The notes under the pieces were generated by a model that made no database searches, was not told the origin of the DNA, and saw nothing but the letters and a program-made list of their open reading frames with translations. From Pseudodesulfovibrio sp. zrk46 (GTDB lineage: Bacteria; Desulfobacterota; Desulfovibrionia; Desulfovibrionales; Desulfovibrionaceae), in contig NZ_CP051216.1 in the NCBI RefSeq assembly GCF_012516435.1, forward strand, positions 2,250,001-2,314,000: a DNA stretch of 64,000 nucleotides, in the 5' to 3' direction. A program made the position numbers and the translations under genes. Below are positions 1 through 64,000 of this stretch, one piece after another (the stretch's first letter is position 1; each line of letters opens with the position of its first letter).

Positions 1-1
1 C

Positions 2-196
2 GATGACGGCTGTGGCATTGCTCAGGAGCATTGGCATCGTGTATATGATCCGTTCTTTACAACCAAGGGAATTGGAAAAGGGACAGGGCAAGGCTTAAGC
101 ATCGTCTACGATATAGTAAAAAAGCACAAAGGCTCCATTGAATTGGATTCACAGCTAGGAGTCGGGACGACCTTCACTGTGAGATTGCCCTTCTAG
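2..196 (+). CDS. Sensor histidine kinase, C-terminal fragment (cut by window edge)
   Basis: Only the last 64 codons are in the window; the gene begins to the left. The visible part is the end of a GHKL ATP-binding domain: a G1 box (DDGCGIA), a phenylalanine box (DPFFTTK) and a G2 box (GKGTGQGLSIVYDIV), followed by the usual final strands (GVGTTFTVRLPF) and a TAG stop. The protein is therefore a membrane or cytosolic histidine kinase that autophosphorylates a histidine upstream. Its sensor domain and partner regulator cannot be seen. It converges on the minus-strand phosphodiesterase gene, with about 40 bases between the two stop codons. Confidence 0.85.
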   Translation, partial: DDGCGIAQEHWHRVYDPFFTTKGIGKGTGQGLSIVYDIVKKHKGSIELDSQLGVGTTFTVRLPF

Positions 197-237
197 GATG
201 GATCAAAGCTTCCTTACGCAAAATGATGAATTGCGGA

Positions 238-1068
238 TCAGACTATGTCCTGCGGACAGTCCGTCACCATTCCCGTTACGCCCCATTCAGTAAACCGCTT
301 CATGTCTTCAACACTGTTAACGGTGTACGGATTTACTGCCAATCCGGCTTCGCGGGCGCGGATTACGTTCTCCTGCGTCAGGGAGCGCCATCCCGGATGC
401 CAGGCGTCGGCCTTTGTCTTTAAGGTGTCAGCCACTGGATCGCCTTTGTAGCGATGGGAAGTGAGCGCGCCCGTCAGGATGTGGGGAGCAAGTTCCTTGG
501 CGCTGCGCACGTAGTCGTGGTTGAAGGATGAGATGATCACCTGATCTTCCATGCCCTGCGCCTTGATGCAGGCGAGGACGCGTTGAACCACTGAGTCTGC
601 CAGTACGGAGGGCAATACGCGGGAAACGTCCTTGATCTCCACGTTGATCCACATGTCGAGCTCAGCGGTAATCTGCAACGCTTCGGTCAGGGTGGGGATG
701 CGGAAGTCGGGATGGAGAATGTCCGGAACCTCTTGCCATTTTCTGGTGACGGGCGGCGGGCAGCTGCGGCGGGGATAAATGGCCGCGTTTAGCTGGCGGA
801 GTTCCTTGAGGGTGAATCGCCACGGCACTTGCGGCGCGTTGTTCTTGAAGTCCGGGTGCGCGCTCGCGTTGGTGGTGCGGAGCAGGTTCAGATCGTGCAG
901 GATGATGACTTCGCCGTCCCTGGTAAGCTGAACGTCGGTTTCCCAACACTTGGCGCCGACCTGCTTGGCCTTGCGCAGGGTATGCAGGGTGTTTTCCGGC
1001 CCGAGAGTGCGGCCTCCCCGATGGGCCATGATCAGGGGAGTGTCTTGAAAGAGAGAGAGCGGTTGCAA
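238..1068 (-). CDS. Glycerophosphodiester phosphodiesterase family protein
   Basis: This 276-residue protein belongs to the GDPD (UgpQ/GlpQ) TIM-barrel family, which hydrolyses glycerophosphodiesters to an alcohol and glycerol-3-phosphate. The N-terminal catalytic signature is clear: AHRGG, then PENT, ETDVQLTRDG and HD, giving the catalytic His pair and metal-binding Glu/Asp. There is no signal peptide, so it should be cytosolic like UgpQ. The best start is a TTG codon preceded by GGAG at seven bases; the internal ATG at AHRGG has no ribosome site. It lies 23 bases downstream of the ABC ATPase gene and is probably the last gene of that amino-acid transport operon. The link to amino-acid uptake is not obvious. 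Confidence 0.85.
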   Translation of the reverse strand: MQPLSLFQDTPLIMAHRGGRTLGPENTLHTLRKAKQVGAKCWETDVQLTRDGEVIILHDLNLLRTTNASAHPDFKNNAPQVPWRFTLKELRQLNAAIYPRRSCPPPVTRKWQEVPDILHPDFRIPTLTEALQITAELDMWINVEIKDVSRVLPSVLADSVVQRVLACIKAQGMEDQVIISSFNHDYVRSAKELAPHILTGALTSHRYKGDPVADTLKTKADAWHPGWRSLTQENVIRAREAGLAVNPYTVNSVEDMKRFTEWGVTGMVTDCPQDIV

Positions 1069-1091
1069 GAGGAGTCTCCGAAAAGCGCGGT

Positions 1092-1862
1092 CTAGTGGTT
1101 GAGAATCTGTTCCAGGAAGGTGCGGGTGCGCTCTTCGCGGGGTGCGGTAAAGAAGTCGTGTACCGGGGAGTATTCCACGATCTGGCCACGATCCATGAAG
1201 ACCATGGTGTCGGCCACTTCCTTGGCAAAGCCCATTTCGTGGGTGACGCAGATCATGGTCATGCCCTTGTCGGCCAGCTCGCGCATGACGTCGAGGACTT
1301 CCTTGATCATCTCCGGGTCGAGCGCCGAGGTGGGCTCGTCAAAGAGCATGATCTTCGGCTCCATGGCCAGCGCACGGGCAATGGCCACGCGCTGCTGCTG
1401 ACCGCCGGAAAGCTGTCCCGGGAATTTCTTGGCCTGTTCGGCGATGCCCACGCGCTCCAGATACATCTGTGCGAGGTCGATGGCTTCCTTGCGTGGCATG
1501 TTGCGTACATGGATGGGGCCGGAGATGACGTTGTCCAGAATGGTCATGTGCGGGAACAGGTTGAACTGCTGGAAGACCATGCCCACTTCGCGGCGGATGC
1601 GTTCGATGTGGCGCACGTCGTCGGTCAGGGCGGTGCCGTGCACGATGATCTTGCCTTCCTGATGCTCTTCAAGACGGTTGATGGTGCGGATCAGGGTGGA
1701 CTTGCCCGAACCGGACGGTCCGCAAACTACGACCTTTTCGCCCTGACGGACCTGCAGGTCGATGTCCTTGAGCACGTGGAACTGATCGTACCACTTGTTG
1801 AGCTTCTGAATATCGATGACCACGGGGCTGTCGCCCAGATGGGTGGCGGTGTTGGTAGCCAT
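1092..1862 (-). CDS. aapP: Polar amino-acid ABC transporter, ATP-binding protein (AapP/GlnQ type)
   Basis: A 256-residue ABC ATPase that energises amino-acid import. It has Walker [10 protein letters not shown] (about residues 49-57), the Q-loop in [12 protein letters not shown], the [15 protein letters not shown] signature, Walker [14 protein letters not shown] and the switch histidine in CVTHEMGFA. The FPHMT and [10 protein letters not shown] sequences are typical of the polar amino-acid (PAAT) subfamily. It follows the two permease genes by about 12 bases and has a GAGGATTAAG ribosome site. Gene order and subunit sizes fit the general L-amino-acid Aap/Bzt type; the substrate is inferred from family only. 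The operon may be controlled by the divergent GntR gene at 5990. Confidence 0.92.
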
Positions 1863-1874
1863 TTTCTTAATCCT

Positions 1875-2963
1875 CTATTTGCTTGCCGAGGGCATTTTCT
1901 TCTCAAGGTGCTGGCTGTAGGCGGACAGGCCGTAGCAGAGAATCCAGTACCAGAGCGCGATGAACACGTAAGCCTCTTCCAACCGTCCGAACCACTTGGG
2001 GTTGGAGGTGGTGGCAAAGGCGATTTGGAGCAGGTCCACCAGACCGACGATACCCACGAGGGACGTGTCCTTCAGGATGCCGATGAAATTGTTGACCATG
2101 GGCGGAATCACGATGCGCAGCGCCTGGGGCAGAATAACCACGATGGTCTTCTTCCAGTATCCCATGCCCAGCGCGTCAGCTGCTTCGTATTGCCCCTTTC
2201 CGATGCCTTGCAGGCCGCCGCGGATGTTCTCTGCCAGATAGGCGGAGAAGAACATGGTGATGCCCACCATGGCGCGCAGCACCTTGTCCAGCTCCATGCC
2301 GGAGGGCAGGAACAGGGGCAGGACCACCGAGGCCATGAACAGGATGGTGATGAGCGGTACGCCGCGGATGAGTTCGATGTAGGCCACGCAGAACGGCTTG
2401 GCGATGGGCATGTTGGAGGTGCGTCCCAGCGCCAGCAATACGCTGATGGGGAAGGCTGCCAGCATGGCCACGATGGAGAGCATGATGGTCAGCATCAGAC
2501 CGCCCCAGTAGTGGGTGCCTACAGCAGGCAGGCCCGTGGGACCGCCGCCGTGCACCAGACCGAATACCGCGATGGGCGAAAGCAGCCAGATGACGCGAAT
2601 CCACTTGGTGGCGCGGAATTTGTGTACCAGACTGATGCATACCAGCGCGACCACGAGAATGAGTGCCACCAACGGGCGCCAGCGTTCATCTGCGGGATAG
2701 ACGCCGGTCATGAATACGGGCCACATGTCGCGGATGAAACCCCATGCCGCGCCGGTGGATTGTTTTGCCACCTCCGGGTCAAGGGTGACGGTGGCATTGG
2801 TCACGGCCCAGTTCCAGAAGGGCTTGACCGCAGACCAGATGGCCCAGCAGGAGAGCACGGTCAGGACCGCGTTGTACCACGGGCAGAGCAGGTTCTTGCG
2901 AATCCAGCCCACCACGCCGGTTTGCGTCTTCGGGGGAAGTCTGTCGGGAATGTCTTGAACCAT
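1875..2963 (-). CDS. aapM: Amino-acid ABC transporter permease (AapM type)
   Basis: A 362-residue inner-membrane permease of the HisM/GlnP fold with an N-terminal extension typical of AapM/BztC. Several hydrophobic segments lead to the conserved cytoplasmic EAA loop (EAADALGMGYWKKTIVVILPQALR), which docks on the ATPase, and the segment PLITILFMASVVLPLF is also characteristic. It starts three bases after the aapQ stop and ends 12 bases before aapP, so translation is probably coupled. The two different large permeases (362 and 458 residues) support an Aap/Bzt heteromeric transporter rather than a His/Gln type. The exact amino acid is not determinable here. Confidence 0.9.
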   Translation of the reverse strand: MVQDIPDRLPPKTQTGVVGWIRKNLLCPWYNAVLTVLSCWAIWSAVKPFWNWAVTNATVTLDPEVAKQSTGAAWGFIRDMWPVFMTGVYPADERWRPLVALILVVALVCISLVHKFRATKWIRVIWLLSPIAVFGLVHGGGPTGLPAVGTHYWGGLMLTIMLSIVAMLAAFPISVLLALGRTSNMPIAKPFCVAYIELIRGVPLITILFMASVVLPLFLPSGMELDKVLRAMVGITMFFSAYLAENIRGGLQGIGKGQYEAADALGMGYWKKTIVVILPQALRIVIPPMVNNFIGILKDTSLVGIVGLVDLLQIAFATTSNPKWFGRLEEAYVFIALWYWILCYGLSAYSQHLEKKMPSASK

Positions 2964-2966
2964 GAC

Positions 2967-4343
2967 CTACCTCTCCACCAGCGCGACTTTGCTGTTGTAT
3001 ATGTTCATGCCGAATGAAATCAGCAGGGAAATGCACAGGTACACGCCCATCCATATGCCGACGATCTCTACGGCCTGTCCTGACTGGTTCAGGATCGTGC
3101 CGCCCACACTGACGAAGTCAGGATAGCCGATGGCAACGGCCAGTGAGCTGCTCTTGGCGATGGCGAGATATTCGCTGGTCATGGGCGGGACAATGACCCG
3201 CATGGCCTGCGGCAGGACTACTACGCGCATGACCTGATTTTCCTTCATGGCCAGTGCCCGGGCCGCTTCCCGTTGGCCTTTGGATACGGCCTCGATGCCG
3301 GAGCGGATGATCTCGGCGTTGAATGCGGAGATGTACACGGTCAGGCCAACGACCAGCGCGGTGAATTCAGGGGTGAGCCCCATGCCGCCGCGGTAGTTGA
3401 AGCCTTTGAGGGCCGGGAAATCCAGCGCGAAAGGATTGCCTGTGATGAGCCAGGCCAGTCCGGGCAGCCCGATGAGCAGCGCGAGGCTGGGCAACAGCTT
3501 TTTGCCCGGTACGCCGGTCTCATCATGCAGCCGCCGGGCTCGGCGCAGGATCAGAAAGATCCCGGCCAGAGCCACTATTACAGCGGCGCAAAAGACCCAG
3601 GCACCCGCCTGCGGGATGGGTGCAGGCAGGAACAGCCCGCGCTTGTTCAGGATGAGCCAGCCGCCCAGGTCAATGGATTGCCGCACGTTGGGCAATTGTT
3701 GCAATACAATGAAATACCAGAAGAAGAGTTGAAGCAGTAACGGCAGATTGCGGTTCAGCTCAACATACCAGCGGCACAGCTTGCTCAGCAGCCAGTTGGG
3801 GGAAAGACGCCCCAGCGCCACCATGAGGCCGAGGATGGTGGAGGCCACGCAGCCGATAACCGTCACCTTGAGGGTGTTGGCAAGGCCGGTAGCCAGTGCC
3901 AGCGTGTAGCTGGACGACTCGGTGTAGTGGAGGATCGTTACGCTGTCCCAAAAGCAGTAGAGCGTGACCAGCGGCAGGCCGATGGAGCATGCCAGACACG
4001 CGGCCAGCCACTTGGTGGACATGGGCCGGTCGGACTGTTTTTTCTGGTAGCGCGAAATGAGTTGACTCAGGGCGAGACCGGCTACGAGGCTCAACAGGAA
4101 CCACAGTACGCCGCCTTGTGGAAGGGGGATGCCTGTGATTTCGCCGATACCGAAGCCTGCCTCGTTGTTGAGGAAGCCGAAACCGGAGCTGATGCCTCGG
4201 GTCTCCAGGTTGGCCAGCGTGTTGCGGTACATGGAGACCGCCAGCCACAGGAAGCCGCCCAGCATGCAGATCTGGAATGTCCAGGCCCTTCCCTGTTGGC
4301 TGCGCCAGAAAGGAACCTTTTTCGGTGCTGATTTGTCGGGCAT
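2967..4343 (-). CDS. aapQ: Amino-acid ABC transporter permease (AapQ type)
   Basis: A 458-residue inner-membrane permease, partner of the adjacent AapM-type protein. The long N-terminal region (about residues 20-130) and the mid-protein loop that includes GIPLPQGG resemble AapQ/BztB. The C-terminal half carries the PAAT permease core with NRNLPLLLQLFFWYF, SAFNAEIIRSGIEAVSKGQREAARAL split by its EAA loop, and VVLPQAMRVIVPPM. The gene is separated from aapJ by a 337-base spacer holding a terminator hairpin and a structured repeat, so the permease genes are probably expressed at a lower level than the binding protein through read-through. Confidence 0.9.
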   Translation of the reverse strand: MPDKSAPKKVPFWRSQQGRAWTFQICMLGGFLWLAVSMYRNTLANLETRGISSGFGFLNNEAGFGIGEITGIPLPQGGVLWFLLSLVAGLALSQLISRYQKKQSDRPMSTKWLAACLACSIGLPLVTLYCFWDSVTILHYTESSSYTLALATGLANTLKVTVIGCVASTILGLMVALGRLSPNWLLSKLCRWYVELNRNLPLLLQLFFWYFIVLQQLPNVRQSIDLGGWLILNKRGLFLPAPIPQAGAWVFCAAVIVALAGIFLILRRARRLHDETGVPGKKLLPSLALLIGLPGLAWLITGNPFALDFPALKGFNYRGGMGLTPEFTALVVGLTVYISAFNAEIIRSGIEAVSKGQREAARALAMKENQVMRVVVLPQAMRVIVPPMTSEYLAIAKSSSLAVAIGYPDFVSVGGTILNQSGQAVEIVGIWMGVYLCISLLISFGMNIYNSKVALVER

Positions 4344-4441
4344 GAAAACGCTTGGTTATTGGTTAGGGCAGTTGTGAGGGAGCGAGAGTAGGGTAGGGAA
4401 ATCAGGATAGGAGGTCGTCTGCGGCTCCGTTGTCGGGTGAC

Positions 4442-4567
4442 TTCGCCTCCGGCGGGCATGGACTTGCGCCCATGCAGGCCCCTAGTGCGTCTTCGACGCG
4501 GAGGTACCTTCGCCGAAGGCGGAAAGGGATTCCAAAGGGTCATAGCCCTTTGGCCGCCGGAGGCGAA
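4442..4567. repeat. Multi-hairpin extragenic repeat-like element
   Basis: A compact intergenic element bounded by 14-base perfect inverted arms, TTCGCCTCCGGCGG (4442-4455) and CCGCCGGAGGCGAA (4554-4567). Inside are further nested inverted repeats, including GGGCATG/CATGC, a CTTCGACG-type loop and CCAAAGGG/CCCTTTGG. No reading frame of interest is present. From memory, similar cctccggcggccaaaggg motifs are scattered through Desulfovibrionales genomes, which would make this a REP/MITE-like element; I see only one copy in this window, so the repeat nature is not shown here. It lies between aapJ and aapQ on the transcribed strand and would fold into a large structured RNA. Confidence 0.55.
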
Positions 4568-4627
4568 ATCACCAATCAATCGCCGCTCGCAGAGCGGCTT
4601 CCTCATCTGCCATTATCTCTTTATGCA

Positions 4628-4662
4628 ATAAAAAACCGCGCCAAGCCAGAAGCTTGGCGCGG
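4628..4662 (-). terminator. Rho-independent terminator/attenuator after aapJ
   Basis: An 11-base-pair perfect stem, CCGCGCCAAGC with GCTTGGCGCGG (4636-4662), is followed on the minus strand by a T tract (4628-4635). It lies 18 bases after the aapJ stop, so it should end most transcripts after the abundant binding-protein mRNA and allow partial read-through into aapQ. Confidence 0.85.
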
Positions 4663-4680
4663 GAATGATTCTATGTCGGC

Positions 4681-5691
4681 CTAGCGGAAGGGCGGGGCGT
4701 ACATGAGCCCGCCGTTGGTCCACAGAGCGTTCAGGCCACGCTCCATGCGCAGCGGGGTGTTGGGGCCGAGGTTACGGTCGAAGATTTCGCCGTAGTTACC
4801 GACCTTCTTGATCACGCGGACAGGAGCGCCCTGGTCGAGACCGAGGTCGGCCCACAGGGAGCCGGTCTTGCCGAGCATGCGCTGCACTTCGGGGTCCTTG
4901 CTGTTGGCGAACATCTCTTCGACGTTGGCCTGGGTCACGCCCTTCTCTTCAGCGGCGATGGTCAGCCAGATGGTCCAGCGGACAACGTCGGCCCACTGGT
5001 CGTCGCCCTGACGGACGTAGGGACCGAGGGGTTCCTTGGAGATGACTTCGGACAGGATGATGTGGTCATCCGGGTTCTCCATCAGGGAACGCTGGGCAGC
5101 CAGACCGGAGATGTCGGTGGTGTGTACGTCAGCACGACCTGCGTCGTAAGCCTTGCGCACGTCAGCCTGCTTCTCGAACACGACAGGGGTGAAGGAGATG
5201 CCGTTGTTGCGGAAATAGTCAGAGATGTTGAGCTCGGTGGTGGAGCCGGTCTGCAGAGCGATGGTGGCGCCGTCGAGTTCCTTGGCGGAAGTGATGCCGA
5301 GGGACTTGCGGACCAGCATGCCCTGACCGTCGTAGAGAGTGGTGACGGTGAAGTCGAGACCCAGCTTGACGTCGCGGCTCATGGTGTGGGTGGTGGTGCG
5401 AGCCAGCAGATCAATCTCGCCGGACTGGAGGGCGGGCAGGCGCTCCTTGGAGGTCAGCGGAGTGAACTTGATCTCCTTGACGTCAACGGCAGCGGCCACG
5501 GCGCGCATGAAGTCCACGTCAAAACCGACGCGTTCACCGTTGCTGTCGAGGGCAGAGAAGCCGGGGTTCTCAATGTGGGTACCACATTTGAGGAAGCCAT
5601 CTTTCTGCACGTCCTGCAGCGTACCCGCGCTGGCAACGGATGCCATGGCGAGAATCAACATACCAATGAGAGTAGTACGGAAAAGACCCAT
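4681..5691 (-). CDS. aapJ: Amino-acid ABC transporter periplasmic binding protein (AapJ type)
   Basis: A 336-residue periplasmic solute-binding protein of family 3 that captures a polar amino acid and delivers it to the AapQM permease. It has a signal peptide (MGLFRTTLIGMLILAMASVASA) and the family start KCGTH, FDVDFMRAVAAAV and LQSGEIDLLARTTTHT. The start at 5691 is preferred because GGAGG lies nine bases upstream; an in-frame ATG at 5769 would add 26 residues before the signal peptide with no ribosome site. The C-terminal GNYGEIFDRNLG and LMYAPPFR are typical of AapJ/BztA. It is the promoter-proximal gene of the operon and is divergent from a GntR regulator. Confidence 0.92.
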   Translation of the reverse strand: MGLFRTTLIGMLILAMASVASAGTLQDVQKDGFLKCGTHIENPGFSALDSNGERVGFDVDFMRAVAAAVDVKEIKFTPLTSKERLPALQSGEIDLLARTTTHTMSRDVKLGLDFTVTTLYDGQGMLVRKSLGITSAKELDGATIALQTGSTTELNISDYFRNNGISFTPVVFEKQADVRKAYDAGRADVHTTDISGLAAQRSLMENPDDHIILSEVISKEPLGPYVRQGDDQWADVVRWTIWLTIAAEEKGVTQANVEEMFANSKDPEVQRMLGKTGSLWADLGLDQGAPVRVIKKVGNYGEIFDRNLGPNTPLRMERGLNALWTNGGLMYAPPFR

Positions 5692-5886
5692 AGATACAAA
5701 CCTCCACCCCCGAACCTGTCGCGACACCCTTGGCGAGGGCATACCGGATGCATGATGCAGCGGTGCCACGAAAATAAAATAATAAGAGCATTTGCCGATG
5801 ATTTAAAGCAAACCGATAGATAGAGGGAATATTATTTCCGCCCAACATCGTGTGCACGGTGTACACTGTTGCTTGAAAATACTCAA

Positions 5887-5900
5887 CTGGTTTAAACCAG
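5887..5900. promoter_or_regulatory. Palindrome in the aapJ/GntR divergent region
   Basis: CTGGTTTAAACCAG is a perfect 14-base palindrome in the 298-base divergent spacer between aapJ and the GntR gene. It is a candidate operator for that regulator. A second imperfect inverted repeat (GTGTGCAC..GTGTACAC) lies about 30 bases nearer aapJ. No gene is present in the spacer. Confidence 0.4.
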
Positions 5901-5989
5901 ATTGATTTGTTACAAGTTACGAAACGGTAATGACACTGTGAAGATTTGGTGTCAGTATTGCCGCGGAATAATAGACGAATGAGGGGATA

Positions 5990-6700
5990 ATGGAAAAGCG
6001 TCGTTATTATGAAATAGTCAGAGATTTGGTTCTCAAGCGTTTGAAATCAGGAGAGTTGTCTCCTGGTGACAAGCTGCCTTCCGAACGAAAGCTCAGTGAT
6101 GAACTTAATCTCAACCGTAATACCGTGCGTCATGCGCTGCTCTTGTTGCAGCGTGAAGGGCGAATTTTTCGACTGGAACGTCGTGGGTGGTACGTCAACC
6201 CCATCCGTCTGGTTTACAACCCGGCCAACCACGTCAACTTCGCACGTTTGGCCGAGTCTCAGGACCGGGATGCTTCGTGGACCACGTCGGACAACGGTAT
6301 CGTTATGGTGGACGGGAATATCGACGCTGGAGATGATGAAGGCTTTGCCGAAGGGACACCTGTCTACGAAATGGAAAACGTCTTTTCCCTCGACGGCCAG
6401 AAGGTGGCCTATACCCTCAACTATCTGCACGCCGAACGGCTGGAAGGCATCGTTCCCAAGACCCGCGACCGCGCCATGACGCAGGTGGTTCAGGAAGAAT
6501 ACGGCTTTCCCCTTGCTCAGCGCGACCTGCTCATTCGTCCACAGCTTCTCTCCCGCGAAGTGGCAACTGCCCTCGATATCGCCCACGGTTCTCCGGGGAT
6601 CTACATTCGGCGCATCAAGACGGACGGTAATGACGGGGTGCTGACCGTTGAGCACGAGTACTGGCGCTACGACGCCATCGAGCTGCGCGTCAGTCACTAA
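5990..6700 (+). CDS. GntR-family transcriptional regulator (HutC/UTRA type)
   Basis: A 236-residue regulator with an N-terminal GntR winged helix (residues about 1-70: LVLKRLKSGELSPGDKLPSE, then LNRNTVRHALLLLQREG) and a C-terminal UTRA effector domain ending in YIRRIKTDGNDGVLTVEHEYWR. UTRA domains bind small-molecule effectors, often sugars, amino acids or phosphonates. The gene is divergent from the aap operon and shares its spacer, so it probably controls aap; this is inference from position. A terminator follows at 6723, isolating it from the downstream transporter. Confidence 0.88.
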   Translation: MEKRRYYEIVRDLVLKRLKSGELSPGDKLPSERKLSDELNLNRNTVRHALLLLQREGRIFRLERRGWYVNPIRLVYNPANHVNFARLAESQDRDASWTTSDNGIVMVDGNIDAGDDEGFAEGTPVYEMENVFSLDGQKVAYTLNYLHAERLEGIVPKTRDRAMTQVVQEEYGFPLAQRDLLIRPQLLSREVATALDIAHGSPGIYIRRIKTDGNDGVLTVEHEYWRYDAIELRVSH

Positions 6701-6722
6701 ATTTCTATTGAATACGATCTTC

Positions 6723-6756
6723 AAGGAGGTGTGCGAATTGCATGCCTCCTTTTTTG
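6723..6756 (+). terminator. Rho-independent terminator after the GntR gene
   Basis: AAGGAGG (6723-6729) pairs with CCTCCTT (6745-6751), with a 15-base loop and a following run of T. It starts 22 bases after the regulator stop codon. The left arm resembles a ribosome-binding site, but no reading frame follows it. Confidence 0.7.
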
Positions 6757-6990
6757 TCGGGCTGTTCACTCCTCGATGCCGTCCGAAGTGACTGAAAAGG
6801 CATGAAATTTGAGGGTTATTTTAACAAAGTTGGACAATGTAGAAAGTTGAATATTGTTCTGCATTTATCCTTAATATGCTGAAAATAATCATGTTTTAAA
6901 TGTATATGCAATGTATGCCTTGACACGATTGTGATTTTTTTCCTATGGCCTAGCCCTTTGTGCTCACCATAAACTCATAGGAATTAAATA

Positions 6991-8235
6991 ATGTCTCACC
7001 TTGTAAATCTGCTTCGTAAAGTCGGATCCGGTAGCCTTGTGCTTCAGATCGCCGTCGGTATCGTTGCGGGCGTGTTCTTGGCCATGACCGCCCCGGCAGC
7101 CGCCAGCTCCGTCGGTGTCCTCGGCAGCCTGTTCGTCAAGGCGCTCAAAGCCGTGGCCCCCATCCTTGTTTTCGTTATCGTTGCCTCGTCTATTGCAAAC
7201 CAGAAGAAGGGTGGGCACACCAATATGCGCTCCGTCATCACTCTTTACCTCGTGGGCACCCTCATGGCCGCACTGGTCGCTGTCACCATGAGCTTCCTGT
7301 TCCCCACCACCCTGACTCTGGTCGCCTCCGAGGCCGGCCCGACCCCGCCCACTGGTATTGGCGAGGTTATCAACACCCTGCTTTTCAAGATCGTTGACAA
7401 TCCGGTCAACGCGCTGGCTTCCGGCAACTTCATCGGCATCCTCGCCTGGGCCGTCGCGCTGGGCATTTCCTTCCAACATGCCGGTGAGACTTCCAAGGCG
7501 TTTCTTGCCGACGCTGCCAACGCTGTTTCCTTTGTGGTTCGTCTCGTTATCCGTACCGCGCCCATCGGCATCTTCGGTCTGGTCGCCAACACCGTCGCCG
7601 CTACCGGTTTCTCCGCGCTGGCCGGTTACAGCCACCTGATCGTGGTCCTGCTGGCCTCCATGGGCATCATCGCGCTGGTCGTGAACCCGATCATCGCATG
7701 GTTCAAGATTCGTCGTAATCCGTACCCGCTGGTGCTCACCTGTCTCAAGGTGTCCGGCATCACCGCATTCTTTACCCGCAGCTCTGCAGCCAACATCCCG
7801 GTCAACATGGACCTGTGCAAGCGCCTCGACCTGAACGAGGACACCTACTCCGTGTCCATCCCACTGGGTGCCACCATCAACATGGGCGGCGCAGCCATCA
7901 CCATCACCGTGATGACTCTGGCCGCGGTTCACACCCTCGGTATTCAGGTGGACATCGCCACCGCGCTGCTGCTCAGCCTCATCGCCTCCGTGTCCGCCTG
8001 CGGTGCATCCGGCGTGGCTGGCGGCTCTCTGCTGCTCATCCCGCTGGCATGCAGCCTGTTCGGCGTTCCCAACGACATCTCCATGCAGGTCGTCGCCGCC
8101 GGTTTCATCATCGGTGTGATTCAGGACTCTGCCGAGACCGCCCTCAACAGCTCCACCGACGTGCTGTTCACCGCCGCTTCCGAGCTGGCAGTGGACGCTC
8201 CTGCCGGTGAAGAGAAGGCTGCCAGCGCTTCCTAG
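6991..8235 (+). CDS. sstT: Serine/threonine:sodium symporter, SstT type
   Basis: A 414-residue inner-membrane protein of the dicarboxylate/amino-acid:cation symporter (DAACS, PF00375) family that most resembles SstT, which imports serine and threonine with sodium. Visible family features are the start [23 protein letters not shown], the serine-rich re-entrant loop [17 protein letters not shown], the second loop [17 protein letters not shown], and the late segment [19 protein letters not shown]. About eight membrane segments can be counted. It is a single-gene unit with AGGAA eight bases upstream of the ATG and a strong terminator downstream. Serine is a useful pyruvate source for sulfate reducers, which fits but is not shown. 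Confidence 0.9.
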
Positions 8236-8260
8236 CCAGGCAATCTTCATACGAATGGCA

Positions 8261-8295
8261 AAGGCCGCGCTCTGAGGAGCGCGGCCTTTTTTATT
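8261..8295 (+). terminator. Rho-independent terminator after sstT
   Basis: AAGGCCGCGCTC pairs with GAGCGCGGCCTT around a four-base loop and is followed by TTTTT. It lies 26 bases downstream of the sstT stop codon and just upstream of the TetR promoter. Confidence 0.9.
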
Positions 8296-8331
8296 GGATT
8301 GCAGGTGGATAAGTGGTTTTCAAAAAACCGC

Positions 8332-8360
8332 TTGACAAAACCGAATGATCATTCTGTAAT
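8332..8360 (+). promoter_or_regulatory. Sigma-70 promoter and TetR operator upstream of the TetR gene
   Basis: TTGACA (8332-8337) and TGTAAT (8355-8360) are spaced by 17 bases, a near-consensus housekeeping promoter. The spacer contains the perfect palindrome GAATGATCATTC (8343-8354). The same core (GAAYGATCATTC) recurs before the next gene at 8966, so this is a strong autoregulatory operator candidate. The predicted transcription start falls at or next to the ATG at 8367, so the mRNA may be leaderless. Confidence 0.75.
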
Positions 8361-8366
8361 TGGCTC

Positions 8367-8942
8367 ATGCGAAAGCAGGATGAAGATAAGAAACAAGCGT
8401 TGTTCGACGCCACCATCAAGCTGGTCAACGAAGTTGGCTTTGCTGCGAGTTCTGTTTCCAAGATCGCCAAGGAAGCAGGGGTTTCTCCGTCTACCCTGTA
8501 TGTCTATCATGAGAACAAGGAAGACCTGATCGTTTCTGCCTATGTCTCCATCAAAAAGGAACTGGCCGAACGTGTGATGCGTAACTTTGACGATAGCTTA
8601 CCGATTCGCGACATCGTTCGGAACTTCTGCTTTGCGGTCTACGAATACATCTCAAATAATCAGGATAAAGGGATGTTTCTGGATCAGTTCTCCAACACGC
8701 CGTACACCGAATTGGTGAACCATGAAGAACTGAGCCGGATGTATGCACCCATCTGGAATGCCTTTCAGCGCGGCATGGAACAGAAGATCCTCAAGAACGT
8801 ACAGCCCAAGTTGCTGAGCGTGTTCTGCTTCTACCCATTCGCCATTTTGGCCAACCCGCGTCACTGTGGCGCTGATTGCGTCATGGACGAGCAGGCAGTG
8901 GAGACCGTTTTCAACATGACGTGGGACGCAATTCGCTACTAG
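8367..8942 (+). CDS. TetR/AcrR-family transcriptional regulator
   Basis: A 191-residue repressor with the N-terminal TetR helix-turn-helix: LFDATIKLVNEVGFAASSVSKIAKEAGVSPSTLYVYHENKEDL, read in two parts as residues about 11-30 and 31-54. The C-terminal ligand domain is not diagnostic. No other ATG or GTG gives a sensible shorter domain, so the start is kept at 8367 even though no ribosome site precedes it, in line with a leaderless transcript. It probably represses itself and the downstream metallo-hydrolase lipoprotein, since both genes have the same palindrome. The inducing ligand is unknown. Confidence 0.9.
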   Translation: MRKQDEDKKQALFDATIKLVNEVGFAASSVSKIAKEAGVSPSTLYVYHENKEDLIVSAYVSIKKELAERVMRNFDDSLPIRDIVRNFCFAVYEYISNNQDKGMFLDQFSNTPYTELVNHEELSRMYAPIWNAFQRGMEQKILKNVQPKLLSVFCFYPFAILANPRHCGADCVMDEQAVETVFNMTWDAIRY

Positions 8943-8965
8943 CAAATTTTTTTGCCTTATAAACT

Positions 8966-8977
8966 GAACGATCATTC
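8966..8977. promoter_or_regulatory. Second TetR operator, before the metallo-hydrolase gene
   Basis: GAACGATCATTC matches the operator at 8343-8354 in 11 of 12 positions. It lies 24 bases after the tetR stop and about 60 bases before the lipoprotein start. Its outer bases AACGA/TCGTT extend the symmetry. Confidence 0.7.
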
Positions 8978-9038
8978 GTTTATTCAGAATTTCAAGGACC
9001 TATGATGGGTCAACGTACCCATAAGAAGGATGCAAAAC

Positions 9039-10190
9039 ATGACAAATATAGCTTTTATTGCAGCGGGGCTTCTGGTCATGACATTGGGGCTGGCCGTACT
9101 CAATGGATGTGCCATGTTCGGCACCAATCCTAAAGGCTCGGATTTACAGCGTATCGAGCTGTCTTCCCAGTACAATGCCCAGCAGGAGCGGTTCGACAAT
9201 CCCGATCCCGGTGTCATTCAGACCGTGGAGGAGGTTTCCATGAACTGGGGTGACGTCTGGAAGTGGCTGGTGGTCAAGGGGGAACGTACCCCGGACGAGC
9301 CCATGCCCCAGATCACACCTGATATGGGTGCTTTTGCCGTAGCCTCCGGTGGCGTCAAAGCCATCTGGTTCGGTCACTCCTCTGTTCTGATCCGCATGGC
9401 TGAGCAGAATATCCTCCTCGATCCTGTCTTTTCTGATCGCGCTTCCCCAGTGCCTTTTACCGTTGGCCGTTTTCAGGAGCCTGTGGTGGACCTGAAGGAT
9501 TTGCCTGAGATCGATCTCATCGTGATCTCACATGACCATTACGATCATCTGGATATGGATACGGTGAAGGCGTTTCGCGACAGGGCTACCCGTTTCATCG
9601 TGCCGCTGGGCGTTGGTTCCCATCTGAAGGGGTGGGGTATTGATGAGTCTCGCATCACGGAACTCGACTGGTGGCAGTCTACCCAGCGCGGAGAACTGGA
9701 ATTCGTGGCCACTCCGGCCAGCCACTTCTCCGGCCGGGGCATGACCAACCGCAACAAGACGCTCTGGGCGTCATGGGTCATTCGCAGCGAAAACGAGTCC
9801 GTTTATTTCAGCGGAGACTCCGGCTACGGTTCTCACTTCAAGCAGATCGGTGATGCATACGGTCCATTTGACGTCGCCTTTATCGAGAACGGCCAATACA
9901 ATATCAAGTGGCATAGTGTGCACCTGCTGCCCGATGAGGCGGCTCAGGCCTACTTCGACCTGCGCGCCGAAATGTTCATCCCCATCCACTGGGCCATGTT
10001 CGAGCTGTCCATGCACACCTGGTATCAGCCGGGCATGGAAATCTACGCTCTTGCCGAGCAGCGTGGCATCAACCTCGTGACACCCATGATCGGAGAGATG
10101 GTGGATACGGACAAGCCTTTGCCGCGCATGGCCTGGTGGCGTCCGTGGATTAATCCTGAAGTAGCCGAGCAGGTGCTGGCCAAGCAGTAA
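9039..10190 (+). CDS. Metallo-beta-lactamase-fold hydrolase, predicted lipoprotein
   Basis: A 383-residue protein with a hydrophobic leader and a lipobox ending LNGC at about residues 21-24, so it is probably anchored in the envelope. The mature part is an MBL-fold hydrolase of the UlaG/NAPE-PLD-like group: WFGHSSVLIR, the metal motif SHDHYDHLD, then SGDSGYGSHF and IHWAMFELSMHTW. NAPE-PLD relatives cleave N-acylphosphatidylethanolamines, but the bacterial members have varied or unknown substrates. I chose the ATG at 9039 because AGAAGG lies nine bases upstream; the ATG at 9030 abuts that site. The TetR-type operator upstream suggests induction by a lipid- or solvent-like ligand, which is inference. 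Confidence 0.85.
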   Translation: MTNIAFIAAGLLVMTLGLAVLNGCAMFGTNPKGSDLQRIELSSQYNAQQERFDNPDPGVIQTVEEVSMNWGDVWKWLVVKGERTPDEPMPQITPDMGAFAVASGGVKAIWFGHSSVLIRMAEQNILLDPVFSDRASPVPFTVGRFQEPVVDLKDLPEIDLIVISHDHYDHLDMDTVKAFRDRATRFIVPLGVGSHLKGWGIDESRITELDWWQSTQRGELEFVATPASHFSGRGMTNRNKTLWASWVIRSENESVYFSGDSGYGSHFKQIGDAYGPFDVAFIENGQYNIKWHSVHLLPDEAAQAYFDLRAEMFIPIHWAMFELSMHTWYQPGMEIYALAEQRGINLVTPMIGEMVDTDKPLPRMAWWRPWINPEVAEQVLAKQ

Positions 10191-10356
10191 CTTCAGGCTG
10201 TTATTCCCCATCGGAACTGCCTCCTTTGTACGAGAAGGAGAAGGTCGGCCATTGCCGGATTAATAATATACGTTTGAGTGATAGTTTTATTCGGTGGACT
10301 GAGGCAGCTCTCCAGCCTGCTTCTCTCCCTGATTCAATAACAAGAAAGGAGATCCA

Positions 10357-11559
10357 ATGCTGTATCGCAAAGTCCCTAAAAATGGAGATGAGCTGTCCAT
10401 TCTCGGCTTTGGCGCCATGCGCCTGCCTGTGAACGAGGACCAGTCCATCAACGAGGAAAAAGCCATCGAACAGATGCGCAGGGCCATAGACGCAGGTGTG
10501 AATTACCTCGATACCGCCTGGCCGTATCACGGTGGTATGAGCGAGATCGTGCTGGGCAAGGCCCTCAAGGACGGTTACCGCGAAAAGGTGAAGATTGCGG
10601 ACAAGCTGCCGGTCTGGCTGTGTAAGAGCCGTGAAGATATGGACGCCATTCTGGACAAGCAGCTCGCCAAGCTCGATGTGGATTGCATCGATTACTACCT
10701 GTTGCACGCACTGGAAGGCGAGGCATGGGACCGTATCGAGGCGCTGGGCGTCATCGATTTTCTGGAAGATGCCAAGGCCGCTGGCAAGATCGCCAACATC
10801 GGCTTCTCCTTCCACGGCGCCAACGAAGATTTCAGCCGCATCGTGGATGCCTATGACTGGACCTTCTGCCAGATTCAATACAACTTCCTCGATACCGAGA
10901 ATCAGGCAGGAACCGCAGGCCTGAAGCATGCTGCCTCCAAGGATATCGCCGTGATCATCATGGAGCCCCTGCGCGGCGGCAACCTGAGCCGTCCCGAGGC
11001 TCCGCCGCAGGTCGCAGCCCTGTGGGATACCGCCGAGACCAAGCGTGCGCCTGTGGAATGGGCCCTGCGCTGGGTGTGGAATGCGCCCGAGGTGACCGTG
11101 GTCCTGTCCGGCATGAACGTGGACGAGCACATCGACCAGAACCTTGCCATCGCCGCCGAAGCTGAAGCTGATTCCCTGACCGATGGAGAACTCGAACTCA
11201 TCAGCAAGGTTGCTGACAAGTATATTGAGCTCATGCCCGTTGGTTGCACCGGCTGTCAGTACTGTATGCCGTGCCCCGCAGGTGTAAACATTCCGGGTTG
11301 CTTTGAGCTCTACAACACAGGCAATATGTTTGAAGAGCCTCAGCAGGTGACCCAGTTCCGGTACGCCGCATTTAGCGGTGGCGCCATTTCCGGCAAGCCT
11401 CGCAAGGCCTCTCAGTGTGTCGAGTGTGGTCAGTGCGTCGAGCATTGTCCCCAGCATATCGACATTCCCGAGCGCCTCAAGGAAGTCGCTGAATACTGTG
11501 AAGTCGACGGCATCGATGATGCGGCCAAGAACTTCCTGAAGGGTGACCAGAGCCACTAA
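10357..11559 (+). CDS. Aldo/keto reductase with C-terminal 4Fe-4S domain (copy 1)
   Basis: A 400-residue protein with an aldo/keto reductase TIM barrel (residues about 1-285) and a ferredoxin-like tail. The catalytic Asp and Tyr lie in NYLDTAWPYHGG; GFSFHG and VIIMEPLRGG are family motifs. The tail has two cysteine groups, CTGCQYCMPCPAGVNIPGC and CVECGQCVEHCPQHIDIP, enough for two 4Fe-4S clusters. Such proteins are widespread in anaerobes and presumably couple ferredoxin-type electron flow to carbonyl reduction, but substrates are unknown. Start codon follows GAAAGGAG. A close paralog lies at 15455-16654. It is followed 53 bases later by larC, which may be fortuitous or may mean co-expression. 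Confidence 0.9.
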   Translation: MLYRKVPKNGDELSILGFGAMRLPVNEDQSINEEKAIEQMRRAIDAGVNYLDTAWPYHGGMSEIVLGKALKDGYREKVKIADKLPVWLCKSREDMDAILDKQLAKLDVDCIDYYLLHALEGEAWDRIEALGVIDFLEDAKAAGKIANIGFSFHGANEDFSRIVDAYDWTFCQIQYNFLDTENQAGTAGLKHAASKDIAVIIMEPLRGGNLSRPEAPPQVAALWDTAETKRAPVEWALRWVWNAPEVTVVLSGMNVDEHIDQNLAIAAEAEADSLTDGELELISKVADKYIELMPVGCTGCQYCMPCPAGVNIPGCFELYNTGNMFEEPQQVTQFRYAAFSGGAISGKPRKASQCVECGQCVEHCPQHIDIPERLKEVAEYCEVDGIDDAAKNFLKGDQSH

Positions 11560-11611
11560 CCCGAACCAATCGTGCGGGCGCCTGTGCGTGGCGTCCGCAC
11601 GACAAAATACA

Positions 11612-12829
11612 ATGAATATTTTATATTACGACTGCTTCTCCGGCATCAGCGGTGATATGAACCTTGCCGCCATGATCGAACTGGGCGTGGACCCGGAATA
11701 CCTTCGCAGCGAGCTGGGCAAGCTCGGCATTGACGAAGAGTTCTCTGTTGAAGCCGCTCCCGGCGAGCGCAAGGGTATCACCGGAACCCGTGTGGATGTT
11801 GTCCTCAAGGGACATCACCACGGGCACGGGCATGACCATGGCCATGGGCACCATCATCATGGCGAGCATCGTAACCTCCGTGATATCGAGGCCATCATCG
11901 ACGGCAGCGAGCTGGATGATGCGGTGAAGCAGACCAGCCTCGCCATCTTCCGCCGCGTGGCCGAGGCCGAGGCCAAGGTGCACGGTAAGGAGTTGTACGA
12001 GGTCCATTTTCATGAAGTGGGGGCCACGGATTCCATCGTGGATATCGTTGGTGCGGCCATCTGTTTTCATGCGCTGGAGATTGATGAAGTCTGGTGTTCG
12101 CCCATCGAACTGGGCGGCGGTTTCGTTCAGTGCGCCCATGGCATGATGCCGGTTCCGGCTCCTGCCACCGTGGAAATTCTCAAGGGGATTCCCACCACAC
12201 GCGGCGCCGTGCAGAAGGAAACCGCAACCCCCACGGGTGCGGCCATCCTCGCCGAGTTGGTGGACCGTTTTGAAGCGCGTCCCGATATGGTTGTGAACAG
12301 GACCGGATACGGCATCGGGCATCGCGACACCGAGATTCCCAACGTGTTGCGCGTCAATCTGGCCACCGTGGACGGTGCGACAGAGAAGCTGCGCACCGTG
12401 CCAGCCCGACTCCTGCAGTGCAACATCGACGACATGACCGGTGAGATGCTCGGTGTGGTCATGGAGCAGTTAATGGACGAAGGGGCAATGGACGTGCACT
12501 TTACGCCCATTGTTATGAAGAAGAATCGTCCGGCGGTCATGCTCTCTCTTTTGTGCGGTGCAGATGAGGAAGAGTATTTCAAGCGTTTGGTCTTCCGCCA
12601 CACCACCACGCTGGGCATCAAGTCCATTCCCATCGACAAGACCGTGCTCGATATATCCTTTGAGAAGCTGGAGACCCCGTTGGGTGAGGTGACCATGAAG
12701 AACGCTATTCTCGACGGCGAGGTCATCCGCTCCAAGCCAGAGCTGGAGGATTGCCGTGCGTTGGCAAAGAAACATGGGATTTCCCTTGGCGAGGTTTATG
12801 TGCAGGTTGGCAAAGCCCGCAAGGTGTAG
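11612..12829 (+). CDS. larC: Nickel-pincer cofactor biosynthesis protein LarC (nickel insertion)
   Basis: LarC is the CTP-dependent nickel insertase that completes the nickel-pincer nucleotide cofactor. This 405-residue protein starts YYDCFSGISGDM, the family hallmark, and has EVHFHEVGATDSIVDIVG and CNIDDMTGE. A linker at residues 68-86 holds 12 histidines in 19 residues and should bind nickel. In lactobacilli larC is made by a frameshift from larC1/larC2; here it is one continuous frame. The ATG at 11612 begins the family homology; an in-frame ATG at 11543 lies inside the preceding gene. It is two bases from larE, so larC-larE-larB form an operon. Confidence 0.93.
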   Translation: MNILYYDCFSGISGDMNLAAMIELGVDPEYLRSELGKLGIDEEFSVEAAPGERKGITGTRVDVVLKGHHHGHGHDHGHGHHHHGEHRNLRDIEAIIDGSELDDAVKQTSLAIFRRVAEAEAKVHGKELYEVHFHEVGATDSIVDIVGAAICFHALEIDEVWCSPIELGGGFVQCAHGMMPVPAPATVEILKGIPTTRGAVQKETATPTGAAILAELVDRFEARPDMVVNRTGYGIGHRDTEIPNVLRVNLATVDGATEKLRTVPARLLQCNIDDMTGEMLGVVMEQLMDEGAMDVHFTPIVMKKNRPAVMLSLLCGADEEEYFKRLVFRHTTTLGIKSIPIDKTVLDISFEKLETPLGEVTMKNAILDGEVIRSKPELEDCRALAKKHGISLGEVYVQVGKARKV

Positions 12830-12831
12830 CT

Positions 12832-13656
12832 ATGTTGAATAAGAAATATGAGAAGCTGCTCGGCATACTCCGGGAAACCGGGGGTGTTGCCGTGGCCTTT
12901 TCCGGCGGCGTGGACAGCGCGTTTCTGCTGTACGCTGCCCAGCAGGCACTGGGCGACAAGGTGCTGGCAGTGACCGTGACCACGCCGTACATCCCCCAAT
13001 GGGAGATTAAGGAGGCGCGGGAAATGGCGGCTGAATCGGGCGTGGAGCATGTAGTCATCGACCTGCCGTTCCCCGTAGAGATTCGCACCAACCCGGCTGA
13101 TCATTGCTACACCTGCAAGAAGCTTCTCTTCACCCAATTGTGGGAAGCGGCGCGTGAGCGCGGTTACAAATACCTGCTGGACGGCACCAACGTGGATGAT
13201 CTGGGCGACTATCGTCCCGGGCTCAAAGCGTTGGCCGAGCTGGACGTCATGAGCCCGCTCAAGGATGCTGGCCTGACTAAGCAGGATATCCGCGATCTTT
13301 CCAAGCTGTACGGTCTGCCTACTTGGGACAAGCCTTCGTTCGCCTGTCTGCTGTCTCGCATGCCGGTGGATGAGTATGTGACCGACGAAGCGCTTCGCCG
13401 AACCGAAGAGGCCGAGGTGCTGCTCATGCATCAGGGCTTCAAGGCGGTGCGGGTGCGCAGTCACGGCGATATTGCGCGTATCGAAATCCCGCGTGATCAG
13501 TTACATGATTTTGTTGCCGCCAATGAAGTTGCCGGTATTCATGCCCGACTCAAGGATTTGGGATATCGACATGTAACCCTTGATTTGGGCGGCTATTCCA
13601 TGGGGAGTCAGAACCCCGAGTCCGCGACTGCGGAAGGAGTGAACAATGCAGAATAA
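12832..13656 (+). CDS. larE: Nickel-pincer cofactor sulfur transferase LarE
   Basis: LarE adenylates pyridinium-dicarboxylate mononucleotide and adds the two sulfur atoms that later hold nickel. This 274-residue protein has the PP-loop SGGVDS (24-29), HCYTCKKLLF, DGTNVDD and KPSFACLLSRMP. Cys172 in the last motif matches the sacrificial cysteine of Lactobacillus LarE; the extra cysteines that bind an Fe-S cluster in some homologs are not seen downstream, so I infer the sacrificial type. The start was chosen two bases after the larC stop, where homology begins. Its end overlaps larB by 11 bases, showing translational coupling. Confidence 0.92.
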   Translation: MLNKKYEKLLGILRETGGVAVAFSGGVDSAFLLYAAQQALGDKVLAVTVTTPYIPQWEIKEAREMAAESGVEHVVIDLPFPVEIRTNPADHCYTCKKLLFTQLWEAARERGYKYLLDGTNVDDLGDYRPGLKALAELDVMSPLKDAGLTKQDIRDLSKLYGLPTWDKPSFACLLSRMPVDEYVTDEALRRTEEAEVLLMHQGFKAVRVRSHGDIARIEIPRDQLHDFVAANEVAGIHARLKDLGYRHVTLDLGGYSMGSQNPESATAEGVNNAE

Positions 13657-14401
13657 CGAAGCGTTGAAAGCGCTGCTCGAAGATATACAATCCGGCAAGG
13701 TGAGTGTGGATCAGGGGGTAGAGTCCCTGCGCGACCTGCCATTTCAGGACATTGGCCATACGGTTATCGATAACCACCGCATGCTGCGCAACGGGTTCCC
13801 GGAAGTCATCTATGGTGAGGGGAAGACCAAGGAACAGTTGGTCGACATCTTCGGCTACATGCGTGAGCGAAACAACGTGCTCGCCACTCGCGTGGATGCA
13901 GAGAAGGCCGCTTTTGTCCTCGAACGATTCCCGGATGCCGAGTACAACGCCATGGGCCGGACCCTGACCTTTCTGAAGAACGAGATCGAGTTCAAGCCGG
14001 GCGAGATAGGCATCATCACTGCAGGCACTTCTGATATGGATGTGGCCGAGGAAGCCAAGGTTACTTGCGAGATGCTTGGCAGCCATGCCTCCATTATCTC
14101 TGATATCGGCGTGGCCGGAATTCACCGCCTGTTGGGGCGACTGGACAATATCCGCAAATATACGGTCCTCATCGTCATCGCAGGTATGGAAGGTGCGCTC
14201 TCCAGCGTGGTGGGCGGCCTTGTGGAACAGCCCATCATCGCGGTGCCCACTTCCGTCGGGTACGGTGCCAACTTCTCCGGCCTGTCAGCGCTGCTTGGTA
14301 TGCTCACCTCCTGCGCCAGCGGCGTGACCGTGGTCAACATCGACAACGGCTTTGGCGCGGCCTGCGCAGCCTGCAAGATCAATAATCTTGTGCAGCGTTA
14401 G
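13646..14401 (+). CDS. larB: Nickel-pincer cofactor biosynthesis protein LarB
   Basis: LarB carboxylates and hydrolyses nicotinic acid adenine dinucleotide to the dicarboxylated mononucleotide that LarE uses. This 251-residue protein has the PurE-like core: PEVIYGEGKT near residue 50, then GIITAGTSDMDVAEEA, GMEGALSSVVGGL and PVIAVPTSVGYG-like sequence (here PIIAVPTSVGYG), and NIDNGFGAACAA near the end. The family length is about 250. It ends the larC-larE-larB set. No larA (lactate racemase) lies nearby, so the cofactor user must be encoded elsewhere or be another LarA-family enzyme. Confidence 0.93.
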   Translation: MQNNEALKALLEDIQSGKVSVDQGVESLRDLPFQDIGHTVIDNHRMLRNGFPEVIYGEGKTKEQLVDIFGYMRERNNVLATRVDAEKAAFVLERFPDAEYNAMGRTLTFLKNEIEFKPGEIGIITAGTSDMDVAEEAKVTCEMLGSHASIISDIGVAGIHRLLGRLDNIRKYTVLIVIAGMEGALSSVVGGLVEQPIIAVPTSVGYGANFSGLSALLGMLTSCASGVTVVNIDNGFGAACAACKINNLVQR

Positions 14402-14435
14402 CAAGTGGGGGAGGTGCGTGTTGCCCCCTGCCTTT

Positions 14436-15344
14436 CTACAGCATCAGCTCCCATCGTTGTTCAACGCAGGGCTCGCCGCCCATGGTGCTGTCGATGGACT
14501 CGGCCAGTTCAAAGCCGATGGACTGGTATAGCTTGCGGGCGGGTTCCAGCGAATCGATAGTCCAGAGAAAGATGGAAGCATAGCGTTGCTCGCGGCAGAA
14601 GGTCGTGAGCGTTTCCGAGAGCTTGCGCCCAACGCCCAATCCTCTTGCCTGAGGTTCGACCAGTAGCCAGCGTAGCTGGGCCTGATTGTCTTCCTGCTCG
14701 ACCACGGCGATGCACCCCAGTCGGTTGCCGTCCTGCTCCGCAATCCAGAGCTTGCTGCGGCCGGAATCCCTTTGGACGAATTCCGCCAATCCCAACAGGA
14801 CATATTTCTCGAAATCCTTATCGAATCCGTGGGTTGCTCCGTAGAGGTCGCAATGCCGTTGAATGACCCATCCCATGTCGCCGGGCCGGGATTCGCGTAC
14901 CGAGACTTCCGGGCGGGGATGCGCGTTGCCGGACAGTGCGGCTGTGATGTCCTGCATGGCAGAAACAAGCCGCTCTCTTGCTGCGGGTTCCAGCGGCTGG
15001 ATCAGGTCTGCCATCTGTTGCTCGGACATGGCATTCAACTTCCGGGCCAGCCGTTCTCCCTCGGCGGTCAACGTCAGGGGAATCCCTCTGCGTCCGGCAT
15101 GTTTTTCTTCCTTGTGGATCAGGTCCTGCTTTACCAGCTTGGAAATAACACGGCTGAGTTGTCCCCGGTCCATATCCAGCAGGCGGGTGATGTCCGCCGA
15201 AGAGATTCCGGGGTGTTGCCATACCTCGTAAAGGATGCGCGCTTCTATCAAGGTCTGTTCGCTTCCCATGAGTTTGGGTTGGAACAGGCCCAGCACTCGC
15301 GTGTAGAATCTATTGAATTGTCTTATGGCGGCTGTCTCTCTCAT
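14436..15344 (-). CDS. MarR-type regulator fused to a GNAT acetyltransferase
   Basis: A 302-residue fusion. Residues about 1-140 form a MarR winged helix (ILYEVWQHPGISSADITRLL, MDRGQLSRVISKLVKQ, RRGIPLTLTAEGERLA). Residues about 145-302 form a GNAT domain with the acetyl-CoA loop VEPQARGLGVGRKL and LYQSIGFELAES. Such MarR-GNAT fusions are common but poorly understood; they may acetylate a small molecule and regulate its response. It converges on larB and has a palindrome upstream (15368-15380) that overlaps a likely -35 box, so autorepression is likely. No clear ribosome site is visible, and the start is set by the start of MarR homology. Confidence 0.88.
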   Translation of the reverse strand: MRETAAIRQFNRFYTRVLGLFQPKLMGSEQTLIEARILYEVWQHPGISSADITRLLDMDRGQLSRVISKLVKQDLIHKEEKHAGRRGIPLTLTAEGERLARKLNAMSEQQMADLIQPLEPAARERLVSAMQDITAALSGNAHPRPEVSVRESRPGDMGWVIQRHCDLYGATHGFDKDFEKYVLLGLAEFVQRDSGRSKLWIAEQDGNRLGCIAVVEQEDNQAQLRWLLVEPQARGLGVGRKLSETLTTFCREQRYASIFLWTIDSLEPARKLYQSIGFELAESIDSTMGGEPCVEQRWELML

Positions 15345-15367
15345 GGGGTGAGAGATATGAATTTATA

Positions 15368-15380
15368 TTGACAATGTCAA
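15368..15380. promoter_or_regulatory. Palindromic operator overlapping the marR-GNAT promoter
   Basis: TTGACAATGTCAA is a perfect inverted repeat with a three-base centre, 24 bases upstream of the MarR-GNAT start. On the minus strand its first half reads TTGACA, a consensus -35 box, with TATCTC 17 bases further on. A MarR dimer bound here would block the promoter. Confidence 0.55.
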
Positions 15381-15421
15381 CATAAATACCCCGACTGTGT
15401 TGAGAGAAGGTGTAATGAGCA

Positions 15422-15452
15422 TCAAATGGGGGGGACAAGTCCCCCCATTTGA
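15422..15452. terminator. Hairpin after the second aldo/keto reductase gene
   Basis: TCAAATGGGGG and CCCCCATTTGA are inverted arms around a short GAC..GTC centre. The structure starts within three bases of the reductase stop codon (minus strand). No clear T run follows, so it may be a weak terminator or an mRNA 3-prime end stabiliser. Confidence 0.5.
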
Positions 15453-15454
15453 AT

Positions 15455-16654
15455 CTACTGCGCCTGTATCTGCATGAAGCCGTCTACAACGGCCTGCATG
15501 TCTGTATTTTCAAAATACTCAGATACTTCGGCGAGCTTTTCGGGGATATTGATCTTCCGCGGGCAGTGCCTGAGGCACTCGCCGCAGTTGTTGCATTGAG
15601 AGGCGTACGCGGATTTGCCTGCGAACTCGTTGCTCAGGGTGAGGGCGTACCAGGAGCGGGTGACGTCCTCTTTTTCGGTGAACATGCGGGCACTGTTGTA
15701 CTGCTCGAAGCACCACGGAATACGCACGGCAGCCGGGCAGGGCATGCAGAAGGAGCAGCCGTCGCAGCCCACCTGCATGAGTTCGCTGTACTTGGTCGCC
15801 ACGCGATCGATGATGCCCAGTTCTTTTTGCGTCAGGGAGTAGGTCCGGCCCTGATTGGCCACGGCGAGGTTCTCCTCGATGTGCGCCTCTTCGCTCATGT
15901 CGGAAAGCACTACGGTGATCTTGGGATCATTCCAGAGCCAGCGCAAAGCCCATTCGGCAGGAGTGCGCTTGACCGAAGCGGTGTCCCAGAGTTCCTGCAC
16001 CGGAGCCGGAGCTTCGGGCTTGCCCAGATCGCCGCGGCGGAGCGGTTCCATGACCATGACGGCCAGATCCTTGGAGGCGGCGTACTTCACACCGGCGGTG
16101 CCGGCCTGATTCTCCTGATTCAGGAGGTTGTAGCGAATCTGGCAGAAGGTCCACGGAAAGGCGTCGACGATCTTCTTGAAGTCCTCGGTCACGCCGTGGA
16201 AGGAGAATCCCGCGTTGCGGATTCGGCCGTCGGCAAGGGCCTGATTCAGGAACTCGGTGATACCGAGCCCTTCCAGACGCTGCCATGAGTTCCATTCAAT
16301 GGCGTGGACGAGGTAGTAGTCGATGCAGTCCACACCGAGGCGCTCAAGCTGGTCGTTAAGCAGGGTGTCCATATCCTCGCGGGTCTTTACCAGCCACTGG
16401 GGCAGCTTGTCCGCGATGTTGACCTTTTCCCGGTATCCGTCGTGCAGGGCTTTGGCCACCGCGGCCTCGCTCTGGCCGTCGTGGTAGGGCCATGCCGTGT
16501 CAACGTAGTTGACGCCGTTGTCGATGGCGTGACGCATCTGGGCAATGGCGCGGTCTTCGTCGATGGAGCCGTCCTCACAGGTGGGGAGGCACATGGCACC
16601 GAAACCGAGGATGGAGAGTTCTTCACCAGTTTTGGGAACTTTTCGGTAAAGCAT
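15455..16654 (-). CDS. Aldo/keto reductase with C-terminal 4Fe-4S domain (copy 2)
   Basis: A 399-residue paralog of the protein at 10357-11559, colinear along the whole length (both start MLYRKVPK and share NYVDTAWPYH/NYLDTAWPYH, MEPLRRGDL/MEPLRGGNL). The tail holds CDGCSFCMPCPAAVRIPWC and CNNCGECLRHCPRKINIP for two 4Fe-4S clusters. The enzyme probably reduces an aldehyde or ketone using NAD(P)H, with the ferredoxin domain linking to another electron carrier; the substrate is unknown. It is followed by no other gene on its strand; 72 bases upstream lies the Mpv17-like membrane protein, possibly in the same operon. The paralogy suggests a local duplication that now flanks the lar operon. Confidence 0.9.
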   Translation of the reverse strand: MLYRKVPKTGEELSILGFGAMCLPTCEDGSIDEDRAIAQMRHAIDNGVNYVDTAWPYHDGQSEAAVAKALHDGYREKVNIADKLPQWLVKTREDMDTLLNDQLERLGVDCIDYYLVHAIEWNSWQRLEGLGITEFLNQALADGRIRNAGFSFHGVTEDFKKIVDAFPWTFCQIRYNLLNQENQAGTAGVKYAASKDLAVMVMEPLRRGDLGKPEAPAPVQELWDTASVKRTPAEWALRWLWNDPKITVVLSDMSEEAHIEENLAVANQGRTYSLTQKELGIIDRVATKYSELMQVGCDGCSFCMPCPAAVRIPWCFEQYNSARMFTEKEDVTRSWYALTLSNEFAGKSAYASQCNNCGECLRHCPRKINIPEKLAEVSEYFENTDMQAVVDGFMQIQAQ

Positions 16655-16726
16655 TTCTTTGCGGGTCCTTTGTGGGTGAGGCGTCGGTCTTGCCGCTGTT
16701 GCGGACAGCGGAAGAGGAAATATCTG

Positions 16727-17419
16727 TTACGCGCCTTCCCTTTGTCCTGACAGGCTCGCGAACGCCAGAATGACGCCGAGCACACCGCCGAGAAAGGCGG
16801 CGAACAGGATGCGCGCGTCTGGCGGCAGCATGAAAGTAATGGTCTGGGCCGGAATCCAGAAGTAGGGCACGGTCTTCTTCAGCACCAGCCCCCACATGAT
16901 GTTCCAGTCGATGCCGTCCAGACGAGCCCGGAAGTGCACCGGGAGGAACAGGGCGGCCACACGGCCCTTATGATATTGAATATGGTCGTCGTATATTTTG
17001 TGCAGGACCATGAGCACGGGTGCGAACACCGTGTTGAGCATGATGCTGGTGATAAAGGCGATGAACAGTTGCTCGAAGAAGCCGGGATCTGAGCTCAATT
17101 GGTAACCGAGGGAGGGCAGCACCATGGGTGAGCCTGTGGCGAATACCGTGAAGCTGGCCTTGATGAAGAGACCGAGGAACCCCCACATGACGGCCTTGGC
17201 GATCAGCCCGAAGCCGGGACGCCAGTATTTCCCTGTCACGATCCGCAGGGCGACACATTCCCCAAAGGTGGCGAGCACGGCGAATTTGGCAAAGCTCATG
17301 AGGTAGCCGTGAGCCTGAGTGTAGGCCTTGAAGGTCTCCAGCGGATGGGGAATGGTGATCATGGCTGTCACGCCCAGCAGGGCAATGATGGTCAGCACGA
17401 TGTAGTCAATGCGTTTCAT
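16727..17419 (-). CDS. Multi-pass membrane protein with Mpv17/PMP22-like C-terminus
   Basis: A 230-residue protein with about five hydrophobic segments. I do not recognise it with certainty. The C-terminal part, YFWIPAQTITFMLPPDARI followed by LFAAFLGGVLGVILAF, resembles the eukaryotic Mpv17/PMP22 signature (W-x2-P-x2-Q-x2-x-F-x2-P-x2-R), and a few bacterial members of that family are known. Mpv17 proteins are proposed inner-membrane channels, but a bacterial role is not established. It lies upstream of the second aldo/keto reductase gene on the same strand. A palindrome sits about 70 bases before its start. Confidence 0.6.
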   Translation of the reverse strand: MKRIDYIVLTIIALLGVTAMITIPHPLETFKAYTQAHGYLMSFAKFAVLATFGECVALRIVTGKYWRPGFGLIAKAVMWGFLGLFIKASFTVFATGSPMVLPSLGYQLSSDPGFFEQLFIAFITSIMLNTVFAPVLMVLHKIYDDHIQYHKGRVAALFLPVHFRARLDGIDWNIMWGLVLKKTVPYFWIPAQTITFMLPPDARILFAAFLGGVLGVILAFASLSGQREGA

Positions 17420-17487
17420 GGTTCCGGTCTCTCTCCAAATGGAGCGTTGTGCCCGTATTTCAACCCGGGCGGTTTTTCATGTCCCAA

Positions 17488-17501
17488 ATTGATCGATCAA
17501 T
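17488..17501. promoter_or_regulatory. Palindrome upstream of the Mpv17-like gene
   Basis: ATTGATCGATCAAT is a perfect 14-base palindrome, about 70 bases upstream of the Mpv17-like start. Its form resembles TetR-family operators. The regulator is not identifiable, and the rest of the 256-base spacer up to the LysR stop shows nothing else clear. Confidence 0.4.
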
Positions 17502-17675
17502 CAAGTCTTTTTTACATGTAATAAACGACTTTGATTGGGCGATTGTATTGTCTCTGCTTTATGTTGACGGATTGCCTTACTCTTTTTCCGTTGGTTTTAC
17601 CTCATGCAAATGTCGGGTTTTCCCGGTTGGGAGAACCCTGCTTGCATAATAACAGTAAATATGGGGCTGGTGGAA

Positions 17676-18563
17676 TTATAGCGCGAAAGTCGTGTTGTTG
17701 GTCGATATCCCAAGCTGATCGCCGACGAATCCGGCAAAGGCGGAGACGATGTCCGACCGCTTTCCCGGGCGGAAGCGGATATCTATGAATACGGAGTCGA
17801 GGGCAGGGAGATTGTCCGCCGGATTGGCGTGGCGGCATCCCTCGGCCTGGGTGTCTGCCGTGACCGGGGCAATGGCAAGGCCCCCCTGCACCGCGGCAAG
17901 GACTCCGGCCAGACTTGGGCTGCCGTAGGCGATGCGATAGGCTCTGTTGTCTGCGTCGAGAGCGCGTAGGGCGCTGTCGCGATAACAGCAGACCGGGTGG
18001 AACAGGGCCAGCGGCAACACGGCAAGGTCGGCCGGAACCATTCGTTCGGGTACAATCCAGACCAACTCAAGCGGTGCGGAATAGGTGGTGGGAACTGAGT
18101 CGGTGGTGATGACCAGATCCAGCTGATCATCGTTCAGCATGTCAGCCATACGGGGCGTTTCCCCGCAATAAACATCCACCTGCACTCGTGGGTGGGTGAT
18201 AGCGAACTCCTTGAGCACTCCCGGCAGATGCTGGGTTGCGTAGTCGTCGGGTACGCCCAAGCGAATGGTGCCATCGAGCTTTGGCGTGGCGATGGCCGCG
18301 AGGGCCTCGTCGTGAAGGGCGAGTATCTTGGCGGCATAGCGGTAGAGAATCTCACCTTCCGCCGTCAGCGTGACGCCGCGTCCCTCCCGGTTGAAGAGGG
18401 CACAGTCCAACTCGGATTCCATCTTTTTCATCTGCATGCTCACCGCTGCCTGTGTGCGGTGAACCAGTGTTGCGGCCTTGGTAAAGCTGCCCGTGTCTGC
18501 TGCCACCAGAAAGGAGCGCAGCTGGTCCGGGGTGATCTGGCCCATGGTGTTCATATCAAGCAT
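17676..18563 (-). CDS. LysR-family transcriptional regulator
   Basis: A 295-residue LTTR. Residues about 10-70 form the DNA-binding domain (LRSFLVAADTGSFTKAATLV, RTQAAVSMQMKKMESELDC, LFNREGRGVTLTAEGE), and the rest is the periplasmic-binding-protein-like effector domain (IRLGVPDDYATQHLPGVLKEF). The gene is divergent from a small carboxymuconolactone-decarboxylase-type gene with a T-N11-A box between them, the usual arrangement for a LysR regulator and its target. The start could be any of three nearby ATGs (18563, 18554, 18545); none has a good ribosome site. The effector is unknown. Confidence 0.9.
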   Translation of the reverse strand: MLDMNTMGQITPDQLRSFLVAADTGSFTKAATLVHRTQAAVSMQMKKMESELDCALFNREGRGVTLTAEGEILYRYAAKILALHDEALAAIATPKLDGTIRLGVPDDYATQHLPGVLKEFAITHPRVQVDVYCGETPRMADMLNDDQLDLVITTDSVPTTYSAPLELVWIVPERMVPADLAVLPLALFHPVCCYRDSALRALDADNRAYRIAYGSPSLAGVLAAVQGGLAIAPVTADTQAEGCRHANPADNLPALDSVFIDIRFRPGKRSDIVSAFAGFVGDQLGISTNNTTFAL

Positions 18564-18585
18564 GCTTATGGCTTACATAAAAATG

Positions 18586-18600
18586 ATTAGCTTGTCTAAT
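18586..18600. promoter_or_regulatory. LysR-type T-N11-A box
   Basis: ATTAGCTTGTCTAAT is a perfect inverted repeat with five-base arms and contains the T-N11-A core. It lies 23 bases from the LysR start and 45 bases from the divergent gene start, the expected place for shared control. Confidence 0.7.
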
Positions 18601-18644
18601 GTCTGACTTGTGTCCATCTTCTTAAAAAAACACAAGGAGATATT

Positions 18645-18995
18645 ATGACTGAAAGTCAGATCGCATTGAAGAATAGTATCGGAGAAGGCTGGGAAACATA
18701 CACCAAACTCATGCCGGAAATCGTGGATGTGTATGACCCGTTGCAGGAAGAGGTGTACAAGGACGGCGACATCAAGGCCAAGTACAAGCGCATGATGGCT
18801 ATTGTCGGCGCATTGGTAAAAGGATGTGATGCGTGCATTCTTTACCAGACTGAAGAGGCTTTCAACGCCGGAGCAACTGTTGATGAGCTCTTGGAGTGCT
18901 GCGCCGTGGCCGTTGCTCTGGGCGGCAGCATGGCTGGCGGCGAGGTCACAAAGCTCGTTCGTCTGCTCAAGGAAATGGGCAAAATCGAAGAATAG
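18645..18995 (+). CDS. Carboxymuconolactone decarboxylase (AhpD-like) family protein
   Basis: A 116-residue all-helical protein of the CMD/AhpD family. It has the CxxC pair C61-D-A-C64 in KGCDACILYQTEEAFNAG, followed by DELLECCAVAVALGGSMAGG. In AhpD-type enzymes a histidine lies four residues after the second cysteine and relays protons; here that place is Q68, so AhpD-like peroxidase support is doubtful although a thiol redox role remains possible. Start follows AAGGAGA. The divergent LysR gene and the T-N11-A box suggest LysR control. A terminator follows. Confidence 0.85.
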   Translation: MTESQIALKNSIGEGWETYTKLMPEIVDVYDPLQEEVYKDGDIKAKYKRMMAIVGALVKGCDACILYQTEEAFNAGATVDELLECCAVAVALGGSMAGGEVTKLVRLLKEMGKIEE

Positions 18996-19023
18996 ACAAA
19001 GTTCCAACAGTGGATCAAAGTGC

Positions 19024-19052
19024 GGGCTCGGAAAGTATTCCGGGCCCTTTTT
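19024..19052 (+). terminator. Rho-independent terminator after the CMD-family gene
   Basis: GGGCTCGGAA pairs with TTCCGGGCCC (19024-19047, one mismatch) with a four-base loop, followed by five T. It ends the single-gene transcript 29 bases after the stop codon. Confidence 0.85.
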
Positions 19053-19213
19053 ATGATATAGACATCTTGATAGTCCCTGATTTCACAATCCCTGACAGTC
19101 GTAGTATTGTCGCCACAATCTCGGTCCTCATTCTTTATCTTTGATCCGGAATTGCTTTCAAAAAATAACACCCTTGATGGGGTCCCTGAAAAAGATGACA
19201 CTTGTATCGCTGT

Positions 19214-19231
19214 TACGACAGTTTTGTCGTA
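19214..19231. promoter_or_regulatory. Enhancer-type site 1 upstream of the BCCT operon
   Basis: TACGACAGTTTTGTCGTA is a perfect palindrome around a four-base centre and matches the RCGACA-N4-TGTCGY family of sites found near 27.0 and 28.6 kb. It is centred about 183 bases upstream of the predicted sigma-54 transcription start, a typical enhancer distance. Confidence 0.7.
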
Positions 19232-19282
19232 CGGCCGATTCCCCTCCTGTTTTCGGGGAAAATCTGTGGAATCGATGATTGT

Positions 19283-19298
19283 GCGACAATAATGTCGT
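19283..19298. promoter_or_regulatory. Enhancer-type site 2 upstream of the BCCT operon
   Basis: GCGACAATAATGTCGT matches the same GCGACA-N4-TGTCGC family with one end base changed. It is centred about 115 bases upstream of the predicted start of the sigma-54 promoter at 19379, roughly seven helical turns from site 1. Confidence 0.7.
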
Positions 19299-19378
19299 TG
19301 TTGATGTGTGTGGGTGAGGACGCTTGTTTGCGCGACTTTTCACAAGCAGGGCGGGGGTTCCCCGTCATTTGTGTCGCC

Positions 19379-19395
19379 TTGGCACGGAACCTGCC
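19379..19395 (+). promoter_or_regulatory. Sigma-54 promoter of the BCCT operon
   Basis: TTGGCACGGAACCTGCC matches the -24/-12 consensus TTGGCAC-N5-TTGC, with GG and GC in correct 12-base phase. It lies about 165 bases upstream of the BCCT start codon and downstream of two enhancer-type palindromes. Confidence 0.85.
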
Positions 19396-19558
19396 TATAG
19401 GGAATTCGCGTTTAACAGCGCACATGCATGATTTTCAATCTTGCGGGGGAGTGCCGCCGGCCTATTGGCGGCTAATACAGATTTCGCACAATCTATCTGT
19501 CCACTGATGTGTGGGGCAACACACGGAGGCGGACAACCGTACCCACCTTGGAGGAGGA

Positions 19559-21112
19559 ATGGCTACAAACGGCAATGACGGAGGCGTCGACCTTCGTCCT
19601 GACAACAAAATTCTCATCCCGGCGACTTTGGTTCTGATCGGCATCATCGCATGCTCGATCCTGTTCACCGAGTCGTTCGAGCAGGTTCTCAAAACCGTGT
19701 ACGGCGTCTTCACCCGTACTACCGGTACCTGGTACCTTTGGGTGACTGTCGCAATGATGATCCTCTCCTGCTTCTTCATGTTCTCCCGTTACGGCGAGAT
19801 CAAGTTTGGTGAAGAAGACGAGAAACCCGAGTTCAGCAACTACTCCTGGATCGCCATGATGTTCTGCTCCGGTGTGGCCGGCGCCGTCATGTTCTGGTCC
19901 ATCGTCGAACCCCTGTTCAACCTGGCATACCCGCCTCAGTTTGCGGAGCCGCTTTCCCGGCAGTCCTTTGAATGGGCCATGTCGTATGTCCTGTTGCACT
20001 GGGGCCCGGTTACCTGGCCTTGGTACATGGTGACCGCGCTGCCCATCTGCTACATGTACTACAAGCGCAAGAAGCCTGTTCTTCGCATCAGCTCCACCGC
20101 TGAACCCGTGATCGGCGACAAGGTCAACGGTCCGATTGGTAAGGGCATCGAAGTCTTCTTCATCATCGGCCTGATGTTCTCCAACGCCGCGGTCATGGGC
20201 GTTTCTGTACCCATCGTCAACCACGCTCTGGGTGCTGTACTGGGTATTGAGCCTAGCTTCACCCTGGAGTTGATCATCCTCGGCATCTCCGCAGTGATCT
20301 TCACCGTGTCTGTTTCCCTGGGCCTCAAGAAGGGCATCAAGATCCTGTCCGATACCAACGTGCTCATCGCGCTCGCCATGGTCTTCTTCTGCTTCGTGGC
20401 TGGCCCCACCGTGTTCATCGTGGACAACTTCACCAACTCCTTCGGCCACATGCTCGGTAACTTCTGGAACATGATCTTCTGGACCGATCCGTACACCGAT
20501 GGCTCCTTCCCTCAGGATTGGACCATCTTCTACGCATTGTGGATGGCCTCCTACGGTCCGTTCATGGGGCTGTTCATCGCCCGCATCTCTCGCGGTCGCT
20601 CTGTACGTCAGGTGGTTGCCATGGGTCTGGCTGGCGGTATCGCCGGTTCCTACATGATCCACGCGGTCTTCGGCGGTTACACCATGTACGCACAGCTCAA
20701 CGGCGTGGTTGATGCCGTGGCCATTCTCAAGGCCAGCGGCGGCCCGGCTGCTCTGGTAGCGACCCTCAAGTCCCTGCCGCTCGGACAGGTGGTGCTCGTA
20801 GGATACTGCGTGTTCTCCACCATCTTCCTGGCCACATCCGTTGACTCCTGCGCTTACGTTATCTCTTGCGCAGCAACCACTAAACTTCAGCCTGGCTCCG
20901 AACCTACTCGTGGCCATCGTTTCTACTGGGCAGCCATTCAGGCGGGTCTTGCACTGGCGGCAATCACCATGGGCGGTCTCGGACCTGTCCGCGTGTTCGC
21001 CAACTTCTCCGGTGCGCTCATGCTCATCCCCATCGCGTTCGCCATCGCGGCGTGGTTCAAGATGACCAAGGAAGACGACGCTCTGGTGAAGTACTGCTCA
21101 CCCAAAAAATAG
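19559..21112 (+). CDS. BCCT-family (betaine/choline/carnitine) transporter
   Basis: A 517-residue inner-membrane transporter of the BCCT family, with about twelve membrane segments. Diagnostic parts are GVAGAVMFWSIVEPLFNLAYPP, read here as the aromatic-rich TM region, HWGPVTWPWYMVTALPICY, SLGLKKGIKILSDTN and WMASYGPFMGLFIARISRGRSVR. BCCT carriers move zwitterions such as betaine, choline, carnitine, DMSP or related sulfonium and sulfonate compounds; the substrate cannot be read here. The ATG at 19559 is preferred because GGAGGAGGA lies directly before it; the frame is open to 19511. It is the first gene of a sigma-54 operon with an AlkP-like hydrolase and DsrE/F/H-type proteins, which suggests uptake of an organic phosphorus or sulfur zwitterion. 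Confidence 0.9.
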   Translation: MATNGNDGGVDLRPDNKILIPATLVLIGIIACSILFTESFEQVLKTVYGVFTRTTGTWYLWVTVAMMILSCFFMFSRYGEIKFGEEDEKPEFSNYSWIAMMFCSGVAGAVMFWSIVEPLFNLAYPPQFAEPLSRQSFEWAMSYVLLHWGPVTWPWYMVTALPICYMYYKRKKPVLRISSTAEPVIGDKVNGPIGKGIEVFFIIGLMFSNAAVMGVSVPIVNHALGAVLGIEPSFTLELIILGISAVIFTVSVSLGLKKGIKILSDTNVLIALAMVFFCFVAGPTVFIVDNFTNSFGHMLGNFWNMIFWTDPYTDGSFPQDWTIFYALWMASYGPFMGLFIARISRGRSVRQVVAMGLAGGIAGSYMIHAVFGGYTMYAQLNGVVDAVAILKASGGPAALVATLKSLPLGQVVLVGYCVFSTIFLATSVDSCAYVISCAATTKLQPGSEPTRGHRFYWAAIQAGLALAAITMGGLGPVRVFANFSGALMLIPIAFAIAAWFKMTKEDDALVKYCSPKK

Positions 21113-21136
21113 ACAGCATCGCGCTTTGATACCCCT

Positions 21137-21185
21137 GGGATGACCCCGGCCAACCGGAAAGGCTTCGAGCCACCGGGGTCGTCCC
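21137..21185 (+). other. Intercistronic mRNA hairpin after the BCCT gene
   Basis: GGGATGACCCCGG pairs with CCGGGGTCGTCCC, one wobble, with an inner GGC/GCC stem. No T run follows, so it is more likely a processing or 3-prime stabilising structure than a terminator, and it may give the transporter message a different level from the downstream genes. Confidence 0.55.
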
Positions 21186-21232
21186 TTGCGCGAAATGAAA
21201 ATACTAAGTAGTTGAAATTAAAGGAGAAAAAA

Positions 21233-23122
21233 ATGGCAGACCAAGCTAAAAGAGTCGCTCTGCTCGGATTCGACTGCGCTATCCCCAAGCGCCTTGAAGC
21301 TCTGATGGACGAGGGCGCTCTGCCCAACTTCAAGAAGTTCAAGGAGCAGGGTGCCTACATGACCGAGGGCTACAACATGCCCACCGTCACCCCGCCTTCC
21401 TGGGCAACCATCTGCACCGGCGCTTTCCCGCGCACTCACGGTGTCGAGGACTACTACTATTACAACGAAGGCGAGTCCCTGCACTTCTCCAAGTGCGTAC
21501 AGGCCTTCGGTTCCGACATGCTGACCGCTCAGACCATCTGGGATGCCTGGGACAAGGCCGGCAAGAAGTCCTTGGTTGTCAACTACCCGACCTCCTGGCC
21601 TTCCAAGCTGGAAAACGGTGTGATGGTACAGGGCGAAGGTTTGTCTGCCGCTGAATCCCGCTGGCAGTACGAAGGTTACGAACACCGTGAGCACCTGTGC
21701 TCCGAGTCCTGTGTTGCCACTGATTTTTACCCCATCGGCGTTCAGGCCCGCTTCGAAGAAGCTGAAGGCTGGAAAGGCTTGACCGAGGAGATGGAAGATC
21801 AGGAACCCCTGGAAATCGTTATTCCCATGGAGTTTCCCCACGCCATGGAGAAGATGGCTCCTCAGACCTGGTACGGTCTGACCTGGGAGTCCGATGACGA
21901 CGGCTACGATGTCTTTGCATTGTGCCCCGAAAAGGATTTCTCCAAGGCTTTCTACACCATCAAGCTGCGTGAATGGTCCGAAGTCATCGAAGCTGACTTC
22001 CCCATGGCAGAAGATGGCCGCATCGAAAAGGGCTACTTCCGCTGCAAGCTGATGGAACTGTCCGACGACGCAGAGGATTTCAAGCTGTACATCTCCGGTA
22101 TCACCGGTACCCATGGCTACTGCGCTCCGGCCGACGCCCTCAAGAATGTCGACTTCACCAAGAACATCCTTGCCAACGACATGGGCTTCGTCGGTCTGGT
22201 CAATGGCATCATCGACGACGAGACTGTTGTCGAGCTGGCCACTTTCCATTCCGAGTGGCTCACCGAGGTCATCACCACCCTGATGAAGGACCATCCGGAT
22301 TGGGAATTGCTGTACATGCACACCCACCTCATCGACTGGTTCTACCACGGTTACCTGGACAAGATGGACAGCGACGATCCCGAGATCAGCAAGCCCGCTT
22401 TCGATATGGAGCGCGCCATCTACCAGATCGAAGACAAGTTCCTCGGCATCATGATGGAAACCATGCCCAAGGATACCCTGACCTGCGTCATCTCTGACCA
22501 CGGCGCTACTCCCATCGGCCCGATTCTCAACACCGCCGAGGCCCTGGCTCAGGCCGGACTGACCTCTTACGAGGCTCGTTCCTCTGATGAAGCCGGTTCC
22601 GTATGGGAAGAGTCCGAAGGTTTCAACTACGAGCTCATCCCCGAGAAGTCCAAGGCAGTGCCCCAGCGCTACATGTTCGTCTACGTCAACCTGAAGTCCA
22701 AGTACCCCGGCGGTATCGTGGAAGACGAAGATTACGAGCAGGTTCGCAAGGAAATCATCGACGCACTGCTCGACTACAAGCACCCCGAAACCGGCGAACG
22801 TCCGGTCATGTGCGCCATCCCCAAGGAAGACGCCAAGGTCTTCGGCATGGGCGGCGAGCAGGCTGGTGATGTCGTGTACGTCCTCAAGCCCGAGTACATG
22901 GCTGAGCACGGCTACGGTTTCCCCACCGGCGAGTCCGGATGCGGTTCCCTCAAGAACATCATGCTGTGGAACGGTCCCGGCGTGAAGCAGGGTTACGTTT
23001 ACGATCGTCCGCGCTGGCTGGCCGACGTAGTGCCCACCTTCTGCCACGCCACCGGTAACCCGGTTCCGGCCGATACCGAAGGCGCCATCTGCTACCAGAT
23101 CTTCGAGGATCACCAGAGCTAG
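21233..23122 (+). CDS. AlkP-superfamily hydrolase/phosphomutase (COG3379-like)
   Basis: A 629-residue cytosolic enzyme of the alkaline-phosphatase superfamily. Residues about 7-70 give the family start: LLGFDCAIPK with metal ligand D14, the nucleophile region PTVTPPSWATI (Thr51 or Thr53), and PRTHGVEDYYYY. Later metal motifs are DWFYHGYLD and ISDHGATPIG, and the C-terminus ends PVPADTEGAI. It most resembles the predicted phosphohydrolase/phosphomutase group COG3379, whose substrates are largely unknown; phosphodiester, phosphonate or sulfate ester bonds are all possible. The start codon follows AAGGAGA. It lies between the BCCT carrier and the DsrH-like gene, so it probably acts on the imported compound, which is inference. 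Confidence 0.82.
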   Translation: MADQAKRVALLGFDCAIPKRLEALMDEGALPNFKKFKEQGAYMTEGYNMPTVTPPSWATICTGAFPRTHGVEDYYYYNEGESLHFSKCVQAFGSDMLTAQTIWDAWDKAGKKSLVVNYPTSWPSKLENGVMVQGEGLSAAESRWQYEGYEHREHLCSESCVATDFYPIGVQARFEEAEGWKGLTEEMEDQEPLEIVIPMEFPHAMEKMAPQTWYGLTWESDDDGYDVFALCPEKDFSKAFYTIKLREWSEVIEADFPMAEDGRIEKGYFRCKLMELSDDAEDFKLYISGITGTHGYCAPADALKNVDFTKNILANDMGFVGLVNGIIDDETVVELATFHSEWLTEVITTLMKDHPDWELLYMHTHLIDWFYHGYLDKMDSDDPEISKPAFDMERAIYQIEDKFLGIMMETMPKDTLTCVISDHGATPIGPILNTAEALAQAGLTSYEARSSDEAGSVWEESEGFNYELIPEKSKAVPQRYMFVYVNLKSKYPGGIVEDEDYEQVRKEIIDALLDYKHPETGERPVMCAIPKEDAKVFGMGGEQAGDVVYVLKPEYMAEHGYGFPTGESGCGSLKNIMLWNGPGVKQGYVYDRPRWLADVVPTFCHATGNPVPADTEGAICYQIFEDHQS

Positions 23123-23321
23123 AAATCAACACTCACTCCAGGGATTGCGGGGGCGGTGATTCTCACACCTTGCCGCTTCCGCTCCCTCCGGAGCCGTCAT
23201 CGGAACTTCGGCCCGTTTGACGAGCATCGGAACTGAGTGAAGTCGCCCTGACCATACAACCCATCCCATGCATGCCCGCGGCGACCGGACAGTGCAGGGA
23301 GCAACGAACGGAGACGCATTC

Positions 23322-23603
23322 ATGCTCTTTTTCGTGAACAAGCCGGAAGAGGGGATTCTTGATCGAATCGCTCTTATCGGCGGCGACGAGGACAAGGCCC
23401 TGCTCCTGGTCGGTGACGGAGTTACCTTCGGCACTGAATACTGGGAAGAAAAACTCGAAAACATGGATGTTGAAGACATCTACGTAGCCAAGAGCGCCGT
23501 AGAAGCCCGCAACATCGAACTCAGCGACAACTGCGAAGTAGTGGACTACCCCGAGATGGTGGACCTGCTGCTGGGCAGCGATGAAAAAGTCGTGTCGCTC
23601 TAA
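23322..23603 (+). CDS. DsrH/TusB-like sulfur-relay family protein
   Basis: A 93-residue protein. The end VVDYPEMVDLLLGSDEKVVSL and the start MLFFVNKPEEG match the DsrH/TusB fold. In TusBCD/DsrEFH these proteins form a heterohexamer that passes persulfide sulfur; DsrH itself carries a cysteine in some lineages. Here the only cysteine (about residue 71, LSDNCEVVDY) is not at the usual TusB position. It starts at 23322 after ACGGAGACG; a longer in-frame ATG at 23268 has no ribosome site. It is followed 12 bases later by a DsrE-like gene and 11 more by a DsrF-like gene, the set expected for a TusB-TusD-TusC-like complex. Confidence 0.8.
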   Translation: MLFFVNKPEEGILDRIALIGGDEDKALLLVGDGVTFGTEYWEEKLENMDVEDIYVAKSAVEARNIELSDNCEVVDYPEMVDLLLGSDEKVVSL

Positions 23604-23615
23604 GGAGGCTGCATC

Positions 23616-24014
23616 ATGTCCAAAACCCTGACCATCCTGCTCCTTTCCGGATCGGCTGAAAACGAAGACGCCGAGTTCTCCACTCGCCTCGCTCAGGCCG
23701 CCCTTGAGAAGGGACACAAAGTCCAGATGTACCTCTTTGGAAACGCCGTGAATATTTCCAAGAAGGAATTCCCCATCGAAGGCGACCTGCACATCCAGCA
23801 GCGCGGCCTTGATCACATCGATCCCACCAAGTGCTTCGAGCGCGTGGCCGACATCTGCGAGAAGGGCGGCGACGTCTCCACCTGCCACACCAACGAGCAC
23901 GCTCGCGGCATCGAGTCCCGCGAATACGTGGACGGTGTGAAGTGGGGCGACGTGGGCGGCACGTTCGCCAAGTATCTGATGACCTCTGACGTCCTGCTTT
24001 CCGTGGGTCACTAA
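23616..24014 (+). CDS. DsrE/TusD-like sulfur-relay family protein
   Basis: A 132-residue DsrE-fold protein: TLTILLLSGSAENEDAEFST at the start, AQAALEKGHKVQMYLFGNAV, and STCHTNEHARGIESREYVDG. Cys90 in the last motif is aligned with the active cysteine of TusD/DsrE, which carries the persulfide; two other cysteines (73, 81) are nearby. It is the only one of the three Dsr/Tus-like proteins here with a clear active-site cysteine. It sits in the sigma-54 BCCT operon, not in a dsr or tRNA-thiolation cluster, so the sulfur acceptor is probably different. Translation starts after AAGGAGG. Confidence 0.82.
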   Translation: MSKTLTILLLSGSAENEDAEFSTRLAQAALEKGHKVQMYLFGNAVNISKKEFPIEGDLHIQQRGLDHIDPTKCFERVADICEKGGDVSTCHTNEHARGIESREYVDGVKWGDVGGTFAKYLMTSDVLLSVGH

Positions 24015-24026
24015 GGAGAAATAACG

Positions 24027-24359
24027 ATGATCAATTCCATTTGCCTTGTCGTCTCCAAGCCCCTGGGCGTTGAAGTCGGAACCCTCGGTGTGCGCACCGC
24101 ATGGGCCACCCATGAAAAGGGCTTCGAAGCCAAGCTTGTCTACGTGGAAGAGGGAGTTTGGAACCTCACCAACAATCCCGGTTACCACAATTCCCTGCTC
24201 AGCGACCTGATCGAGGCTGACGGTGAAGTCTTCACCGTCCGTGAACACCTCGAAAAACGCGGCATCTCCGAGGACGATCTCCTCGATGGCGTGGAAGTCA
24301 TTTCCGCCGAGGAAGTGGCCGAGCTGTGCGAAGACGTTGAAACCGTCAATTACTTCTAA
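24027..24359 (+). CDS. DsrF/TusC-like family protein
   Basis: A 110-residue protein with the DsrE/DsrF fold (SICLVVSKPLGVEVGTLGVR, FEAKLVYVEEGVWNL). TusC-type subunits are structural partners in the sulfur relay hexamer. Its cysteines (near residues 5 and 103) are not at the TusD active-site position, so it is probably not the persulfide carrier. The central sequence NNPGYHNSLLSDLIEADGEV is also typical of this fold. It follows the DsrE-like gene by 12 bases after an AAGGAGA site. Confidence 0.78.
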   Translation: MINSICLVVSKPLGVEVGTLGVRTAWATHEKGFEAKLVYVEEGVWNLTNNPGYHNSLLSDLIEADGEVFTVREHLEKRGISEDDLLDGVEVISAEEVAELCEDVETVNYF

Positions 24360-24387
24360 TCAATCAAGCATTTAAGAGGATATACAT

Positions 24388-24819
24388 ATGTCTACCGTAA
24401 AATTCGAACGTCTCGACGAGAACCGTGACAAGTTTGTTGTTGGCGCAAAGGCCGTCCCTGAAATCATCATGGATTTCTCCTCCATCACCCCGGAAGAGCG
24501 CAACTCCGAAGCCATGGGTTCCCGCATCCTCGGTGTGGCCGCACTGGCTTGCTACACCAACACCATGGTCAACGCCTTCAAGCGTCAGGGTGTTGAAGTG
24601 AAGTCCCTCACCGGTTCCGCCACCGCTTCCAAGGACAAGGACGAGGTCAACCGTACCCGTTACTGCGAGCTGGAGATCAACATCGAAGTCGGTCTGGAAG
24701 AGAAGGACCGCGAGGTCTTCGAGTCCGTTAAGGACAACATGCTCAACGGCTCCCTGCTGACCTACTCCCTCGAAGAGGGCATGGAAGTCGATTACAACAT
24801 CGAAATGGTCGTTGCCTAG
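24388..24819 (+). CDS. OsmC-like family protein with one active cysteine
   Basis: A 143-residue OsmC/Ohr-fold protein. SRILGVAALACYTNTMVNAF places Cys55 at the first active-site position, and KRQGVEVKSLTGSA continues the family fold. In Ohr/OsmC a second cysteine lies in a C-P-V-S-like motif; the matching region here reads NGSLLTYSLEEG, with no cysteine, so thiol peroxidase chemistry of the usual two-cysteine type is unlikely. A role as a sulfur-handling or redox accessory is an inference from the surrounding DsrE/F/H-like genes. AAGAGGATA precedes the start, and 28 bases separate it from the DsrF-like gene. Confidence 0.82.
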   Translation: MSTVKFERLDENRDKFVVGAKAVPEIIMDFSSITPEERNSEAMGSRILGVAALACYTNTMVNAFKRQGVEVKSLTGSATASKDKDEVNRTRYCELEINIEVGLEEKDREVFESVKDNMLNGSLLTYSLEEGMEVDYNIEMVVA

Positions 24820-24888
24820 GTAACGTCCTGATATCGCGAATTTAAATAATCATCGGGCTGAGTGCCCATAATTCAAGGAGATAATCCA

Positions 24889-25467
24889 ATGGCAGATAAG
24901 AAAGTAATCGTGGTTGTGTGCGGCGAAGCTGACGTTAACGGCGGCTCCGCAGTCAAGAAGTTCATGAAGAAGGCCGTTTCCTTCGCCAATTACGAAGCAG
25001 CCGGTCTGGCTGGCATGGCCTCCGCCATCGAAGGCGCAGCTACTGTTGCTGCCGACGGCATCGCCAAGGTCTTCGAGGAAGACGGCGCTCTGGCCGTTGT
25101 CGAGCTGGGCAACGTTGACGCTGACGCTCTGGAAGCTGCCATGGCTCAGATCGTCGACGCTGCTGACCGTCGCACCATGATCGTTCTGTCCACCGAAGGT
25201 GGCCTCTACCTGGGCGGCCTCGGCATGAACAAGAAGGCCGGTGCTCAGGAGCGTGGCGTTACCGCTGCCGACATCGTTGCCTCTGTCTGCTACGTGGCCG
25301 ACCTGCCGGTTCCGGCCGACTGCATGGGCGCTGTCCTGTACCAGGCTCTCAAGGATCCCAACATGAAGCTGAAGGAAATCGGCAAGCTGAAAGAAGCCAT
25401 CGGCCGCATGGAAGTCGCTCTGCAGCGTGACAACCGCGAGCCCTGGGATAAGCACGACTGCGCTTAA
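24889..25467 (+). CDS. Degenerate AlkP-superfamily C-terminal-half protein
   Basis: A 192-residue protein that I do not recognise as a named family but which matches the end of AlkP-superfamily enzymes. TMIVLSTEGG (97-105) occupies the place of the T-x-SDHG metal motif, and RGVTAADIVASVCYVADLPVPAD (122-144) is the typical end, similar to DVVPTFCHATGNPVPAD in the upstream 629-residue AlkP protein. The Asp and His of the SDHG motif are replaced by Glu and Gly, and the N-terminal nucleophile part is missing, so it cannot be a normal phosphatase. It may be a pseudoenzyme partner of the full-length protein. Start follows AAGGAGATAATCC. It ends the run of genes before three hairpins. Confidence 0.6.
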   Translation: MADKKVIVVVCGEADVNGGSAVKKFMKKAVSFANYEAAGLAGMASAIEGAATVAADGIAKVFEEDGALAVVELGNVDADALEAAMAQIVDAADRRTMIVLSTEGGLYLGGLGMNKKAGAQERGVTAADIVASVCYVADLPVPADCMGAVLYQALKDPNMKLKEIGKLKEAIGRMEVALQRDNREPWDKHDCA

Positions 25468-25483
25468 TCAATAGCCCGCAAGA

Positions 25484-25594
25484 CCCGGCAAGTAGTTTTG
25501 CCGGGAATCAGAGGGACCGGTCATGGGACCGGTCCCTTCTCATACGACTGATAAAGGTCCGGGTGTAATTACCCCCATCGGCATCCGGACCTTT
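25484..25594 (+). terminator. Three stacked hairpins between the AlkP-like and EamA genes
   Basis: Three separate stems: CCCGGCAA/TTGCCGGG (25484-25505), GGGACCGGTC/GACCGGTCCC (25513-25536) with a four-base loop, and AAAGGTCCGG/CCGGACCTTT (25553-25594). The last is terminator-like in that three T close its stem. Together they should strongly reduce read-through into the EamA gene, which may use a promoter of its own that I cannot identify. Confidence 0.6.
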
Positions 25595-25664
25595 CTCAGA
25601 GGCATGAGGCTCTCAACTTCAATTACAATAAGATCGAAATATATCGTTTGGAGAACAACCGAAC

Positions 25665-26678
25665 ATGACCACCGCAACCATGACCCCCACGGCTTCCGTG
25701 GAGGAACTCAAAATGCAGCAGGACGTTTCCTTTGCCAAAAAAGGACTCGTCTTTGCCGTATTGTCCGGCATGAGCTGGGGGCTGGGGGGCGTCATCCTCA
25801 GTCTGGCATTTGCTGCTCCATTGTTTCTGGAGGAGGCATACTGGCTGCTGGCTCCCCTGACCGTTGGCGCGCTGCACGACTCGTTCTGCGCCCTGTGGCT
25901 GCTGGGATTCAATACCGTCACCGGTCGACTCAAGGAGCTGGGCCGTACGCTGCGCTCCAAGACTGTCCGTCCGGTTGTCCTTGGTGCCATCTTCGGCGGT
26001 CCCATTGCCATGTCGTCCTACATGCTCGGTGTGAAGTTCGCCGGTCCGGCCTATGTCATGCCCATCACGGCCCTGTATCCGGCTGTGGCGTCCATCTTTG
26101 CGGCCATCTTCCTGAAGGAGAAGATCGGTATGCGCGCATGGTGCGGTTTGTTCCTCTGCGTGGTCGGCGGCATCGTCATCGGCTACACGCCGCCCGAAGG
26201 CTCATTGGGCAATGAATTTTATCTTGGCATCGCATTTGCCTTGGTGGCCACTTTCGGATGGGGCATCGAAGGCGTGCTCGCGACCTCGGGCATGGATCTG
26301 CTCGATCCGGCCGTGGCCCTGAATGTCCGCCAGATTACTTCTTCCACCGTATACATGCTGGTGGTGCTGCCTTTGGCCGGTGGTTACGTGCTGCTCGGTC
26401 CCGGTCTGATGGATGCCTCCATCGGTTGGGTCTTCCCGGTAGCCGCCTTGGCCGGTGCGTTTTCCTACCTCTGCTGGTATCGCGCCATGAACATGACCGG
26501 CGTCAGCCGCGCCATGGCTATCAACATCACCTATTCCCTGTGGGGAATCTTCTTCTCCGCCGTATTCACCGAGGTGGAGATTACCGCCAACATCATCATC
26601 GGTGCACTGGTTATTACCACCGGGATGGTGCTGGTGGTCGGCAACCCCAAGGAAATGACCAGTCTCAGAGACGTCTAA
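25665..26678 (+). CDS. EamA/DMT-family transporter (copy 1)
   Basis: A 337-residue inner-membrane protein with ten predicted membrane segments in two EamA repeats (for example SGMSWGLGGVILSLAFAAP near residue 35 and AMAINITYSLWGIFFSAVF near residue 285). DMT carriers export or import amino acids, nucleosides or other metabolites; the substrate is unknown. It lies directly downstream of the BCCT operon and 14 bases upstream of a small winged-helix-like gene, then the sigma-54 activator. A second EamA gene is at 29145, in the other sigma-54 operon; two members of one transporter family in two co-regulated units suggests uptake and efflux of related compounds. GGAG lies 11 bases before the start. 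Confidence 0.85.
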   Translation: MTTATMTPTASVEELKMQQDVSFAKKGLVFAVLSGMSWGLGGVILSLAFAAPLFLEEAYWLLAPLTVGALHDSFCALWLLGFNTVTGRLKELGRTLRSKTVRPVVLGAIFGGPIAMSSYMLGVKFAGPAYVMPITALYPAVASIFAAIFLKEKIGMRAWCGLFLCVVGGIVIGYTPPEGSLGNEFYLGIAFALVATFGWGIEGVLATSGMDLLDPAVALNVRQITSSTVYMLVVLPLAGGYVLLGPGLMDASIGWVFPVAALAGAFSYLCWYRAMNMTGVSRAMAINITYSLWGIFFSAVFTEVEITANIIIGALVITTGMVLVVGNPKEMTSLRDV

Positions 26679-26692
26679 TTCAGGAGAAAATC

Positions 26693-26959
26693 ATGACCAA
26701 TGTTCCCTTGAAAGCCATGGTCGCTGCTTGCTTCAGCAACTGCGAGGCCCTCAATGCCCGAGCCGTCTACGACATGGTCGTGGATGATTACCCCTCAGAA
26801 AAGTACTGCTCCATCCCCATTGTGGAGGAGCACCTCAAGTCGCTTAAGGCTGTGGGTATTCTCAATGAGGAGGGCTCATATCTCAATGATGACGGTCAAC
26901 TAGTCTCCGTTTACCGGATTTCAGAGTACGGTTTGGATAAGCTGCACAAGGCTAAATAG
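26693..26959 (+). CDS. Small winged-helix-like protein of unknown function
   Basis: An 88-residue protein that I cannot assign to a named family. The pattern YDMVVDDYPSEKYCSIPIVEEHLKSLKAVGILNE, in which a helix is followed by a short loop and the sequence LKSLKAVGIL, and the end YRISEYGLDKLHKAK, look like a winged helix in the style of PadR/ArsR-like DNA-binding or adaptor proteins. Four cysteines (residues about 13, 17, 39) cluster in the first half, which could bind a metal. The ATG at 26693 follows AGGAGAAA at five bases; the frame is open upstream but overlaps the EamA gene. It ends at a terminator before the activator gene. Confidence 0.6.
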   Translation: MTNVPLKAMVAACFSNCEALNARAVYDMVVDDYPSEKYCSIPIVEEHLKSLKAVGILNEEGSYLNDDGQLVSVYRISEYGLDKLHKAK

Positions 26960-26969
26960 CGATTGTTAC

Positions 26970-27003
26970 GGCAGGGGCGGAGGACGCTCCTGCCCTCTTT
27001 TTT
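26970..27003 (+). terminator. Rho-independent terminator before the activator gene
   Basis: GGCAGGGGCG pairs with CGCTCCTGCC (one wobble) with a five-base loop, followed by CTCTTTTTT. It closes the EamA/winged-helix transcript. Confidence 0.85.
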
Positions 27004-27036
27004 CCGAAAAGAGAAAATACTTGCAGTAAAACCTTT

Positions 27037-27076
27037 GGCGACATACACGTCGCCAACCACGCGACAGAAGTGTCGC
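27037..27076. promoter_or_regulatory. Two activator-binding palindromes next to the activator gene
   Basis: GGCGACATACACGTCGCC (27037-27054) and GCGACAGAAGTGTCGC (27061-27076) lie 24 bases apart and end 27 bases before the activator start codon. The second is a perfect match to the GCGACA-N4-TGTCGC consensus. No sigma-54 -24/-12 element follows, and the sites lie close to the likely transcription start (TTGCAG near 27021 could be a -35 box), so autorepression by the activator is the simplest reading. Confidence 0.7.
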
Positions 27077-27102
27077 CGTGAAAGTGTGCAAGGAGTTTTG
27101 GT

Positions 27103-28572
27103 ATGGGCGGACCTACATACGAAGAGTTGTTTCAGCATTGTCAGGAGCTGAAGACACAACTGGAGGCATACCGGGGGACCAAGCAACAGCTTGAACAGAG
27201 CCAGCGCCAATTGACGCGACTCTTCAACAACCTGCCGGGCATGGCATATCGTTGCGCCATTGACGAAGATCATCATCCGACGCTGACCTTTGTCAGTCGG
27301 GGCAGCATTGAACTTTTCGGCGTATCACCCGAGTTTTTCACCGATCAGCAGACCAACGTCATGGAGACGCTGGCCCATCCCGAAGACCTCATCTCCATGC
27401 GCAAGGAGCAGGAAGAGGCCATCATCGGCAATCGTCCCTACAAGATGCTGTACCGCGTGTGTCTGGATGACGACAGCCGCAAGTGGATCTGGGATCAGGG
27501 CGAGTGCGTCTATGATGACGACGGCTATCCGCTCTATCTCGAAGGCATCATGATCGATATCAGCGCCCAGAAGATGCGTGAGTTCGAGCTGCTTCACGAA
27601 AACCAGAAGCTGCAGGGGGCTTTTGAAGACCGCTACAAGTTCGGCAGCATCATCGGCAAAAGTCCCGGGATGCGTGATGTCTTCAAGCTGATCATGAAGG
27701 CGTCCAAGAGTGACGCCAACGTCATTATCCTGGGTGAGACCGGCACCGGTAAGGACCTGGTGGCCCAGACCATCCATGAGCAGAGCGGGTCCGGAGGGGC
27801 GTATGTCCCCGTCAACTGTGGTGCCATCCCAGCCAACCTGATGGAAAGCGAATTTTTCGGCCACAAGAAGGGCGCGTTCTCCGGTGCGACCTCGGATCGC
27901 AAGGGCTATCTCGCTGCTGCCGATGGCGGCACATTGTTCCTCGACGAAGTCGGTGAGATTGACCTCGCATTGCAGGTGAAGCTGCTCCGCGCTCTGGAGA
28001 GCAAGCTCTACACGCCCGTTGGCGGAAGTGAACCTCAGTCTTCCAAGTTCCGCCTCATCGCAGCGACTAACCGCGACCTCGCCAAGATGGTCAAGGATGG
28101 CCGCATGCGTTCGGATTTCTTTTTCCGTCTCCACGTTCTGCCTATCCGCGTGCCTCCCTTGCGAGACAGGCTGGAAGATCTGCCGTTGCTGAGCGCGGAA
28201 TTCATGAAGCGGTATCTTGGTAGTGATGCCGAAGTACCGCCGGTTCCGGGCAAGGTTCGGGCCGCCTTTGACTCTCATCACTGGCCAGGCAACGTTCGTG
28301 AACTGCAAAACGTGCTGGAGCGATACCTCACCTTCGGGGAGATGGTGCTCAGCGATTTTGGTATCGAGACCGCCGAGTCTCCCCATGAACTGGATGGAGC
28401 CATTGAAGCGGCCGAATCGTGTTCCACGCTCACCGAAGCCATGGATGTGGTAGAGCGTCATATGATGCTCAAGGCCCTTGAAAAACATCACTGGAAAAAG
28501 GGCCTCACCGCAAAAAGTTTGGGATTAAATATGCGTACCATGCAACGAAAGTTGAAAAAACACGGTATTTAA
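27103..28572 (+). CDS. Sigma-54-dependent activator with N-terminal PAS domain (PAS-AAA-Fis)
   Basis: A 489-residue enhancer-binding protein. Residues about 5-45 form a coiled coil, about 45-160 a PAS/PAC domain (LPGMAYRCAID, RKWIWDQGECVYDDDGYPLY), and about 175-410 the AAA+ domain with Walker A GETGTGKD (211-218), Walker B GTLFLDEVGEI and an R-finger region. The sigma-54 contact loop reads GAFSGA (257-262) rather than GAFTGA. The C-terminus is a Fis-type helix-turn-helix (KKGLTAKSLGLNMRTMQRKLKKHG). There is no receiver domain, so the PAS domain is probably the signal input. It most likely drives both sigma-54 promoters at 19379 and 28772 through the shared palindromes. Start follows AAGGAG at nine bases. 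Confidence 0.9.
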   Translation: MGGPTYEELFQHCQELKTQLEAYRGTKQQLEQSQRQLTRLFNNLPGMAYRCAIDEDHHPTLTFVSRGSIELFGVSPEFFTDQQTNVMETLAHPEDLISMRKEQEEAIIGNRPYKMLYRVCLDDDSRKWIWDQGECVYDDDGYPLYLEGIMIDISAQKMREFELLHENQKLQGAFEDRYKFGSIIGKSPGMRDVFKLIMKASKSDANVIILGETGTGKDLVAQTIHEQSGSGGAYVPVNCGAIPANLMESEFFGHKKGAFSGATSDRKGYLAAADGGTLFLDEVGEIDLALQVKLLRALESKLYTPVGGSEPQSSKFRLIAATNRDLAKMVKDGRMRSDFFFRLHVLPIRVPPLRDRLEDLPLLSAEFMKRYLGSDAEVPPVPGKVRAAFDSHHWPGNVRELQNVLERYLTFGEMVLSDFGIETAESPHELDGAIEAAESCSTLTEAMDVVERHMMLKALEKHHWKKGLTAKSLGLNMRTMQRKLKKHGI

Positions 28573-28603
28573 GCAGAGTAACCTCATAATACGGTCAAAT
28601 TAG

Positions 28604-28707
28604 GCGACACCCATGTCACGTGCGACATGGGTGTCGCTTTATTGTTTATCTCTTTAAAATCAGCACTTTATCGACAATTTGGCTGGGTGAGGCGACACCG
28701 ATGTCGT
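28604..28707. promoter_or_regulatory. Three enhancer-type palindromes upstream of the second EamA operon
   Basis: GCGACACCCATGTCAC (28604-28619), GCGACATGGGTGTCGC (28622-28637) and GCGACACCGATGTCGT (28692-28707) all fit GCGACA-N4-TGTCGC with at most one changed base. They are centred about 186, 168 and 98 bases upstream of the predicted start of the sigma-54 promoter at 28772. The first two also form a larger inverted structure with each other. They follow the activator stop codon by 32 bases. Confidence 0.75.
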
Positions 28708-28771
28708 GTTTCTCGTTTTCGCCTGCATTTGTTTTGCAATTAAATTCAATTAAAACAAGGTTTTGTGTTTA

Positions 28772-28787
28772 TGGCACGCTCTGTGCT
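28772..28787 (+). promoter_or_regulatory. Sigma-54 promoter of the EamA-YitT-TSCPD operon
   Basis: TGGCACGCTCTGTGCT has the -24 element TGGCAC and a -12 GC in correct 12-base phase. The -12 half (TGTGC) deviates from TTGC at one base. It lies 32 to 170 bases downstream of three enhancer palindromes. Confidence 0.7.
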
Positions 28788-29144
28788 CAAGGGGTGTCGA
28801 TTGTGCAAAACGGATAAGCGAAGCACGGCTCAGACCTGATGTTTCGACCAGTAGCTCTTGGGAAGAGGGTGCGACACTTCCACCCTCCTCCCGGAATGCG
28901 TGAACGGCGGCCTCTTACCGGACCATTGCCATATATCCAGCCTCCTGAAACTCTTCACTACCCGAAACGAAGAGTGTCACCTCGGAGTCCGACATTCACG
29001 CCGTACTTTCTTCCCAAGAGCGTGTCCATTGCACCTGACATAACCGACGTCCTTTATCTGGAAATCACCTTCAAACTTTTCCAGCTGAGGGTTGGCCTGC
29101 CCGGTACTCCTGCCGGGCGGGCTATATACTTTGGAGCAAAAGGC
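28788..29144 (+). other. Long 5-prime leader of the second EamA operon
   Basis: About 350 bases separate the sigma-54 promoter from the first start codon. The frame of the EamA gene is open back to 28839, but that extension is rich in Pro, Arg and His, lacks a ribosome site and lies outside the family homology. Near its end CCCGG/CCGGG (about 29099-29116) forms a stem just before the ribosome site. I see no known riboswitch consensus. Confidence 0.45.
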
Positions 29145-30110
29145 ATGAGCTGGAACACATTCAAGACGACACAGGCTGCAGGCTACCTCTTCATCATTCT
29201 CGGCATCCTCAACTGGAGCGGCAACTTCGTGGCGGCACGCGGTCTGGCCGACTCCATTGATCCGGCCACGCTCAACCTGCTTCGCTGGGTTGGGGCCACC
29301 CTGTGTTTCCTGCCGTTTGCTTTTCAAGCCCTTTGGAAAGAGCGCCACATGGTCATGAAAATGTGGAAGGAGCTCTCTCTGCTCGCCCTGACCGGCATCT
29401 CTCTCTACGACACCGTAGTCTTCATGGCCGGGCATACCACTGAGGCCCTGAACATGTCTCTGATCTCTACGCTGTCTCCGCTGCTCACCGCACTGGTGGC
29501 ACAGTTTATTTTCAAGGAGAAGATCAACCAGCGCATGTACATGGGCATCGCGATCAGCACATTCGGCATCGTCCTGCTGGTCACGGACGGCAACATGGAT
29601 CAGCTGCTCTCAATGAATTTTGCGCGGGGTGACCTGCTTATTCTGAGCACGGCCATGATGTCTGCCGTCTACAATACCGTGATCAGCAAAATTACGGGCA
29701 AACTCAGCCAGACCACGCTGCTCATGGCGTGTTGCCTGTTTGGGACCGTCTACATTATTCCCTTGTACCTGTGGGAAACCGGTGGGCATGTGGTCATGCC
29801 TGAGTTCTCCACCAATCTGGTGCTTTCCCTCATCTACCTTTCGGTTTTCGCCTCCATTCTCTGCTACCTCTTCTGGAATGCGGCAGTGCAGATCATCGGC
29901 GCTCCCAAGGCCATGTTGTTCTATTACACCCTGCCTCCCATCAGCGCGGCCATCGCCTGGTTTGTCATCGATGAACCGGTCAGTTTCAACCAGATTATGA
30001 GTGGTCTGATAATTGTTGCAGGGATTCTTTTTGCTCTCTATGGTGGCGCGCCCAAAAATCGTGGGCAGGAGGAACAAGACTATGGACAACCGTCTCAGGT
30101 CACTCACTGA
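29145..30110 (+). CDS. EamA/DMT-family transporter (copy 2)
   Basis: A 321-residue inner-membrane protein with about ten membrane segments and two EamA repeats (ILNWSGNFVAARGLADSIDP near the start, ISTLSPLLTALVAQFIFKEKI in the first repeat, CYLFWNAAVQIIGAPKAMLF in the second). It is the first gene of the sigma-54 operon that starts at 28772. The start at 29145 is chosen from family homology and a GGAG ten bases upstream. It overlaps the next gene by 29 bases. It is similar in type, but not a close copy in sequence, to the transporter at 25665. Confidence 0.88.
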   Translation: MSWNTFKTTQAAGYLFIILGILNWSGNFVAARGLADSIDPATLNLLRWVGATLCFLPFAFQALWKERHMVMKMWKELSLLALTGISLYDTVVFMAGHTTEALNMSLISTLSPLLTALVAQFIFKEKINQRMYMGIAISTFGIVLLVTDGNMDQLLSMNFARGDLLILSTAMMSAVYNTVISKITGKLSQTTLLMACCLFGTVYIIPLYLWETGGHVVMPEFSTNLVLSLIYLSVFASILCYLFWNAAVQIIGAPKAMLFYYTLPPISAAIAWFVIDEPVSFNQIMSGLIIVAGILFALYGGAPKNRGQEEQDYGQPSQVTH

Positions 30111-30945
30111 TTCTCTCGCATGGAATGTGTTTTTGCTGTGCCTCGGAGCCTTCGTCTATGTTGTAGGTTTCAATGGAATAGCAGCACACCATGAATTTAT
30201 CCCCGGGGCCCTTTATGGCCTCGCGGTGGTCGGCAACAATTTCGAGCCGGAGCTTTCTCTTGCGCACTGGTACTTCTTCCTGAACGTGCCGCTCTTTCTC
30301 ACGGCATGGAAGGGTGTCAGCCGCCGGTTCTTTTTTCTCAGCCTGTTCACCATGGTCATGGTCACCATGATGACCTCGTATGTGCATGTCGATTTCGGCA
30401 TCAGGAATGAAATGTACGCGGCCATTGCGGCCGGTGCGATCATGGGAGCCGGATGCGGCATCATCCTGCGTACCTACGGCGGCGGCGGTGGCCTCGATGT
30501 GTTGGCCGTCATCCTGAACCGCAAGTATGGCGTGCGCTTCGGCGTCTTCTACTTTTTCATCAACGCCGGAGTCATGGGGTTTGCCCTCAGCCGGTATACG
30601 CCGGACAAGATCATCGCCTCGCTGGTCATGCTGTTCATCAGCTCCGTGGTGACGGAATACGTCCTCTCCCTGTTCAACCAGCGAAAGGCGGTCCGTATCC
30701 TCACCAAGAAGGGCGACGAACTGACAGAGAATATTACCCGCGTCCGCAAGATGCACGCCACTGTATTCCCCGGCAAGGGCGGATACACCGGCGATGGCGT
30801 GGACATGGTTTTTTCGGTCACGGACAATCTGCGCCTCCGCTCGTTGGAGCAGGCCGTTTTCGAGATTGATCCCGAGGCCATATTCATTGTCGAAAACACC
30901 TTCAGCGTGTTGGGCGGCAATATCGCCCGGCGCAAGGAATATTAA
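30082..30945 (+). CDS. YitT-family membrane protein
   Basis: A 287-residue protein with five or six membrane segments (for example VFLLCLGAFVYVVGFNGIA and FVFVNGPLFL-like WYFFLNVPLFLTAWKGVSRR) and a C-terminal DUF2179 domain at about residues 220-280 (RMHATVFPGKGGYTGDGVD-like, read as KMHATVFPGKGGYTGDGVD). The GAGCGIILRTYGGGGGLDVLA segment is a family hallmark. YitT proteins are predicted transporters with a small ligand-binding tail; functions are mostly unknown. It overlaps the EamA gene and is 19 bases from the TSCPD gene, so all three are co-transcribed. Start follows GCAGGAGGAAC. Confidence 0.88.
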   Translation: MDNRLRSLTDSLAWNVFLLCLGAFVYVVGFNGIAAHHEFIPGALYGLAVVGNNFEPELSLAHWYFFLNVPLFLTAWKGVSRRFFFLSLFTMVMVTMMTSYVHVDFGIRNEMYAAIAAGAIMGAGCGIILRTYGGGGGLDVLAVILNRKYGVRFGVFYFFINAGVMGFALSRYTPDKIIASLVMLFISSVVTEYVLSLFNQRKAVRILTKKGDELTENITRVRKMHATVFPGKGGYTGDGVDMVFSVTDNLRLRSLEQAVFEIDPEAIFIVENTFSVLGGNIARRKEY

Positions 30946-30964
30946 TCATCACGAGGAGATCAGG

Positions 30965-31267
30965 ATGGAAGTTAACGAAATCAATATGCCGCTGTTTTTC
31001 CCCCCGGAAGAAGCGACCACTCCTGGCGACGCCGAAATTTTCGTGCCCGAAAAAGTATGCGCCAAAATGATCCGCTACGCCGTGGAAGATGATAAGGTCG
31101 TCTACCTCGACTTTGTGGGCGGGTGCGACGGCAACCTCAAAGCCATTTCCAAATTGGTGACCGGTATGGCCATTCCCGATGTCATCGATAAGCTCAGCGG
31201 CATCACTTGCGGAAAGAAGACCACTTCCTGCGCCGATCAACTGTGTGAGGCACTGAAGGATCTGTAG
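30965..31267 (+). CDS. TSCPD-domain protein
   Basis: A 100-residue protein made of one TSCPD domain (about 30-98). DFVGGCDGNLKAISKLVTG, GITCGKKTTSCADQLCEAL carry the conserved cysteines that may bind a metal. The domain is best known from the tail of anaerobic or B12-dependent ribonucleotide reductases; stand-alone forms exist in anaerobes but have no established role. It ends the sigma-54 operon, with a terminator 24 bases after the stop. GAGGAG precedes its start at about nine bases. Confidence 0.8.
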   Translation: MEVNEINMPLFFPPEEATTPGDAEIFVPEKVCAKMIRYAVEDDKVVYLDFVGGCDGNLKAISKLVTGMAIPDVIDKLSGITCGKKTTSCADQLCEALKDL

Positions 31268-31290
31268 TCTTCTCCTGCAGTGAACAAGAA

Positions 31291-31330
31291 ACGGCCTGCC
31301 ATGTTTTTACTGGCAGGCCGTTTTGTTTTT
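31291..31330 (+). terminator. Rho-independent terminator after the TSCPD gene
   Basis: ACGGCCTGCCA pairs with TGGCAGGCCGT (31291-31321) around an eight-base loop and is followed by TTTTGTTTTT. It lies between convergent operons. Confidence 0.9.
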
Positions 31331-31359
31331 GGAAACGGATGAACGGGCGAATGACTTGC

Positions 31360-32232
31360 CTACAGGCCGCAGGAGGCATGCCCCATGGAGTTGAACTGGG
31401 AATCGAAGGCCATCAACTCGCCAGCAGCCGGGCCTGCGAAAAAGAGGGAGCCTTCCATCTCGATTTTCGTGGGCGGGCAGATGGACTCCTGCCACACTTT
31501 CATTATCCCATCCTCAAAAGCCATCCGCATGGGATTGGGTTCTGTGGCGGTTTCGCTGCACAGGCTCTCTCTGAGTTCAGGGGAGTAAGCCGTGGTGCTG
31601 CCGTCACTGGCAACCACTTTGACGCGGGTGGCCGTGGTGGTCACGCCACAGACTGTCCCTTCTTCGTCAAAACAGAGGGAGTTGCTGTCGCCGTTCACGC
31701 CCACGGCGTCGATATCGTAGGCCATGATTTCACCTGCAGGCGTGGGGATCAGGCTCGGCTTGGCCGGTTCCAGAGAAATCAATCTGCCATCGGGTGAAAA
31801 GCTGACGCCGATGCGTGTCTCCACGAAGCCGACGGGCGTTTTGATGGACACGCTTTCGCCGGGCCAGAAAGTGAGGCTGCGAAGGCTACCGTTCTCGTGG
31901 AAGCCGAGACTGATCATACGGGCCGTTATCGGGCCGACGGGAGAGTGAATGGTCAGAGGGGTAGCCAGCGCAGCCTCATCCGCCTCGCTCCAGTAACCGG
32001 AGAGCTTACCGTTGAGGGGGAAAACTCGATTGATGGCGCCGTTTTCGTGGAAGGTGACGAGTTCTGCAGGGATGTTGCCAGCCGGGGTCTCTATCGCGGT
32101 CTGTTCTTCCAGCGGCAGGGATTTGATCGTGCCGTTTTTGTAGAAGTCCACCGGAAGGATCTCCTTGCGACGCAGAGTGTTTGCAGTGTGCTGGGGTGTC
32201 AGTTCGCCGTAGCGGGTTACGATTGTCTGCAT
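31360..32232 (-). CDS. Repeat protein of unknown function downstream of modB
   Basis: A 290-residue protein with no signal peptide, made of repeated beta-rich units. The motifs FYKNGTIKSLPL, FHENGAINRVFPLNGKLSGYW, FHENGSLRSLTFW and FSPDGRLISLEPAKP recur about every 35-45 residues and resemble MORN/WG-like repeats. I do not recognise the family. It takes the place normally held by modC and overlaps the modB stop by 16 bases, so it is surely co-transcribed with nifV-modA-modB. It could help link molybdenum supply to nitrogenase, but that is only an inference from position. Confidence 0.65.
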   Translation of the reverse strand: MQTIVTRYGELTPQHTANTLRRKEILPVDFYKNGTIKSLPLEEQTAIETPAGNIPAELVTFHENGAINRVFPLNGKLSGYWSEADEAALATPLTIHSPVGPITARMISLGFHENGSLRSLTFWPGESVSIKTPVGFVETRIGVSFSPDGRLISLEPAKPSLIPTPAGEIMAYDIDAVGVNGDSNSLCFDEEGTVCGVTTTATRVKVVASDGSTTAYSPELRESLCSETATEPNPMRMAFEDGIMKVWQESICPPTKIEMEGSLFFAGPAAGELMAFDSQFNSMGHASCGL

Positions 32233-32954
32233 GGTCTCACCTCGTGTGTTTCAGTTGGGTTCGGGTGACGCGCTGTGGTGCGTCTGGAAAATGCGGTGTG
32301 GCCGCCCTGTTTGCCTATGAACAGGAGGGCTGCGTAGCTCACGATCATCAGGATGAACGAGAGCAGTCCGGCTGCGCCATAATCCAATGTTTCGGTGTGC
32401 TCGAAGATGGCGATGGATGCCACGCGGGTCTCGCCCGGGATGGAACCACCGATCATCAGGGCAACACCGAATTCGCCTACGGTGTGCGCGAAGATGAGCG
32501 CAGCCGAGGCAGTGATCCCGCCCATGGCGTTGGGCAGGATGATATGAATGAAGGTCTGGACGGCGGTCATGCCCTGACAGCGGCCCGCCTCGATGATGCC
32601 CCGGTCGATCTTCTCGAAGGCTGCCCGCATGGGCAGCACGCCGAAGGGCAGCGAATAGATCAGGGAACCGAGGACCAGCCCGATAAAGGAAAAGGGCAGG
32701 GTGGTTCCGGTCAAGGCCTGCCATGCATCGCCCATGGGTGATCCGGGGCTCATGAGCATGAGCATGCCGAAACCGAGTACCGTGGGCGGCAGCACCATGG
32801 GCAGGTTGCAGGCCGCTTCCACATACTGCTTGCCGCGGAAGTTGCTCATGGCAAGCCAATAGGCCAGTGGCAGACACAAGACCAGCAGGACCGGCGTCAC
32901 CACCAGGGCGAGCTTGCCAGTGACCAGCAGTGCGGTGGTGTCGATGCTATTCAT
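32217..32954 (-). CDS. modB: Molybdate ABC transporter permease ModB
   Basis: A 245-residue inner-membrane permease with five or six membrane segments. LPMVLPPTVLGFGMLMLM, SLPFGVLPMRAAFEKID and the EAA-type loop EAGRCQGMTAVQTFIHIILP followed by HTVGEFGVALMIGGSIPGET are typical of ModB. It overlaps modA by eight bases and the repeat-protein gene by 16. No modC ATPase lies in the window, so the ATPase must come from another locus. The operon has its own sigma-54 promoter before nifV, tying molybdate uptake to nitrogen fixation. Confidence 0.93.
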   Translation of the reverse strand: MNSIDTTALLVTGKLALVVTPVLLVLCLPLAYWLAMSNFRGKQYVEAACNLPMVLPPTVLGFGMLMLMSPGSPMGDAWQALTGTTLPFSFIGLVLGSLIYSLPFGVLPMRAAFEKIDRGIIEAGRCQGMTAVQTFIHIILPNAMGGITASAALIFAHTVGEFGVALMIGGSIPGETRVASIAIFEHTETLDYGAAGLLSFILMIVSYAALLFIGKQGGHTAFSRRTTARHPNPTETHEVRPCRQS

Positions 32955-33684
32955 AGCCGTACTTCCTGATAATGGTCCGGGCCGAAGCCGTGGTCATCCA
33001 CTGGAGAAAATCGTTGGCCGTATCGGTTCGGCCTGTCTTGAGGACGCATGCCGACTGATTGACCGGATCAGCCAAAGGGATCGGCCAGTACACGCCCTTT
33101 GCGCCCTTGGATGTCAGCGCTTGCGAGAGGGCTGCGAAAGATACGTCAGCCGCGCCGGAATATGCGTACTGAAAGGCTGCGCCAACGCTCTTGCCAAAGG
33201 CGAGTTTGGGTTCGGTTTTGGTGTAGATATGCGCCGTGGCCATGGCCTCGGCAGCGCGCTTGCCGTAGGGCGCGGTCTTGGGATTGGCGATGCCGACCCG
33301 CTTGACGTCCATACAGCAGAGGACTTCGTCCCATGTTGGGATGGCTCCAAGGTTTTTGTTCTTGCTCCACAGCACGACTTCGCCTTTGGCGTAGGTGGAC
33401 GGCGACTCGGCCAAGCCTTGTTCAAAGAGCATTGCGGGACGTTTCTCGTCGGCAGCCAGAAAGAGATCATAGGGTGCGCCCTTGGTGATCTGACCATAGA
33501 GCATGCCGGTAGAACCGAAGGAACACTGGACTGAACGTCCGGTCTCCTCTTCATAGAGGGCGGCCAGTTCTTTCATGGTCCCGGTGAAGTTGGCGGCGCA
33601 GGCCACGGACAGGTCGGCTGAGTATGCCGGGCCAGCCATGAAGCAGAGCCAGCAGAAGGCGAACAGAATCTTTTTCATCATCAT
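32947..33684 (-). CDS. modA: Molybdate-binding periplasmic protein ModA
   Basis: A 245-residue periplasmic binding protein for molybdate. The signal peptide runs MMMKKILFAFCWLCFMAGPAYSA. Motifs include LSVACAANFTGTMKELAALYEE, CSFGSTGMLYGQITKGAPYDLFLAADEKRP and KGEVVLWSKN, typical of ModA. The start is one of three adjacent ATGs (33684, 33681, 33678), with AAGGGG upstream; the frame open to 33807 would overlap nifV. It is 11 bases from the nifV stop and supplies Mo for FeMo-cofactor. Confidence 0.93.
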   Translation of the reverse strand: MMMKKILFAFCWLCFMAGPAYSADLSVACAANFTGTMKELAALYEEETGRSVQCSFGSTGMLYGQITKGAPYDLFLAADEKRPAMLFEQGLAESPSTYAKGEVVLWSKNKNLGAIPTWDEVLCCMDVKRVGIANPKTAPYGKRAAEAMATAHIYTKTEPKLAFGKSVGAAFQYAYSGAADVSFAALSQALTSKGAKGVYWPIPLADPVNQSACVLKTGRTDTANDFLQWMTTASARTIIRKYGYE

Positions 33685-33695
33685 GGTCGCGCCCC

Positions 33696-34793
33696 TTAAT
33701 GCTTCTTTGCCAGTTCGACGAGTTCTACGGAGGTCAGGGGACGTTCCAGTTCCCAGGCGAGTTTTTTTACCGCCGAGACAAGCCCCGGGAGACTTTGCCC
33801 CGACCATTCAACGCCATTTTCTTCAAGAGCATCGGCGACGGCTGCGCGCCCGCTTTTGCCGCCAACCGCGACAGTGCGGTTCGCACCGATGGCGTCAGGG
33901 GAGTACGGCTCGAAGAGACGGGGAGACTTGCTGAGGGCATGCGCGTGAATACCTGATTCACAGGCAAAGATGTCCTTCCCGGCAATGGGTTTCGTGCGGG
34001 GGATCGATACCCCGGCAGCCGAAGCGACGAGACCGCAGAGCGGGCGAATCCGATCAATCTGATAACCATGGCTTTCCTCCTTTATGGTGAGATAGGCGGC
34101 GACTTCCTCGGTGGCGGCGACGCCGGAACGTTCGCCGATACCGAGTACGGTGACGTCGGCAAAGGCCGCGCCTTTTTCCAGTGCAGTGATGGCGTTGGCC
34201 GTAGCCATGCCGAAATCGTTGTGACAGTGGACGGCCAGCGGGATGTCGAGCCGGTCGCGGAAGGTCCGGACCAATTCTTCCATTTCCGATGGTTTCAGCA
34301 GGCCGAGCGAATCGGAGAGACGGACTCGGGATGCGCCCATGTCCTGAGCGAGCAGGGCGGCTTTGAGGGCGAACTCCGGGTCGGCCCGGGAGATGTCTTC
34401 CAATCCTACGGATATGTATTTGATTCCGAGAAGTCCGGCTGTGAGCACGGTGCTGGCCAGGCGTTCAAGAAGTCCTTCGCGGTCGGTTTTCAGCCGATTC
34501 TCAATATGCTCGTCTGAGACAGGGACACCAATATTCACGCGATCCATGCCTAATGTGGCAGCGACTTTGATGTCCGCCTCGCGGCAGGGAGACCATACAC
34601 TCAGTGCGGTCTGTCCGGCCATGGGGCGAATCCGTCGGATGAATTCTTCCATGTCATCCATGCCGACCCATCCCAGCTCAATTTCGTCCACGCCGATCTT
34701 CAGCAGCTCGGCTGCGATGGTCTCGCGCATATCTATAGTAAAGTATGCGCCGAAGAGCTGTGCCCCTTCTCTGAGTGTGGTGTCTATCAACAT
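33696..34793 (-). CDS. nifV: Homocitrate synthase NifV
   Basis: A 365-residue enzyme that condenses acetyl-CoA and 2-oxoglutarate to homocitrate, the organic ligand of FeMo-cofactor. It has the HMGL/DRE-TIM start IDTTLREGAQ, then LAVHCHNDFGMATANAITAL, GIGERSGVAATEEV and the ESGIHAHAL motif. The ATG at 34793 is preferred because GGAG lies about nine bases upstream and because the sigma-54 promoter (34837-34852) should start transcription near 34826, downstream of the in-frame ATG at 34832. It leads the operon nifV-modA-modB and is divergent from nifH. Confidence 0.93.
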   Translation of the reverse strand: MLIDTTLREGAQLFGAYFTIDMRETIAAELLKIGVDEIELGWVGMDDMEEFIRRIRPMAGQTALSVWSPCREADIKVAATLGMDRVNIGVPVSDEHIENRLKTDREGLLERLASTVLTAGLLGIKYISVGLEDISRADPEFALKAALLAQDMGASRVRLSDSLGLLKPSEMEELVRTFRDRLDIPLAVHCHNDFGMATANAITALEKGAAFADVTVLGIGERSGVAATEEVAAYLTIKEESHGYQIDRIRPLCGLVASAAGVSIPRTKPIAGKDIFACESGIHAHALSKSPRLFEPYSPDAIGANRTVAVGGKSGRAAVADALEENGVEWSGQSLPGLVSAVKKLAWELERPLTSVELVELAKKH

Positions 34794-34836
34794 TGTTCCT
34801 GCTCCTTTTACGGTGTTGGAATCTGTTTCCATATGA

Positions 34837-34852
34837 GCAGGATCGGTGCCAA
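34837..34852 (-). promoter_or_regulatory. Sigma-54 promoter of nifV-modAB
   Basis: Read on the minus strand, TTGGCACCGATCCTGC is a good match to TTGGCAC-N5-TTGC, with GG and GC in correct phase. The predicted start near 34826 lies between the two alternative nifV ATGs and settles the start at 34793. Confidence 0.85.
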
Positions 34853-34928
34853 AAATGACCGCTTTTATATGTAGCTGATATCATTTGAATAAATTTGTTT
34901 CGCCGTTGTCAGAAAAGAACCTACGTTT

Positions 34929-34944
34929 TTGTAGGTTTCTACAA
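34929..34944. promoter_or_regulatory. Candidate activator site in the nifV/nifH spacer (site 1)
   Basis: TTGTAGGTTTCTACAA is a perfect palindrome around a four-base centre. It overlaps CCTACGTTTTTGTAGG on its left. It is centred about 110 bases upstream of the nifV start and 143 upstream of the nifH start. It is not the canonical NifA site TGT-N10-ACA (here TGT-N8-ACA). Confidence 0.5.
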
Positions 34945-34968
34945 TGTTGTTGTCGTTTGTCGTTGTTA

Positions 34969-34985
34969 CCTACACTTTTGGTAGA
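34969..34985. promoter_or_regulatory. Candidate activator site in the nifV/nifH spacer (site 2)
   Basis: CCTACACTTTTGGTAGA has CTAC/GTAG arms around a seven-base centre and resembles the left part of site 1 (CCTACGTTTTTGTAGG). It is centred about 102 bases upstream of the nifH start. The flanking bases give TGT-N11-ACA, one base off the canonical NifA spacing. Confidence 0.45.
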
Positions 34986-35053
34986 TGATTAAATCACTCG
35001 GAATTGATAGGTAAATCCTGTTATTGCAGCATGTTGTGCGTTCTTGTCGTGTT

Positions 35054-35070
35054 TGGCACGGGGCTTGCCA
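35054..35070 (+). promoter_or_regulatory. Sigma-54 promoter of nifH
   Basis: TGGCACGGGGCTTGCCA is a full match to the -24/-12 consensus (TGGCAC-N5-TTGC), 46 bases before the nifH start codon. It should drive the whole nifH-to-nifB operon. Confidence 0.93.
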
Positions 35071-35073
35071 TAG

Positions 35074-35946
<873 letters not shown>

Positions 35947-35957
35947 ACAAAATACCA

Positions 35958-36002
35958 CTTCCCGTTGGGTTTGAACCGGGAAGCGCAGATCAGAATCTGC
36001 GC
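35958..36002 (+). other. Two stacked hairpins between nifH and nifI1
   Basis: CTTCCCG pairs with CGGGAAG (35958-35983) and GCGCAGAT with ATCTGCGC (35983-36002). There is no T run. Such structures commonly protect the 3-prime end of a nifH mRNA and allow a surplus of Fe protein over MoFe protein, which is inference here. Confidence 0.6.
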
Positions 36003-36082
36003 TTCCCCAGAGCCCAGCACCCTAAAAACCAAAGCGTGTTTTTAAAAGTACATTAATTAAAGCAAGATAGGAGAGCGAAGAA

Positions 36083-36436
36083 ATGATGATCATGGTTCGA
36101 GCAATCGTACGCCCGGAAAAAGCGGATGAAGTCCTGGCCGCACTTATGGACAACGGCTTCCCTGCAGTCACCAAGTATTCCGTGGCCGGTCGCGGTAAGC
36201 AACGCGGCATCAAAATCGGCGAAGTTACCTACGACGAAATCCCCAAGACCATGCTCATGTGCGTCGTCAACGCTGCTGACAAGGATTTCGTAATCAGCAC
36301 CATTATGGATTCCGCCCGCTCCGGCACCAAGGGCGCATTCGGCGACGGTAAAATCTTCGTTAACGACGTGGAGTCCGTCTACACCATCAGCTCCGGCGTG
36401 GAAGAGACCGCCGAAGCCAGCGAGGAGGCCGCGTAA
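36083..36436 (+). CDS. nifI1: Nitrogenase-regulating PII-family protein NifI1
   Basis: A 117-residue PII homolog (MIMVRAIVRPEKADEVLAAL, YSVAGRGKQRGIKIGEVTYDEIPK, GAFGDGKIFVNDVESVYTI). With NifI2 it binds the MoFe protein and switches off nitrogenase when nitrogen is plentiful; 2-oxoglutarate relieves this. That mechanism was worked out in methanogens. The gene pair between nifH and nifD is the typical place. AGGAGAGCGAAG precedes the start. Its stop overlaps the nifI2 start by one base (TAATG). Confidence 0.95.
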   Translation: MMIMVRAIVRPEKADEVLAALMDNGFPAVTKYSVAGRGKQRGIKIGEVTYDEIPKTMLMCVVNAADKDFVISTIMDSARSGTKGAFGDGKIFVNDVESVYTISSGVEETAEASEEAA

Positions 36437-36810
36437 TGAAGGAAGTCATCGCAGTGGTGCGCATGAACATGATGAACAAGACCAAGGCCGCCCTGACCGA
36501 AGTCGGCGTGGATGCCTTCTTCGCCCACGAGGCGCAGGGCCGCGGTAAGGGGTTCGTCAATAAGAGCGTGCTCGAAGGCGCTGAGAGTGGCTACGAAGAA
36601 GCCGCCGAAGTGCTGGGCGAAAAGGGCAAGCTCTACCCCAAGCGCATGTTGACGGCAGTGGTAGCCGACGACCTGGTTACCGACGTGGTGGAAGCCATCA
36701 CCGAAGTGAACCAGACCGGCAAGCCCGGCGACGGCAAGGTTTTCGTCCTGCCAATCGGTGATGCGGTTCGTGTCCGTACTGCCGAATCCGGCGAAAAGGC
36801 AATTTCTTAA
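36436..36810 (+). CDS. nifI2: Nitrogenase-regulating PII-family protein NifI2
   Basis: A 124-residue PII homolog (KEVIAVVRMNMMNKTKAALT, FFAHEAQGRGKGFVNKSV, KRMLTAVVADDLVTDVVEAI, GKPGDGKVFVLPIGDAVRVRT). NifI2 is the larger partner of NifI1 and carries the longer T-loop, here VLEGAESGYEEAAEVLGEKG. It acts as the switch-off subunit on the MoFe protein. It is translationally coupled to nifI1 and lies 25 bases before nifD. Confidence 0.95.
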   Translation: MKEVIAVVRMNMMNKTKAALTEVGVDAFFAHEAQGRGKGFVNKSVLEGAESGYEEAAEVLGEKGKLYPKRMLTAVVADDLVTDVVEAITEVNQTGKPGDGKVFVLPIGDAVRVRTAESGEKAIS

Positions 36811-36835
36811 GAAGCTGCATAAGGAGAGAGAAAGA

Positions 36836-38473
36836 ATGGCCAAGACCAAGAAAGTCGTGCAGCTCATGCCCACCGATATCAAGGATGAACTTCTGAAGAA
36901 GTATCCTCCCAAGGTGGCGAGAAAGCGCGCCAAGCAGATCATGATCAACGAAGCCACGGAAAGTGAGGCTCCGCCCGAGATCGTGGCAAACGTTCGCACC
37001 ATCCCCGGCATCATCACCATGCGCGGCTGCACCTATGCAGGTTGTAAGGGCGTTATCATGGGCCCCACCCGCGACATCGTGAATATCACCCACGGCCCCA
37101 TCGGCTGCGGATTCTACTCCTGGCTCACCCGTCGTAACCAGACCGACGCGGGCGAGGACGGCGATAACTACATGCCGTACTGTTTTTCCACGGATATGCA
37201 GGATCAGGACATCATCTTCGGTGGTGAAAAAAAACTCGAAGCTGCCATCCAGGAAGCTTACGACCTGTTCCATCCCAAGGGTATCTGCGTCTTCGCAACC
37301 TGTCCCGTGGGCCTCATCGGTGACGATATTCACGCCGTCACCCGCAAAATGAAAGCCAAGTTCGGTGACTGCAACGTCTTCGCCTTCTCATGTGAAGGTT
37401 ACAAGGGCGTCTCCCAGTCCGCTGGTCACCACATCGCCAACAACCAGGTCTTCACCCACCTGGTCGGTGAGAACACCGAACCCAAGGAAGGCGAGTACAA
37501 GATCAACCTGCTCGGCGAATACAACATTGGCGGTGACGGGTTTGAGATCGACCGTGTCCTCAAAAAATGCGGCATCACCAACCTCGCTACCTTCTCGGGC
37601 AACTCAACTTACGACCAGTTCGCGTCTGCGCAGCACGCCGACCTCAGCTGTGTCATGTGTCACCGTTCCATCAACTACGTGGCCGACATGCTGGAGACCA
37701 AGTACGGCATCCCGTGGATCAAGGTGAACTTCATCGGCGCCAAGTCCACTGCCAAGTCTTTGCGCAAGATCGCCGAGTACTTCGGTGACAAGGCCCTCAT
37801 CGACAAGGTCGAGGCCGTCATCGCCGAGGAAATGCTGGAAGTGGAATCCGTCATCAGCGACGTGCGTCCGCGCACCGATGGCAAGACTGCCATGCTGTTC
37901 GTCGGTGGCTCCCGCGCCCACCACTATCAGGATCTGTTCGAGGAAATGGGCATGAAGACCCTGTCAGCCGGTTACGAGTTCGCTCACCGCGATGACTACG
38001 AAGGTCGCCATGTCATCCCCGATCTCAAAGTCGATGCTGACTCCCGTAACATCGAGGAAATCGAAGTTGAGGCCGATTCCGAATTCTACAACCCGCGCAA
38101 GACTCCGGAAGAGATCAAGGCTCTGGAAGACGCCGGTTACAAGTTCAAGCACTACGAGGGCCTGAACCCGCAGATGGACAAAGGCACCCTCATCATTGAC
38201 GACCTGAACCAGTACGAAGCTGAGAAGCTCGTGGAAATCATGAAGCCCGACATCTTCTGCGCAGGTATCAAGGAGAAGTTCTCCATCCAGAAGACCGGTG
38301 TGCCCATGAAGCAGCTCCACAGCTACGACTCCGGCGGCCCTTATGCCGGATTCAAGGGCGCGGTTAACTTCTACAAGGAAATCGACCGCCTCGTGGGCAG
38401 CAAGGTGTGGTCTTACATGAAGGCCCCCTGGCAGGAAAACCCCGAACTGACCGCCACCTTCGTGTGGGAATAA
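36836..38473 (+). CDS. nifD: Nitrogenase MoFe protein alpha subunit NifD
   Basis: A 545-residue alpha subunit of the MoFe protein, about 50 residues longer than Azotobacter NifD because of an insertion between about 400 and 460 (VDADSRNIEEIEVEADSEFY and on). P-cluster cysteines lie in RGCTYAGC, HGPIGCGFYSW and ATCPVGLIGDD. The FeMo-cofactor ligands are Cys in VMCHRSINY and His in LHSYDSGGPYAG; the near-cofactor Gln and His of CEGYKGVSQSAGHHIAN are also kept. The residues matching Azotobacter Trp444 and His451 are Tyr and Ala, as in other anaerobe NifD. The start at 36836 follows AAGGAGAG. Confidence 0.97.
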   Translation: MAKTKKVVQLMPTDIKDELLKKYPPKVARKRAKQIMINEATESEAPPEIVANVRTIPGIITMRGCTYAGCKGVIMGPTRDIVNITHGPIGCGFYSWLTRRNQTDAGEDGDNYMPYCFSTDMQDQDIIFGGEKKLEAAIQEAYDLFHPKGICVFATCPVGLIGDDIHAVTRKMKAKFGDCNVFAFSCEGYKGVSQSAGHHIANNQVFTHLVGENTEPKEGEYKINLLGEYNIGGDGFEIDRVLKKCGITNLATFSGNSTYDQFASAQHADLSCVMCHRSINYVADMLETKYGIPWIKVNFIGAKSTAKSLRKIAEYFGDKALIDKVEAVIAEEMLEVESVISDVRPRTDGKTAMLFVGGSRAHHYQDLFEEMGMKTLSAGYEFAHRDDYEGRHVIPDLKVDADSRNIEEIEVEADSEFYNPRKTPEEIKALEDAGYKFKHYEGLNPQMDKGTLIIDDLNQYEAEKLVEIMKPDIFCAGIKEKFSIQKTGVPMKQLHSYDSGGPYAGFKGAVNFYKEIDRLVGSKVWSYMKAPWQENPELTATFVWE

Positions 38474-38488
38474 CGAAGGGAGAGAATA

Positions 38489-39865
38489 ATGGCTTTACTG
38501 AGACATACCCCTACTGAAGTGAAAGAGCGCAAGGCGCTCATGATCAACCCGGCCAAGACGTGCCAGCCCATCGGCGCCATGTATGCGGCCCTCGGCATCA
38601 ACGGATGCCTGCCGCACTCCCACGGCTCCCAGGGATGTTGCGCGTACCATCGCTCAACCCTGACCAGGCACTACAAGGAGCCTATCTCCGCCGCCACCTC
38701 CTCCTTCACCGAAGGTGCATCCGTGTTCGGCGGGCAGGCCAACCTGCTCCAGGCTGTAAACAACATCTTCACGGTCTATGATCCCGAGGTCATCGCAGTG
38801 CACACCACCTGCCTGTCCGAGACCATCGGTGACGACCTGAACCAGATCCGCGACAAAGCGATCAAGACCGGCAAGATTCCTGAAGGAAAGACCATGATCG
38901 GTGCGCCCACTCCTTCCTATGTGGGCTCCCATGTCACCGGCTTCTCCAACATGGTCAAGGCCATGGCACAGCTGGCCGAACCGACCGGCAAGAAGTCCGG
39001 CAAGGTCAACATCATCCCCGGTTGGGTTGAGCCTTGCGACATGGAAGAGATCAAGCGTCTGGCCGCCATGGTCGGTGTGGACATCACCTTGTTCCCGGAT
39101 ACCTCCGGCGTCCTCAACGGACCCCTGACCGGTGAATACAAGATGTTCCCGGACGGCGGCGTGACGGTCAAGGAACTCAAGGCCGCTGGCGACGCCACCG
39201 GTACCCTCGCCCTGGGCGAATGGTGTTCCGCTGATGCCGCCCGCTGGTTGGACTCCAAGTGCAAGGTGCCTTGCTCCGTGCTGGACATGCCGTTCGGCCT
39301 GGCAGCCACCGACCGCTTCATCGATGTCCTCCGCACCGTGGCCGGCGTCCCGGTCCCCGACACCGTCGCTTACGAACGCGGCCAGCTCGTGGACATGATT
39401 TCCGACATGCACCAGTACTTCTACGGCAAGCGCGTAGCACTCTGGGGCGATCCTGATCAGCTCATCTCGATGACTGAATTCCTGGTCTCCCTCGACATGC
39501 ACCCCGTCTATGTCGTTACCGGCACCCCGGGCAAGAAGTTCGAGAAGCGTATCAAGGAAATCTGCGCCGACAAGCCTTTCGAAGTGAAGGTCAAGGCCAA
39601 GGGCGACATGTTCCTGATGCATCAGTGGATCAAGAACGAGCCGGTGGATCTGCTTATCGGTAACACCTACGGCAAATACATTGCCCGTGACGAAGATATC
39701 CCGATGGTGCGTTGGGGCTTCCCCATCCTGGACCGCCAGGGCCACCAGTACTTCCCGACAGTCGGCTACAAGGGCGGACTCAGACTGCTTGAGATGATTC
39801 TCGGCAGGCTCCTGGACCGGAAGGACCGCGACGATCCGGAACAGAAATTCGAGTTGGTTCTGTAG
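38489..39865 (+). CDS. nifK: Nitrogenase MoFe protein beta subunit NifK
   Basis: A 458-residue beta subunit that shares the P-cluster with NifD. It lacks the roughly 50-residue N-terminal extension of Azotobacter NifK, as is usual in clostridial and Desulfovibrio enzymes. P-cluster cysteines lie in NPAKTCQPIGAM, SHGSQGCCAYHRS and TTCLSETIGDD. Other family motifs are PTPSYVGSHVTGFSNM and VRWGFPILDRQGHQYFP. It starts 15 bases after nifD. It is followed by a strong hairpin before the NifB-like gene. Confidence 0.97.
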   Translation: MALLRHTPTEVKERKALMINPAKTCQPIGAMYAALGINGCLPHSHGSQGCCAYHRSTLTRHYKEPISAATSSFTEGASVFGGQANLLQAVNNIFTVYDPEVIAVHTTCLSETIGDDLNQIRDKAIKTGKIPEGKTMIGAPTPSYVGSHVTGFSNMVKAMAQLAEPTGKKSGKVNIIPGWVEPCDMEEIKRLAAMVGVDITLFPDTSGVLNGPLTGEYKMFPDGGVTVKELKAAGDATGTLALGEWCSADAARWLDSKCKVPCSVLDMPFGLAATDRFIDVLRTVAGVPVPDTVAYERGQLVDMISDMHQYFYGKRVALWGDPDQLISMTEFLVSLDMHPVYVVTGTPGKKFEKRIKEICADKPFEVKVKAKGDMFLMHQWIKNEPVDLLIGNTYGKYIARDEDIPMVRWGFPILDRQGHQYFPTVGYKGGLRLLEMILGRLLDRKDRDDPEQKFELVL

Positions 39866-39884
39866 CTATCCCATCCCAGTGTAG

Positions 39885-39917
39885 GCTGGAGCGGGCACCT
39901 TCCCCGCCCGCTCCAGC
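39885..39917 (+). other. Strong hairpin after nifK
   Basis: GCTGGAGCGGGC pairs perfectly with GCCCGCTCCAGC around a nine-base loop. No T run follows, so it is probably a processing or partial-attenuation structure that lowers expression of the cofactor-assembly genes relative to nifHDK. Confidence 0.65.
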
Positions 39918-39997
39918 AGTCCACAAAGGCCCGATTGACTCACACTCGAACCTTTCTGAACTGCTGAAACTGAAAATAAATAAACGACGAGGAAGAC

Positions 39998-41164
39998 ATG
40001 ACCAATACTGCCACTTCATACGCCAATCATCCCTGCTTCGGCATGTCCTCCCGCAAGGAGACGGGTCGCTTGCATCTGCCCGTCGCACCGCGTTCCAACG
40101 CCAAGATTCGGTTTGAAGCCGTTACCAAGACCAAGCCCGCCATGATGCCGGAAGAAGCCGTCAACTGGTTGGTCCATGTCCTGGATGCCGAAAAGCCTGT
40201 GAGGATCGTGGGCATTACCGGTCCCGGCGACCCGCTGGCATCCCCTGACATAACCATTCGCACTCTGCGCATGATCCGCGAACGCTATCCCAAAATGGAC
40301 CTGTGTCTGACCACTCTTGGTATCGGCGGCGCCATGTACGTTCCCGAACTGGCCGAGATCGGCATCTCCCATGTGACCGTGCTGGTGGACGCAGTGACTC
40401 CCGAAGTGGCGGAAAAGCTCTACGCCTGGATTCGTCCCGGCAAGAAGACCGTCCCCCTGACCGATGCCGCCAAGGAGTTGATGGACGACCAGAAGAAGAC
40501 CATCACTGCCTTCAAGGACGCTGGCATCACCGTCAAGGTCAACACCACTGTCTATCCGGGATTCAACGCCGGACATGTGGAAGATGTCGCTGAAGCCATG
40601 GCTTCCCTTGGAGTCGACATCATGGCCGTGGTTCCCTTCCACCCCGCAGATGAAAACTGCGAGTGTCCCGCTTCGTCCACTGAGCTCATGACCATGGTGC
40701 GTGATCGTGCCGCGCGGCACATCAACCTCATGCCTTCATGGGATGAGTGTGGTGAGGGGCTTGTTGGATTGGATACCCCGGAAGATGAGTCCGATGTCTG
40801 TTCGACCCTGCCCAAGCCCACGCCGGAGCGTCCCAATGTGGCCGTGACCAGCGCAAGCGGCATGGATGTGGACATTCATCTCGGGCACGCCGCGCAGATT
40901 CTCATCTACGGTCCCCGCGAGGATGGACTGGCCTGTCTGCTGGAGACCCGCGAGGCTTCGGAACCCGGCTCCGGCGCTGCTCGCTGGAAAGATCTGGCCA
41001 CCCGCATGCACGACTGTTTTGCAGTCCTCACTGCCGGGGCAGGCGACAAACCCAAGGAAATTTTGAGCCGTAGCGGCGTGACCGTCATCGTTACCAACGA
41101 AGGAATCGAAGGCACCGTTGACGTGCTGTACGGCGGAAAGAAGAAGGGCAAGTGCCGCAAGTAG
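39998..41164 (+). CDS. NifB-like protein lacking the radical-SAM CxxxCxxC motif
   Basis: A 388-residue paralog of NifB, colinear with the true NifB at 44780. HPCF (11-14) and HLPVAP (26-31) match, but where NifB has PKCNIQCNYC, this protein has PRSNAKIRFE (31-40), so all three cluster cysteines are gone. The Y-D-C-V cysteine that follows in NifB is also lost. GITGPGDPLAS (the SAM-contact GPGDP loop), GISHVTVLVDAV and VKVNTTVYPGFN are kept. The end is a NifX-like domain (PNVAVTSASGMDVDIHLGHA). It cannot do normal radical SAM chemistry. It could be a carrier or partner for NifB-co, or an inactive NifB partner subunit. Start follows CGAGGAAG. It lies in the operon between nifK and the ferredoxin gene. 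Confidence 0.88.
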   Translation: MTNTATSYANHPCFGMSSRKETGRLHLPVAPRSNAKIRFEAVTKTKPAMMPEEAVNWLVHVLDAEKPVRIVGITGPGDPLASPDITIRTLRMIRERYPKMDLCLTTLGIGGAMYVPELAEIGISHVTVLVDAVTPEVAEKLYAWIRPGKKTVPLTDAAKELMDDQKKTITAFKDAGITVKVNTTVYPGFNAGHVEDVAEAMASLGVDIMAVVPFHPADENCECPASSTELMTMVRDRAARHINLMPSWDECGEGLVGLDTPEDESDVCSTLPKPTPERPNVAVTSASGMDVDIHLGHAAQILIYGPREDGLACLLETREASEPGSGAARWKDLATRMHDCFAVLTAGAGDKPKEILSRSGVTVIVTNEGIEGTVDVLYGGKKKGKCRK

Positions 41165-41193
41165 CGGCCTTAACAAAATAAGGAGAGAGAGAA

Positions 41194-41496
41194 ATGGCTA
41201 TCCCAGAAAGAATGATCATCTGTTGTCAGAGTTTCCGCGCCGCAGGCGACCCCAAAGGCATCTGTCACAAGCAGACCGACGGCTTCCTCCAGTACATCGA
41301 GGAAGAAATCCTGGACCGCGGTCTGGATGCCCTGGTCGTGGCGACCTCCTGCCTCAAGCAGTGTGAATCCGGCCCCATCATGGTGGTGCAGCCTGAGAAC
41401 TGGTGGTTCAAGGGTGTGGATTCCGAAGAGGCCATCGACGAGATTCTCGACGCCTTGGAAGAAGGCGAAGCCTGCGCCGAATATTTGGCTGCTTAG
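41194..41496 (+). CDS. Thioredoxin-like 2Fe-2S ferredoxin of the nif operon
   Basis: A 100-residue protein of the thioredoxin-like 2Fe-2S ferredoxin family. Cys11, Cys24, Cys53 and Cys57 (spacing C-x12-C, C-x3-C) are the cluster ligands: CQSFRAAGDPKGIC and CLKQCESGP. PENWWFKGVDSEEAIDEILD is the family end. Such ferredoxins in nif operons of anaerobes may deliver electrons to cofactor assembly or protect the nitrogenase; the precise role is not known. It lies 29 bases from the NifB-like gene and 16 from the GNAT gene. Confidence 0.88.
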   Translation: MAIPERMIICCQSFRAAGDPKGICHKQTDGFLQYIEEEILDRGLDALVVATSCLKQCESGPIMVVQPENWWFKGVDSEEAIDEILDALEEGEACAEYLAA

Positions 41497-41512
41497 AGAG
41501 AGGAGCAGCCTG

Positions 41513-41968
41513 ATGCCTGAAGTCGTGAAAATCCGTCCCGCAACTCATGAGGACTTGCCTGTCCTCATCAGCCTTCTGGAATCGCTGTTCTCCATTGAGG
41601 AGGACTTCGAGATCGATCCCGAGCGGCAGCGGAGCGGCCTGGAAATGATGCTCAGCAACGGTCGGGGACGCATACTGGCCGCCGAGACTCCCGACGGGAC
41701 TGTCGTTGGCATGTGTTCGGGACAGCTGACGATTTCCACGGCGGAAGGTGGTCCTGCAGTCCTCGTGGAGGACGTGATCGTCCACGAGGACTGGCGGGGC
41801 AAGGGTGTCGGCGCAAAGCTGATGGATGGCTTGACTGATTGGGCCCGCACCCTCGAGGCGCCTCGAATGCAACTGCTGGCAGACAAGCAGAACGTAAGAG
41901 CACTGGATTTTTACAAACACCTGGGATGGCAACCTACACAACTTATTTGCCTGAGAAAGAGACTGTAA
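41513..41968 (+). CDS. GNAT-family acetyltransferase of the nif operon
   Basis: A 151-residue GNAT protein. RPATHEDLPVLISLLESLF at the start, VEDVIVHEDWRGKGVGAKLMDGL (acetyl-CoA loop R-G-K-G-V-G) and NVRALDFYKHLGW define the fold. The substrate is unknown. Position between the ferredoxin and nifE is within the operon and shows tight spacing, so it should serve nitrogen fixation, perhaps by acetylating a protein or small molecule. The ATG at 41513 follows GAGAGAGGAGCAG; a longer frame open upstream overlaps the ferredoxin gene. Confidence 0.88.
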   Translation: MPEVVKIRPATHEDLPVLISLLESLFSIEEDFEIDPERQRSGLEMMLSNGRGRILAAETPDGTVVGMCSGQLTISTAEGGPAVLVEDVIVHEDWRGKGVGAKLMDGLTDWARTLEAPRMQLLADKQNVRALDFYKHLGWQPTQLICLRKRL

Positions 41969-42001
41969 TCGACCAAAGGCCGAAACTCATAGGGGAAGAA
42001 C

Positions 42002-43384
42002 ATGAGTACCATTTTAGACGAACGTAAAGCACAGATTCACCGGACCGGCTCCGGCGACATCGACATAGCTTGCAACCGGGAATCCCTGGCGGGCGCAGTC
42101 AGCCAGCGGGCCTGCGTGTTCTGCGGATCACGCGTGGTCCTGTATCCCATCGCAGATGCCCTGCATCTGGTTCACGGCCCCATTGGTTGTGCTGTTTACA
42201 CTTGGGATATCCGCGGCGCTCTGAGCAGCGGCCCGGAATTGCATCGACTTTCCTTTTCCACCGACCTTCAGGAAACCGACGTCATCTTTGGCGGCGAGAA
42301 GAAGCTGGAGGCTGCGCTGGATGAACTTATCGACAGACATGGCCCCAAGGCCGCCTTTGTCTACTCCACCTGTATCGTCGGCCTGATCGGCGACGATCTG
42401 GAAGCGGTTTGCCGCAAGATGTCCGAGAAGAAGGGCATCCCGGTGCTGCCGGTCCAGTCCGAAGGATTCAAGGGGAGCAAGCGCGAAGGGTATCTGGCTG
42501 CCTGCAAGGCCATGTTCAAGCTCATTGGCAAGGGCGACACCGCGGACGTCAAGCCCATGTCCGTCAACATTTTCGGTGACTTCAACCTCGCCGGCGAAAT
42601 CTGGATCATCCGCGAATACTTCGAAAAGATGGGCGTGCAGGTTGTGGCCAACGTGACTGGTGACGGCCGTGTTGCCGACATCGAACGCTGCCACGGCGCT
42701 GCCCTCAATCTGGTCCAGTGCTCCGGCGCGACCCTCGATCTCGCCAAGATGATGGAAGAAGAATACGGCATCCCCTATGAGCGGGTCTCCTACCTCGGCA
42801 TCGAGGATATGGCCGACTCCCTCTACAAGGTGGCCGACTTCTTCAAGGATCAGGACCCCGGCATCGTCGAACGTACCCAGAATCTGGTGCGCGACGAGTT
42901 GCAGAAGCTCATGCCCGAGCTGGCCCGGTTCCGTCGCGATCTGGAAGGCAAGAAGGTCGCCATGTATGTGGGCGGCTCCTTCAAGGCCTTCTCCCTGATC
43001 AAGGCATTTCGTCACCTCGGCATGAAGTGCGTCATGGTTGGTTCCCAGACCGGCACCAAGGAAGACTACGCCGAGCTGGCCGCCATCTCCGATCCCGACA
43101 CCGTCATCATCGATGACGCCAATCCGCTGGAACTGTCCCACTTCATCAAGGAGAAGGACGTGGACGTCTTCGTGGGCGGGGTCAAGGAACGTCCCATCGC
43201 TTTCAAGCTCGGCGTTGGATTTTGCGATCACAACCATGAGCGCAAGGAAGCGTTGGAAGGATTTGTCGGCATGTACAATTTTGCCAAGGAAATCCATGCC
43301 TCAGTCATGTCCCCGGTTTGGCAGTTCGCTCCGCGTCGCGCCAACCGCAAGGCTGAAGAGAGAAAGGAGGCCGTCAATGAGTAA
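42002..43384 (+). CDS. nifE: FeMo-cofactor scaffold protein NifE
   Basis: A 460-residue alpha-type subunit of the NifEN scaffold, on which NifB-co matures to FeMo-cofactor. It resembles NifD: ACVFCGSRVVLYPIADALHL, HGPIGCAVYTWDIRGA, STDLQETDVIFGGEKKL, STCIVGLIGDDLEAVC, and EGFKGSKREGYLAACKAMF. The cysteine in VQCSGATLDLAKMMEEEYG matches the NifD FeMo-co ligand position. No fusion or truncation is seen. It starts 33 bases after the GNAT gene with AGGGGAAG, and its end overlaps nifN by eight bases. Confidence 0.96.
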   Translation: MSTILDERKAQIHRTGSGDIDIACNRESLAGAVSQRACVFCGSRVVLYPIADALHLVHGPIGCAVYTWDIRGALSSGPELHRLSFSTDLQETDVIFGGEKKLEAALDELIDRHGPKAAFVYSTCIVGLIGDDLEAVCRKMSEKKGIPVLPVQSEGFKGSKREGYLAACKAMFKLIGKGDTADVKPMSVNIFGDFNLAGEIWIIREYFEKMGVQVVANVTGDGRVADIERCHGAALNLVQCSGATLDLAKMMEEEYGIPYERVSYLGIEDMADSLYKVADFFKDQDPGIVERTQNLVRDELQKLMPELARFRRDLEGKKVAMYVGGSFKAFSLIKAFRHLGMKCVMVGSQTGTKEDYAELAAISDPDTVIIDDANPLELSHFIKEKDVDVFVGGVKERPIAFKLGVGFCDHNHERKEALEGFVGMYNFAKEIHASVMSPVWQFAPRRANRKAEERKEAVNE

Positions 43385-44750
43385 GACTGTGAAGAAGCCC
43401 GTTCGGCCCAATTTCGTTTCCACCACCAATGCCTGTAAATTATGCACACCGCTTGGCGCATCCCTGGCCTTCCGAGGCGTGGAGGGCGCAATCCCATTCC
43501 TTCATGGCTCCCAGGGATGCGCCACGTATATGCGCCGCTACGTGATCTCGCATTTCCGTGAACCTGTGGACATCGCTTCCTCGGCACTGGGTGAAAAGCA
43601 CGCCATTTACGGCGGCGCACCCAACCTGAAGAAGGGCATCCTCAATGTCATGAAGAAGTACGAGCCGTCCTGTATCGGCATCGCCACCACCTGCCTGACC
43701 GAGACCATCGGCGACGATGTGCCCATGATCATGAAGGAGTTCAAGGCGGAGTTTGGCGATCTGGACTTGCCCGATCTCGTGCAGGTGTCCACCCCCAGCT
43801 ACAACGGCACACATACCGACGGCTGGCACGGCGCAGTCCGTTCGCTGGTTGAGCAGCTCTGCACCACCAAGGCGGACGCCGCTGATCGCGTGAACATTCT
43901 GCCCAACATGGTGTCGTGCGAAGACGTTCGCCACCTGCAGGATATCTGTCGCGATTTCAGCATCGACTCCACCATCCTGCCTGACATTTCCGAGAGCCTC
44001 GATGGCCCGGCCCTTGAAGACTACGTGAAGATCCCCTCCGGCGGCACGCCCCTGAGCGAGATCAAGACCATGTCCGGTTCCAAGGCCACTATCGAGTTTG
44101 GTCGTTGCCTGCCCAAAGCCACGGGCGGCACCAGCCTGGAAGAGCGTTTTGGCGTGAAGAACTATCGCATTGGCCTGCCCATGGGGCTGCGCGAATCCGA
44201 TCGGTTCTTCGAAGCCATGGAAGATATCACTGGCACTGACATGCCTCGTCGCTACGAACTGGAACGAGGACGACTGGTCGACGCCTACGTGGACGGCCAC
44301 AAGTACGTGTTCGGTAAGCGGGCCGTTGTCTACGGCGAGGAAGACCTCGTTGTGGGCCTGACCTCCTTCCTGGCCGAAATCGGCGTGGACGTGGTTCTGG
44401 CCGGTTCCGGTTCCCGCAAGAAGGGCATGGGCGAGGCCATCGCCAAGGTCACGGACGGCGTATCCCGCATGGCCCCAGAAGTGCGCGAAGGCGTGGACTT
44501 CCATGACATCGCTGCCGAGGCCGAAGAGCTGGCTCCTGATCTGCTCATCGGTCACTCCAAGGGCTACCGCTACGCCAAGGCGTGGGGCATCCCCCTTATC
44601 CGCGTGGGCTTCCCGGTCCATGACCGCTTCGGCGGCCAGCGTCTGCTGCACCTTGGTTACAAGGGCGCACTCAGCATGTTCGACCGCGTGGTCAACGCCG
44701 TAATTGAAAAGAAGCAGGCCGATTCGTCGGTAGGCTACGGATATATCTAG
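43377..44750 (+). CDS. nifN: FeMo-cofactor scaffold protein NifN
   Basis: A 457-residue beta-type subunit of the NifEN scaffold. It has the N-terminal NACKLCTPLGASLAFRGVEG, LHGSQGCATYMRRYVISHF, TTCLTETIGDDVPMI and STPSYNGTHTDGW, and the end VGFPVHDRFGGQRLLHLGY. The pattern is that of NifK/NifN. AAGGAGGCCGTCA precedes the ATG at 43377, inside the end of nifE, so the two are coupled. The nifE/nifN genes are separate here, not fused as in some anaerobes. Confidence 0.96.
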   Translation: MSKTVKKPVRPNFVSTTNACKLCTPLGASLAFRGVEGAIPFLHGSQGCATYMRRYVISHFREPVDIASSALGEKHAIYGGAPNLKKGILNVMKKYEPSCIGIATTCLTETIGDDVPMIMKEFKAEFGDLDLPDLVQVSTPSYNGTHTDGWHGAVRSLVEQLCTTKADAADRVNILPNMVSCEDVRHLQDICRDFSIDSTILPDISESLDGPALEDYVKIPSGGTPLSEIKTMSGSKATIEFGRCLPKATGGTSLEERFGVKNYRIGLPMGLRESDRFFEAMEDITGTDMPRRYELERGRLVDAYVDGHKYVFGKRAVVYGEEDLVVGLTSFLAEIGVDVVLAGSGSRKKGMGEAIAKVTDGVSRMAPEVREGVDFHDIAAEAEELAPDLLIGHSKGYRYAKAWGIPLIRVGFPVHDRFGGQRLLHLGYKGALSMFDRVVNAVIEKKQADSSVGYGYI

Positions 44751-44779
44751 GAATAACCTCCAACGATGGGAGATTCGAT

Positions 44780-46051
44780 ATGACTGTTAAGGATACCACC
44801 AAGCACCCCTGTTTCAACAAGGAAAAGGCTGGAGATTGCGGCCGCGTACACCTGCCCGTAGCCCCCAAATGCAACATCCAGTGCAACTACTGCAACCGCA
44901 AGTATGACTGTGTGAACGAGTCCCGCCCGGGCGTGACCAGTGGTGTTCTGAAACCGTTCCAGGCCGCCGAATATATGGATCAGGTCCTGGAAAAGGAACC
45001 TCGTATCACTGTGGCCGGTATTGCTGGTCCCGGCGACCCGTTCGCCAATCCCAAGGAGACTCTGGAGACCATGCGTCTGCTCAATGAGAAGCACCCGCAT
45101 CTCCTGTTCTGCCTCTCCAGTAATGGTATGGGTATCCTTCCTTACCTCGACGAGATTGCCGAGCTGGGTGTGTCCCACGTGACCATCACCATCTCTGCCG
45201 TTGATCCGAAGATCGGCGCCCAGATTTACTCCTGGGTCAAGGACGGCAATGTCGTCTACCGTGGTGAGCAGGGCGCTAAGATCCTGCTGGAACGTCAGCT
45301 TGCTGCCATCAAGGGGCTCAAGGAACGCGGCCTTGTCGTAAAGGTCAACTCCATCGTGATTCCCGGCATCAATGATGAGCACATCGTTGAAGTGGCCAAG
45401 GTCTGCTCCGAACTGGGTGCTGACATTCAGAATATGATCCCGCTCAAGCCCACATCGGATACCCCGTTCTCGCATCTGCCCGAACCGGGGCGCGAGACCG
45501 TAGTGCCGCTGCGCAAGGAAGCAGGCGAGTTCATCAACCAGATGACGCACTGCAAGCGTTGCCGCGCCGATGCTGTCGGTCTGTTGGGCGACGACAAGTC
45601 CGCTTCCCTGTGCGGAACCCTGCAGGCCTGCTCTAAGCTGAAGCCCCTTGAGGTGAACACGCCGAGGCCCAATGTGGCCGTGGCCACCCGCGAGGGCATG
45701 CTCGTGAACCAGCATCTGGGTGAGGCCAAGTCCTTCCAGATCTGGACCGAGGCCGACACCGGCGGCTACAGACTGGTCGAAGAGCGTCCGGCACCCAACG
45801 CCGGTTGCGGTCCCAAGCGCTGGTATGAACTGGCCGAGTTGTTGTCCGACTGCCGCGCCGTACTCTGCGCTGCCATTGGCGAGACCCCTCGTCTGGCGCT
45901 GGAAGAGAACGGTATCCAGTCCCATGTCGTGGACGGATTCATCAATGACGCCCTCCGCTACATCTTCGAGGGTGGCGACATGAACGCTATCAAGGTGCGC
46001 CGTACCGGTATCGGCGGCGGTTGCGCTGGCGGAGGCGGTGGCTGCGGCTAG
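44780..46051 (+). CDS. nifB: Nitrogenase cofactor maturase NifB (radical SAM plus NifX-like domain)
   Basis: A 423-residue radical SAM enzyme that makes NifB-co (8Fe-9S-C) from two 4Fe-4S clusters. The SAM-cluster motif is C31-x3-C35-x2-C38 (PKCNIQCNYCN), followed by KYDCVNESRPGV; GIAGPGDPFANPKE contacts SAM. Later cysteines in HCKRCRADAVGLLGDD are probable K-cluster ligands. From about residue 295 (RPNVAVATREGMLVNQHLGEA) there is a NifX-like domain. The tail is a run of Gly and Cys (GGGCAGGGGGCG). It ends the nif operon, 29 bases after nifN, and a strong terminator follows. Confidence 0.97.
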   Translation: MTVKDTTKHPCFNKEKAGDCGRVHLPVAPKCNIQCNYCNRKYDCVNESRPGVTSGVLKPFQAAEYMDQVLEKEPRITVAGIAGPGDPFANPKETLETMRLLNEKHPHLLFCLSSNGMGILPYLDEIAELGVSHVTITISAVDPKIGAQIYSWVKDGNVVYRGEQGAKILLERQLAAIKGLKERGLVVKVNSIVIPGINDEHIVEVAKVCSELGADIQNMIPLKPTSDTPFSHLPEPGRETVVPLRKEAGEFINQMTHCKRCRADAVGLLGDDKSASLCGTLQACSKLKPLEVNTPRPNVAVATREGMLVNQHLGEAKSFQIWTEADTGGYRLVEERPAPNAGCGPKRWYELAELLSDCRAVLCAAIGETPRLALEENGIQSHVVDGFINDALRYIFEGGDMNAIKVRRTGIGGGCAGGGGGCG

Positions 46052-46081
46052 GCGGCCTCCCTCAATGTGACAGAAATAGTG

Positions 46082-46113
46082 AAGCCCCGCTCTGAGAGAG
46101 CGGGGCTTCTTTT
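46082..46113 (+). terminator. Rho-independent terminator of the nif operon
   Basis: AAGCCCCGCTC pairs with GAGCGGGGCTT (46082-46108) around a five-base loop, followed by CTTTT. It lies 31 bases after the nifB stop codon. Confidence 0.92.
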
Positions 46114-46399
46114 GTACAAACTGTCCAGAGAGGGGTTCAGAATGTCGGGTGCATCGGTTCTGGGGACAATCCCCTTTGCTGGACTAGCTCACTATGATCT
46201 GAAACGCTTTTCATTATAATGCTGGTTGGATGATGCCAATATCCTGTGGCTTCATGGAGATCCGAGGGAGATCGTTTGAAACAGAGGCCTACAGGGTGCT
46301 CATAAAACCATGCCGCTTGTCACGTAATCCAGCCGATGCAGGCATTCGTCTTCGCTTGTTCCGGGTCCTCAGTTTGCGTAAAATCTGTTGCTTTTCAAC

Positions 46400-47194
46400 C
46401 TATTCGGTCAGCATCGCATCTTCTCCCTTGAAGGGCAGGTAGTTGGGCGTCATTTTATCCTTGAGCTCGACACCTGATTTCTTGCTGGCGAGCGCCATCT
46501 CCGTTAGATAGGCGAGTTTCTGGACGCCTTCATCAATGGTCAGGCCGCCGTTGCGCACATTTGAGATGCAGTTGCGGGCTTCGTCCGTAGTGCCGGGCTT
46601 GGGGCTGTAGGTCATGTAGATGCCCATGGAGTTGGGCGAGCTCAGGCCCGGGCGTTCTCCGATGAGGATGATTGACAGGGTGGCCTGCAACCGGTCGGCA
46701 ATCTCGTCGGCGACTGCGACGCGACCGTTTTCTACGAGGGCGACAGGGGCGCTGTTGATACCGGCCCTTTGAGCCATGGGAATGAACTTGTTCAGAAATT
46801 CTAATGCGTTCTCATGGATGGCGCGGGACGACAGTCCATCACTGACTGTCACGCAGATGTCGTAGCCCTTGGTGATGCCATCAAATGCTGTGCGTGATTC
46901 TTCGCTCAACTGCCGTCCCAGATCAGGGCGGGTTAAATACTCACTGCGGTCAGTAACACTGCTCTTGAGCTTGATGGTTTCGATGCCGCTTGCGGCCAAA
47001 TCATTGGCCAGCTTGTCGATGGAAAAGGGGGTGTGGACTGCATCGCGCGCCTGGGCATGGGCCAGTTTGAAGTCGAGGGACTCTCGAAGGGGGAGGCTTG
47101 ACCCCACGCGCCCGAGACTGATGCGGGCATCGGTGAATTTCTTGAGATTATGCCAATGATCTTCTGTAATGATTTCAGGCTTATCGTTCGTCAT
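46400..47194 (-). CDS. eutC: Ethanolamine ammonia-lyase small subunit EutC
   Basis: A 264-residue subunit of the B12-dependent ethanolamine ammonia-lyase, which splits ethanolamine to acetaldehyde and ammonia. Motifs: FTDARISLGRVGSSLPLRES near the start, VSDGLSSRAIHENALEFL, IGERPGLSSPNSMGIYMTY and ARNCISNVRNGG. It starts 13 bases after eutB. No eutA reactivase or carboxysome shell gene is close. The 286 bases between its end and the nif terminator hold no convincing gene. Confidence 0.95.
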   Translation of the reverse strand: MTNDKPEIITEDHWHNLKKFTDARISLGRVGSSLPLRESLDFKLAHAQARDAVHTPFSIDKLANDLAASGIETIKLKSSVTDRSEYLTRPDLGRQLSEESRTAFDGITKGYDICVTVSDGLSSRAIHENALEFLNKFIPMAQRAGINSAPVALVENGRVAVADEIADRLQATLSIILIGERPGLSSPNSMGIYMTYSPKPGTTDEARNCISNVRNGGLTIDEGVQKLAYLTEMALASKKSGVELKDKMTPNYLPFKGEDAMLTE

Positions 47195-47207
47195 TGTCTG
47201 GCCTCCC

Positions 47208-48569
47208 TTAGTTGTTCGCGTTCTGTGGCAGGGCCATCAAGCGGTTGGAGGGGGAAGTGGGAAGCAGTGTCCCCTTGTCGTCGTGCAGACCCATGGCTTC
47301 AAGCCACAGTTCGAATTCCGGTGCGGCCTTCTTGCCCAGCAGGGAGCGCAGGTAGCACGCGTCATGAAAGGAGGTGGATTGATAGTTGAGCATGATGTCG
47401 TCTGCCCCGGGAATGCCCATGATGAAATTGCATCCCGCGGTGCCGAGCAGGGTCAACAGCATGTCCATGTCGTCCTGATCTGCTTCGGCGTGGTTGGTGT
47501 AACAGATGTCCACACCCATGGGCAGGCCGAGTAGTTTGCCGCAGAAGTGGTCTTCCAGACCGGCGCGGATGATCTGCTTGCCGTTGTAAAGATATTCGGG
47601 GCCGATGAAGCCCACGACAGTGTTGACCAGCAGCGGGTCGAATTTCCGGGCCACGGCATATGCCCGCGCCTCAATGGTCATCTGGTCCACGCCGTGATGG
47701 GCGTTTGCGGACAGGGCGCTTCCCTGTCCTGTCTCGAAATACATGACGTTATTGCCCACGGTGCCGCGTTTGAGGGACAGGGTCGCTTCGTGGGCTTCCT
47801 GCAGCAACCCGAGGGAGATGCCGAAACTGGCGTTGGCTTTCTCCGTGCCTGCGATGGATTGGAAGCAGAGATCAACTGGTGCGCCGTTTTTGATCGCTTC
47901 CATGGTTGTGGTGACGTGGGTCAACACGCAACTCTGGGTGGGAATATCGTATCGCTCGATGATGGAGTCGAGCATGTGGAGCAGGCGGGTAATATTGGGA
48001 AGGCTGTCGGTGGCGGGGTTGATGCCGATGACGGCATCGCCGCAGCCGTAGCACAGGCCATCCAGTGTAGAGGCCGCGATACCGTTGAGATCGTCGGTCG
48101 GGTGGTTGGGCTGGAGCCGGACCGAGAAGGTGCCGGGTTGCCCGATGGTGTTGCGAAAGCGGGTCACGACCTCACATTTGGACGCGACAAGGATCAGGTC
48201 CTGTACGCGCATCAGTTTGGAGACTGCGGCGGCCATCTCCGGCGTAACGCCGGGGGCCAGTTTGGCAAGCGCCTGTGGCGAGGCCTCATTGGTCAGGAGC
48301 CAGTCGCGAAAGTCGCCCACCGTCATGGCGCTGATGGGAGCGAACGCTTCGGCGTCATGATCGTCGATGATCAGGCGCGTGACTTCATCCTCTTCATAGG
48401 GAATGACAGTTTCGTTCAGGAACCGTTTCAACGGAACCTCGGCCAGTTCCATTTGTGCCCGTACGCGTTCTTCTTCGGAGGCTGCGGCGATACCGGCAAG
48501 TATGTCACCGGACCGCAGGGGGGCTGCCAGCGCCAGCAGTTCTTTCAAGCTTTTCTTTTCATGGGCCAT
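47208..48569 (-). CDS. eutB: Ethanolamine ammonia-lyase large subunit EutB
   Basis: A 453-residue catalytic TIM-barrel subunit that binds ethanolamine and, with EutC, coenzyme B12. Motifs: SGDILAGIAAASEEERVRAQ, LADVPLKRFLNE-like AEVPLKRFLNE, RLQPNHPTDDLNGIAAST, TQSCVLTHVTTTMEAIKNG, FETGQGSALSANAHHGVDQ and GPEYLYNGKQIIRAGLED. The ATG at 48569 follows GAGGGAAG; an upstream in-frame ATG at 48590 abuts a hairpin and has no ribosome site. The ammonia made here, or its absence, ties this operon to nitrogen supply, which fits its place between nifB and nifA. Confidence 0.95.
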   Translation of the reverse strand: MAHEKKSLKELLALAAPLRSGDILAGIAAASEEERVRAQMELAEVPLKRFLNETVIPYEEDEVTRLIIDDHDAEAFAPISAMTVGDFRDWLLTNEASPQALAKLAPGVTPEMAAAVSKLMRVQDLILVASKCEVVTRFRNTIGQPGTFSVRLQPNHPTDDLNGIAASTLDGLCYGCGDAVIGINPATDSLPNITRLLHMLDSIIERYDIPTQSCVLTHVTTTMEAIKNGAPVDLCFQSIAGTEKANASFGISLGLLQEAHEATLSLKRGTVGNNVMYFETGQGSALSANAHHGVDQMTIEARAYAVARKFDPLLVNTVVGFIGPEYLYNGKQIIRAGLEDHFCGKLLGLPMGVDICYTNHAEADQDDMDMLLTLLGTAGCNFIMGIPGADDIMLNYQSTSFHDACYLRSLLGKKAAPEFELWLEAMGLHDDKGTLLPTSPSNRLMALPQNANN

Positions 48570-48597
48570 GTCGGTCTTCCCTCTCGACATTCATGTT

Positions 48598-48626
48598 GAT
48601 GGCCCGGACATGAAGTCCGGGCCATC
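48598..48626 (-). terminator. Hairpin between dctM and eutB
   Basis: GATGGCCCGGAC and GTCCGGGCCATC form a 12-base-pair perfect stem with a five-base loop, between the TRAP large-permease stop and eutB. No T run follows on the minus strand, so partial attenuation or processing is more likely than full termination. Confidence 0.6.
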
Positions 48627-48662
48627 CATTGTTACCATTTACTGTGTGCGTATACCAGTTCC

Positions 48663-49985
48663 CTAATTGCCGAAGTAAAGTTCCGGCAGATACAGGGCGA
48701 TTTCCGGGAATATCATGATCAGCGCCAGGCCAAAGGTCATGAGAATGACGAAGGGCACGATGGAGCTGTAGATATCCACCAGCGTTACTTCCTTTGGTGC
48801 CATGGCCTTCATCAGGAAGAGGTTGTAGCCGAACGGTGGCGTCATGTACGCGATCTGACAGGTGACAGTGTAGAGAACACCGTACCAGACCGGGTTGAAG
48901 CCAAGGTGGATGATCAGCGGAATGTACAGCGGGGCCACGATGACGAGCATGGCGGTGTCGTCAAGGAACATACCCATGATGATGTAGGAGACCTGCATCA
49001 TGATGAGGACACCCCAGGGGCTGAGGCCCCACTCTTCCATGAAGAGGCGCTCGATGGCGTGGACTGCGCCGAGGCCATCGAAGACGGCGCCGAATGCAAG
49101 GGCTGCGAGGATGATCCACATGAACATGCAGCTGACGCTGAGGGTGGAGTACAGGGTGTCGCGCATGACCTTCTTGGTCAGTCGTTTCTTGGCAATGGCA
49201 GCGAGGGTCGCAGCCACGGCGCCGACGGAGGAACTTTCCACCAGACTGGTGACACCCATCATGAAGAGGCCGGTGACGGAGAAGATGATTGCCAGCGGCA
49301 GGAGACCTGCGCGCAGCAGACGGAACTTCTCGGCCTTGCTGACGTTGCGCTCTTCTTCGGACAGGGCGGGGCCGAGTTCGGGCTGGAGCTTACAACGGAT
49401 GACGATGTAGGCGATGAACAGGACGGCAAAGAGCAGACCGGGGCCGACACCAGCCAACCACAGACGGCTGACGGGCTGGCGCGCGATCATGCCGTACAGC
49501 ACCAGTACGATACTCGGAGGCACCATGATGCCGAGGGAGGAGCCGGCCTGAATAACACCGGTAACCATGCGTTTGTCGTAGCCGCGTTTGAGCATTTCGG
49601 GCAGGGCGATACTGGAGCCGATTGCCATACCGGCCACACTGAGGCCGTTCATGGCCGAGATGGCGACCATGAGGACAATGGTTCCGATGGCGAGCCCGCC
49701 CCCTAGTGACCCCATCCATACATGGAGCATTTTATAGAGGTCGTTGGCGATCCCCGATTCCGACAGCATGTAGCCCATGTAGATGAAGAGGGGCAGCGTC
49801 AGGAGGGGGTACCAGTTGAGCAGGGAGATGCTTGCGTTGAAGGCCATCTCCGAACCGCCGTCTCCCCAGAGGAAGAGCGCGGATGCCGCAGCGATAAAGC
49901 CGATGACTCCGAATACCCGCTGTCCTGTCATGAGCAGGAGCATGAGGGTGGAGAACATCATGAGGGCGATCATTTCATGACTCAT
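48663..49985 (-). CDS. dctM: TRAP transporter large permease (DctM type)
   Basis: A 440-residue inner-membrane protein with about twelve hydrophobic segments, the main transport subunit of a sodium-driven TRAP system. Motifs: WYPLLTLPLFIYMGYMLSESG, SVAGMAIGSSIALPEMLKRGYDKRM, GIMVPPSIVLVLYGMIARQP and MGMFLDDTAMLVIVAPLYIPL. Its start overlaps the dctQ stop by one base (TAATG). Position before eutB suggests that the complex imports ethanolamine or a related amine, or another substrate used with it; this is inference, since TRAP carriers generally take carboxylates. Confidence 0.92.
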   Translation of the reverse strand: MSHEMIALMMFSTLMLLLMTGQRVFGVIGFIAAASALFLWGDGGSEMAFNASISLLNWYPLLTLPLFIYMGYMLSESGIANDLYKMLHVWMGSLGGGLAIGTIVLMVAISAMNGLSVAGMAIGSSIALPEMLKRGYDKRMVTGVIQAGSSLGIMVPPSIVLVLYGMIARQPVSRLWLAGVGPGLLFAVLFIAYIVIRCKLQPELGPALSEEERNVSKAEKFRLLRAGLLPLAIIFSVTGLFMMGVTSLVESSSVGAVAATLAAIAKKRLTKKVMRDTLYSTLSVSCMFMWIILAALAFGAVFDGLGAVHAIERLFMEEWGLSPWGVLIMMQVSYIIMGMFLDDTAMLVIVAPLYIPLIIHLGFNPVWYGVLYTVTCQIAYMTPPFGYNLFLMKAMAPKEVTLVDIYSSIVPFVILMTFGLALIMIFPEIALYLPELYFGN

Positions 49986-50494
49986 TAGAGCTCCCTCCCG
50001 GTGGCCTTTGCGACGTCTTTAAAGAAGTTGGAAATGGATTGCAGCAGCATGAGGAATATTCCGATTACCATGATGACCTTGATCGGCGACATGGGCGGTC
50101 CCCAGGCCGAATAGTTCATCTGGTTATATTGAATTGAATAGGCGGTGCTCGAGATGCCTCCGTAGAGGAGCATCACAAGGTAGAAGATCATACAGACGGA
50201 GGTGAAACAGTCGGTGGTGGCCCGGCGTTTCTCCGACCACTTGCTGTAGAATACATCCATGCGGACGTGGGCACGCAGCAGCATGGAGAAGCCGCCGCCC
50301 AGCAGGTAGTAGGCCGCCATGGTGAACTGAGCCATCTCAACACCCCAGATAATTGGTGAGTCGAAGATCGTTCTCGCGATGGACGAGTACAGGAGAATCG
50401 CCATCATCACGAACACGAGATACAGTGTCACCTGACCAACACGGGTATTTATCGCGTCAACATATTTGACGTACAGTCGTATTGCTTTTGGCAC
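49985..50494 (-). CDS. dctQ: TRAP transporter small permease (DctQ type)
   Basis: A 169-residue inner-membrane protein with four hydrophobic segments, partner of the large permease. FVMMAILLYSSIARTIFDSP and WGVEMAQFTMAAYYLLGGGF, then LLRAHVRMDVFYSKWSEKRR are typical. I place the start at a GTG (50494) because the only ATG upstream (50644) lies beyond the dctP terminator (50551-50584) and inside another hairpin; AGAGAACGAAA is a weak ribosome site before the GTG. The 50-residue extension from the ATG has no family homology. Confidence 0.85.
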   Translation of the reverse strand: MPKAIRLYVKYVDAINTRVGQVTLYLVFVMMAILLYSSIARTIFDSPIIWGVEMAQFTMAAYYLLGGGFSMLLRAHVRMDVFYSKWSEKRRATTDCFTSVCMIFYLVMLLYGGISSTAYSIQYNQMNYSAWGPPMSPIKVIMVIGIFLMLLQSISNFFKDVAKATGREL

Positions 50495-50550
50495 TTTCGT
50501 TCTCTTTTTATTGCGAAAAAATTGGTCTGATGACCTGATTTTAAGACAAA

Positions 50551-50584
50551 AAGTCCTCGCACACCTCAGGCGCGCGAGGACTTG
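50551..50584 (-). terminator. Rho-independent terminator after dctP
   Basis: On the minus strand AAGTCCTCGC pairs with GCGAGGACTT, followed by TTTTGTCTT. It lies between dctP and dctQ and should give a surplus of binding protein. A second stem, GGGGAGTG/CACTCCCC (about 50633-50652), lies nearer the dctP stop. Confidence 0.88.
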
Positions 50585-50671
50585 TAACGCGCTTAACGTG
50601 GATTCGGGCAGCCTCATGAACCGCGAGGTCGGGGAGTGCGCCACTCCCCGATGGGGCTGTCCGAAGTCGGA

Positions 50672-51724
50672 TTAGTAGCGGTAAGGCTTGCCTGCCTTCT
50701 CCATGGTCTGAGCGTATTCTTTGAGGATCTTGACGACGCGGGCGCTGCGATCACTGCGCTGGGCGATTTCGTCCCAGTATTTGTACGCTTCCTCTTCGAC
50801 CACCTTCCACTCATCGTCAGGAATGGTAGTGAGTTCGAGCTTGCCGCCGGTGGTGCGGTAGAAAGCCTCGCCCCACCAGTACCAGTACAGGCGGTGGTAG
50901 TTGGAGCTGTCCATGGACATCTTGAAGAGTGCCTTGAGGTGTTCCGGCAGGGCTTCCCATTTGTCGGTATTGGCGAAGTAGGAACCAGCCCATGCACCGG
51001 AAATGTTGTTGGTCAGGTAGTACTTGGTGACGTTGGCCCAACCGACGGTGTAGTCTTCGGTGATACCGGACCATGCGATGCCGTCGAGTTCGCCGGTCTG
51101 CAGGGCGACTTCGACATCTTCCCAAGGCAGAGTGACGGGCACAACGCCAAAACGCTTCAGGAAGCGGCCGCCAGTGGGGAAGGTGAAGACGCGCTTGCCT
51201 TTGAGGTCCTTCACGCTGCGGATCGGTTCAACGGTGGCGAAGTTGCAGGGGTCCCATGCGCCGGCGCCGAGCCAGGAAACGCCATCGATCTCGTCGTATG
51301 CCTCTTTCCAGATTTCATTCAGACCATACTGGTTGAACAGGGTCGGGACATCGAGGGAATAGCGGGATGCGAACGGGAAATATGCGGCAAAGACGGAAAC
51401 GTCGACAGGTGCGCCGATGGAGTCGTCATCACTCTGTACGGCGTCGATGGTGCCGCGCTGCATGGCGCGAAAGAGTTCGCCAGTGGGGACCAGCTGGTCA
51501 GCATTGTACAGCTCGATGACCATGTCGCCTTTGGCGATCTTGTTGAATGCATCGATCTGCGGCTTGATGACGTGTTCGGCAAGAGCAGGGCCGGCGTAGG
51601 TCTGGAGACGCCACCTGATGGTGGACTTCTGGCTGGCGTGGACAGCCGGGGCAACGGCTGCGGTTCCTGCGGCGGCTGCGATACCGGCGATACCTGCTTT
51701 GGTGATAAACTCTCTTCTCTTCAT
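50672..51724 (-). CDS. dctP: TRAP transporter periplasmic binding protein (DctP type, Tat signal)
   Basis: A 350-residue binding protein with a twin-arginine signal (MKRREFITKAGIAGIAAAAG, cleavage near AVHA), so it is probably exported folded. The mature part has the DctP fold: STIRWRLQTYAGPALAEHV, VIELYNADQLVPTGELFRAM, GKRVFTFPTGGRFLKRFG, LQTGELDGIAWSG and YYLTNNISGAWAGSYF. It resembles TRAP proteins annotated for mannitol or aromatic acids, but the substrate is not known. It is the first gene of the dctPQM-eutBC unit, behind a sigma-54 promoter. The start has a GAGAGGGATTT site upstream. Confidence 0.93.
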   Translation of the reverse strand: MKRREFITKAGIAGIAAAAGTAAVAPAVHASQKSTIRWRLQTYAGPALAEHVIKPQIDAFNKIAKGDMVIELYNADQLVPTGELFRAMQRGTIDAVQSDDDSIGAPVDVSVFAAYFPFASRYSLDVPTLFNQYGLNEIWKEAYDEIDGVSWLGAGAWDPCNFATVEPIRSVKDLKGKRVFTFPTGGRFLKRFGVVPVTLPWEDVEVALQTGELDGIAWSGITEDYTVGWANVTKYYLTNNISGAWAGSYFANTDKWEALPEHLKALFKMSMDSSNYHRLYWYWWGEAFYRTTGGKLELTTIPDDEWKVVEEEAYKYWDEIAQRSDRSARVVKILKEYAQTMEKAGKPYRY

Positions 51725-51875
51725 AAATCCCTCTCATCAAATAAGTTTGGGGTTCGAGTAGCGCTGGATGCGGTCCTAATCACATTCATGATGCTACTTT
51801 GGTCACTTCACTGTTTGTCCGGTCCGATCAGGGAGACTGGGTTAACCCTGCGTCGTTCTGGACTCGAACGCTAAA

Positions 51876-51891
51876 GCAACCTCCGTTCCAA
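51876..51891 (-). promoter_or_regulatory. Sigma-54 promoter of the TRAP-eut operon
   Basis: Read on the minus strand, TTGGAACGGAGGTTGC has the -24 TTGGAAC and -12 TTGC in correct phase (one mismatch to TTGGCAC). The predicted start, near 51865, gives a leader of about 140 bases before dctP. Confidence 0.75.
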
Positions 51892-52524
51892 ACGTGCGTT
51901 TTTATGAAAATATGTGTATTTTTAGTTGTTTATGAGTGTTGAGAGTCGTTGGTGTCAGTCGAGTAGTTTGTCGCCTTGGTTACTTTTTTGTTTCAAAAGT
52001 GGTTAATATTGACAAAATTAGTCAAAATTAAAATTAGATGCAGTTGTAAACTGTATTTGCATTACAATAATAGCCAACTAGTAGCTGTTTGCGTTGATTG
52101 TTCTGAAAAGAGATTAACAAACAGTATATTTTCTGACCAAAATTTGTGGTCAAAATGGTTTTTCTTCGGTGAAGGTGGAATGCAAGGATGATGTTCTCAT
52201 CAACGAAAAGGATGGATGAGGTCTTTTTACGAAAAATGATATGTCTAATTTAAGTGTTATTTCAGACTAATAAGATAGATGGGGCTTGTTGGAGATCTCT
52301 CGCATTAAGTTCGTTGGGCAAACTTCACATTTTCTCATAGCAGTTAAATCTGAGCGCTATTTGAATGCTTATCCTTTTGGACGAATTGTATGCGTGTGAG
52401 AATAAAATAGGCAAATCCCAGGAAACTTGTCTAGGAATCGACAATATGTGGCTACTTTCAGTCAGTAATGTCGATTTTTTGGTGAAAATTGCTGTGTGGT
52501 GCTATAGCAAGTCTTCCCATACCT
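51892..52524. promoter_or_regulatory. AT-rich control region between dctP and nifA
   Basis: About 630 bases with no convincing gene and much lower GC than its neighbours. Two related inverted repeats stand out: TTGACAAAATTAGTCAA (52009-52025) and TGACCAAAATTTGTGGTCA (52134-52152). Both have TGAC..AAAATT..GTCA, followed by AAAT. They lie about 150 and 280 bases upstream of the predicted sigma-54 start, so they may be enhancer sites for the TRAP-eut operon. The rest (52160-52500) holds nothing that I can identify. Confidence 0.5.
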
Positions 52525-52560
52525 GACAGGCCCCATCTGTTGCGGAGGATGGGGCCTGTC
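52525..52560 (-). terminator. Hairpin after nifA
   Basis: GACAGGCCCCATC pairs with GATGGGGCCTGTC, a 13-base-pair perfect stem with a ten-base loop, 34 bases after the nifA stop. There is no strong T run on the minus strand, so termination may be partial. Confidence 0.65.
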
Positions 52561-52593
52561 GGTACTAGGAGGTTGGGGGTGTTCCCAATGGTG

Positions 52594-54174
52594 TTATGCT
52601 ATTTCTTTTTGGCGTCGAAAGCGCGCGCGGCCTTCGGCAATCATGGATTCGAGTCCATACTTCTTGACCCGGTATCCCATCTGACGGGGGGTGAGCCCGA
52701 GAGATTCGGCGGCCTTGTACTGGAGCCAACCGTTGCGTTCCAGTGCAGCCACGACTTCGTTGCGCTCGAATTCCTTGAGCGACATGGTCTTGTTGGTGGG
52801 CTCGGAAATCTGCATGACTTCCTGAGCCGCAGCGGTCTGGCCCGGAGTGAGGTAGGAGCGGAGGAAATCGAGGCCGATACGTTCTGAATCGGACATGATG
52901 ACCAGTCGCTCGATGAGGTTCTGCATCTCGCGCACATTGCCCGGCCAGTCGTAGCGGATGAGCGCTTCGACGGCGGCGGGAGTAAAGTGCATGGCCCGAT
53001 TGTAGTCGGTGGCCATCTGCTGCAGGAAGTGGTTGAGCAGACCGGTGATGTCTTCCTTGCGCTCGCGCAGGGCGGGGACGCGGATGGGGAAGACGTTGAG
53101 TCGATAGTAGAGATCGAGGCGAAATTTGCCCCGCTCCACCAGGTCGGCAAGGTCACGGTTGGTGGCCGTGAGAATACGGACGTCGATGGTGCGGGTTTTG
53201 TTGCTGCCGAGACGCTCAAGCTCTTTTTCCTGAAGCACTCGAAGCAGCTTGGACTGAAGGGCGATGGGGAGCTCGCCGATCTCATCCAGAAAGATGGTAC
53301 CGTTATGGGCTTCCTCGAATCGGCCGGGGCGGGTGGAGGTGGCCCCGGTGAAGGCCCCTTTCTCGTGACCGAACAGTTCGGATTCGAGAAGGTTCTCCGG
53401 GATGGAGGCACAGTTGACCTTGATGAAGGGATGTCCCTGACGCTCGGAAAGCTCGTGAATGATGCGCGCGATGAGCGTCTTGCCCACGCCGGATTCGCCG
53501 AGCAGCAGCACGGTGGCGCGGGTGGGAGAGACTTTCTCCATCTGACGTTGTACTTCCACCATGGCCGCACTCTGGCCCACGATGTAAGGACCCTTGTTCG
53601 TCTTGGCGATCTGATACTTGAGGGAGGTGTTCTCGCTGCGAAGGGCTGCTTCGCGCTCAAGAATCTTTTCGTTCAGGCTGATGAACTGGGCGATGAGCGT
53701 GGCAACGACCTTGAGGAAGTCCACGTCTTCCTCGAAGGCGACTTCGTCTTCAAAGAGGCGGTCCACGTTGAGGACGCCGATGGGCTCACCGTGGAGAAGA
53801 ATGGGGACACCGATGAAGGAGATCATGCCGCGTCGGATATTGCGCGATCCTGTCTTGTTCAGAAACAGGGGCTCGTTTTCGATGTCGGGCACAAAGTATG
53901 GTTCACCAGTCTGGAAGATACGACCGGTGACGCCCTCGTCCAGACGGTAAACTCCGCGCTGTTTTTCTTCTGCCGTGAGGCCGTAGGATGCACTGATGGA
54001 AAGGTGCCCGGTTTCGGGGTCGTGCAGGGTTACTGTGGCACGCTGCATGGAGAGCTGCTCATGCATTATGCGCAGGACCATTTCCAGCGCTGATTCAAGA
54101 TTAAGCGCATGATCTATCGCCTGACAGATGGCTGGCAGGACAGCGAGTTTCAATCCATGTACCGTGGGTTCCAT
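52594..54174 (-). CDS. nifA: Nif-specific sigma-54 activator NifA
   Basis: A 526-residue enhancer-binding protein. An N-terminal GAF domain (about 20-175: [40 protein letters not shown]) is followed by the AAA+ domain with Walker A GESGVGKT (226-233), the sigma-54 loop GAFTGA (273-278), Walker [13 protein letters not shown], and a Fis-type helix-turn-helix ([20 protein letters not shown]). The end matches NifA, which drives nif operons. No cysteine motif joins the AAA and DNA-binding parts, unlike the oxygen-sensitive rhizobial NifA. It is 18 kb from nifH, and is itself preceded by a sigma-54 promoter. The start at 54174 leaves a leader of only about three bases. Confidence 0.92.
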
Positions 54175-54187
54175 GGCTTGCTCTAGA

Positions 54188-54203
54188 GCAAACCGGGTGC
54201 CAA
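54188..54203 (-). promoter_or_regulatory. Sigma-54 promoter of nifA
   Basis: Read on the minus strand, TTGGCACCCGGTTTGC is a full match to the -24/-12 consensus. The predicted transcription start, about 54177, lies three bases before the ATG, so the mRNA would be nearly leaderless. Confidence 0.88.
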
Positions 54204-54257
54204 ACCTTGTGGATTTTTATTATCCAATTATACCAGATGGTTAAATAGTTGCGAATG

Positions 54258-54273
54258 TGTACTAAAATTAACA
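54258..54273. promoter_or_regulatory. Possible NifA site TGT-N10-ACA upstream of nifA
   Basis: TGTACTAAAATTAACA fits TGT-N10-ACA and is centred about 89 bases upstream of the predicted nifA start. The surrounding DNA is AT-rich, so a chance match is possible. If real, NifA activates its own gene. Confidence 0.4.
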
Positions 54274-54378
54274 ATAAAGTAAAAACATGTGTTGAGGATG
54301 GCTAATTTGAGAACAATTTTGTGTGTTCGTATTTTCATGTCTTTGGATATTTCGGAACAAATTGGGGTGAAATGGCAA

Positions 54379-54407
54379 TAAAAAAGGCCGACATTGGGTG
54401 TCGGCCT
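54379..54407 (-). terminator. Rho-independent terminator (minus strand)
   Basis: AGGCCGACA pairs with TGTCGGCCT (54385-54407) around a five-base loop and is followed on the minus strand by a T tract (54379-54384). It should stop transcripts from the AraC gene before they reach nifA. Confidence 0.88.
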
Positions 54408-54717
54408 CAGGGGAAATTTGTCTTCCTTTTTTGAGCTCCTGGAGGAAGTGAAACCAGGGTATGCCACATTCGTGATCTGCACGTTTTTTTAGGCAGTAAC
54501 TTTTTGCAGGTACATGTATCAGCTCCGTTCATTTCTTTAGCTATTGCCACCCCGTCTGGCGAGTGTGGTCTTTCTTCTCATTGTTCAAATCGCTTTCTCG
54601 GTCCAGTTCAGAATGTAGACGGTAAACGTGGTGTGTTGTTCAACGTGGAAACAATCAATCACCGTTGAGCTAGTGATATTTCAGACAGCCGTCACAGTGA
54701 AGTGCCGAATGCGCCAA
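54408..54717. other. Spacer without gene between terminator and AraC gene
   Basis: About 310 bases downstream of the AraC gene with no convincing reading frame, promoter or repeat. It would be the 3-prime untranslated part of the AraC mRNA up to the terminator at 54379. Confidence 0.6.
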
Positions 54718-55713
54718 CTACTTTGCAGTTTGTGCCAATCGAAGTTCGCGGGGCGACTGACCTGTCCAACGCTTGTGCGCGCGGGAAAAGGCGCTGTAGT
54801 CCGCATAGCCAAGCAGGAAGGCGACCTCGGTCAGGCTCATGAGTGAATCCTGAATGTATTCGGCTGCGAGGTCCTGCCTAATCGAACGCAGGAGTTCCCG
54901 ATAGGTGGTCTCCGCTTCGGTCATTTCCCGTTGCAGGCTGCGCAGGCTGATATTCATGGCGCTGGCCAGTTCATCGGCAGACAGCTCTCCGCTGGGCAGC
55001 CGCTTTCTGATGTGTTTTCTGGCCCTCTCAATGATGGTGGTCCCTTCGATGGCTGACAGCTGTTGCTTCACCATTTCATCATGCAGATTGAGGAGAAGTG
55101 GATTGCCGCTCTTCAACTTCCGCTGGGCGTCTTCCATGGAAAGCTCAATGCAATCTTCTTCTGCGTCGAACTCCACATGGCATTGGAATAGTTCGGTGAA
55201 TCGTTCTGCGCAAGACGGTGCAGGGTGGGCGATGGTCACATGGAGCGGTTTCAGTCCCTCGCCGTAGTTCATGCGGCACAATTTCATGACAAGGGACATG
55301 GAGGAATCCATCTGACAGGGGAGCTTCACCTCGTCCGATAGTATGATGCGAAGCCGCTGCCCGGATTGTTCGATGTAGGCTGTACCGCGTTCGGAGAAAA
55401 TTGTTCTGTAGCGCTGCAGGTAATCCAGCCCTTCCAATAAAGAACTGGCGGCCAGCCATGCATATCCAAGCGCATGGAAGTGCGAAGGGTGCCACACCTT
55501 GCCGGCATCAAGCCCAAAACATGGGTCGTCTATGGTGTCGGCGGCCAGTTGCCACAAGTTGTCTATCCTGCGGTGGGCGATCCTGACTTCCGGATCGGAC
55601 AATACGGCGAAGGTCAGATCTTCTTCCGCGAAAATGGGGCGAGGATCATGCCCATGGTATTCGATCAGGTTCCAGAGGGTGTTGGCCTGCGTAAGTTGAA
55701 AGGTTTCCGGCAT
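54718..55713 (-). CDS. AraC-family transcriptional regulator
   Basis: A 331-residue regulator. The N-terminal two thirds form the arabinose-binding-like domain of the OruR/FtrA type (PF12625-like; IAHRRIDNLWQLAADTIDDPCFGLDAG, LLEGLDYLQRYRTIFSERGTAY as two runs). The end is the AraC double helix-turn-helix (LSADELASAMNISLRSLQREMTE and LTEVAFLLGYADYSAFSRAHKRWTGQSPREL as two parts). The ATG at 55713 follows AAGGAGAC. Target genes are not obvious; the divergent secreted protein at 55852 is a candidate. It might respond to ethanolamine in the manner of EutR, but the sequence gives no direct support. Confidence 0.9.
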   Translation of the reverse strand: MPETFQLTQANTLWNLIEYHGHDPRPIFAEEDLTFAVLSDPEVRIAHRRIDNLWQLAADTIDDPCFGLDAGKVWHPSHFHALGYAWLAASSLLEGLDYLQRYRTIFSERGTAYIEQSGQRLRIILSDEVKLPCQMDSSMSLVMKLCRMNYGEGLKPLHVTIAHPAPSCAERFTELFQCHVEFDAEEDCIELSMEDAQRKLKSGNPLLLNLHDEMVKQQLSAIEGTTIIERARKHIRKRLPSGELSADELASAMNISLRSLQREMTEAETTYRELLRSIRQDLAAEYIQDSLMSLTEVAFLLGYADYSAFSRAHKRWTGQSPRELRLAQTAK

Positions 55714-55851
55714 TGAGTCTCCTTGGGCATCATCCCTACCTGATGTTGACGCGTAATGTCGAGCATGAGGCATCTTTGGTCATGTCTCTGGTTGATCCGT
55801 TTTTGTACCTTTCAGATGTAGAGAAACGTATCAACAGGAGGCAAACGTACT

Positions 55852-56310
55852 ATGCGTCCCGTTTTGAAAATCTTATCGGTGCTGGCTTTACTGGTAGTCC
55901 CGACCAAGTTGGGATGGGCGGAATCGTCCAAAAGAGACGCTGTTCCACTGGTTGCCGCCGAAGTGCCAACCGTGTGTACGCGGACAATATACCATGATGG
56001 AAGTAACCTCGTGCGCGACAGGGTCTGTGCCACGTTTGAGACCTCCTTCATGGACGAATATGGCGTTGAACGTGGTCTGAAGGTCTTGGCTCAGGTGATG
56101 GAGACCTTGGAACAGGCCGATGACAGAGTCTTCACCATGAAGGTCTACCTCGACCACCATCTGGTGGCTCAGAGACATGGCACCTCGCTTTTCGGTTCGG
56201 TTAGCTTCAACCTGACAACTGGTGGAGTGGTGGCTGCGGAAGTGAACGCCCGGAACTACCGGGAGCAGATGCAGTTCATCGTCTACCATGCGCAGGGGGA
56301 GCCCTCTTGA
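55852..56310 (+). CDS. Small secreted protein of unknown function
   Basis: A 152-residue protein with a signal peptide (MRPVLKILSVLALLVVPTKLGWA, cleavage before ESSK). Two cysteines (CTRTIYHDGSNLVRDRVC) could form a disulfide. I do not recognise the family; the mature part is predicted alpha/beta with no known motif. It is divergent from the AraC gene, 138 bases away, and ends before a terminator. AGGAGGCAAACGTACT precedes the start. Confidence 0.7.
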   Translation: MRPVLKILSVLALLVVPTKLGWAESSKRDAVPLVAAEVPTVCTRTIYHDGSNLVRDRVCATFETSFMDEYGVERGLKVLAQVMETLEQADDRVFTMKVYLDHHLVAQRHGTSLFGSVSFNLTTGGVVAAEVNARNYREQMQFIVYHAQGEPS

Positions 56311-56327
56311 GTAACCTCAACCGGAAA

Positions 56328-56361
56328 AGGCCCCACAGTGACATGCGTCGCTGTGGGGCCT
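56328..56361 (+). terminator. Hairpin terminator between the secreted protein and yceI
   Basis: AGGCCCCACAG pairs with CTGTGGGGCCT around a twelve-base loop; a looser T-rich stretch (TTGTTTTATT) follows a few bases later. It separates two convergent genes and may act in both directions. Confidence 0.7.
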
Positions 56362-56384
56362 AGTATTGTTTTATTGCGGCTTTT

Positions 56385-56963
56385 CTACTTAACGGGGAGC
56401 AGCTCCAAGTCCACGACAATATCCACTTCATTGCCGATGAGCAGGCCTCCATCGTCGAGGGTCTGGCTCCACGTTACACCAAAGTCGCGCCTGTCGATGA
56501 CCAGCTTGGCCTTGCCGCCCAGGCGATAATTGCCCCATGGGTCCTTGCGGCGCTCGGTCAGGCCGCTGACGGCAAACTCCACCTCGTGGGTCTTATCCTT
56601 GATGGTCATGTTCCCCTTGGCGACAAATCCATCACCGGAGCGAGTGACCTCGGTGCTCTTGAAGGTCATGACCGGATAGGTAGTCACTCCAAAGAAGTCA
56701 CCGCTTTTCAGGTGCGCGTCGCGCTTGTCCACGCCCGTGTTGATGCTGTCCACAGCAATGGTGACATCAAAGCTGACGGGCATGTCGTCCTTGAACATGA
56801 GGGCGCCCTTGATGTCCGGGAATGAACCGCGCACCTTGGCGATCATCATGTGCTCAATGGCGAAATGGGCCGCCGAGTGGTCCGGGTCAATGTTCCACGT
56901 TTCAGCTCTGGCAGATGTTGCGCAGAAGAGCAGTGCCACTGCAATTAAGAGTATTTTCTTCAT
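56385..56963 (-). CDS. YceI-family periplasmic lipid-binding protein
   Basis: A 192-residue protein with a signal peptide (MKKILLIAVALLFCATSARA) and the YceI beta-barrel: WNIDPDHSAAHFAIEHMMIA, INTGVDKRDAHLKSGDFFGV, YPVMTFKSTEV and the end DFGVTWSQTLDDGGLLIGNEVDI. YceI proteins bind isoprenoid chains such as polyprenyl or quinone-like lipids in the periplasm. It follows the pirin gene by 19 bases, on the same strand; the pair may respond to oxidative or quinone stress. GAAGGAGAAGCC precedes the ATG. Confidence 0.92.
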   Translation of the reverse strand: MKKILLIAVALLFCATSARAETWNIDPDHSAAHFAIEHMMIAKVRGSFPDIKGALMFKDDMPVSFDVTIAVDSINTGVDKRDAHLKSGDFFGVTTYPVMTFKSTEVTRSGDGFVAKGNMTIKDKTHEVEFAVSGLTERRKDPWGNYRLGGKAKLVIDRRDFGVTWSQTLDDGGLLIGNEVDIVVDLELLPVK

Positions 56964-56981
56964 GGCTTCTCCTTCATTCTG

Positions 56982-57830
56982 TTACGGTTTGGCGTGTTTA
57001 ACGAATGTGCCGTCCTGATATTCCTTGAAAGCGAGCGTCAGCTCTTCCTGTGTGTTCATGACAATGGGACCGCGCCATGCGATGGGCTCATTCAGGGGCT
57101 TGCCCGTGAGCAGGAGGAATCGGACAGTCTCATTGGCTCCTGATATGGCGAACTCATCGCCGTCATCGAAAAGAACCAGCGTCTTGTTCTCCACGGTGGT
57201 GCCGTTAACCGTCCCCTTGCCATCGATGACATAAATGAACGCGGTGTGTCCCTGTTTGGTCGGGTGCACGAATTCAACCCCGGCAGGCACTGTGCAGTCC
57301 ATGTATTCGGGGTCGATGACAATATCGCCCACTGGACCGGTCGTGTTGGCGATGGTGCCGGCAATGACCTTGATGACAGTGCCGTCGTCCAGAGTGATCT
57401 CGGGAATTTCATCGGCAGTGATACCCCGGTAGCGGGGATCCATCATCTTGTCCCGGGCCGGAAGGTTGGCCCAGAGCTGAAAACCGTGCATGCGTCCGGC
57501 ATCGTCTCCCTTGGGCATTTCCTGATGAATGATACCGCTCCCGGCGGTCATCCACTGGACGTCGCCCGAAGAGATCACACCGTCATTACCGAGGCTGTCA
57601 CCATGTTCCACATCACCGCTGGTGACATAGGTAATGGTCTCGATCCCCCGGTGGGGATGCCAGGGAAAACCGTTGATGAAGTCCTCGGGGCTATCCCCAC
57701 GAAAGTCATCGAGCATCAGAAACGGGTCAAAGGTAGGAGTATCCATATAGCCGAATACACGGCGTAATTTGACGCCTGCCCCCTCTGTGACAGCTTCGCC
57801 TTTCATGATTTGCTTAATCTCACGACGCAT
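56982..57830 (-). CDS. Pirin-family bicupin protein
   Basis: A 282-residue pirin with two cupin domains. The N-terminal metal site is in FPWHPHRGIETITYVTSG and VQWMTAGSGIIHQEMP (the His-x-His, His and Glu ligands are visible). The C-terminal cupin runs AFIYVIDGKGTVNGTTVENK. Pirins are iron-binding proteins; some are quercetinases or redox regulators, and the substrate here is unknown. The start follows AAAGGAGAAC. It lies downstream of the sensor-kinase gene by 94 bases and upstream of yceI. Confidence 0.92.
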   Translation of the reverse strand: MRREIKQIMKGEAVTEGAGVKLRRVFGYMDTPTFDPFLMLDDFRGDSPEDFINGFPWHPHRGIETITYVTSGDVEHGDSLGNDGVISSGDVQWMTAGSGIIHQEMPKGDDAGRMHGFQLWANLPARDKMMDPRYRGITADEIPEITLDDGTVIKVIAGTIANTTGPVGDIVIDPEYMDCTVPAGVEFVHPTKQGHTAFIYVIDGKGTVNGTTVENKTLVLFDDGDEFAISGANETVRFLLLTGKPLNEPIAWRGPIVMNTQEELTLAFKEYQDGTFVKHAKP

Positions 57831-57924
57831 AGAGTTCTCCTTTCTTTCAGAGCCCCGGCTATGAAAAAAGGTGAGCCGGGTATTCTCATATATACCACAA
57901 GCTGCACGTCGGAGACAGTGACAA

Positions 57925-60225
57925 TTAACTTTTTGTGCTGTCTGCGTTGCAGCTTCGTGGGAAGGAGATCACGAAGCGGGAGCCTTTTTCGGAAGAAGAG
58001 GCGCGGATGGTGCCGCCGTAGTCGGTGACAATACCGTAACTGATGGACAGGCCGAGGCCCGTGCCTCTCCCTACTTCCTTGGTGGTGAAGAAGGGCTCGA
58101 ACAGTTTGGAGAGCAGGTCTCGCGGGATGCCGGTGCCGGTATCCATTACTTCGGCAATGACATGACGGCGGGTGGCCCGGGTACGCAGTGTGATGACGCG
58201 GTCAGTGGCATTCCAGTCCTGTTGGCCACACTTCTCGTCAATGGCGTCGCGGGCGTTGAGCAGGAGGTTGATGAACACCTGCTCCATGCGGCTCGGCTCC
58301 GCCTGAATGGGGGGTAGGTCATCTTCCAACTGCCAACCGACCTCGATGTCGTGCAACTTGAGCTGCTGACTGAAGAAGTCGAAGGCGCGGCGGATCACGT
58401 CGTTGAGCATGACCGGCTCGGTCTCTACCGTGGACTTTCGGCCGAATTCCCGCATGTGGTTGATGATCTTGGTGGCGCGCTCCACGTTGTTGGAGATTTT
58501 TTCGCTCATGTTCTCCATGGTCGGGCGGTCCGGCAGCTTGTCCTGCTTCATCTTGCGCTTGAACAGGTTGGCCGCCATCTGGAGCACTGCCAGCGGCTGG
58601 TTCAGTTCATGGGCCACGCCGGTCGCCATCTCGCCAAGAGTCGCCATCTTGCTGGCCTGCACGAGTTGCTCGTCGGAGCGGATACGCTCGGAGATATCGG
58701 TGACCACCATGAGCAGGACCGGACGATCCTCAAACTGGGAGCGGGTGGTGGAGGTGCTGGCCCAGAACATGTCGCCGTCAGCATTGAGATGCTTGGTCCG
58801 CTTGAGGGGCTGTACGTTGTCGATGGCTTCGCGGTTTGCCTTGACCTCGTCAATGGCGACCAGATCAAGAACGGTGCGGCGAATGAGGTTGCCCTTGGTA
58901 TATCCGTACAATTCGGATGCAGTGTGGTTGCAGTCGAGAATCTGGAAGGTCTCCACGTCGAGGACCAGTACAGCGTTGGGGATGTTGTTGAAAATGGCGT
59001 AATACTTCTGTTCGGACGCCTTCAGGTCTTCTTCCAGCCGTTTGCGCTGGGTAATGTCGAGACACATCTCCATGGCGGCCACGATCTCACCTTTCTCATC
59101 ATATATGGGCGCGGTGTTTACGATCCAGTGGGCCTGCGAGCCATCCTTGTAGTAACCGATCTCCTCGGTGGTGTGCGACTTGCCATCGGCAAAGGTCTTC
59201 TCCACCGGACAGACTTCGCACTTGCAGTCGCGGCCTTTGTAGGCGCGGAAACAATAGTCGCCAGGCTTGGCCTGAAAGCGTTCGGCAAAGGTCTGGTTGT
59301 ATTGCAGGAGGCGGTAGTTGCGGTCCTGTACCGTGATCAGACAGGGGACTCCCTCGAACAAACTCTGATAGGAACCGCGCTGCTTGTGAAGCTCCTCATA
59401 TTGGGAACCCACTTCAAATGCCATGCGGTTGATGGCCTGCGCCAACTCGCCGAGTTCGTCGTTCTGCTTCACATCGACGCGCACGTCATAGTCGCCCAAG
59501 GCGATGCGGCGTGTGGTCTCGATCATTCCTTTGATGGGCGTGTCCACCAGCCAGTAGGTGACCATGAAGAGAATCAGGACGATTGCCACGAGGCTGAACA
59601 TGACATACTTGGCGTTGTCCATGATCAGCAGCGACAGGTTGCCCTCAATGCTGGCCATGGACACATTCATCTCCACGATGCCGAGGAAGGAATCGTGGCG
59701 TTCGGCTACATGGCAATTGGCCGTGGCGCAGCCCGGTTCATTGGGAATGGGGCTGACAATGCGGATGAACCGGTTCCCGGCACTGTCTTCCGTGATGGCG
59801 TATCGGTCCTGTAATTCGGCGAAGGCCAGCGGCGGTTCCTGCGCATGGCACATGACGCAAAGGGCGTGGTCCTTGGGAAGCGGGCCGGGCGGCAGGATCA
59901 GATCACCCTTGAAGCTGGGGTTGCCTTTCTTGTCATAGATGGCAACCGAGGCAATGTGGTTGAGGTCCTGAACCTCGGCGATAAGGGCTTCGGTGTCCTT
60001 ACGCGGGTCGAGGCGCATGGCGCTTTTCAGGCCGGCCTTTACGACCTCCGCGATTTCATCGGCGCCGATGGCCGCATTGCGGATGGCGGTTTCTTCGTAT
60101 CTATGGATATTGACCGAGAACAGGCCAACCATCAGCAGCGCCATGAGCGCAATGATGCTGATGATGATCTTGAGGGCGAGGGAAATCCGCAACCGCATGA
60201 AGGTATCGATAAGCTTTTTGATCAT
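57925..60225 (-). CDS. Sensor histidine kinase with predicted di-heme periplasmic domain and two PAS domains
   Basis: A 766-residue membrane kinase. TM1 is at about 20-38 and TM2 at about 207-227. The periplasmic part between them holds C123-V-M-C126-H127 and C166-A-T-A-N-C171-H172, a CX2CH and a CX4CH heme c motif. HAMP lies at about 228-280, PAS 1 at about 285-395 with a Cys-rich part (C325..C334-K-C336-E-V-C339-P), PAS 2 at about 405-515, then the H-box with His539 in VAHELNQPLA and a GHKL domain ending RGTGLGLSISYGIV. It would sense a periplasmic redox signal or ligand through heme. It follows the hybrid kinase gene by 61 bases. Confidence 0.88.
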   Translation of the reverse strand: MIKKLIDTFMRLRISLALKIIISIIALMALLMVGLFSVNIHRYEETAIRNAAIGADEIAEVVKAGLKSAMRLDPRKDTEALIAEVQDLNHIASVAIYDKKGNPSFKGDLILPPGPLPKDHALCVMCHAQEPPLAFAELQDRYAITEDSAGNRFIRIVSPIPNEPGCATANCHVAERHDSFLGIVEMNVSMASIEGNLSLLIMDNAKYVMFSLVAIVLILFMVTYWLVDTPIKGMIETTRRIALGDYDVRVDVKQNDELGELAQAINRMAFEVGSQYEELHKQRGSYQSLFEGVPCLITVQDRNYRLLQYNQTFAERFQAKPGDYCFRAYKGRDCKCEVCPVEKTFADGKSHTTEEIGYYKDGSQAHWIVNTAPIYDEKGEIVAAMEMCLDITQRKRLEEDLKASEQKYYAIFNNIPNAVLVLDVETFQILDCNHTASELYGYTKGNLIRRTVLDLVAIDEVKANREAIDNVQPLKRTKHLNADGDMFWASTSTTRSQFEDRPVLLMVVTDISERIRSDEQLVQASKMATLGEMATGVAHELNQPLAVLQMAANLFKRKMKQDKLPDRPTMENMSEKISNNVERATKIINHMREFGRKSTVETEPVMLNDVIRRAFDFFSQQLKLHDIEVGWQLEDDLPPIQAEPSRMEQVFINLLLNARDAIDEKCGQQDWNATDRVITLRTRATRRHVIAEVMDTGTGIPRDLLSKLFEPFFTTKEVGRGTGLGLSISYGIVTDYGGTIRASSSEKGSRFVISFPRSCNADSTKS

Positions 60226-60286
60226 GGGTGCTTTCCCTGTCTACCTCGTTGCGAGGCATCCTTCCCGGCTGATGTGAGCCTCGGAA

Positions 60287-62263
60287 TCAGCCGGGGAGGA
60301 TGACGCTTTGTTGTCCGCATCCGTCTTCTCGGGAGGACGGAATCTGGATGTGGAAACGGGTTCCCTGACCAACGGTGGAGTCCACCTCGATGGACCCGTG
60401 GTGGCGGGCGATCACCTGATTGGAGATGAACAGCCCGATACCGGTTCCGTTGGCACCTTTGGAAGAGAAGAACAGGCTGAACATGTTCTCGCGTGTCTCG
60501 CGGTCCATGCCAGTACCGTTGTCGGAAATCTCGAAGTGGACTTTCCCGTCCGCTTCATAGGTGCGGAACGTGACCTTGTGATCCTCTTTGGAGCGATCAT
60601 ACAGACAGGCGTCCACGGCGTTTTCCAGAAAGTTGATGAGGGCGGGAACCAGTCCATCGGGATCGGCATGAAACGTGTGATCCTCGTTGGTGAACTCACG
60701 CACGAATTCGACGTTGTTCTCTGCGGCCTTGGGCTCAACGGCCTCGGCCAGATCGGTTGCAAGGGTGCCGAGGGCCAGGGGGCGACATTCCAGTTCACGG
60801 GACTTGGCGTAGTAGAGGATGTCCATGACCATCTTTTTCATGTGGCCGAGGCGATGTTTGACCACCTTCCATCCCTTTTCCACGCGCTCCATGTCGTCCT
60901 TCTGGAGTCCGGAATCCACCCGGTAGACGCCGCCGTCCAGCGCGGTCAGCAATCCTTTGACGCCATGGGACATGGAACCGAGCATCATGCCCAGACTGGT
61001 GAGCTGGTCCTGCAGTTGGCGGACCACGGTGATGTTGGTGGACACCTCCACCACATTGATCACCTTGCCTCCTTCATCAAAGACCGGCGCGGTCCAGACC
61101 AGTATGTTGTACTGCTCACCGTTCTTGGAGGTGACGATGGTCTCACGGGTATGGGAGCCGCCGTCCTCAAAGGTCTTCTGCACCGGACATTCTTCGCAGA
61201 TGTCTTCCCGGTTCTTGTAGGCCTGATGGCAGCGATCACCGCGATCAAAACCAAAGTCTTCCCGGAAGCGGTCGTTGGCTTCGATGATCTTCATGTCACG
61301 GTCCTGTACTGTAATGTAGCAGGGGACCTGATTGAAAATATGCTCGTACTTCTTCTGGGTACGGACCAGTTCGGATTTGAGGCTGTTTACCTCGGAGATG
61401 TCGAGGGCCACTTCCATGACCAGTGTGACCTTGCCGTCGTGACTGGTGATGGGCGCGGTGTAGACGATGGCCGGAATCTCGGTGCCGTCCGTTGCCATGA
61501 GCGTGGCTTCGTCGCGGCCGCCGGACTTGGTGGAAATGGCCTGAAAGACCGGGCAACTGCCCTGGCCTGAAAAATTCTTGTAGATGGAGCGGCTGGATTC
61601 TCCGGCGAGTTCTCCGAAACGGCTGGTAAAGGTGCCGTTGGCCGTAACGATCTTCATCTCCGGTGAATGGATGGAGATGTAGCAGGGCAGCTCGTTGAAG
61701 ACGCCCTGATCGTCGAGGTCCGACAGACTGGTCATGGCTGTGGCTAGGCCTTCCATCACCTGCTCAACCGCAGTCTGGCGTTCCAATTCCACGATACGGT
61801 CGGACTTCTCCTGCACCAGCTTTTCCAGATTCTCGGTGTGTTCCTTGACCTGCCTGCGCAGGAGAATCTTCTCCGTCACCTTGTCCAGCGCGATGGACAG
61901 GATGTCATCGTCAATGGGCTTGGTGATGAAATCAGCAGCGTCGAGCTTGAGGCTCTCGATGGCGAGCTGCATATCGCCGTGGCCGGAGATCATGATGACC
62001 TCCACCTCCGGGGCCTTTTTCTTGACGGCGCGGAGCAGGGCAAGGCCGTTCATGCCGGGCATCTTGATATCCGTGAGGATGATGTCCGGGCGCGACTCCA
62101 TGAAGGAGGCAAGGGCGGTTTCGCCGTTTTCCGCAGTGCGGACAGAGTATCCGAGGTCGGCGAGAAGCATCCCGAGCAGATCGCGGATATCTTCTTCGTC
62201 GTCCACCAGTAATATTGTCATCCTTGCGCGGTCGTCTTCAGTGATGGCCTTGGCTGATTTCAT
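60287..62263 (-). CDS. Receiver-PAS-PAS histidine kinase
   Basis: A 658-residue cytosolic signalling protein. Residues about 15-130 form a receiver domain with phospho-acceptor Asp65 (IILTDIKMPGMNG). A coiled coil (about 130-165) leads to two PAS domains; the second has a Cys-rich segment with C-H-Q-A-Y, I-C-E-E-C-P (about residues 349-364) like PAS 1 of the neighbouring kinase. The kinase core has an unusual H-box (MSHGVKGLLTALDG), an N-box (NFLENAVDACLYD) and a GHKL end (ANGTGIGLFISN). It may be phosphorylated by the partner kinase and signal further. The start is taken at 62263; a shorter one at 62221 is possible. Confidence 0.88.
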   Translation of the reverse strand: MKSAKAITEDDRARMTILLVDDEEDIRDLLGMLLADLGYSVRTAENGETALASFMESRPDIILTDIKMPGMNGLALLRAVKKKAPEVEVIMISGHGDMQLAIESLKLDAADFITKPIDDDILSIALDKVTEKILLRRQVKEHTENLEKLVQEKSDRIVELERQTAVEQVMEGLATAMTSLSDLDDQGVFNELPCYISIHSPEMKIVTANGTFTSRFGELAGESSRSIYKNFSGQGSCPVFQAISTKSGGRDEATLMATDGTEIPAIVYTAPITSHDGKVTLVMEVALDISEVNSLKSELVRTQKKYEHIFNQVPCYITVQDRDMKIIEANDRFREDFGFDRGDRCHQAYKNREDICEECPVQKTFEDGGSHTRETIVTSKNGEQYNILVWTAPVFDEGGKVINVVEVSTNITVVRQLQDQLTSLGMMLGSMSHGVKGLLTALDGGVYRVDSGLQKDDMERVEKGWKVVKHRLGHMKKMVMDILYYAKSRELECRPLALGTLATDLAEAVEPKAAENNVEFVREFTNEDHTFHADPDGLVPALINFLENAVDACLYDRSKEDHKVTFRTYEADGKVHFEISDNGTGMDRETRENMFSLFFSSKGANGTGIGLFISNQVIARHHGSIEVDSTVGQGTRFHIQIPSSREDGCGQQSVILPG

Positions 62264-62338
62264 GGCAGAGTCGCTTTGCTAAGTGGCCTGCGCACGGAAG
62301 GTTCCGCACGCAGGCCGTTGTATGAACAGGATTGTCTG

Positions 62339-62692
62339 TTAGCCGAGGATGGCCTGAACCTCTTTGAGGAGGTCGGCGTGTTCCACGGGTTTGGTCAGGA
62401 CAGGGACGTCCTTGGACAGTGCCGGAGGACGGGGGCCGACGCCGCTGATGACGATGACCGGGGTGTCGCGCAGGGATTCTTCCTTGCGCAGCCCGGCATA
62501 GAACAGGGTGCCGCCCTTTTCGGGCATGTCCATATCGAGGGTGATCAGGTCCGGCGTCTCGGCCTTGACCTTTTCGAGCCCTTCAGTGCCATTGAAGGCG
62601 GTTACTGTCTCAAAATCGTTGTCCTGGAAGAACTCTTCAAGGAACTCGACGATGGCGGGATCGTCATCGATGATCAGTATTTTCTTGCTCAT
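62339..62692 (-). CDS. CheY-like single-domain response regulator
   Basis: A 117-residue receiver domain: ILIIDDDPAIVEFLEEFF at the start, LDMDMPEKGGTLFYAGL around phospho-Asp about 54, VIVISG, and the lysine in LTKPVEHADLLKEV. It has no output domain, so it may relay phosphate between the kinases here or act on a protein target. GAGGTG lies before the ATG at 62692. It precedes the receiver-kinase gene by 75 bases. Confidence 0.92.
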   Translation of the reverse strand: MSKKILIIDDDPAIVEFLEEFFQDNDFETVTAFNGTEGLEKVKAETPDLITLDMDMPEKGGTLFYAGLRKEESLRDTPVIVISGVGPRPPALSKDVPVLTKPVEHADLLKEVQAILG

Positions 62693-62785
62693 AATGCACC
62701 TCGCAAAGTGTGCCATGGGCCACAAGGGAGAAATGGCGCGAGATGAGTGACCTATGGCTGTGTTTGGCCCGCAGGCTTCCACTGG

Positions 62786-62853
62786 GGCCCATGCCGCAGG
62801 GGCTAGTTCCATGCCCCCATTTCCACTGCGTGCACAGTGGAGCGGCATGGGCC
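62786..62853. repeat. Large inverted repeat in the intergenic spacer
   Basis: GGCCCATGCCGC (62786-62797) and GCGGCATGGGCC (62842-62853) are 12-base perfect inverted arms. Between them is a further stem, CCACTG/CAGTGG (62823-62840). It may form a cruciform or a structured RNA between the DUF1641 gene and the response regulator. No coding frame lies here. Confidence 0.6.
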
Positions 62854-62902
62854 GTCGCGGAGTCCTGGCAAGCACCAGAACAATTACGGGCTGTATCAGG
62901 TA

Positions 62903-62930
62903 CAGGGCGGAAGCAGAGGCTTCCGCCCTG
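62903..62930 (-). terminator. Hairpin after the DUF1641 gene
   Basis: CAGGGCGGAAGC pairs with GCTTCCGCCCTG around a four-base loop, directly after the DUF1641 stop codon on the minus strand. No strong T run follows; partial termination or 3-prime protection is likely. Confidence 0.65.
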
Positions 62931-62938
62931 TGTGATCG

Positions 62939-63688
62939 TTACTGCTTGGCTTCGGGCTTTTCGACTTCTTCAGACTTTTCGGACTCTTGGGTCTTTTCGC
63001 ACTTCAGGCCGCAGGGCTGAACTTCATCAACCTTGGGGACTTCCATGCCGATCTTGCCGAGGGTCTTGGTCATTTCGAGCATGATGCCAAGGCCGCGCTT
63101 GGCGTCCTTGTTGTTCATGCCCAGACCCATGCCGACGAGGCCCTTGGGCTCGACCTGAGTGAGGTCCAGTTCGGAGAACGCATTGGCTGCGCCTTCGACC
63201 ATCATACGGACCTTCGGGTCGCCCAGCTTCTCGAGCATGCCGACAAGGAAGACGAAGGAGTCGCCCATGTTGCGGATGTTCTCCACACCGTAGGTCTCGG
63301 CGACCTTGGCGCGGATCTCGATCATGGCGCGGTAGGTCTCGAAGACACCCTTCTGCTCCAGTTCGTCGAGGAACTCGATCAACTGCGGGACAGAGGAGTG
63401 CATCAGCGGCTCCACGGTCCTCCACAGGTCGATAATGTCTTCCATCTTGTCGAGCATGTAGGTCAGGTTCTTGAAGCTGACCATCAGCTTCTTGATGAAC
63501 GTGATCATGTCTTCCAGCTGGAAGCCGTGTTCGATGGAACCGAACTCGTTCATCAGGACCTTGAAGCCGTCGTGGAAGATCGGCGTCAGGTCGTGCATCA
63601 GCTCATCGGAGCCTTTCGCCTTCTCGGTCAGGTAGGCGATGTTCGCCTCCATGGCCTCAAGGCGTTCCAGAATTGCTTCATTACTCAT
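62939..63688 (-). CDS. DUF1641-domain protein
   Basis: A 249-residue, mostly helical cytosolic protein of the DUF1641 family: LEAMEANIAYLTEKAKGSDEL at the start, EPLMHSSVPQLIEFLDELEQKGVF, and PKGLVGMGLGMNNKDAKRGLG. The C-terminus has a cysteine pair (CGLKC) and a charged tail. DUF1641 proteins often sit next to FAD-dependent oxidoreductases, such as sulfide:quinone reductase, and formate dehydrogenase genes; their function is unclear. It follows the oxidoreductase gene by 18 bases, so they should be translated together. Confidence 0.85.
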   Translation of the reverse strand: MSNEAILERLEAMEANIAYLTEKAKGSDELMHDLTPIFHDGFKVLMNEFGSIEHGFQLEDMITFIKKLMVSFKNLTYMLDKMEDIIDLWRTVEPLMHSSVPQLIEFLDELEQKGVFETYRAMIEIRAKVAETYGVENIRNMGDSFVFLVGMLEKLGDPKVRMMVEGAANAFSELDLTQVEPKGLVGMGLGMNNKDAKRGLGIMLEMTKTLGKIGMEVPKVDEVQPCGLKCEKTQESEKSEEVEKPEAKQ

Positions 63689-63706
63689 AATATCGCCTCC
63701 GACCGG

Positions 63707-64000
63707 TTATTTGCCTGCCATGTGGCGCATCTTACCTGCCATGAACATCTGGGACTCGAGCGGCAGCTCGTGACCCTTGAGCATCAGGTTGAAGTATGCC
63801 CACTTGAACATCATCTTGCCCCAGTAGTTCTGGTGGTTCTCACCAAGCAGGGCAAAGGGTCCGAGACCCGGGAACGGGTACTTACCCGGCAGCGGCTCGA
63901 CTTCGTAGTTGAAGTCGATGAGGTATGCCTTTTCGTAACCGGAGACGATGAAGCAGGTGGAGTGACCGTCGAACTCGGGACGGGCTTCCTGGCCATCCAT
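63707..64000 (-). CDS. Sulfide:quinone oxidoreductase-like protein, C-terminal part (cut by window edge)
   Basis: The last 97 codons of an NAD(P)/FAD-dependent oxidoreductase; the start lies beyond the window. The sequence FDGHSTCFIVSGYEKAYLID followed by YPFPGLGPFALLGENHQNYW and GKMMFKWAYFNLMLKG resembles the C-terminal membrane-anchor region of type III sulfide:quinone reductases. The cysteine in STCFIV matches a redox-active Cys in some members. This assignment rests on the C-terminus and the DUF1641 neighbour, and needs the missing N-terminus for certainty. Confidence 0.7.
   Translation of the reverse strand: MDGQEARPEFDGHSTCFIVSGYEKAYLIDFNYEVEPLPGKYPFPGLGPFALLGENHQNYWGKMMFKWAYFNLMLKGHELPLESQMFMAGKMRHMAGK

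Follow-up and report, generated by a model that had tools for sequence, protein, structure and literature searches.

We analysed a stretch of 64,000 nucleotides from Pseudodesulfovibrio sp. zrk46 (the window), which very probably holds a self-contained sigma-54 regulon made up of an activator, a 16-bp dyad and its target operons (probability about 0.87, a figure that excludes the choline part of the model). Site, activator and gene set appear to be recognisable together from sequence, and in many sulfate reducers this activator and site would appear to switch on one recurring small group of genes for transporters and enzymes.

A search of the 64 kb for the palindrome GCGACA-N4-TGTCGC with at most two mismatches gave nine matches, eight of which fall inside three short regions, before the BCCT operon, the activator gene and the EamA-YitT-TSCPD operon; the remaining match is at 5721. 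Two copies are exact (27061 and 28622), four carry one mismatch (19283, 27038, 28604 and 28692) and two carry two mismatches (19362 and 19215, the latter, ACGACA..TGTCGT, being a perfect dyad nonetheless). When three mismatches were allowed the window contained 64 matches against a shuffle mean of 39.1, and none of 100 shuffles reached 64. RCGACA-N4-TGTCGY is a better consensus than GCGACA-N4-TGTCGC. All seven palindromes listed in an earlier note on this DNA are real, with two coordinates off by one (19214 and 27037 become 19215 and 27038). The operators, for which no strand is assigned, and the promoter elements are as follows.

19215-19230, operator site 1 of the BCCT operon, ACGACAGTTTTGTCGT, matrix score 19.1, counterpart in 10/10 orthologue loci
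19283-19298, operator site 2 of the BCCT operon, GCGACAATAATGTCGT, matrix score 21.9
19362-19377, weak third copy directly 5' of the -24 element, CCGTCATTTGTGTCGC, matrix score 14.0
19380-19394, plus strand, sigma-54 -24/-12 element of the BCCT operon, TGGCACggaacCTGC, sequence match, same place in 10/10 loci
27038-27053, operator 5' of the activator gene, overlapping a possible -10 (motif match, matrix, alignment)
27061-27076, second operator 5' of the activator gene (exact motif match, matrix)
28604-28619, operator of the EamA operon (motif match, matrix)
28622-28637, operator of the EamA operon, exact copy (motif match, matrix)
28692-28707, promoter-proximal operator of the EamA operon (motif match, matrix)
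28772-28786, plus strand, sigma-54 -24/-12 element of the EamA operon, TGGCACgctctGTGC, found in 9/10 loci

The copy at 19362 has no counterpart in nine relatives and is probably a chance match rather than a conserved operator. At both target operons the operator dyads lie upstream of a -24/-12 element, and both elements, proposed earlier, are present by sequence match; only in genome G038 was the element before EamA not recognisable at up to two mismatches. With the GG taken as -24, the site centres fall at about -183 and -115 (BCCT) and about -186, -168 and -98 (EamA), which reproduces the similar distances claimed for the two promoters. The centre of BCCT operator site 2 is 87.5-91.5 bp before the -24 GG in 10/10 orthologue loci, and that of the promoter-proximal EamA operator 72.5-75.5 bp before it in the 9/10 loci with a recognisable element.

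The gene between the two operons encodes the candidate reader of these sites.

27103-28572, plus strand, sigma-54 enhancer-binding activator with PAS_3, AAA+ (GAFSGA loop) and Fis-type HTH domains

Its domain matches (Sigma54_activat, 2.4e-62; HTH_8, 3.9e-10; PAS_3) agree with the sigma-54 AAA domain and Fis-type DNA-binding end read from the sequence before. Enhancer-binding proteins of the NtrC/NifA/PspF/NorR type combine a GAFTGA-type AAA+ loop with a Fis-type HTH and use dyads upstream of -24/-12 promoters. The activator shares all three, with GAFSGA as its GAFTGA-type loop and the HTH at its C-terminus, but differs in having PAS as its only input domain and in its own dyad and recognition helix. 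None of the 25 best NCBIfam matches reaches its cut-off. In a tree with long branches among the paralogues, a single branch (100/99) splits the activators of regulon loci from 24 paralogues. The recognition helix [NT]-x-R-T-x-Q-R-[KR], a signature picked after viewing the alignment, is found in 44/44 regulon activators and 0/24 paralogues. Upstream of the activator gene no consensus sigma-70 promoter was called; only the alignment shows a conserved CTTG and a CATA-like element there.

The activator is present in 9 of 59 relatives, at 72-80% identity. Together with the window these give ten orthologue loci, all of which have paired sites before both BCCT and EamA; in genomes G026 and G018 no site was found before the activator gene at two mismatches. 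We trained a position matrix on 60 sites from these ten loci and scanned other Desulfovibrionales loci with it. Outside the training loci a site lies within 450 bp upstream of 32/34 BCCT genes, 31/44 phosphodiesterase genes, 27/34 activator genes, 14/28 OsmC genes, 8/13 second EamA genes and 7/19 first EamA genes, whereas 60 column-permuted matrices gave mean totals of 0.0-0.1 per gene group. Across the order, 48 of 54 phosphodiesterase loci, a set that includes the ten used in training, combine a pair of sites with a sigma-54 element close to a site; three of the six that lack the full arrangement are on contigs shorter than 8 kb. A sigma-54 element lies 30-160 bp from 134/252 sites, compared with 7.6% of random positions, and six paralogous loci have no site pairs. 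Activator, operator and targets are inherited together. The sites, the sigma-54 elements, their fixed spacing, their conservation and the linkage of activator and site are established by computation.

The scan of relatives that the earlier note had suggested found the expected co-occurrence of site, activator and sigma-54 element. The case that it named against itself, an activator homologue in a genome lacking sites near sigma-54 promoters, was not seen in the 10/10 orthologue and 48/54 phosphodiesterase loci. Its view that regulator, site and targets can be defined from sequence is supported by the same counts, and the scope is wider than it described, with nine genes in the BCCT operon, an order-wide regulon and an extension to the choline TMA-lyase (CutC) operon in six genomes from related genera.

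The own genome (4.08 Mb) contains 19 sites with at most one mismatch, so about 0.3 would be expected in the window, which holds six. All five exact matches to RCGACA-N4-TGTCGY in this genome are inside the locus, as are 31/37 of those in the ten carriers inside their cluster. In 27 non-carriers of the genus we counted 38 exact matches, none close to another, even where several are scattered through a genome (five in G005, four in G010). One-mismatch genome totals do not separate the carriers (8-27) from ten non-carriers (9-22); it is the clustering of sites, unlike raw counts, that does. In G154 and G233 the groups of sites mark OsmC-Lpd operons as further targets. Lone exact matches in G025 (two), G027, G178 and one in G011 are inside open frames and were treated as chance.

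These data bear on whether the palindromes are operators and on which protein reads them. That they are RNA hairpins or chance repeats has almost no probability in our judgement: one copy does score as a weak terminator-like hairpin, but the distance to the -24 element is constant within about 4 bp, pair spacings in phosphodiesterase loci cluster at 67-72 and 86-90 bp, permuted matrices recover next to no sites and the 27 genomes without the activator have no site clusters. It is also very improbable, if less so, that the activator is near the dyads incidentally and that they are bound by another regulator, either the LysR-type protein (17676-18563) or the 88-aa protein, whose gene immediately precedes that of the activator. 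Both genes adjoin sites, and each of the ten close loci has kept the 88-aa protein. Against this, among twelve stretches compared the LysR-type protein is matched in the window only, which led us to reject it as the site reader. An 88-aa homologue is found in 18/53 phosphodiesterase loci, compared with a full-length activator in 42/53, several of the other eleven being cut off by contig ends, and eight stretches with the phosphodiesterase but without activator and BCCT have no sites.

The regulated genes, all on the plus strand, are as follows.

19559-21112, BCCT-family transporter, first operon gene (Pfam BCCT, 4.6e-129)
21233-23122, phosphodiesterase of the AlkP superfamily (NPP/PhnA-like), 629 aa, conserved Thr nucleophile and metal ligands
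23268-23603, 23616-24014 and 24027-24359, TusB-like, TusD-like and TusC-like genes (Pfam DsrH/DsrE above cut-off)
24388-24819, OsmC-like protein (weak OsmC match, under the Pfam cut-off)
24889-25467, phosphodiesterase partner, 192 aa, resembling the AlkP C-terminal half
25665-26678, EamA/DMT-family transporter of the BCCT operon (family match)
26693-26959, 88-aa conserved protein, last BCCT-operon gene, without a family match
26970-26994, intrinsic terminator-like hairpin after the BCCT operon (hairpin prediction)
29142-30110, EamA/DMT transporter, second operon (family match)
30082-30945, YitT/DUF2179 membrane protein (family match)
30965-31267, TSCPD protein (family match)

The product of 21233-23122 is a putative phosphodiester hydrolase. 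Its fold match and seven residues invariant in 30 sequences (D14, T53, D368, H372, D422, H423 and H559) correspond to the two-metal site and Thr nucleophile of the alkaline phosphatase superfamily, their individual roles being assumed from Xac NPP. It has the fold and catalytic residues of the NPP/phosphonoacetate hydrolase branch, but differs in its 9-14% identity to the solved members listed, its length of 629 aa and the cysteine-tailed partner next to it. Inspection by eye gave no signal peptide, so the enzyme is probably cytoplasmic. The partner gene follows in 35/39 loci, and the other four end within about 150 bp of the phosphodiesterase gene; its protein has an almost invariant tail, REPWDKHDCA, with a penultimate Cys, and its structure model matches AlkP/sulfatase folds weakly (best E 2e-3). 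The TusB-, TusD- and TusC-like proteins score below the NCBIfam Tus cut-offs. In relatives the module gains OsmC-Lpd-GcvH(-LipA), and six genomes also add choline TMA-lyase.

From this arrangement we infer that the activator binds the dyads, activates the two operons and represses its own gene. It would act as a one-component enhancer-binding protein, with a PAS domain that probably senses a small molecule or redox state, a Fis-type HTH that would bind the 16-bp dyad RCGACA-N4-TGTCGY as a dimer and an AAA+ ring predicted to contact RNA polymerase-sigma-54. The dyads, two or three per operon at about -98 to -186, would be the upstream activating sites of the BCCT and EamA-YitT-TSCPD operons; those before the activator gene overlap a possible sigma-70 -10, most likely for negative autoregulation. 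As a module, the regulated genes may take up and process choline or a compound like it: the BCCT importer, the NPP-like phosphodiesterase with its cysteine-tailed partner, thiol carriers of the TusBCD-like/OsmC-like kind and the EamA and YitT membrane proteins. The model ties genes that are uncharacterised (NPP-like phosphodiesterase, cysteine-tailed partner, TusBCD-like/OsmC-like genes, YitT and TSCPD) to one signal, and operator, activator and order-wide regulon are directly testable.

In the study of Kazakov et al. (2015, PMC4641369), Desulfovibrio vulgaris Hildenborough has 36 regulons of sigma-54 enhancer-binding proteins, mostly of one to four operons, and promoters lying no more than 100 nt from their nearest site make up the largest fraction. 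As there, the activator gene lies beside its sigma-54 operons with binding sites upstream. The difference is that no target in Table 1 of that paper is described as choline- or betaine-related, and its main text does not contain choline, betaine, BCCT, EamA, TSCPD, OsmC, phosphodiesterase, GCGACA or TGTCGC. Going by Table 1 and these main-text terms, the described Hildenborough regulons have other target genes (PMC4641369). The earlier statement that no named regulon is known to have this site agrees with the literature, where no description appeared among the matches listed.

The substrate is the most tentative part of the model. The phosphodiesterase co-occurs with the choline TMA-lyase CutC (39 shared genomes, odds ratio 30, p 3e-22, the HpsG control being the only correction for phylogeny), and CutC lies within 30 kb of it in 16/39 shared genomes. 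For HpsG, another patchy glycyl-radical lyase, the odds ratio is 2.9 (p 0.0004), which led us to reject a general tendency of such genes to co-occur as the explanation for CutC; HpsG is nevertheless enriched, though far less, so shared ancestry contributes. Within the genus of the window CutC is found in 4/9 carriers and 1/27 non-carriers (p 0.009). A site and a sigma-54 element precede the CutC operon in six of the 28 carriers whose lyase region was fetched, all Desulfovibrionales, and the CutC activase was confirmed in one of the six; no site was found in 15 CutC regions of non-carriers. In contrast, 22/28 carrier clusters do not have this arrangement, and the own-genome cut cluster lies elsewhere (L180, 366 kb away) and has no site.

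Choline is a plausible candidate signal. It is possible, though somewhat short of an even bet, that in free-living and gut sulfate reducers a choline-responsive sigma-54 activator coordinates the import of choline or choline phosphoesters with their breakdown inside the cell. The phosphodiesterase would do this as a new NPP-like enzyme, together with a cysteine-tailed partner that is a pseudoenzyme, and in some lineages CutC would be under the activator's control too. Relatives that carry the regulon are titled Pseudodesulfovibrio, Desulfovibrio, Mailhella, Bilophila, Halodesulfovibrio and Desulfomicrobium. If this is true, these bacteria would have a dedicated regulator of trimethylamine formation, and with choline as its signal their trimethylamine production, that of gut genera included, could be approached through its regulation; among the literature matches listed none describes a cut-cluster regulator in sulfate reducers.

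The chance is only just under even that the regulon is real and serves another zwitterion, for instance dimethylsulfoniopropionate (DMSP), carnitine, glycine betaine or an amine that contains sulfur; TusBCD/OsmC would then deal with the sulfur released. Among solved BCCT proteins the best match is DddT (324 bits, followed by CaiT with 264), a DMSP transporter. TusBCD-like, OsmC and lipoyl genes are co-regulated, and such proteins are not expected for choline use; moreover 17/56 phosphodiesterase carriers have no CutC above the cut-off. Against another zwitterion stand the co-occurrence with CutC and the six genomes in which a site of the regulon precedes the CutC operon. The BCCT pocket points to no substrate: its residues vary between lineages (WM in the genus of the window, FW in the gut group). 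Another zwitterion would also fit a single site upstream of proV (glycine betaine ABC transporter ATPase). When 23 proV upstream regions were scanned, sites of at least 12 bits were present in three of 12 carriers (G001, G011 and G155) and none of 11 non-carriers, but they are absent in 9/12 carriers and none of the three has a sigma-54 element beside it, so proV remains a lead. In G001 and G011-C19 the lone match stands at the same distance from proV, 396 bp upstream, and the two proV proteins are 97% identical.

The window does contain the palindromes, both sigma-54 elements and the activator gene of the earlier note. Nine sequences match the palindrome with at most two mismatches in the 64 kb, and eight of them fall in the three short regions to which the sites had been assigned, although two of the coordinates needed correction by one position; both sets of site distances are correct when the -24 is placed at the GG. 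The BCCT operon was also found, but it is longer than had been described: its genes, all on the plus strand, encode in order BCCT, an AlkP-type phosphodiesterase, TusB-, TusD- and TusC-like proteins, an OsmC-like protein, a 192-aa protein (the partner), an EamA transporter and an 88-aa protein. The last of these has no Pfam or NCBIfam match and has a homologue in 18 of 53 phosphodiesterase loci.

24889-25467, plus strand: 192-aa partner, usually adjoining the phosphodiesterase gene
26693-26959, plus strand: 88-aa conserved protein, directly before the activator gene
26970-26994: terminator-like hairpin, 3' of the BCCT operon

A search of 60 genomes, that of the window included, identified orthologues of the activator in 9 of the 59 others at 72-80% identity, the next best match dropping to 42%. 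The gene order BCCT, phosphodiesterase, 192-aa protein, 88-aa protein, activator, EamA, YitT is kept in all ten orthologue loci (window included). Some other genes are missing: G022 and G027 lack TusBCD and OsmC and instead have a divergent OsmC-like gene, which has its own two sites; G023 lacks the first EamA gene; and no TSCPD gene was found in G022, G027 or G023. The BCCT gene of G038 (L038:3605-5154) matches in two overlapping pieces, which may reflect a frameshift or a sequencing error. The earlier note had held that an activator homologue without the palindromes would speak against the regulon; all ten orthologue loci have sites before both BCCT and EamA. Two precede BCCT in every locus, with 87.5-91.5 bp between the -24 GG and the centre of the nearer one, and two or three precede EamA, the nearer one lying 72.5-75.5 bp from the -24 GG in the nine loci with a recognisable sigma-54 element. 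Before the activator gene, a site within the two-mismatch cut was found in 8 of the 10 loci and none at this cut in G026 and G018. Site pairs are absent from the two loci, G003 and G029, whose activator is the 42% paralogue.

A matrix built from sixty sites of the window and the nine orthologue loci gave the sharper consensus RCGACA-N4-TGTCGY, in which bases 3 and 5 (G and C) are invariant. All five exact matches in the window's own genome lie in this locus. Of 37 exact matches counted over the ten orthologue-carrying genomes, 31 fall in the cluster; G018 has no exact match. A further 27 genomes of the genus lack the orthologue; they contain 38 matches, never two close together. At one mismatch, raw counts in carriers are no different from those in ten non-carriers; what counts as evidence is therefore where the sites lie and how they cluster, not their number.

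The phosphodiesterase (at least 60% identity) was used to extend the analysis to the Desulfovibrionales, where it is found in 56 of 297 genomes (G204 being a partial match); the count at E 1e-60 was 58, including two genomes with nothing beyond 39-42% paralogues. When the matrix was run on the non-training loci, a site was found within 450 bp upstream of 32 of 34 BCCT genes, 31 of 44 phosphodiesterase genes (this gene is often the second of its operon) and 27 of 34 activator genes. For OsmC the figure was 14 of 28, and for the first and second EamA genes 7 of 19 and 8 of 13. With sixty column-permuted matrices the mean totals were 0.0-0.1 per gene group (maximum 2). The matrix itself found no site for six phosphodiesterase paralogues, four activators below 45% identity, 11 TusD and 9 YitT genes. 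In the whole set of 54 loci, ten training loci included, a site pair is present in 49, and in 48 it is accompanied by a sigma-54 element at a distance of 30-160 bp; those without this combination are L121, L125, L130, L134, L135 and L144, and L121, L134 and L144 are contigs shorter than 8 kb. A sigma-54-like element lies at this distance from 134 of 252 sites, compared with 7.6% of random positions, and the spacings of site pairs cluster at 18-23, 67-72 and 86-90 bp. A named-genome scan (39 loci, overlapping the order-wide set) agrees: all 24 loci with a phosphodiesterase of at least 62% identity and at least 300 bp of upstream sequence show at least one site, 18 of them a pair; no pair occurs in the nine loci below 62%. 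One of these nine, L061, has the activator and two sites; in the other eight, all titled "Deltaproteobacteria bacterium", the activator, BCCT and site are all absent from the fetched stretch, and these form a natural control, limited by the 3 to 22 kb length of the stretches.

In a tree that combined 44 activators of these loci with 24 paralogues, one branch (support 100/99) separates the two sets; some paralogues drew a long-branch warning. The recognition helix reads [NT]-x-R-T-x-Q-R-[KR] in 44/44 activators and 0/24 paralogues, a signature that was written after the alignment had been seen and that describes the split rather than testing it independently. With a full-length criterion, 42 of 53 phosphodiesterase loci have the activator in the fetched stretch. 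Among the remaining eleven, L135 and L128 have an activator match, L119 has the gene in the next stretch, and others of them end early. Upstream of the activator gene, CTTG followed some 21 bases on by a CATA-like element is kept in all ten orthologues, and the latter falls inside the position of the first dyad in the alignment; a simple promoter scan of this region gave no consensus match. Binding at this point would probably block the activator's own promoter. Six loci with paralogous phosphodiesterases (37-42%; L156, L158, L157, L160, L161, L162) have no paired palindromes. L156 and L158 have an activator of their own (41-44%), OsmC-TusB-TusD-TusC genes and a different recognition helix, LPRKTLFRK, and probably represent a sister regulon with another site.

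The strongest clue to the function of the regulon is CutC, the choline trimethylamine-lyase. CutC scores above the cut-off in 56 of 297 genomes: it occurs together with the phosphodiesterase in 39, each occurs without the other in 17 and neither occurs in 224 (odds ratio 30, p 3e-22), so that 17 of the 56 phosphodiesterase carriers lack CutC. In 16 of these 39 genomes no more than 30 kb separates the two genes; in many others they sit on separate contigs. The control lyase HpsG is also enriched with the phosphodiesterase (odds ratio 2.9, p 0.0004), and shared ancestry therefore explains some of the CutC association. Among the CutC regions fetched from 28 of the 39 carriers, a site and sigma-54 element are followed by OsmC, Lpd and/or GcvH and then CutC in G285, G290, G119 and G246 (the activase being confirmed in G119), and by a shell protein, an aldehyde dehydrogenase and CutC in G173 and G247. 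The other 22, the window's own genome included, do not have this arrangement, and no site was found in the regions fetched from 15 of the 17 genomes that have CutC but lack the phosphodiesterase. A single site also precedes proV, the glycine betaine ABC transporter ATPase gene, 396 bp upstream in G001 and G011 (L220, L221) and 213 bp upstream in G155 (L241), in each case without a sigma-54 element; sites are absent upstream of proV in 9 of the 12 carriers and all 11 non-carriers scanned. The proV sites hint further at quaternary amines.

In the phosphodiesterase, D14, T53, D368, H372, D422, H423 and H559 are kept in all 30 aligned sequences. Its structural model (pLDDT 87.5) matches alkaline phosphatases and NPP enzymes, two of them crystallised with phosphocholine; since NPPs score alike, the match is no proof of a choline substrate. 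The partner weakly resembles the C-terminal half of the AlkP fold, and its tail, REPWDKHDCA, with a penultimate cysteine, is almost invariant in 25 aligned sequences. DsrC/TusE tails also have a penultimate cysteine, and its occurrence beside TusBCD-like genes is suggestive; the partner is perhaps a sulfur- or thiol-carrying protein.

The nearest published work is the sigma-54 regulome of D. vulgaris, with 36 regulons of the enhancer-binding-protein kind (PMC4641369). None of the targets that it lists matches those of the regulon described here, and neither the site nor the gene names looked for appear in its main text. No description of the regulon was found among the literature matches listed. 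It is best placed as an enhancer-binding-protein regulon with its own operator, which is a known kind, with its content and choline link as the apparently new parts.

Additional targets were identified in other genera. Away from the main cluster, G154 has an OsmC-Lpd-GcvH-LipA operon (L163:6127-9760) with three sites and a sigma-54 element, and G233 an OsmC-Lpd operon (L164:7746-9956) with three sites and no recognisable sigma-54 element; these two operons are the lipoate side of the regulon. An OsmC-Lpd-GcvH-EamA target occurs in G062. In six loci (L146, L137, L143, L145, L147 and L151) BCCT was not found and a porin gene stands in its place behind the same site and sigma-54 element, the family having been checked for L146 only.

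L146:7059-8645: outer-membrane porin, DESULF_POR1 over its cut-off

Finally, a methyl-accepting chemotaxis receptor gene lies behind a site and a sigma-54-like element in G181 (L172:15478-17664), and chemotaxis toward the substrate of the regulon may be co-regulated.
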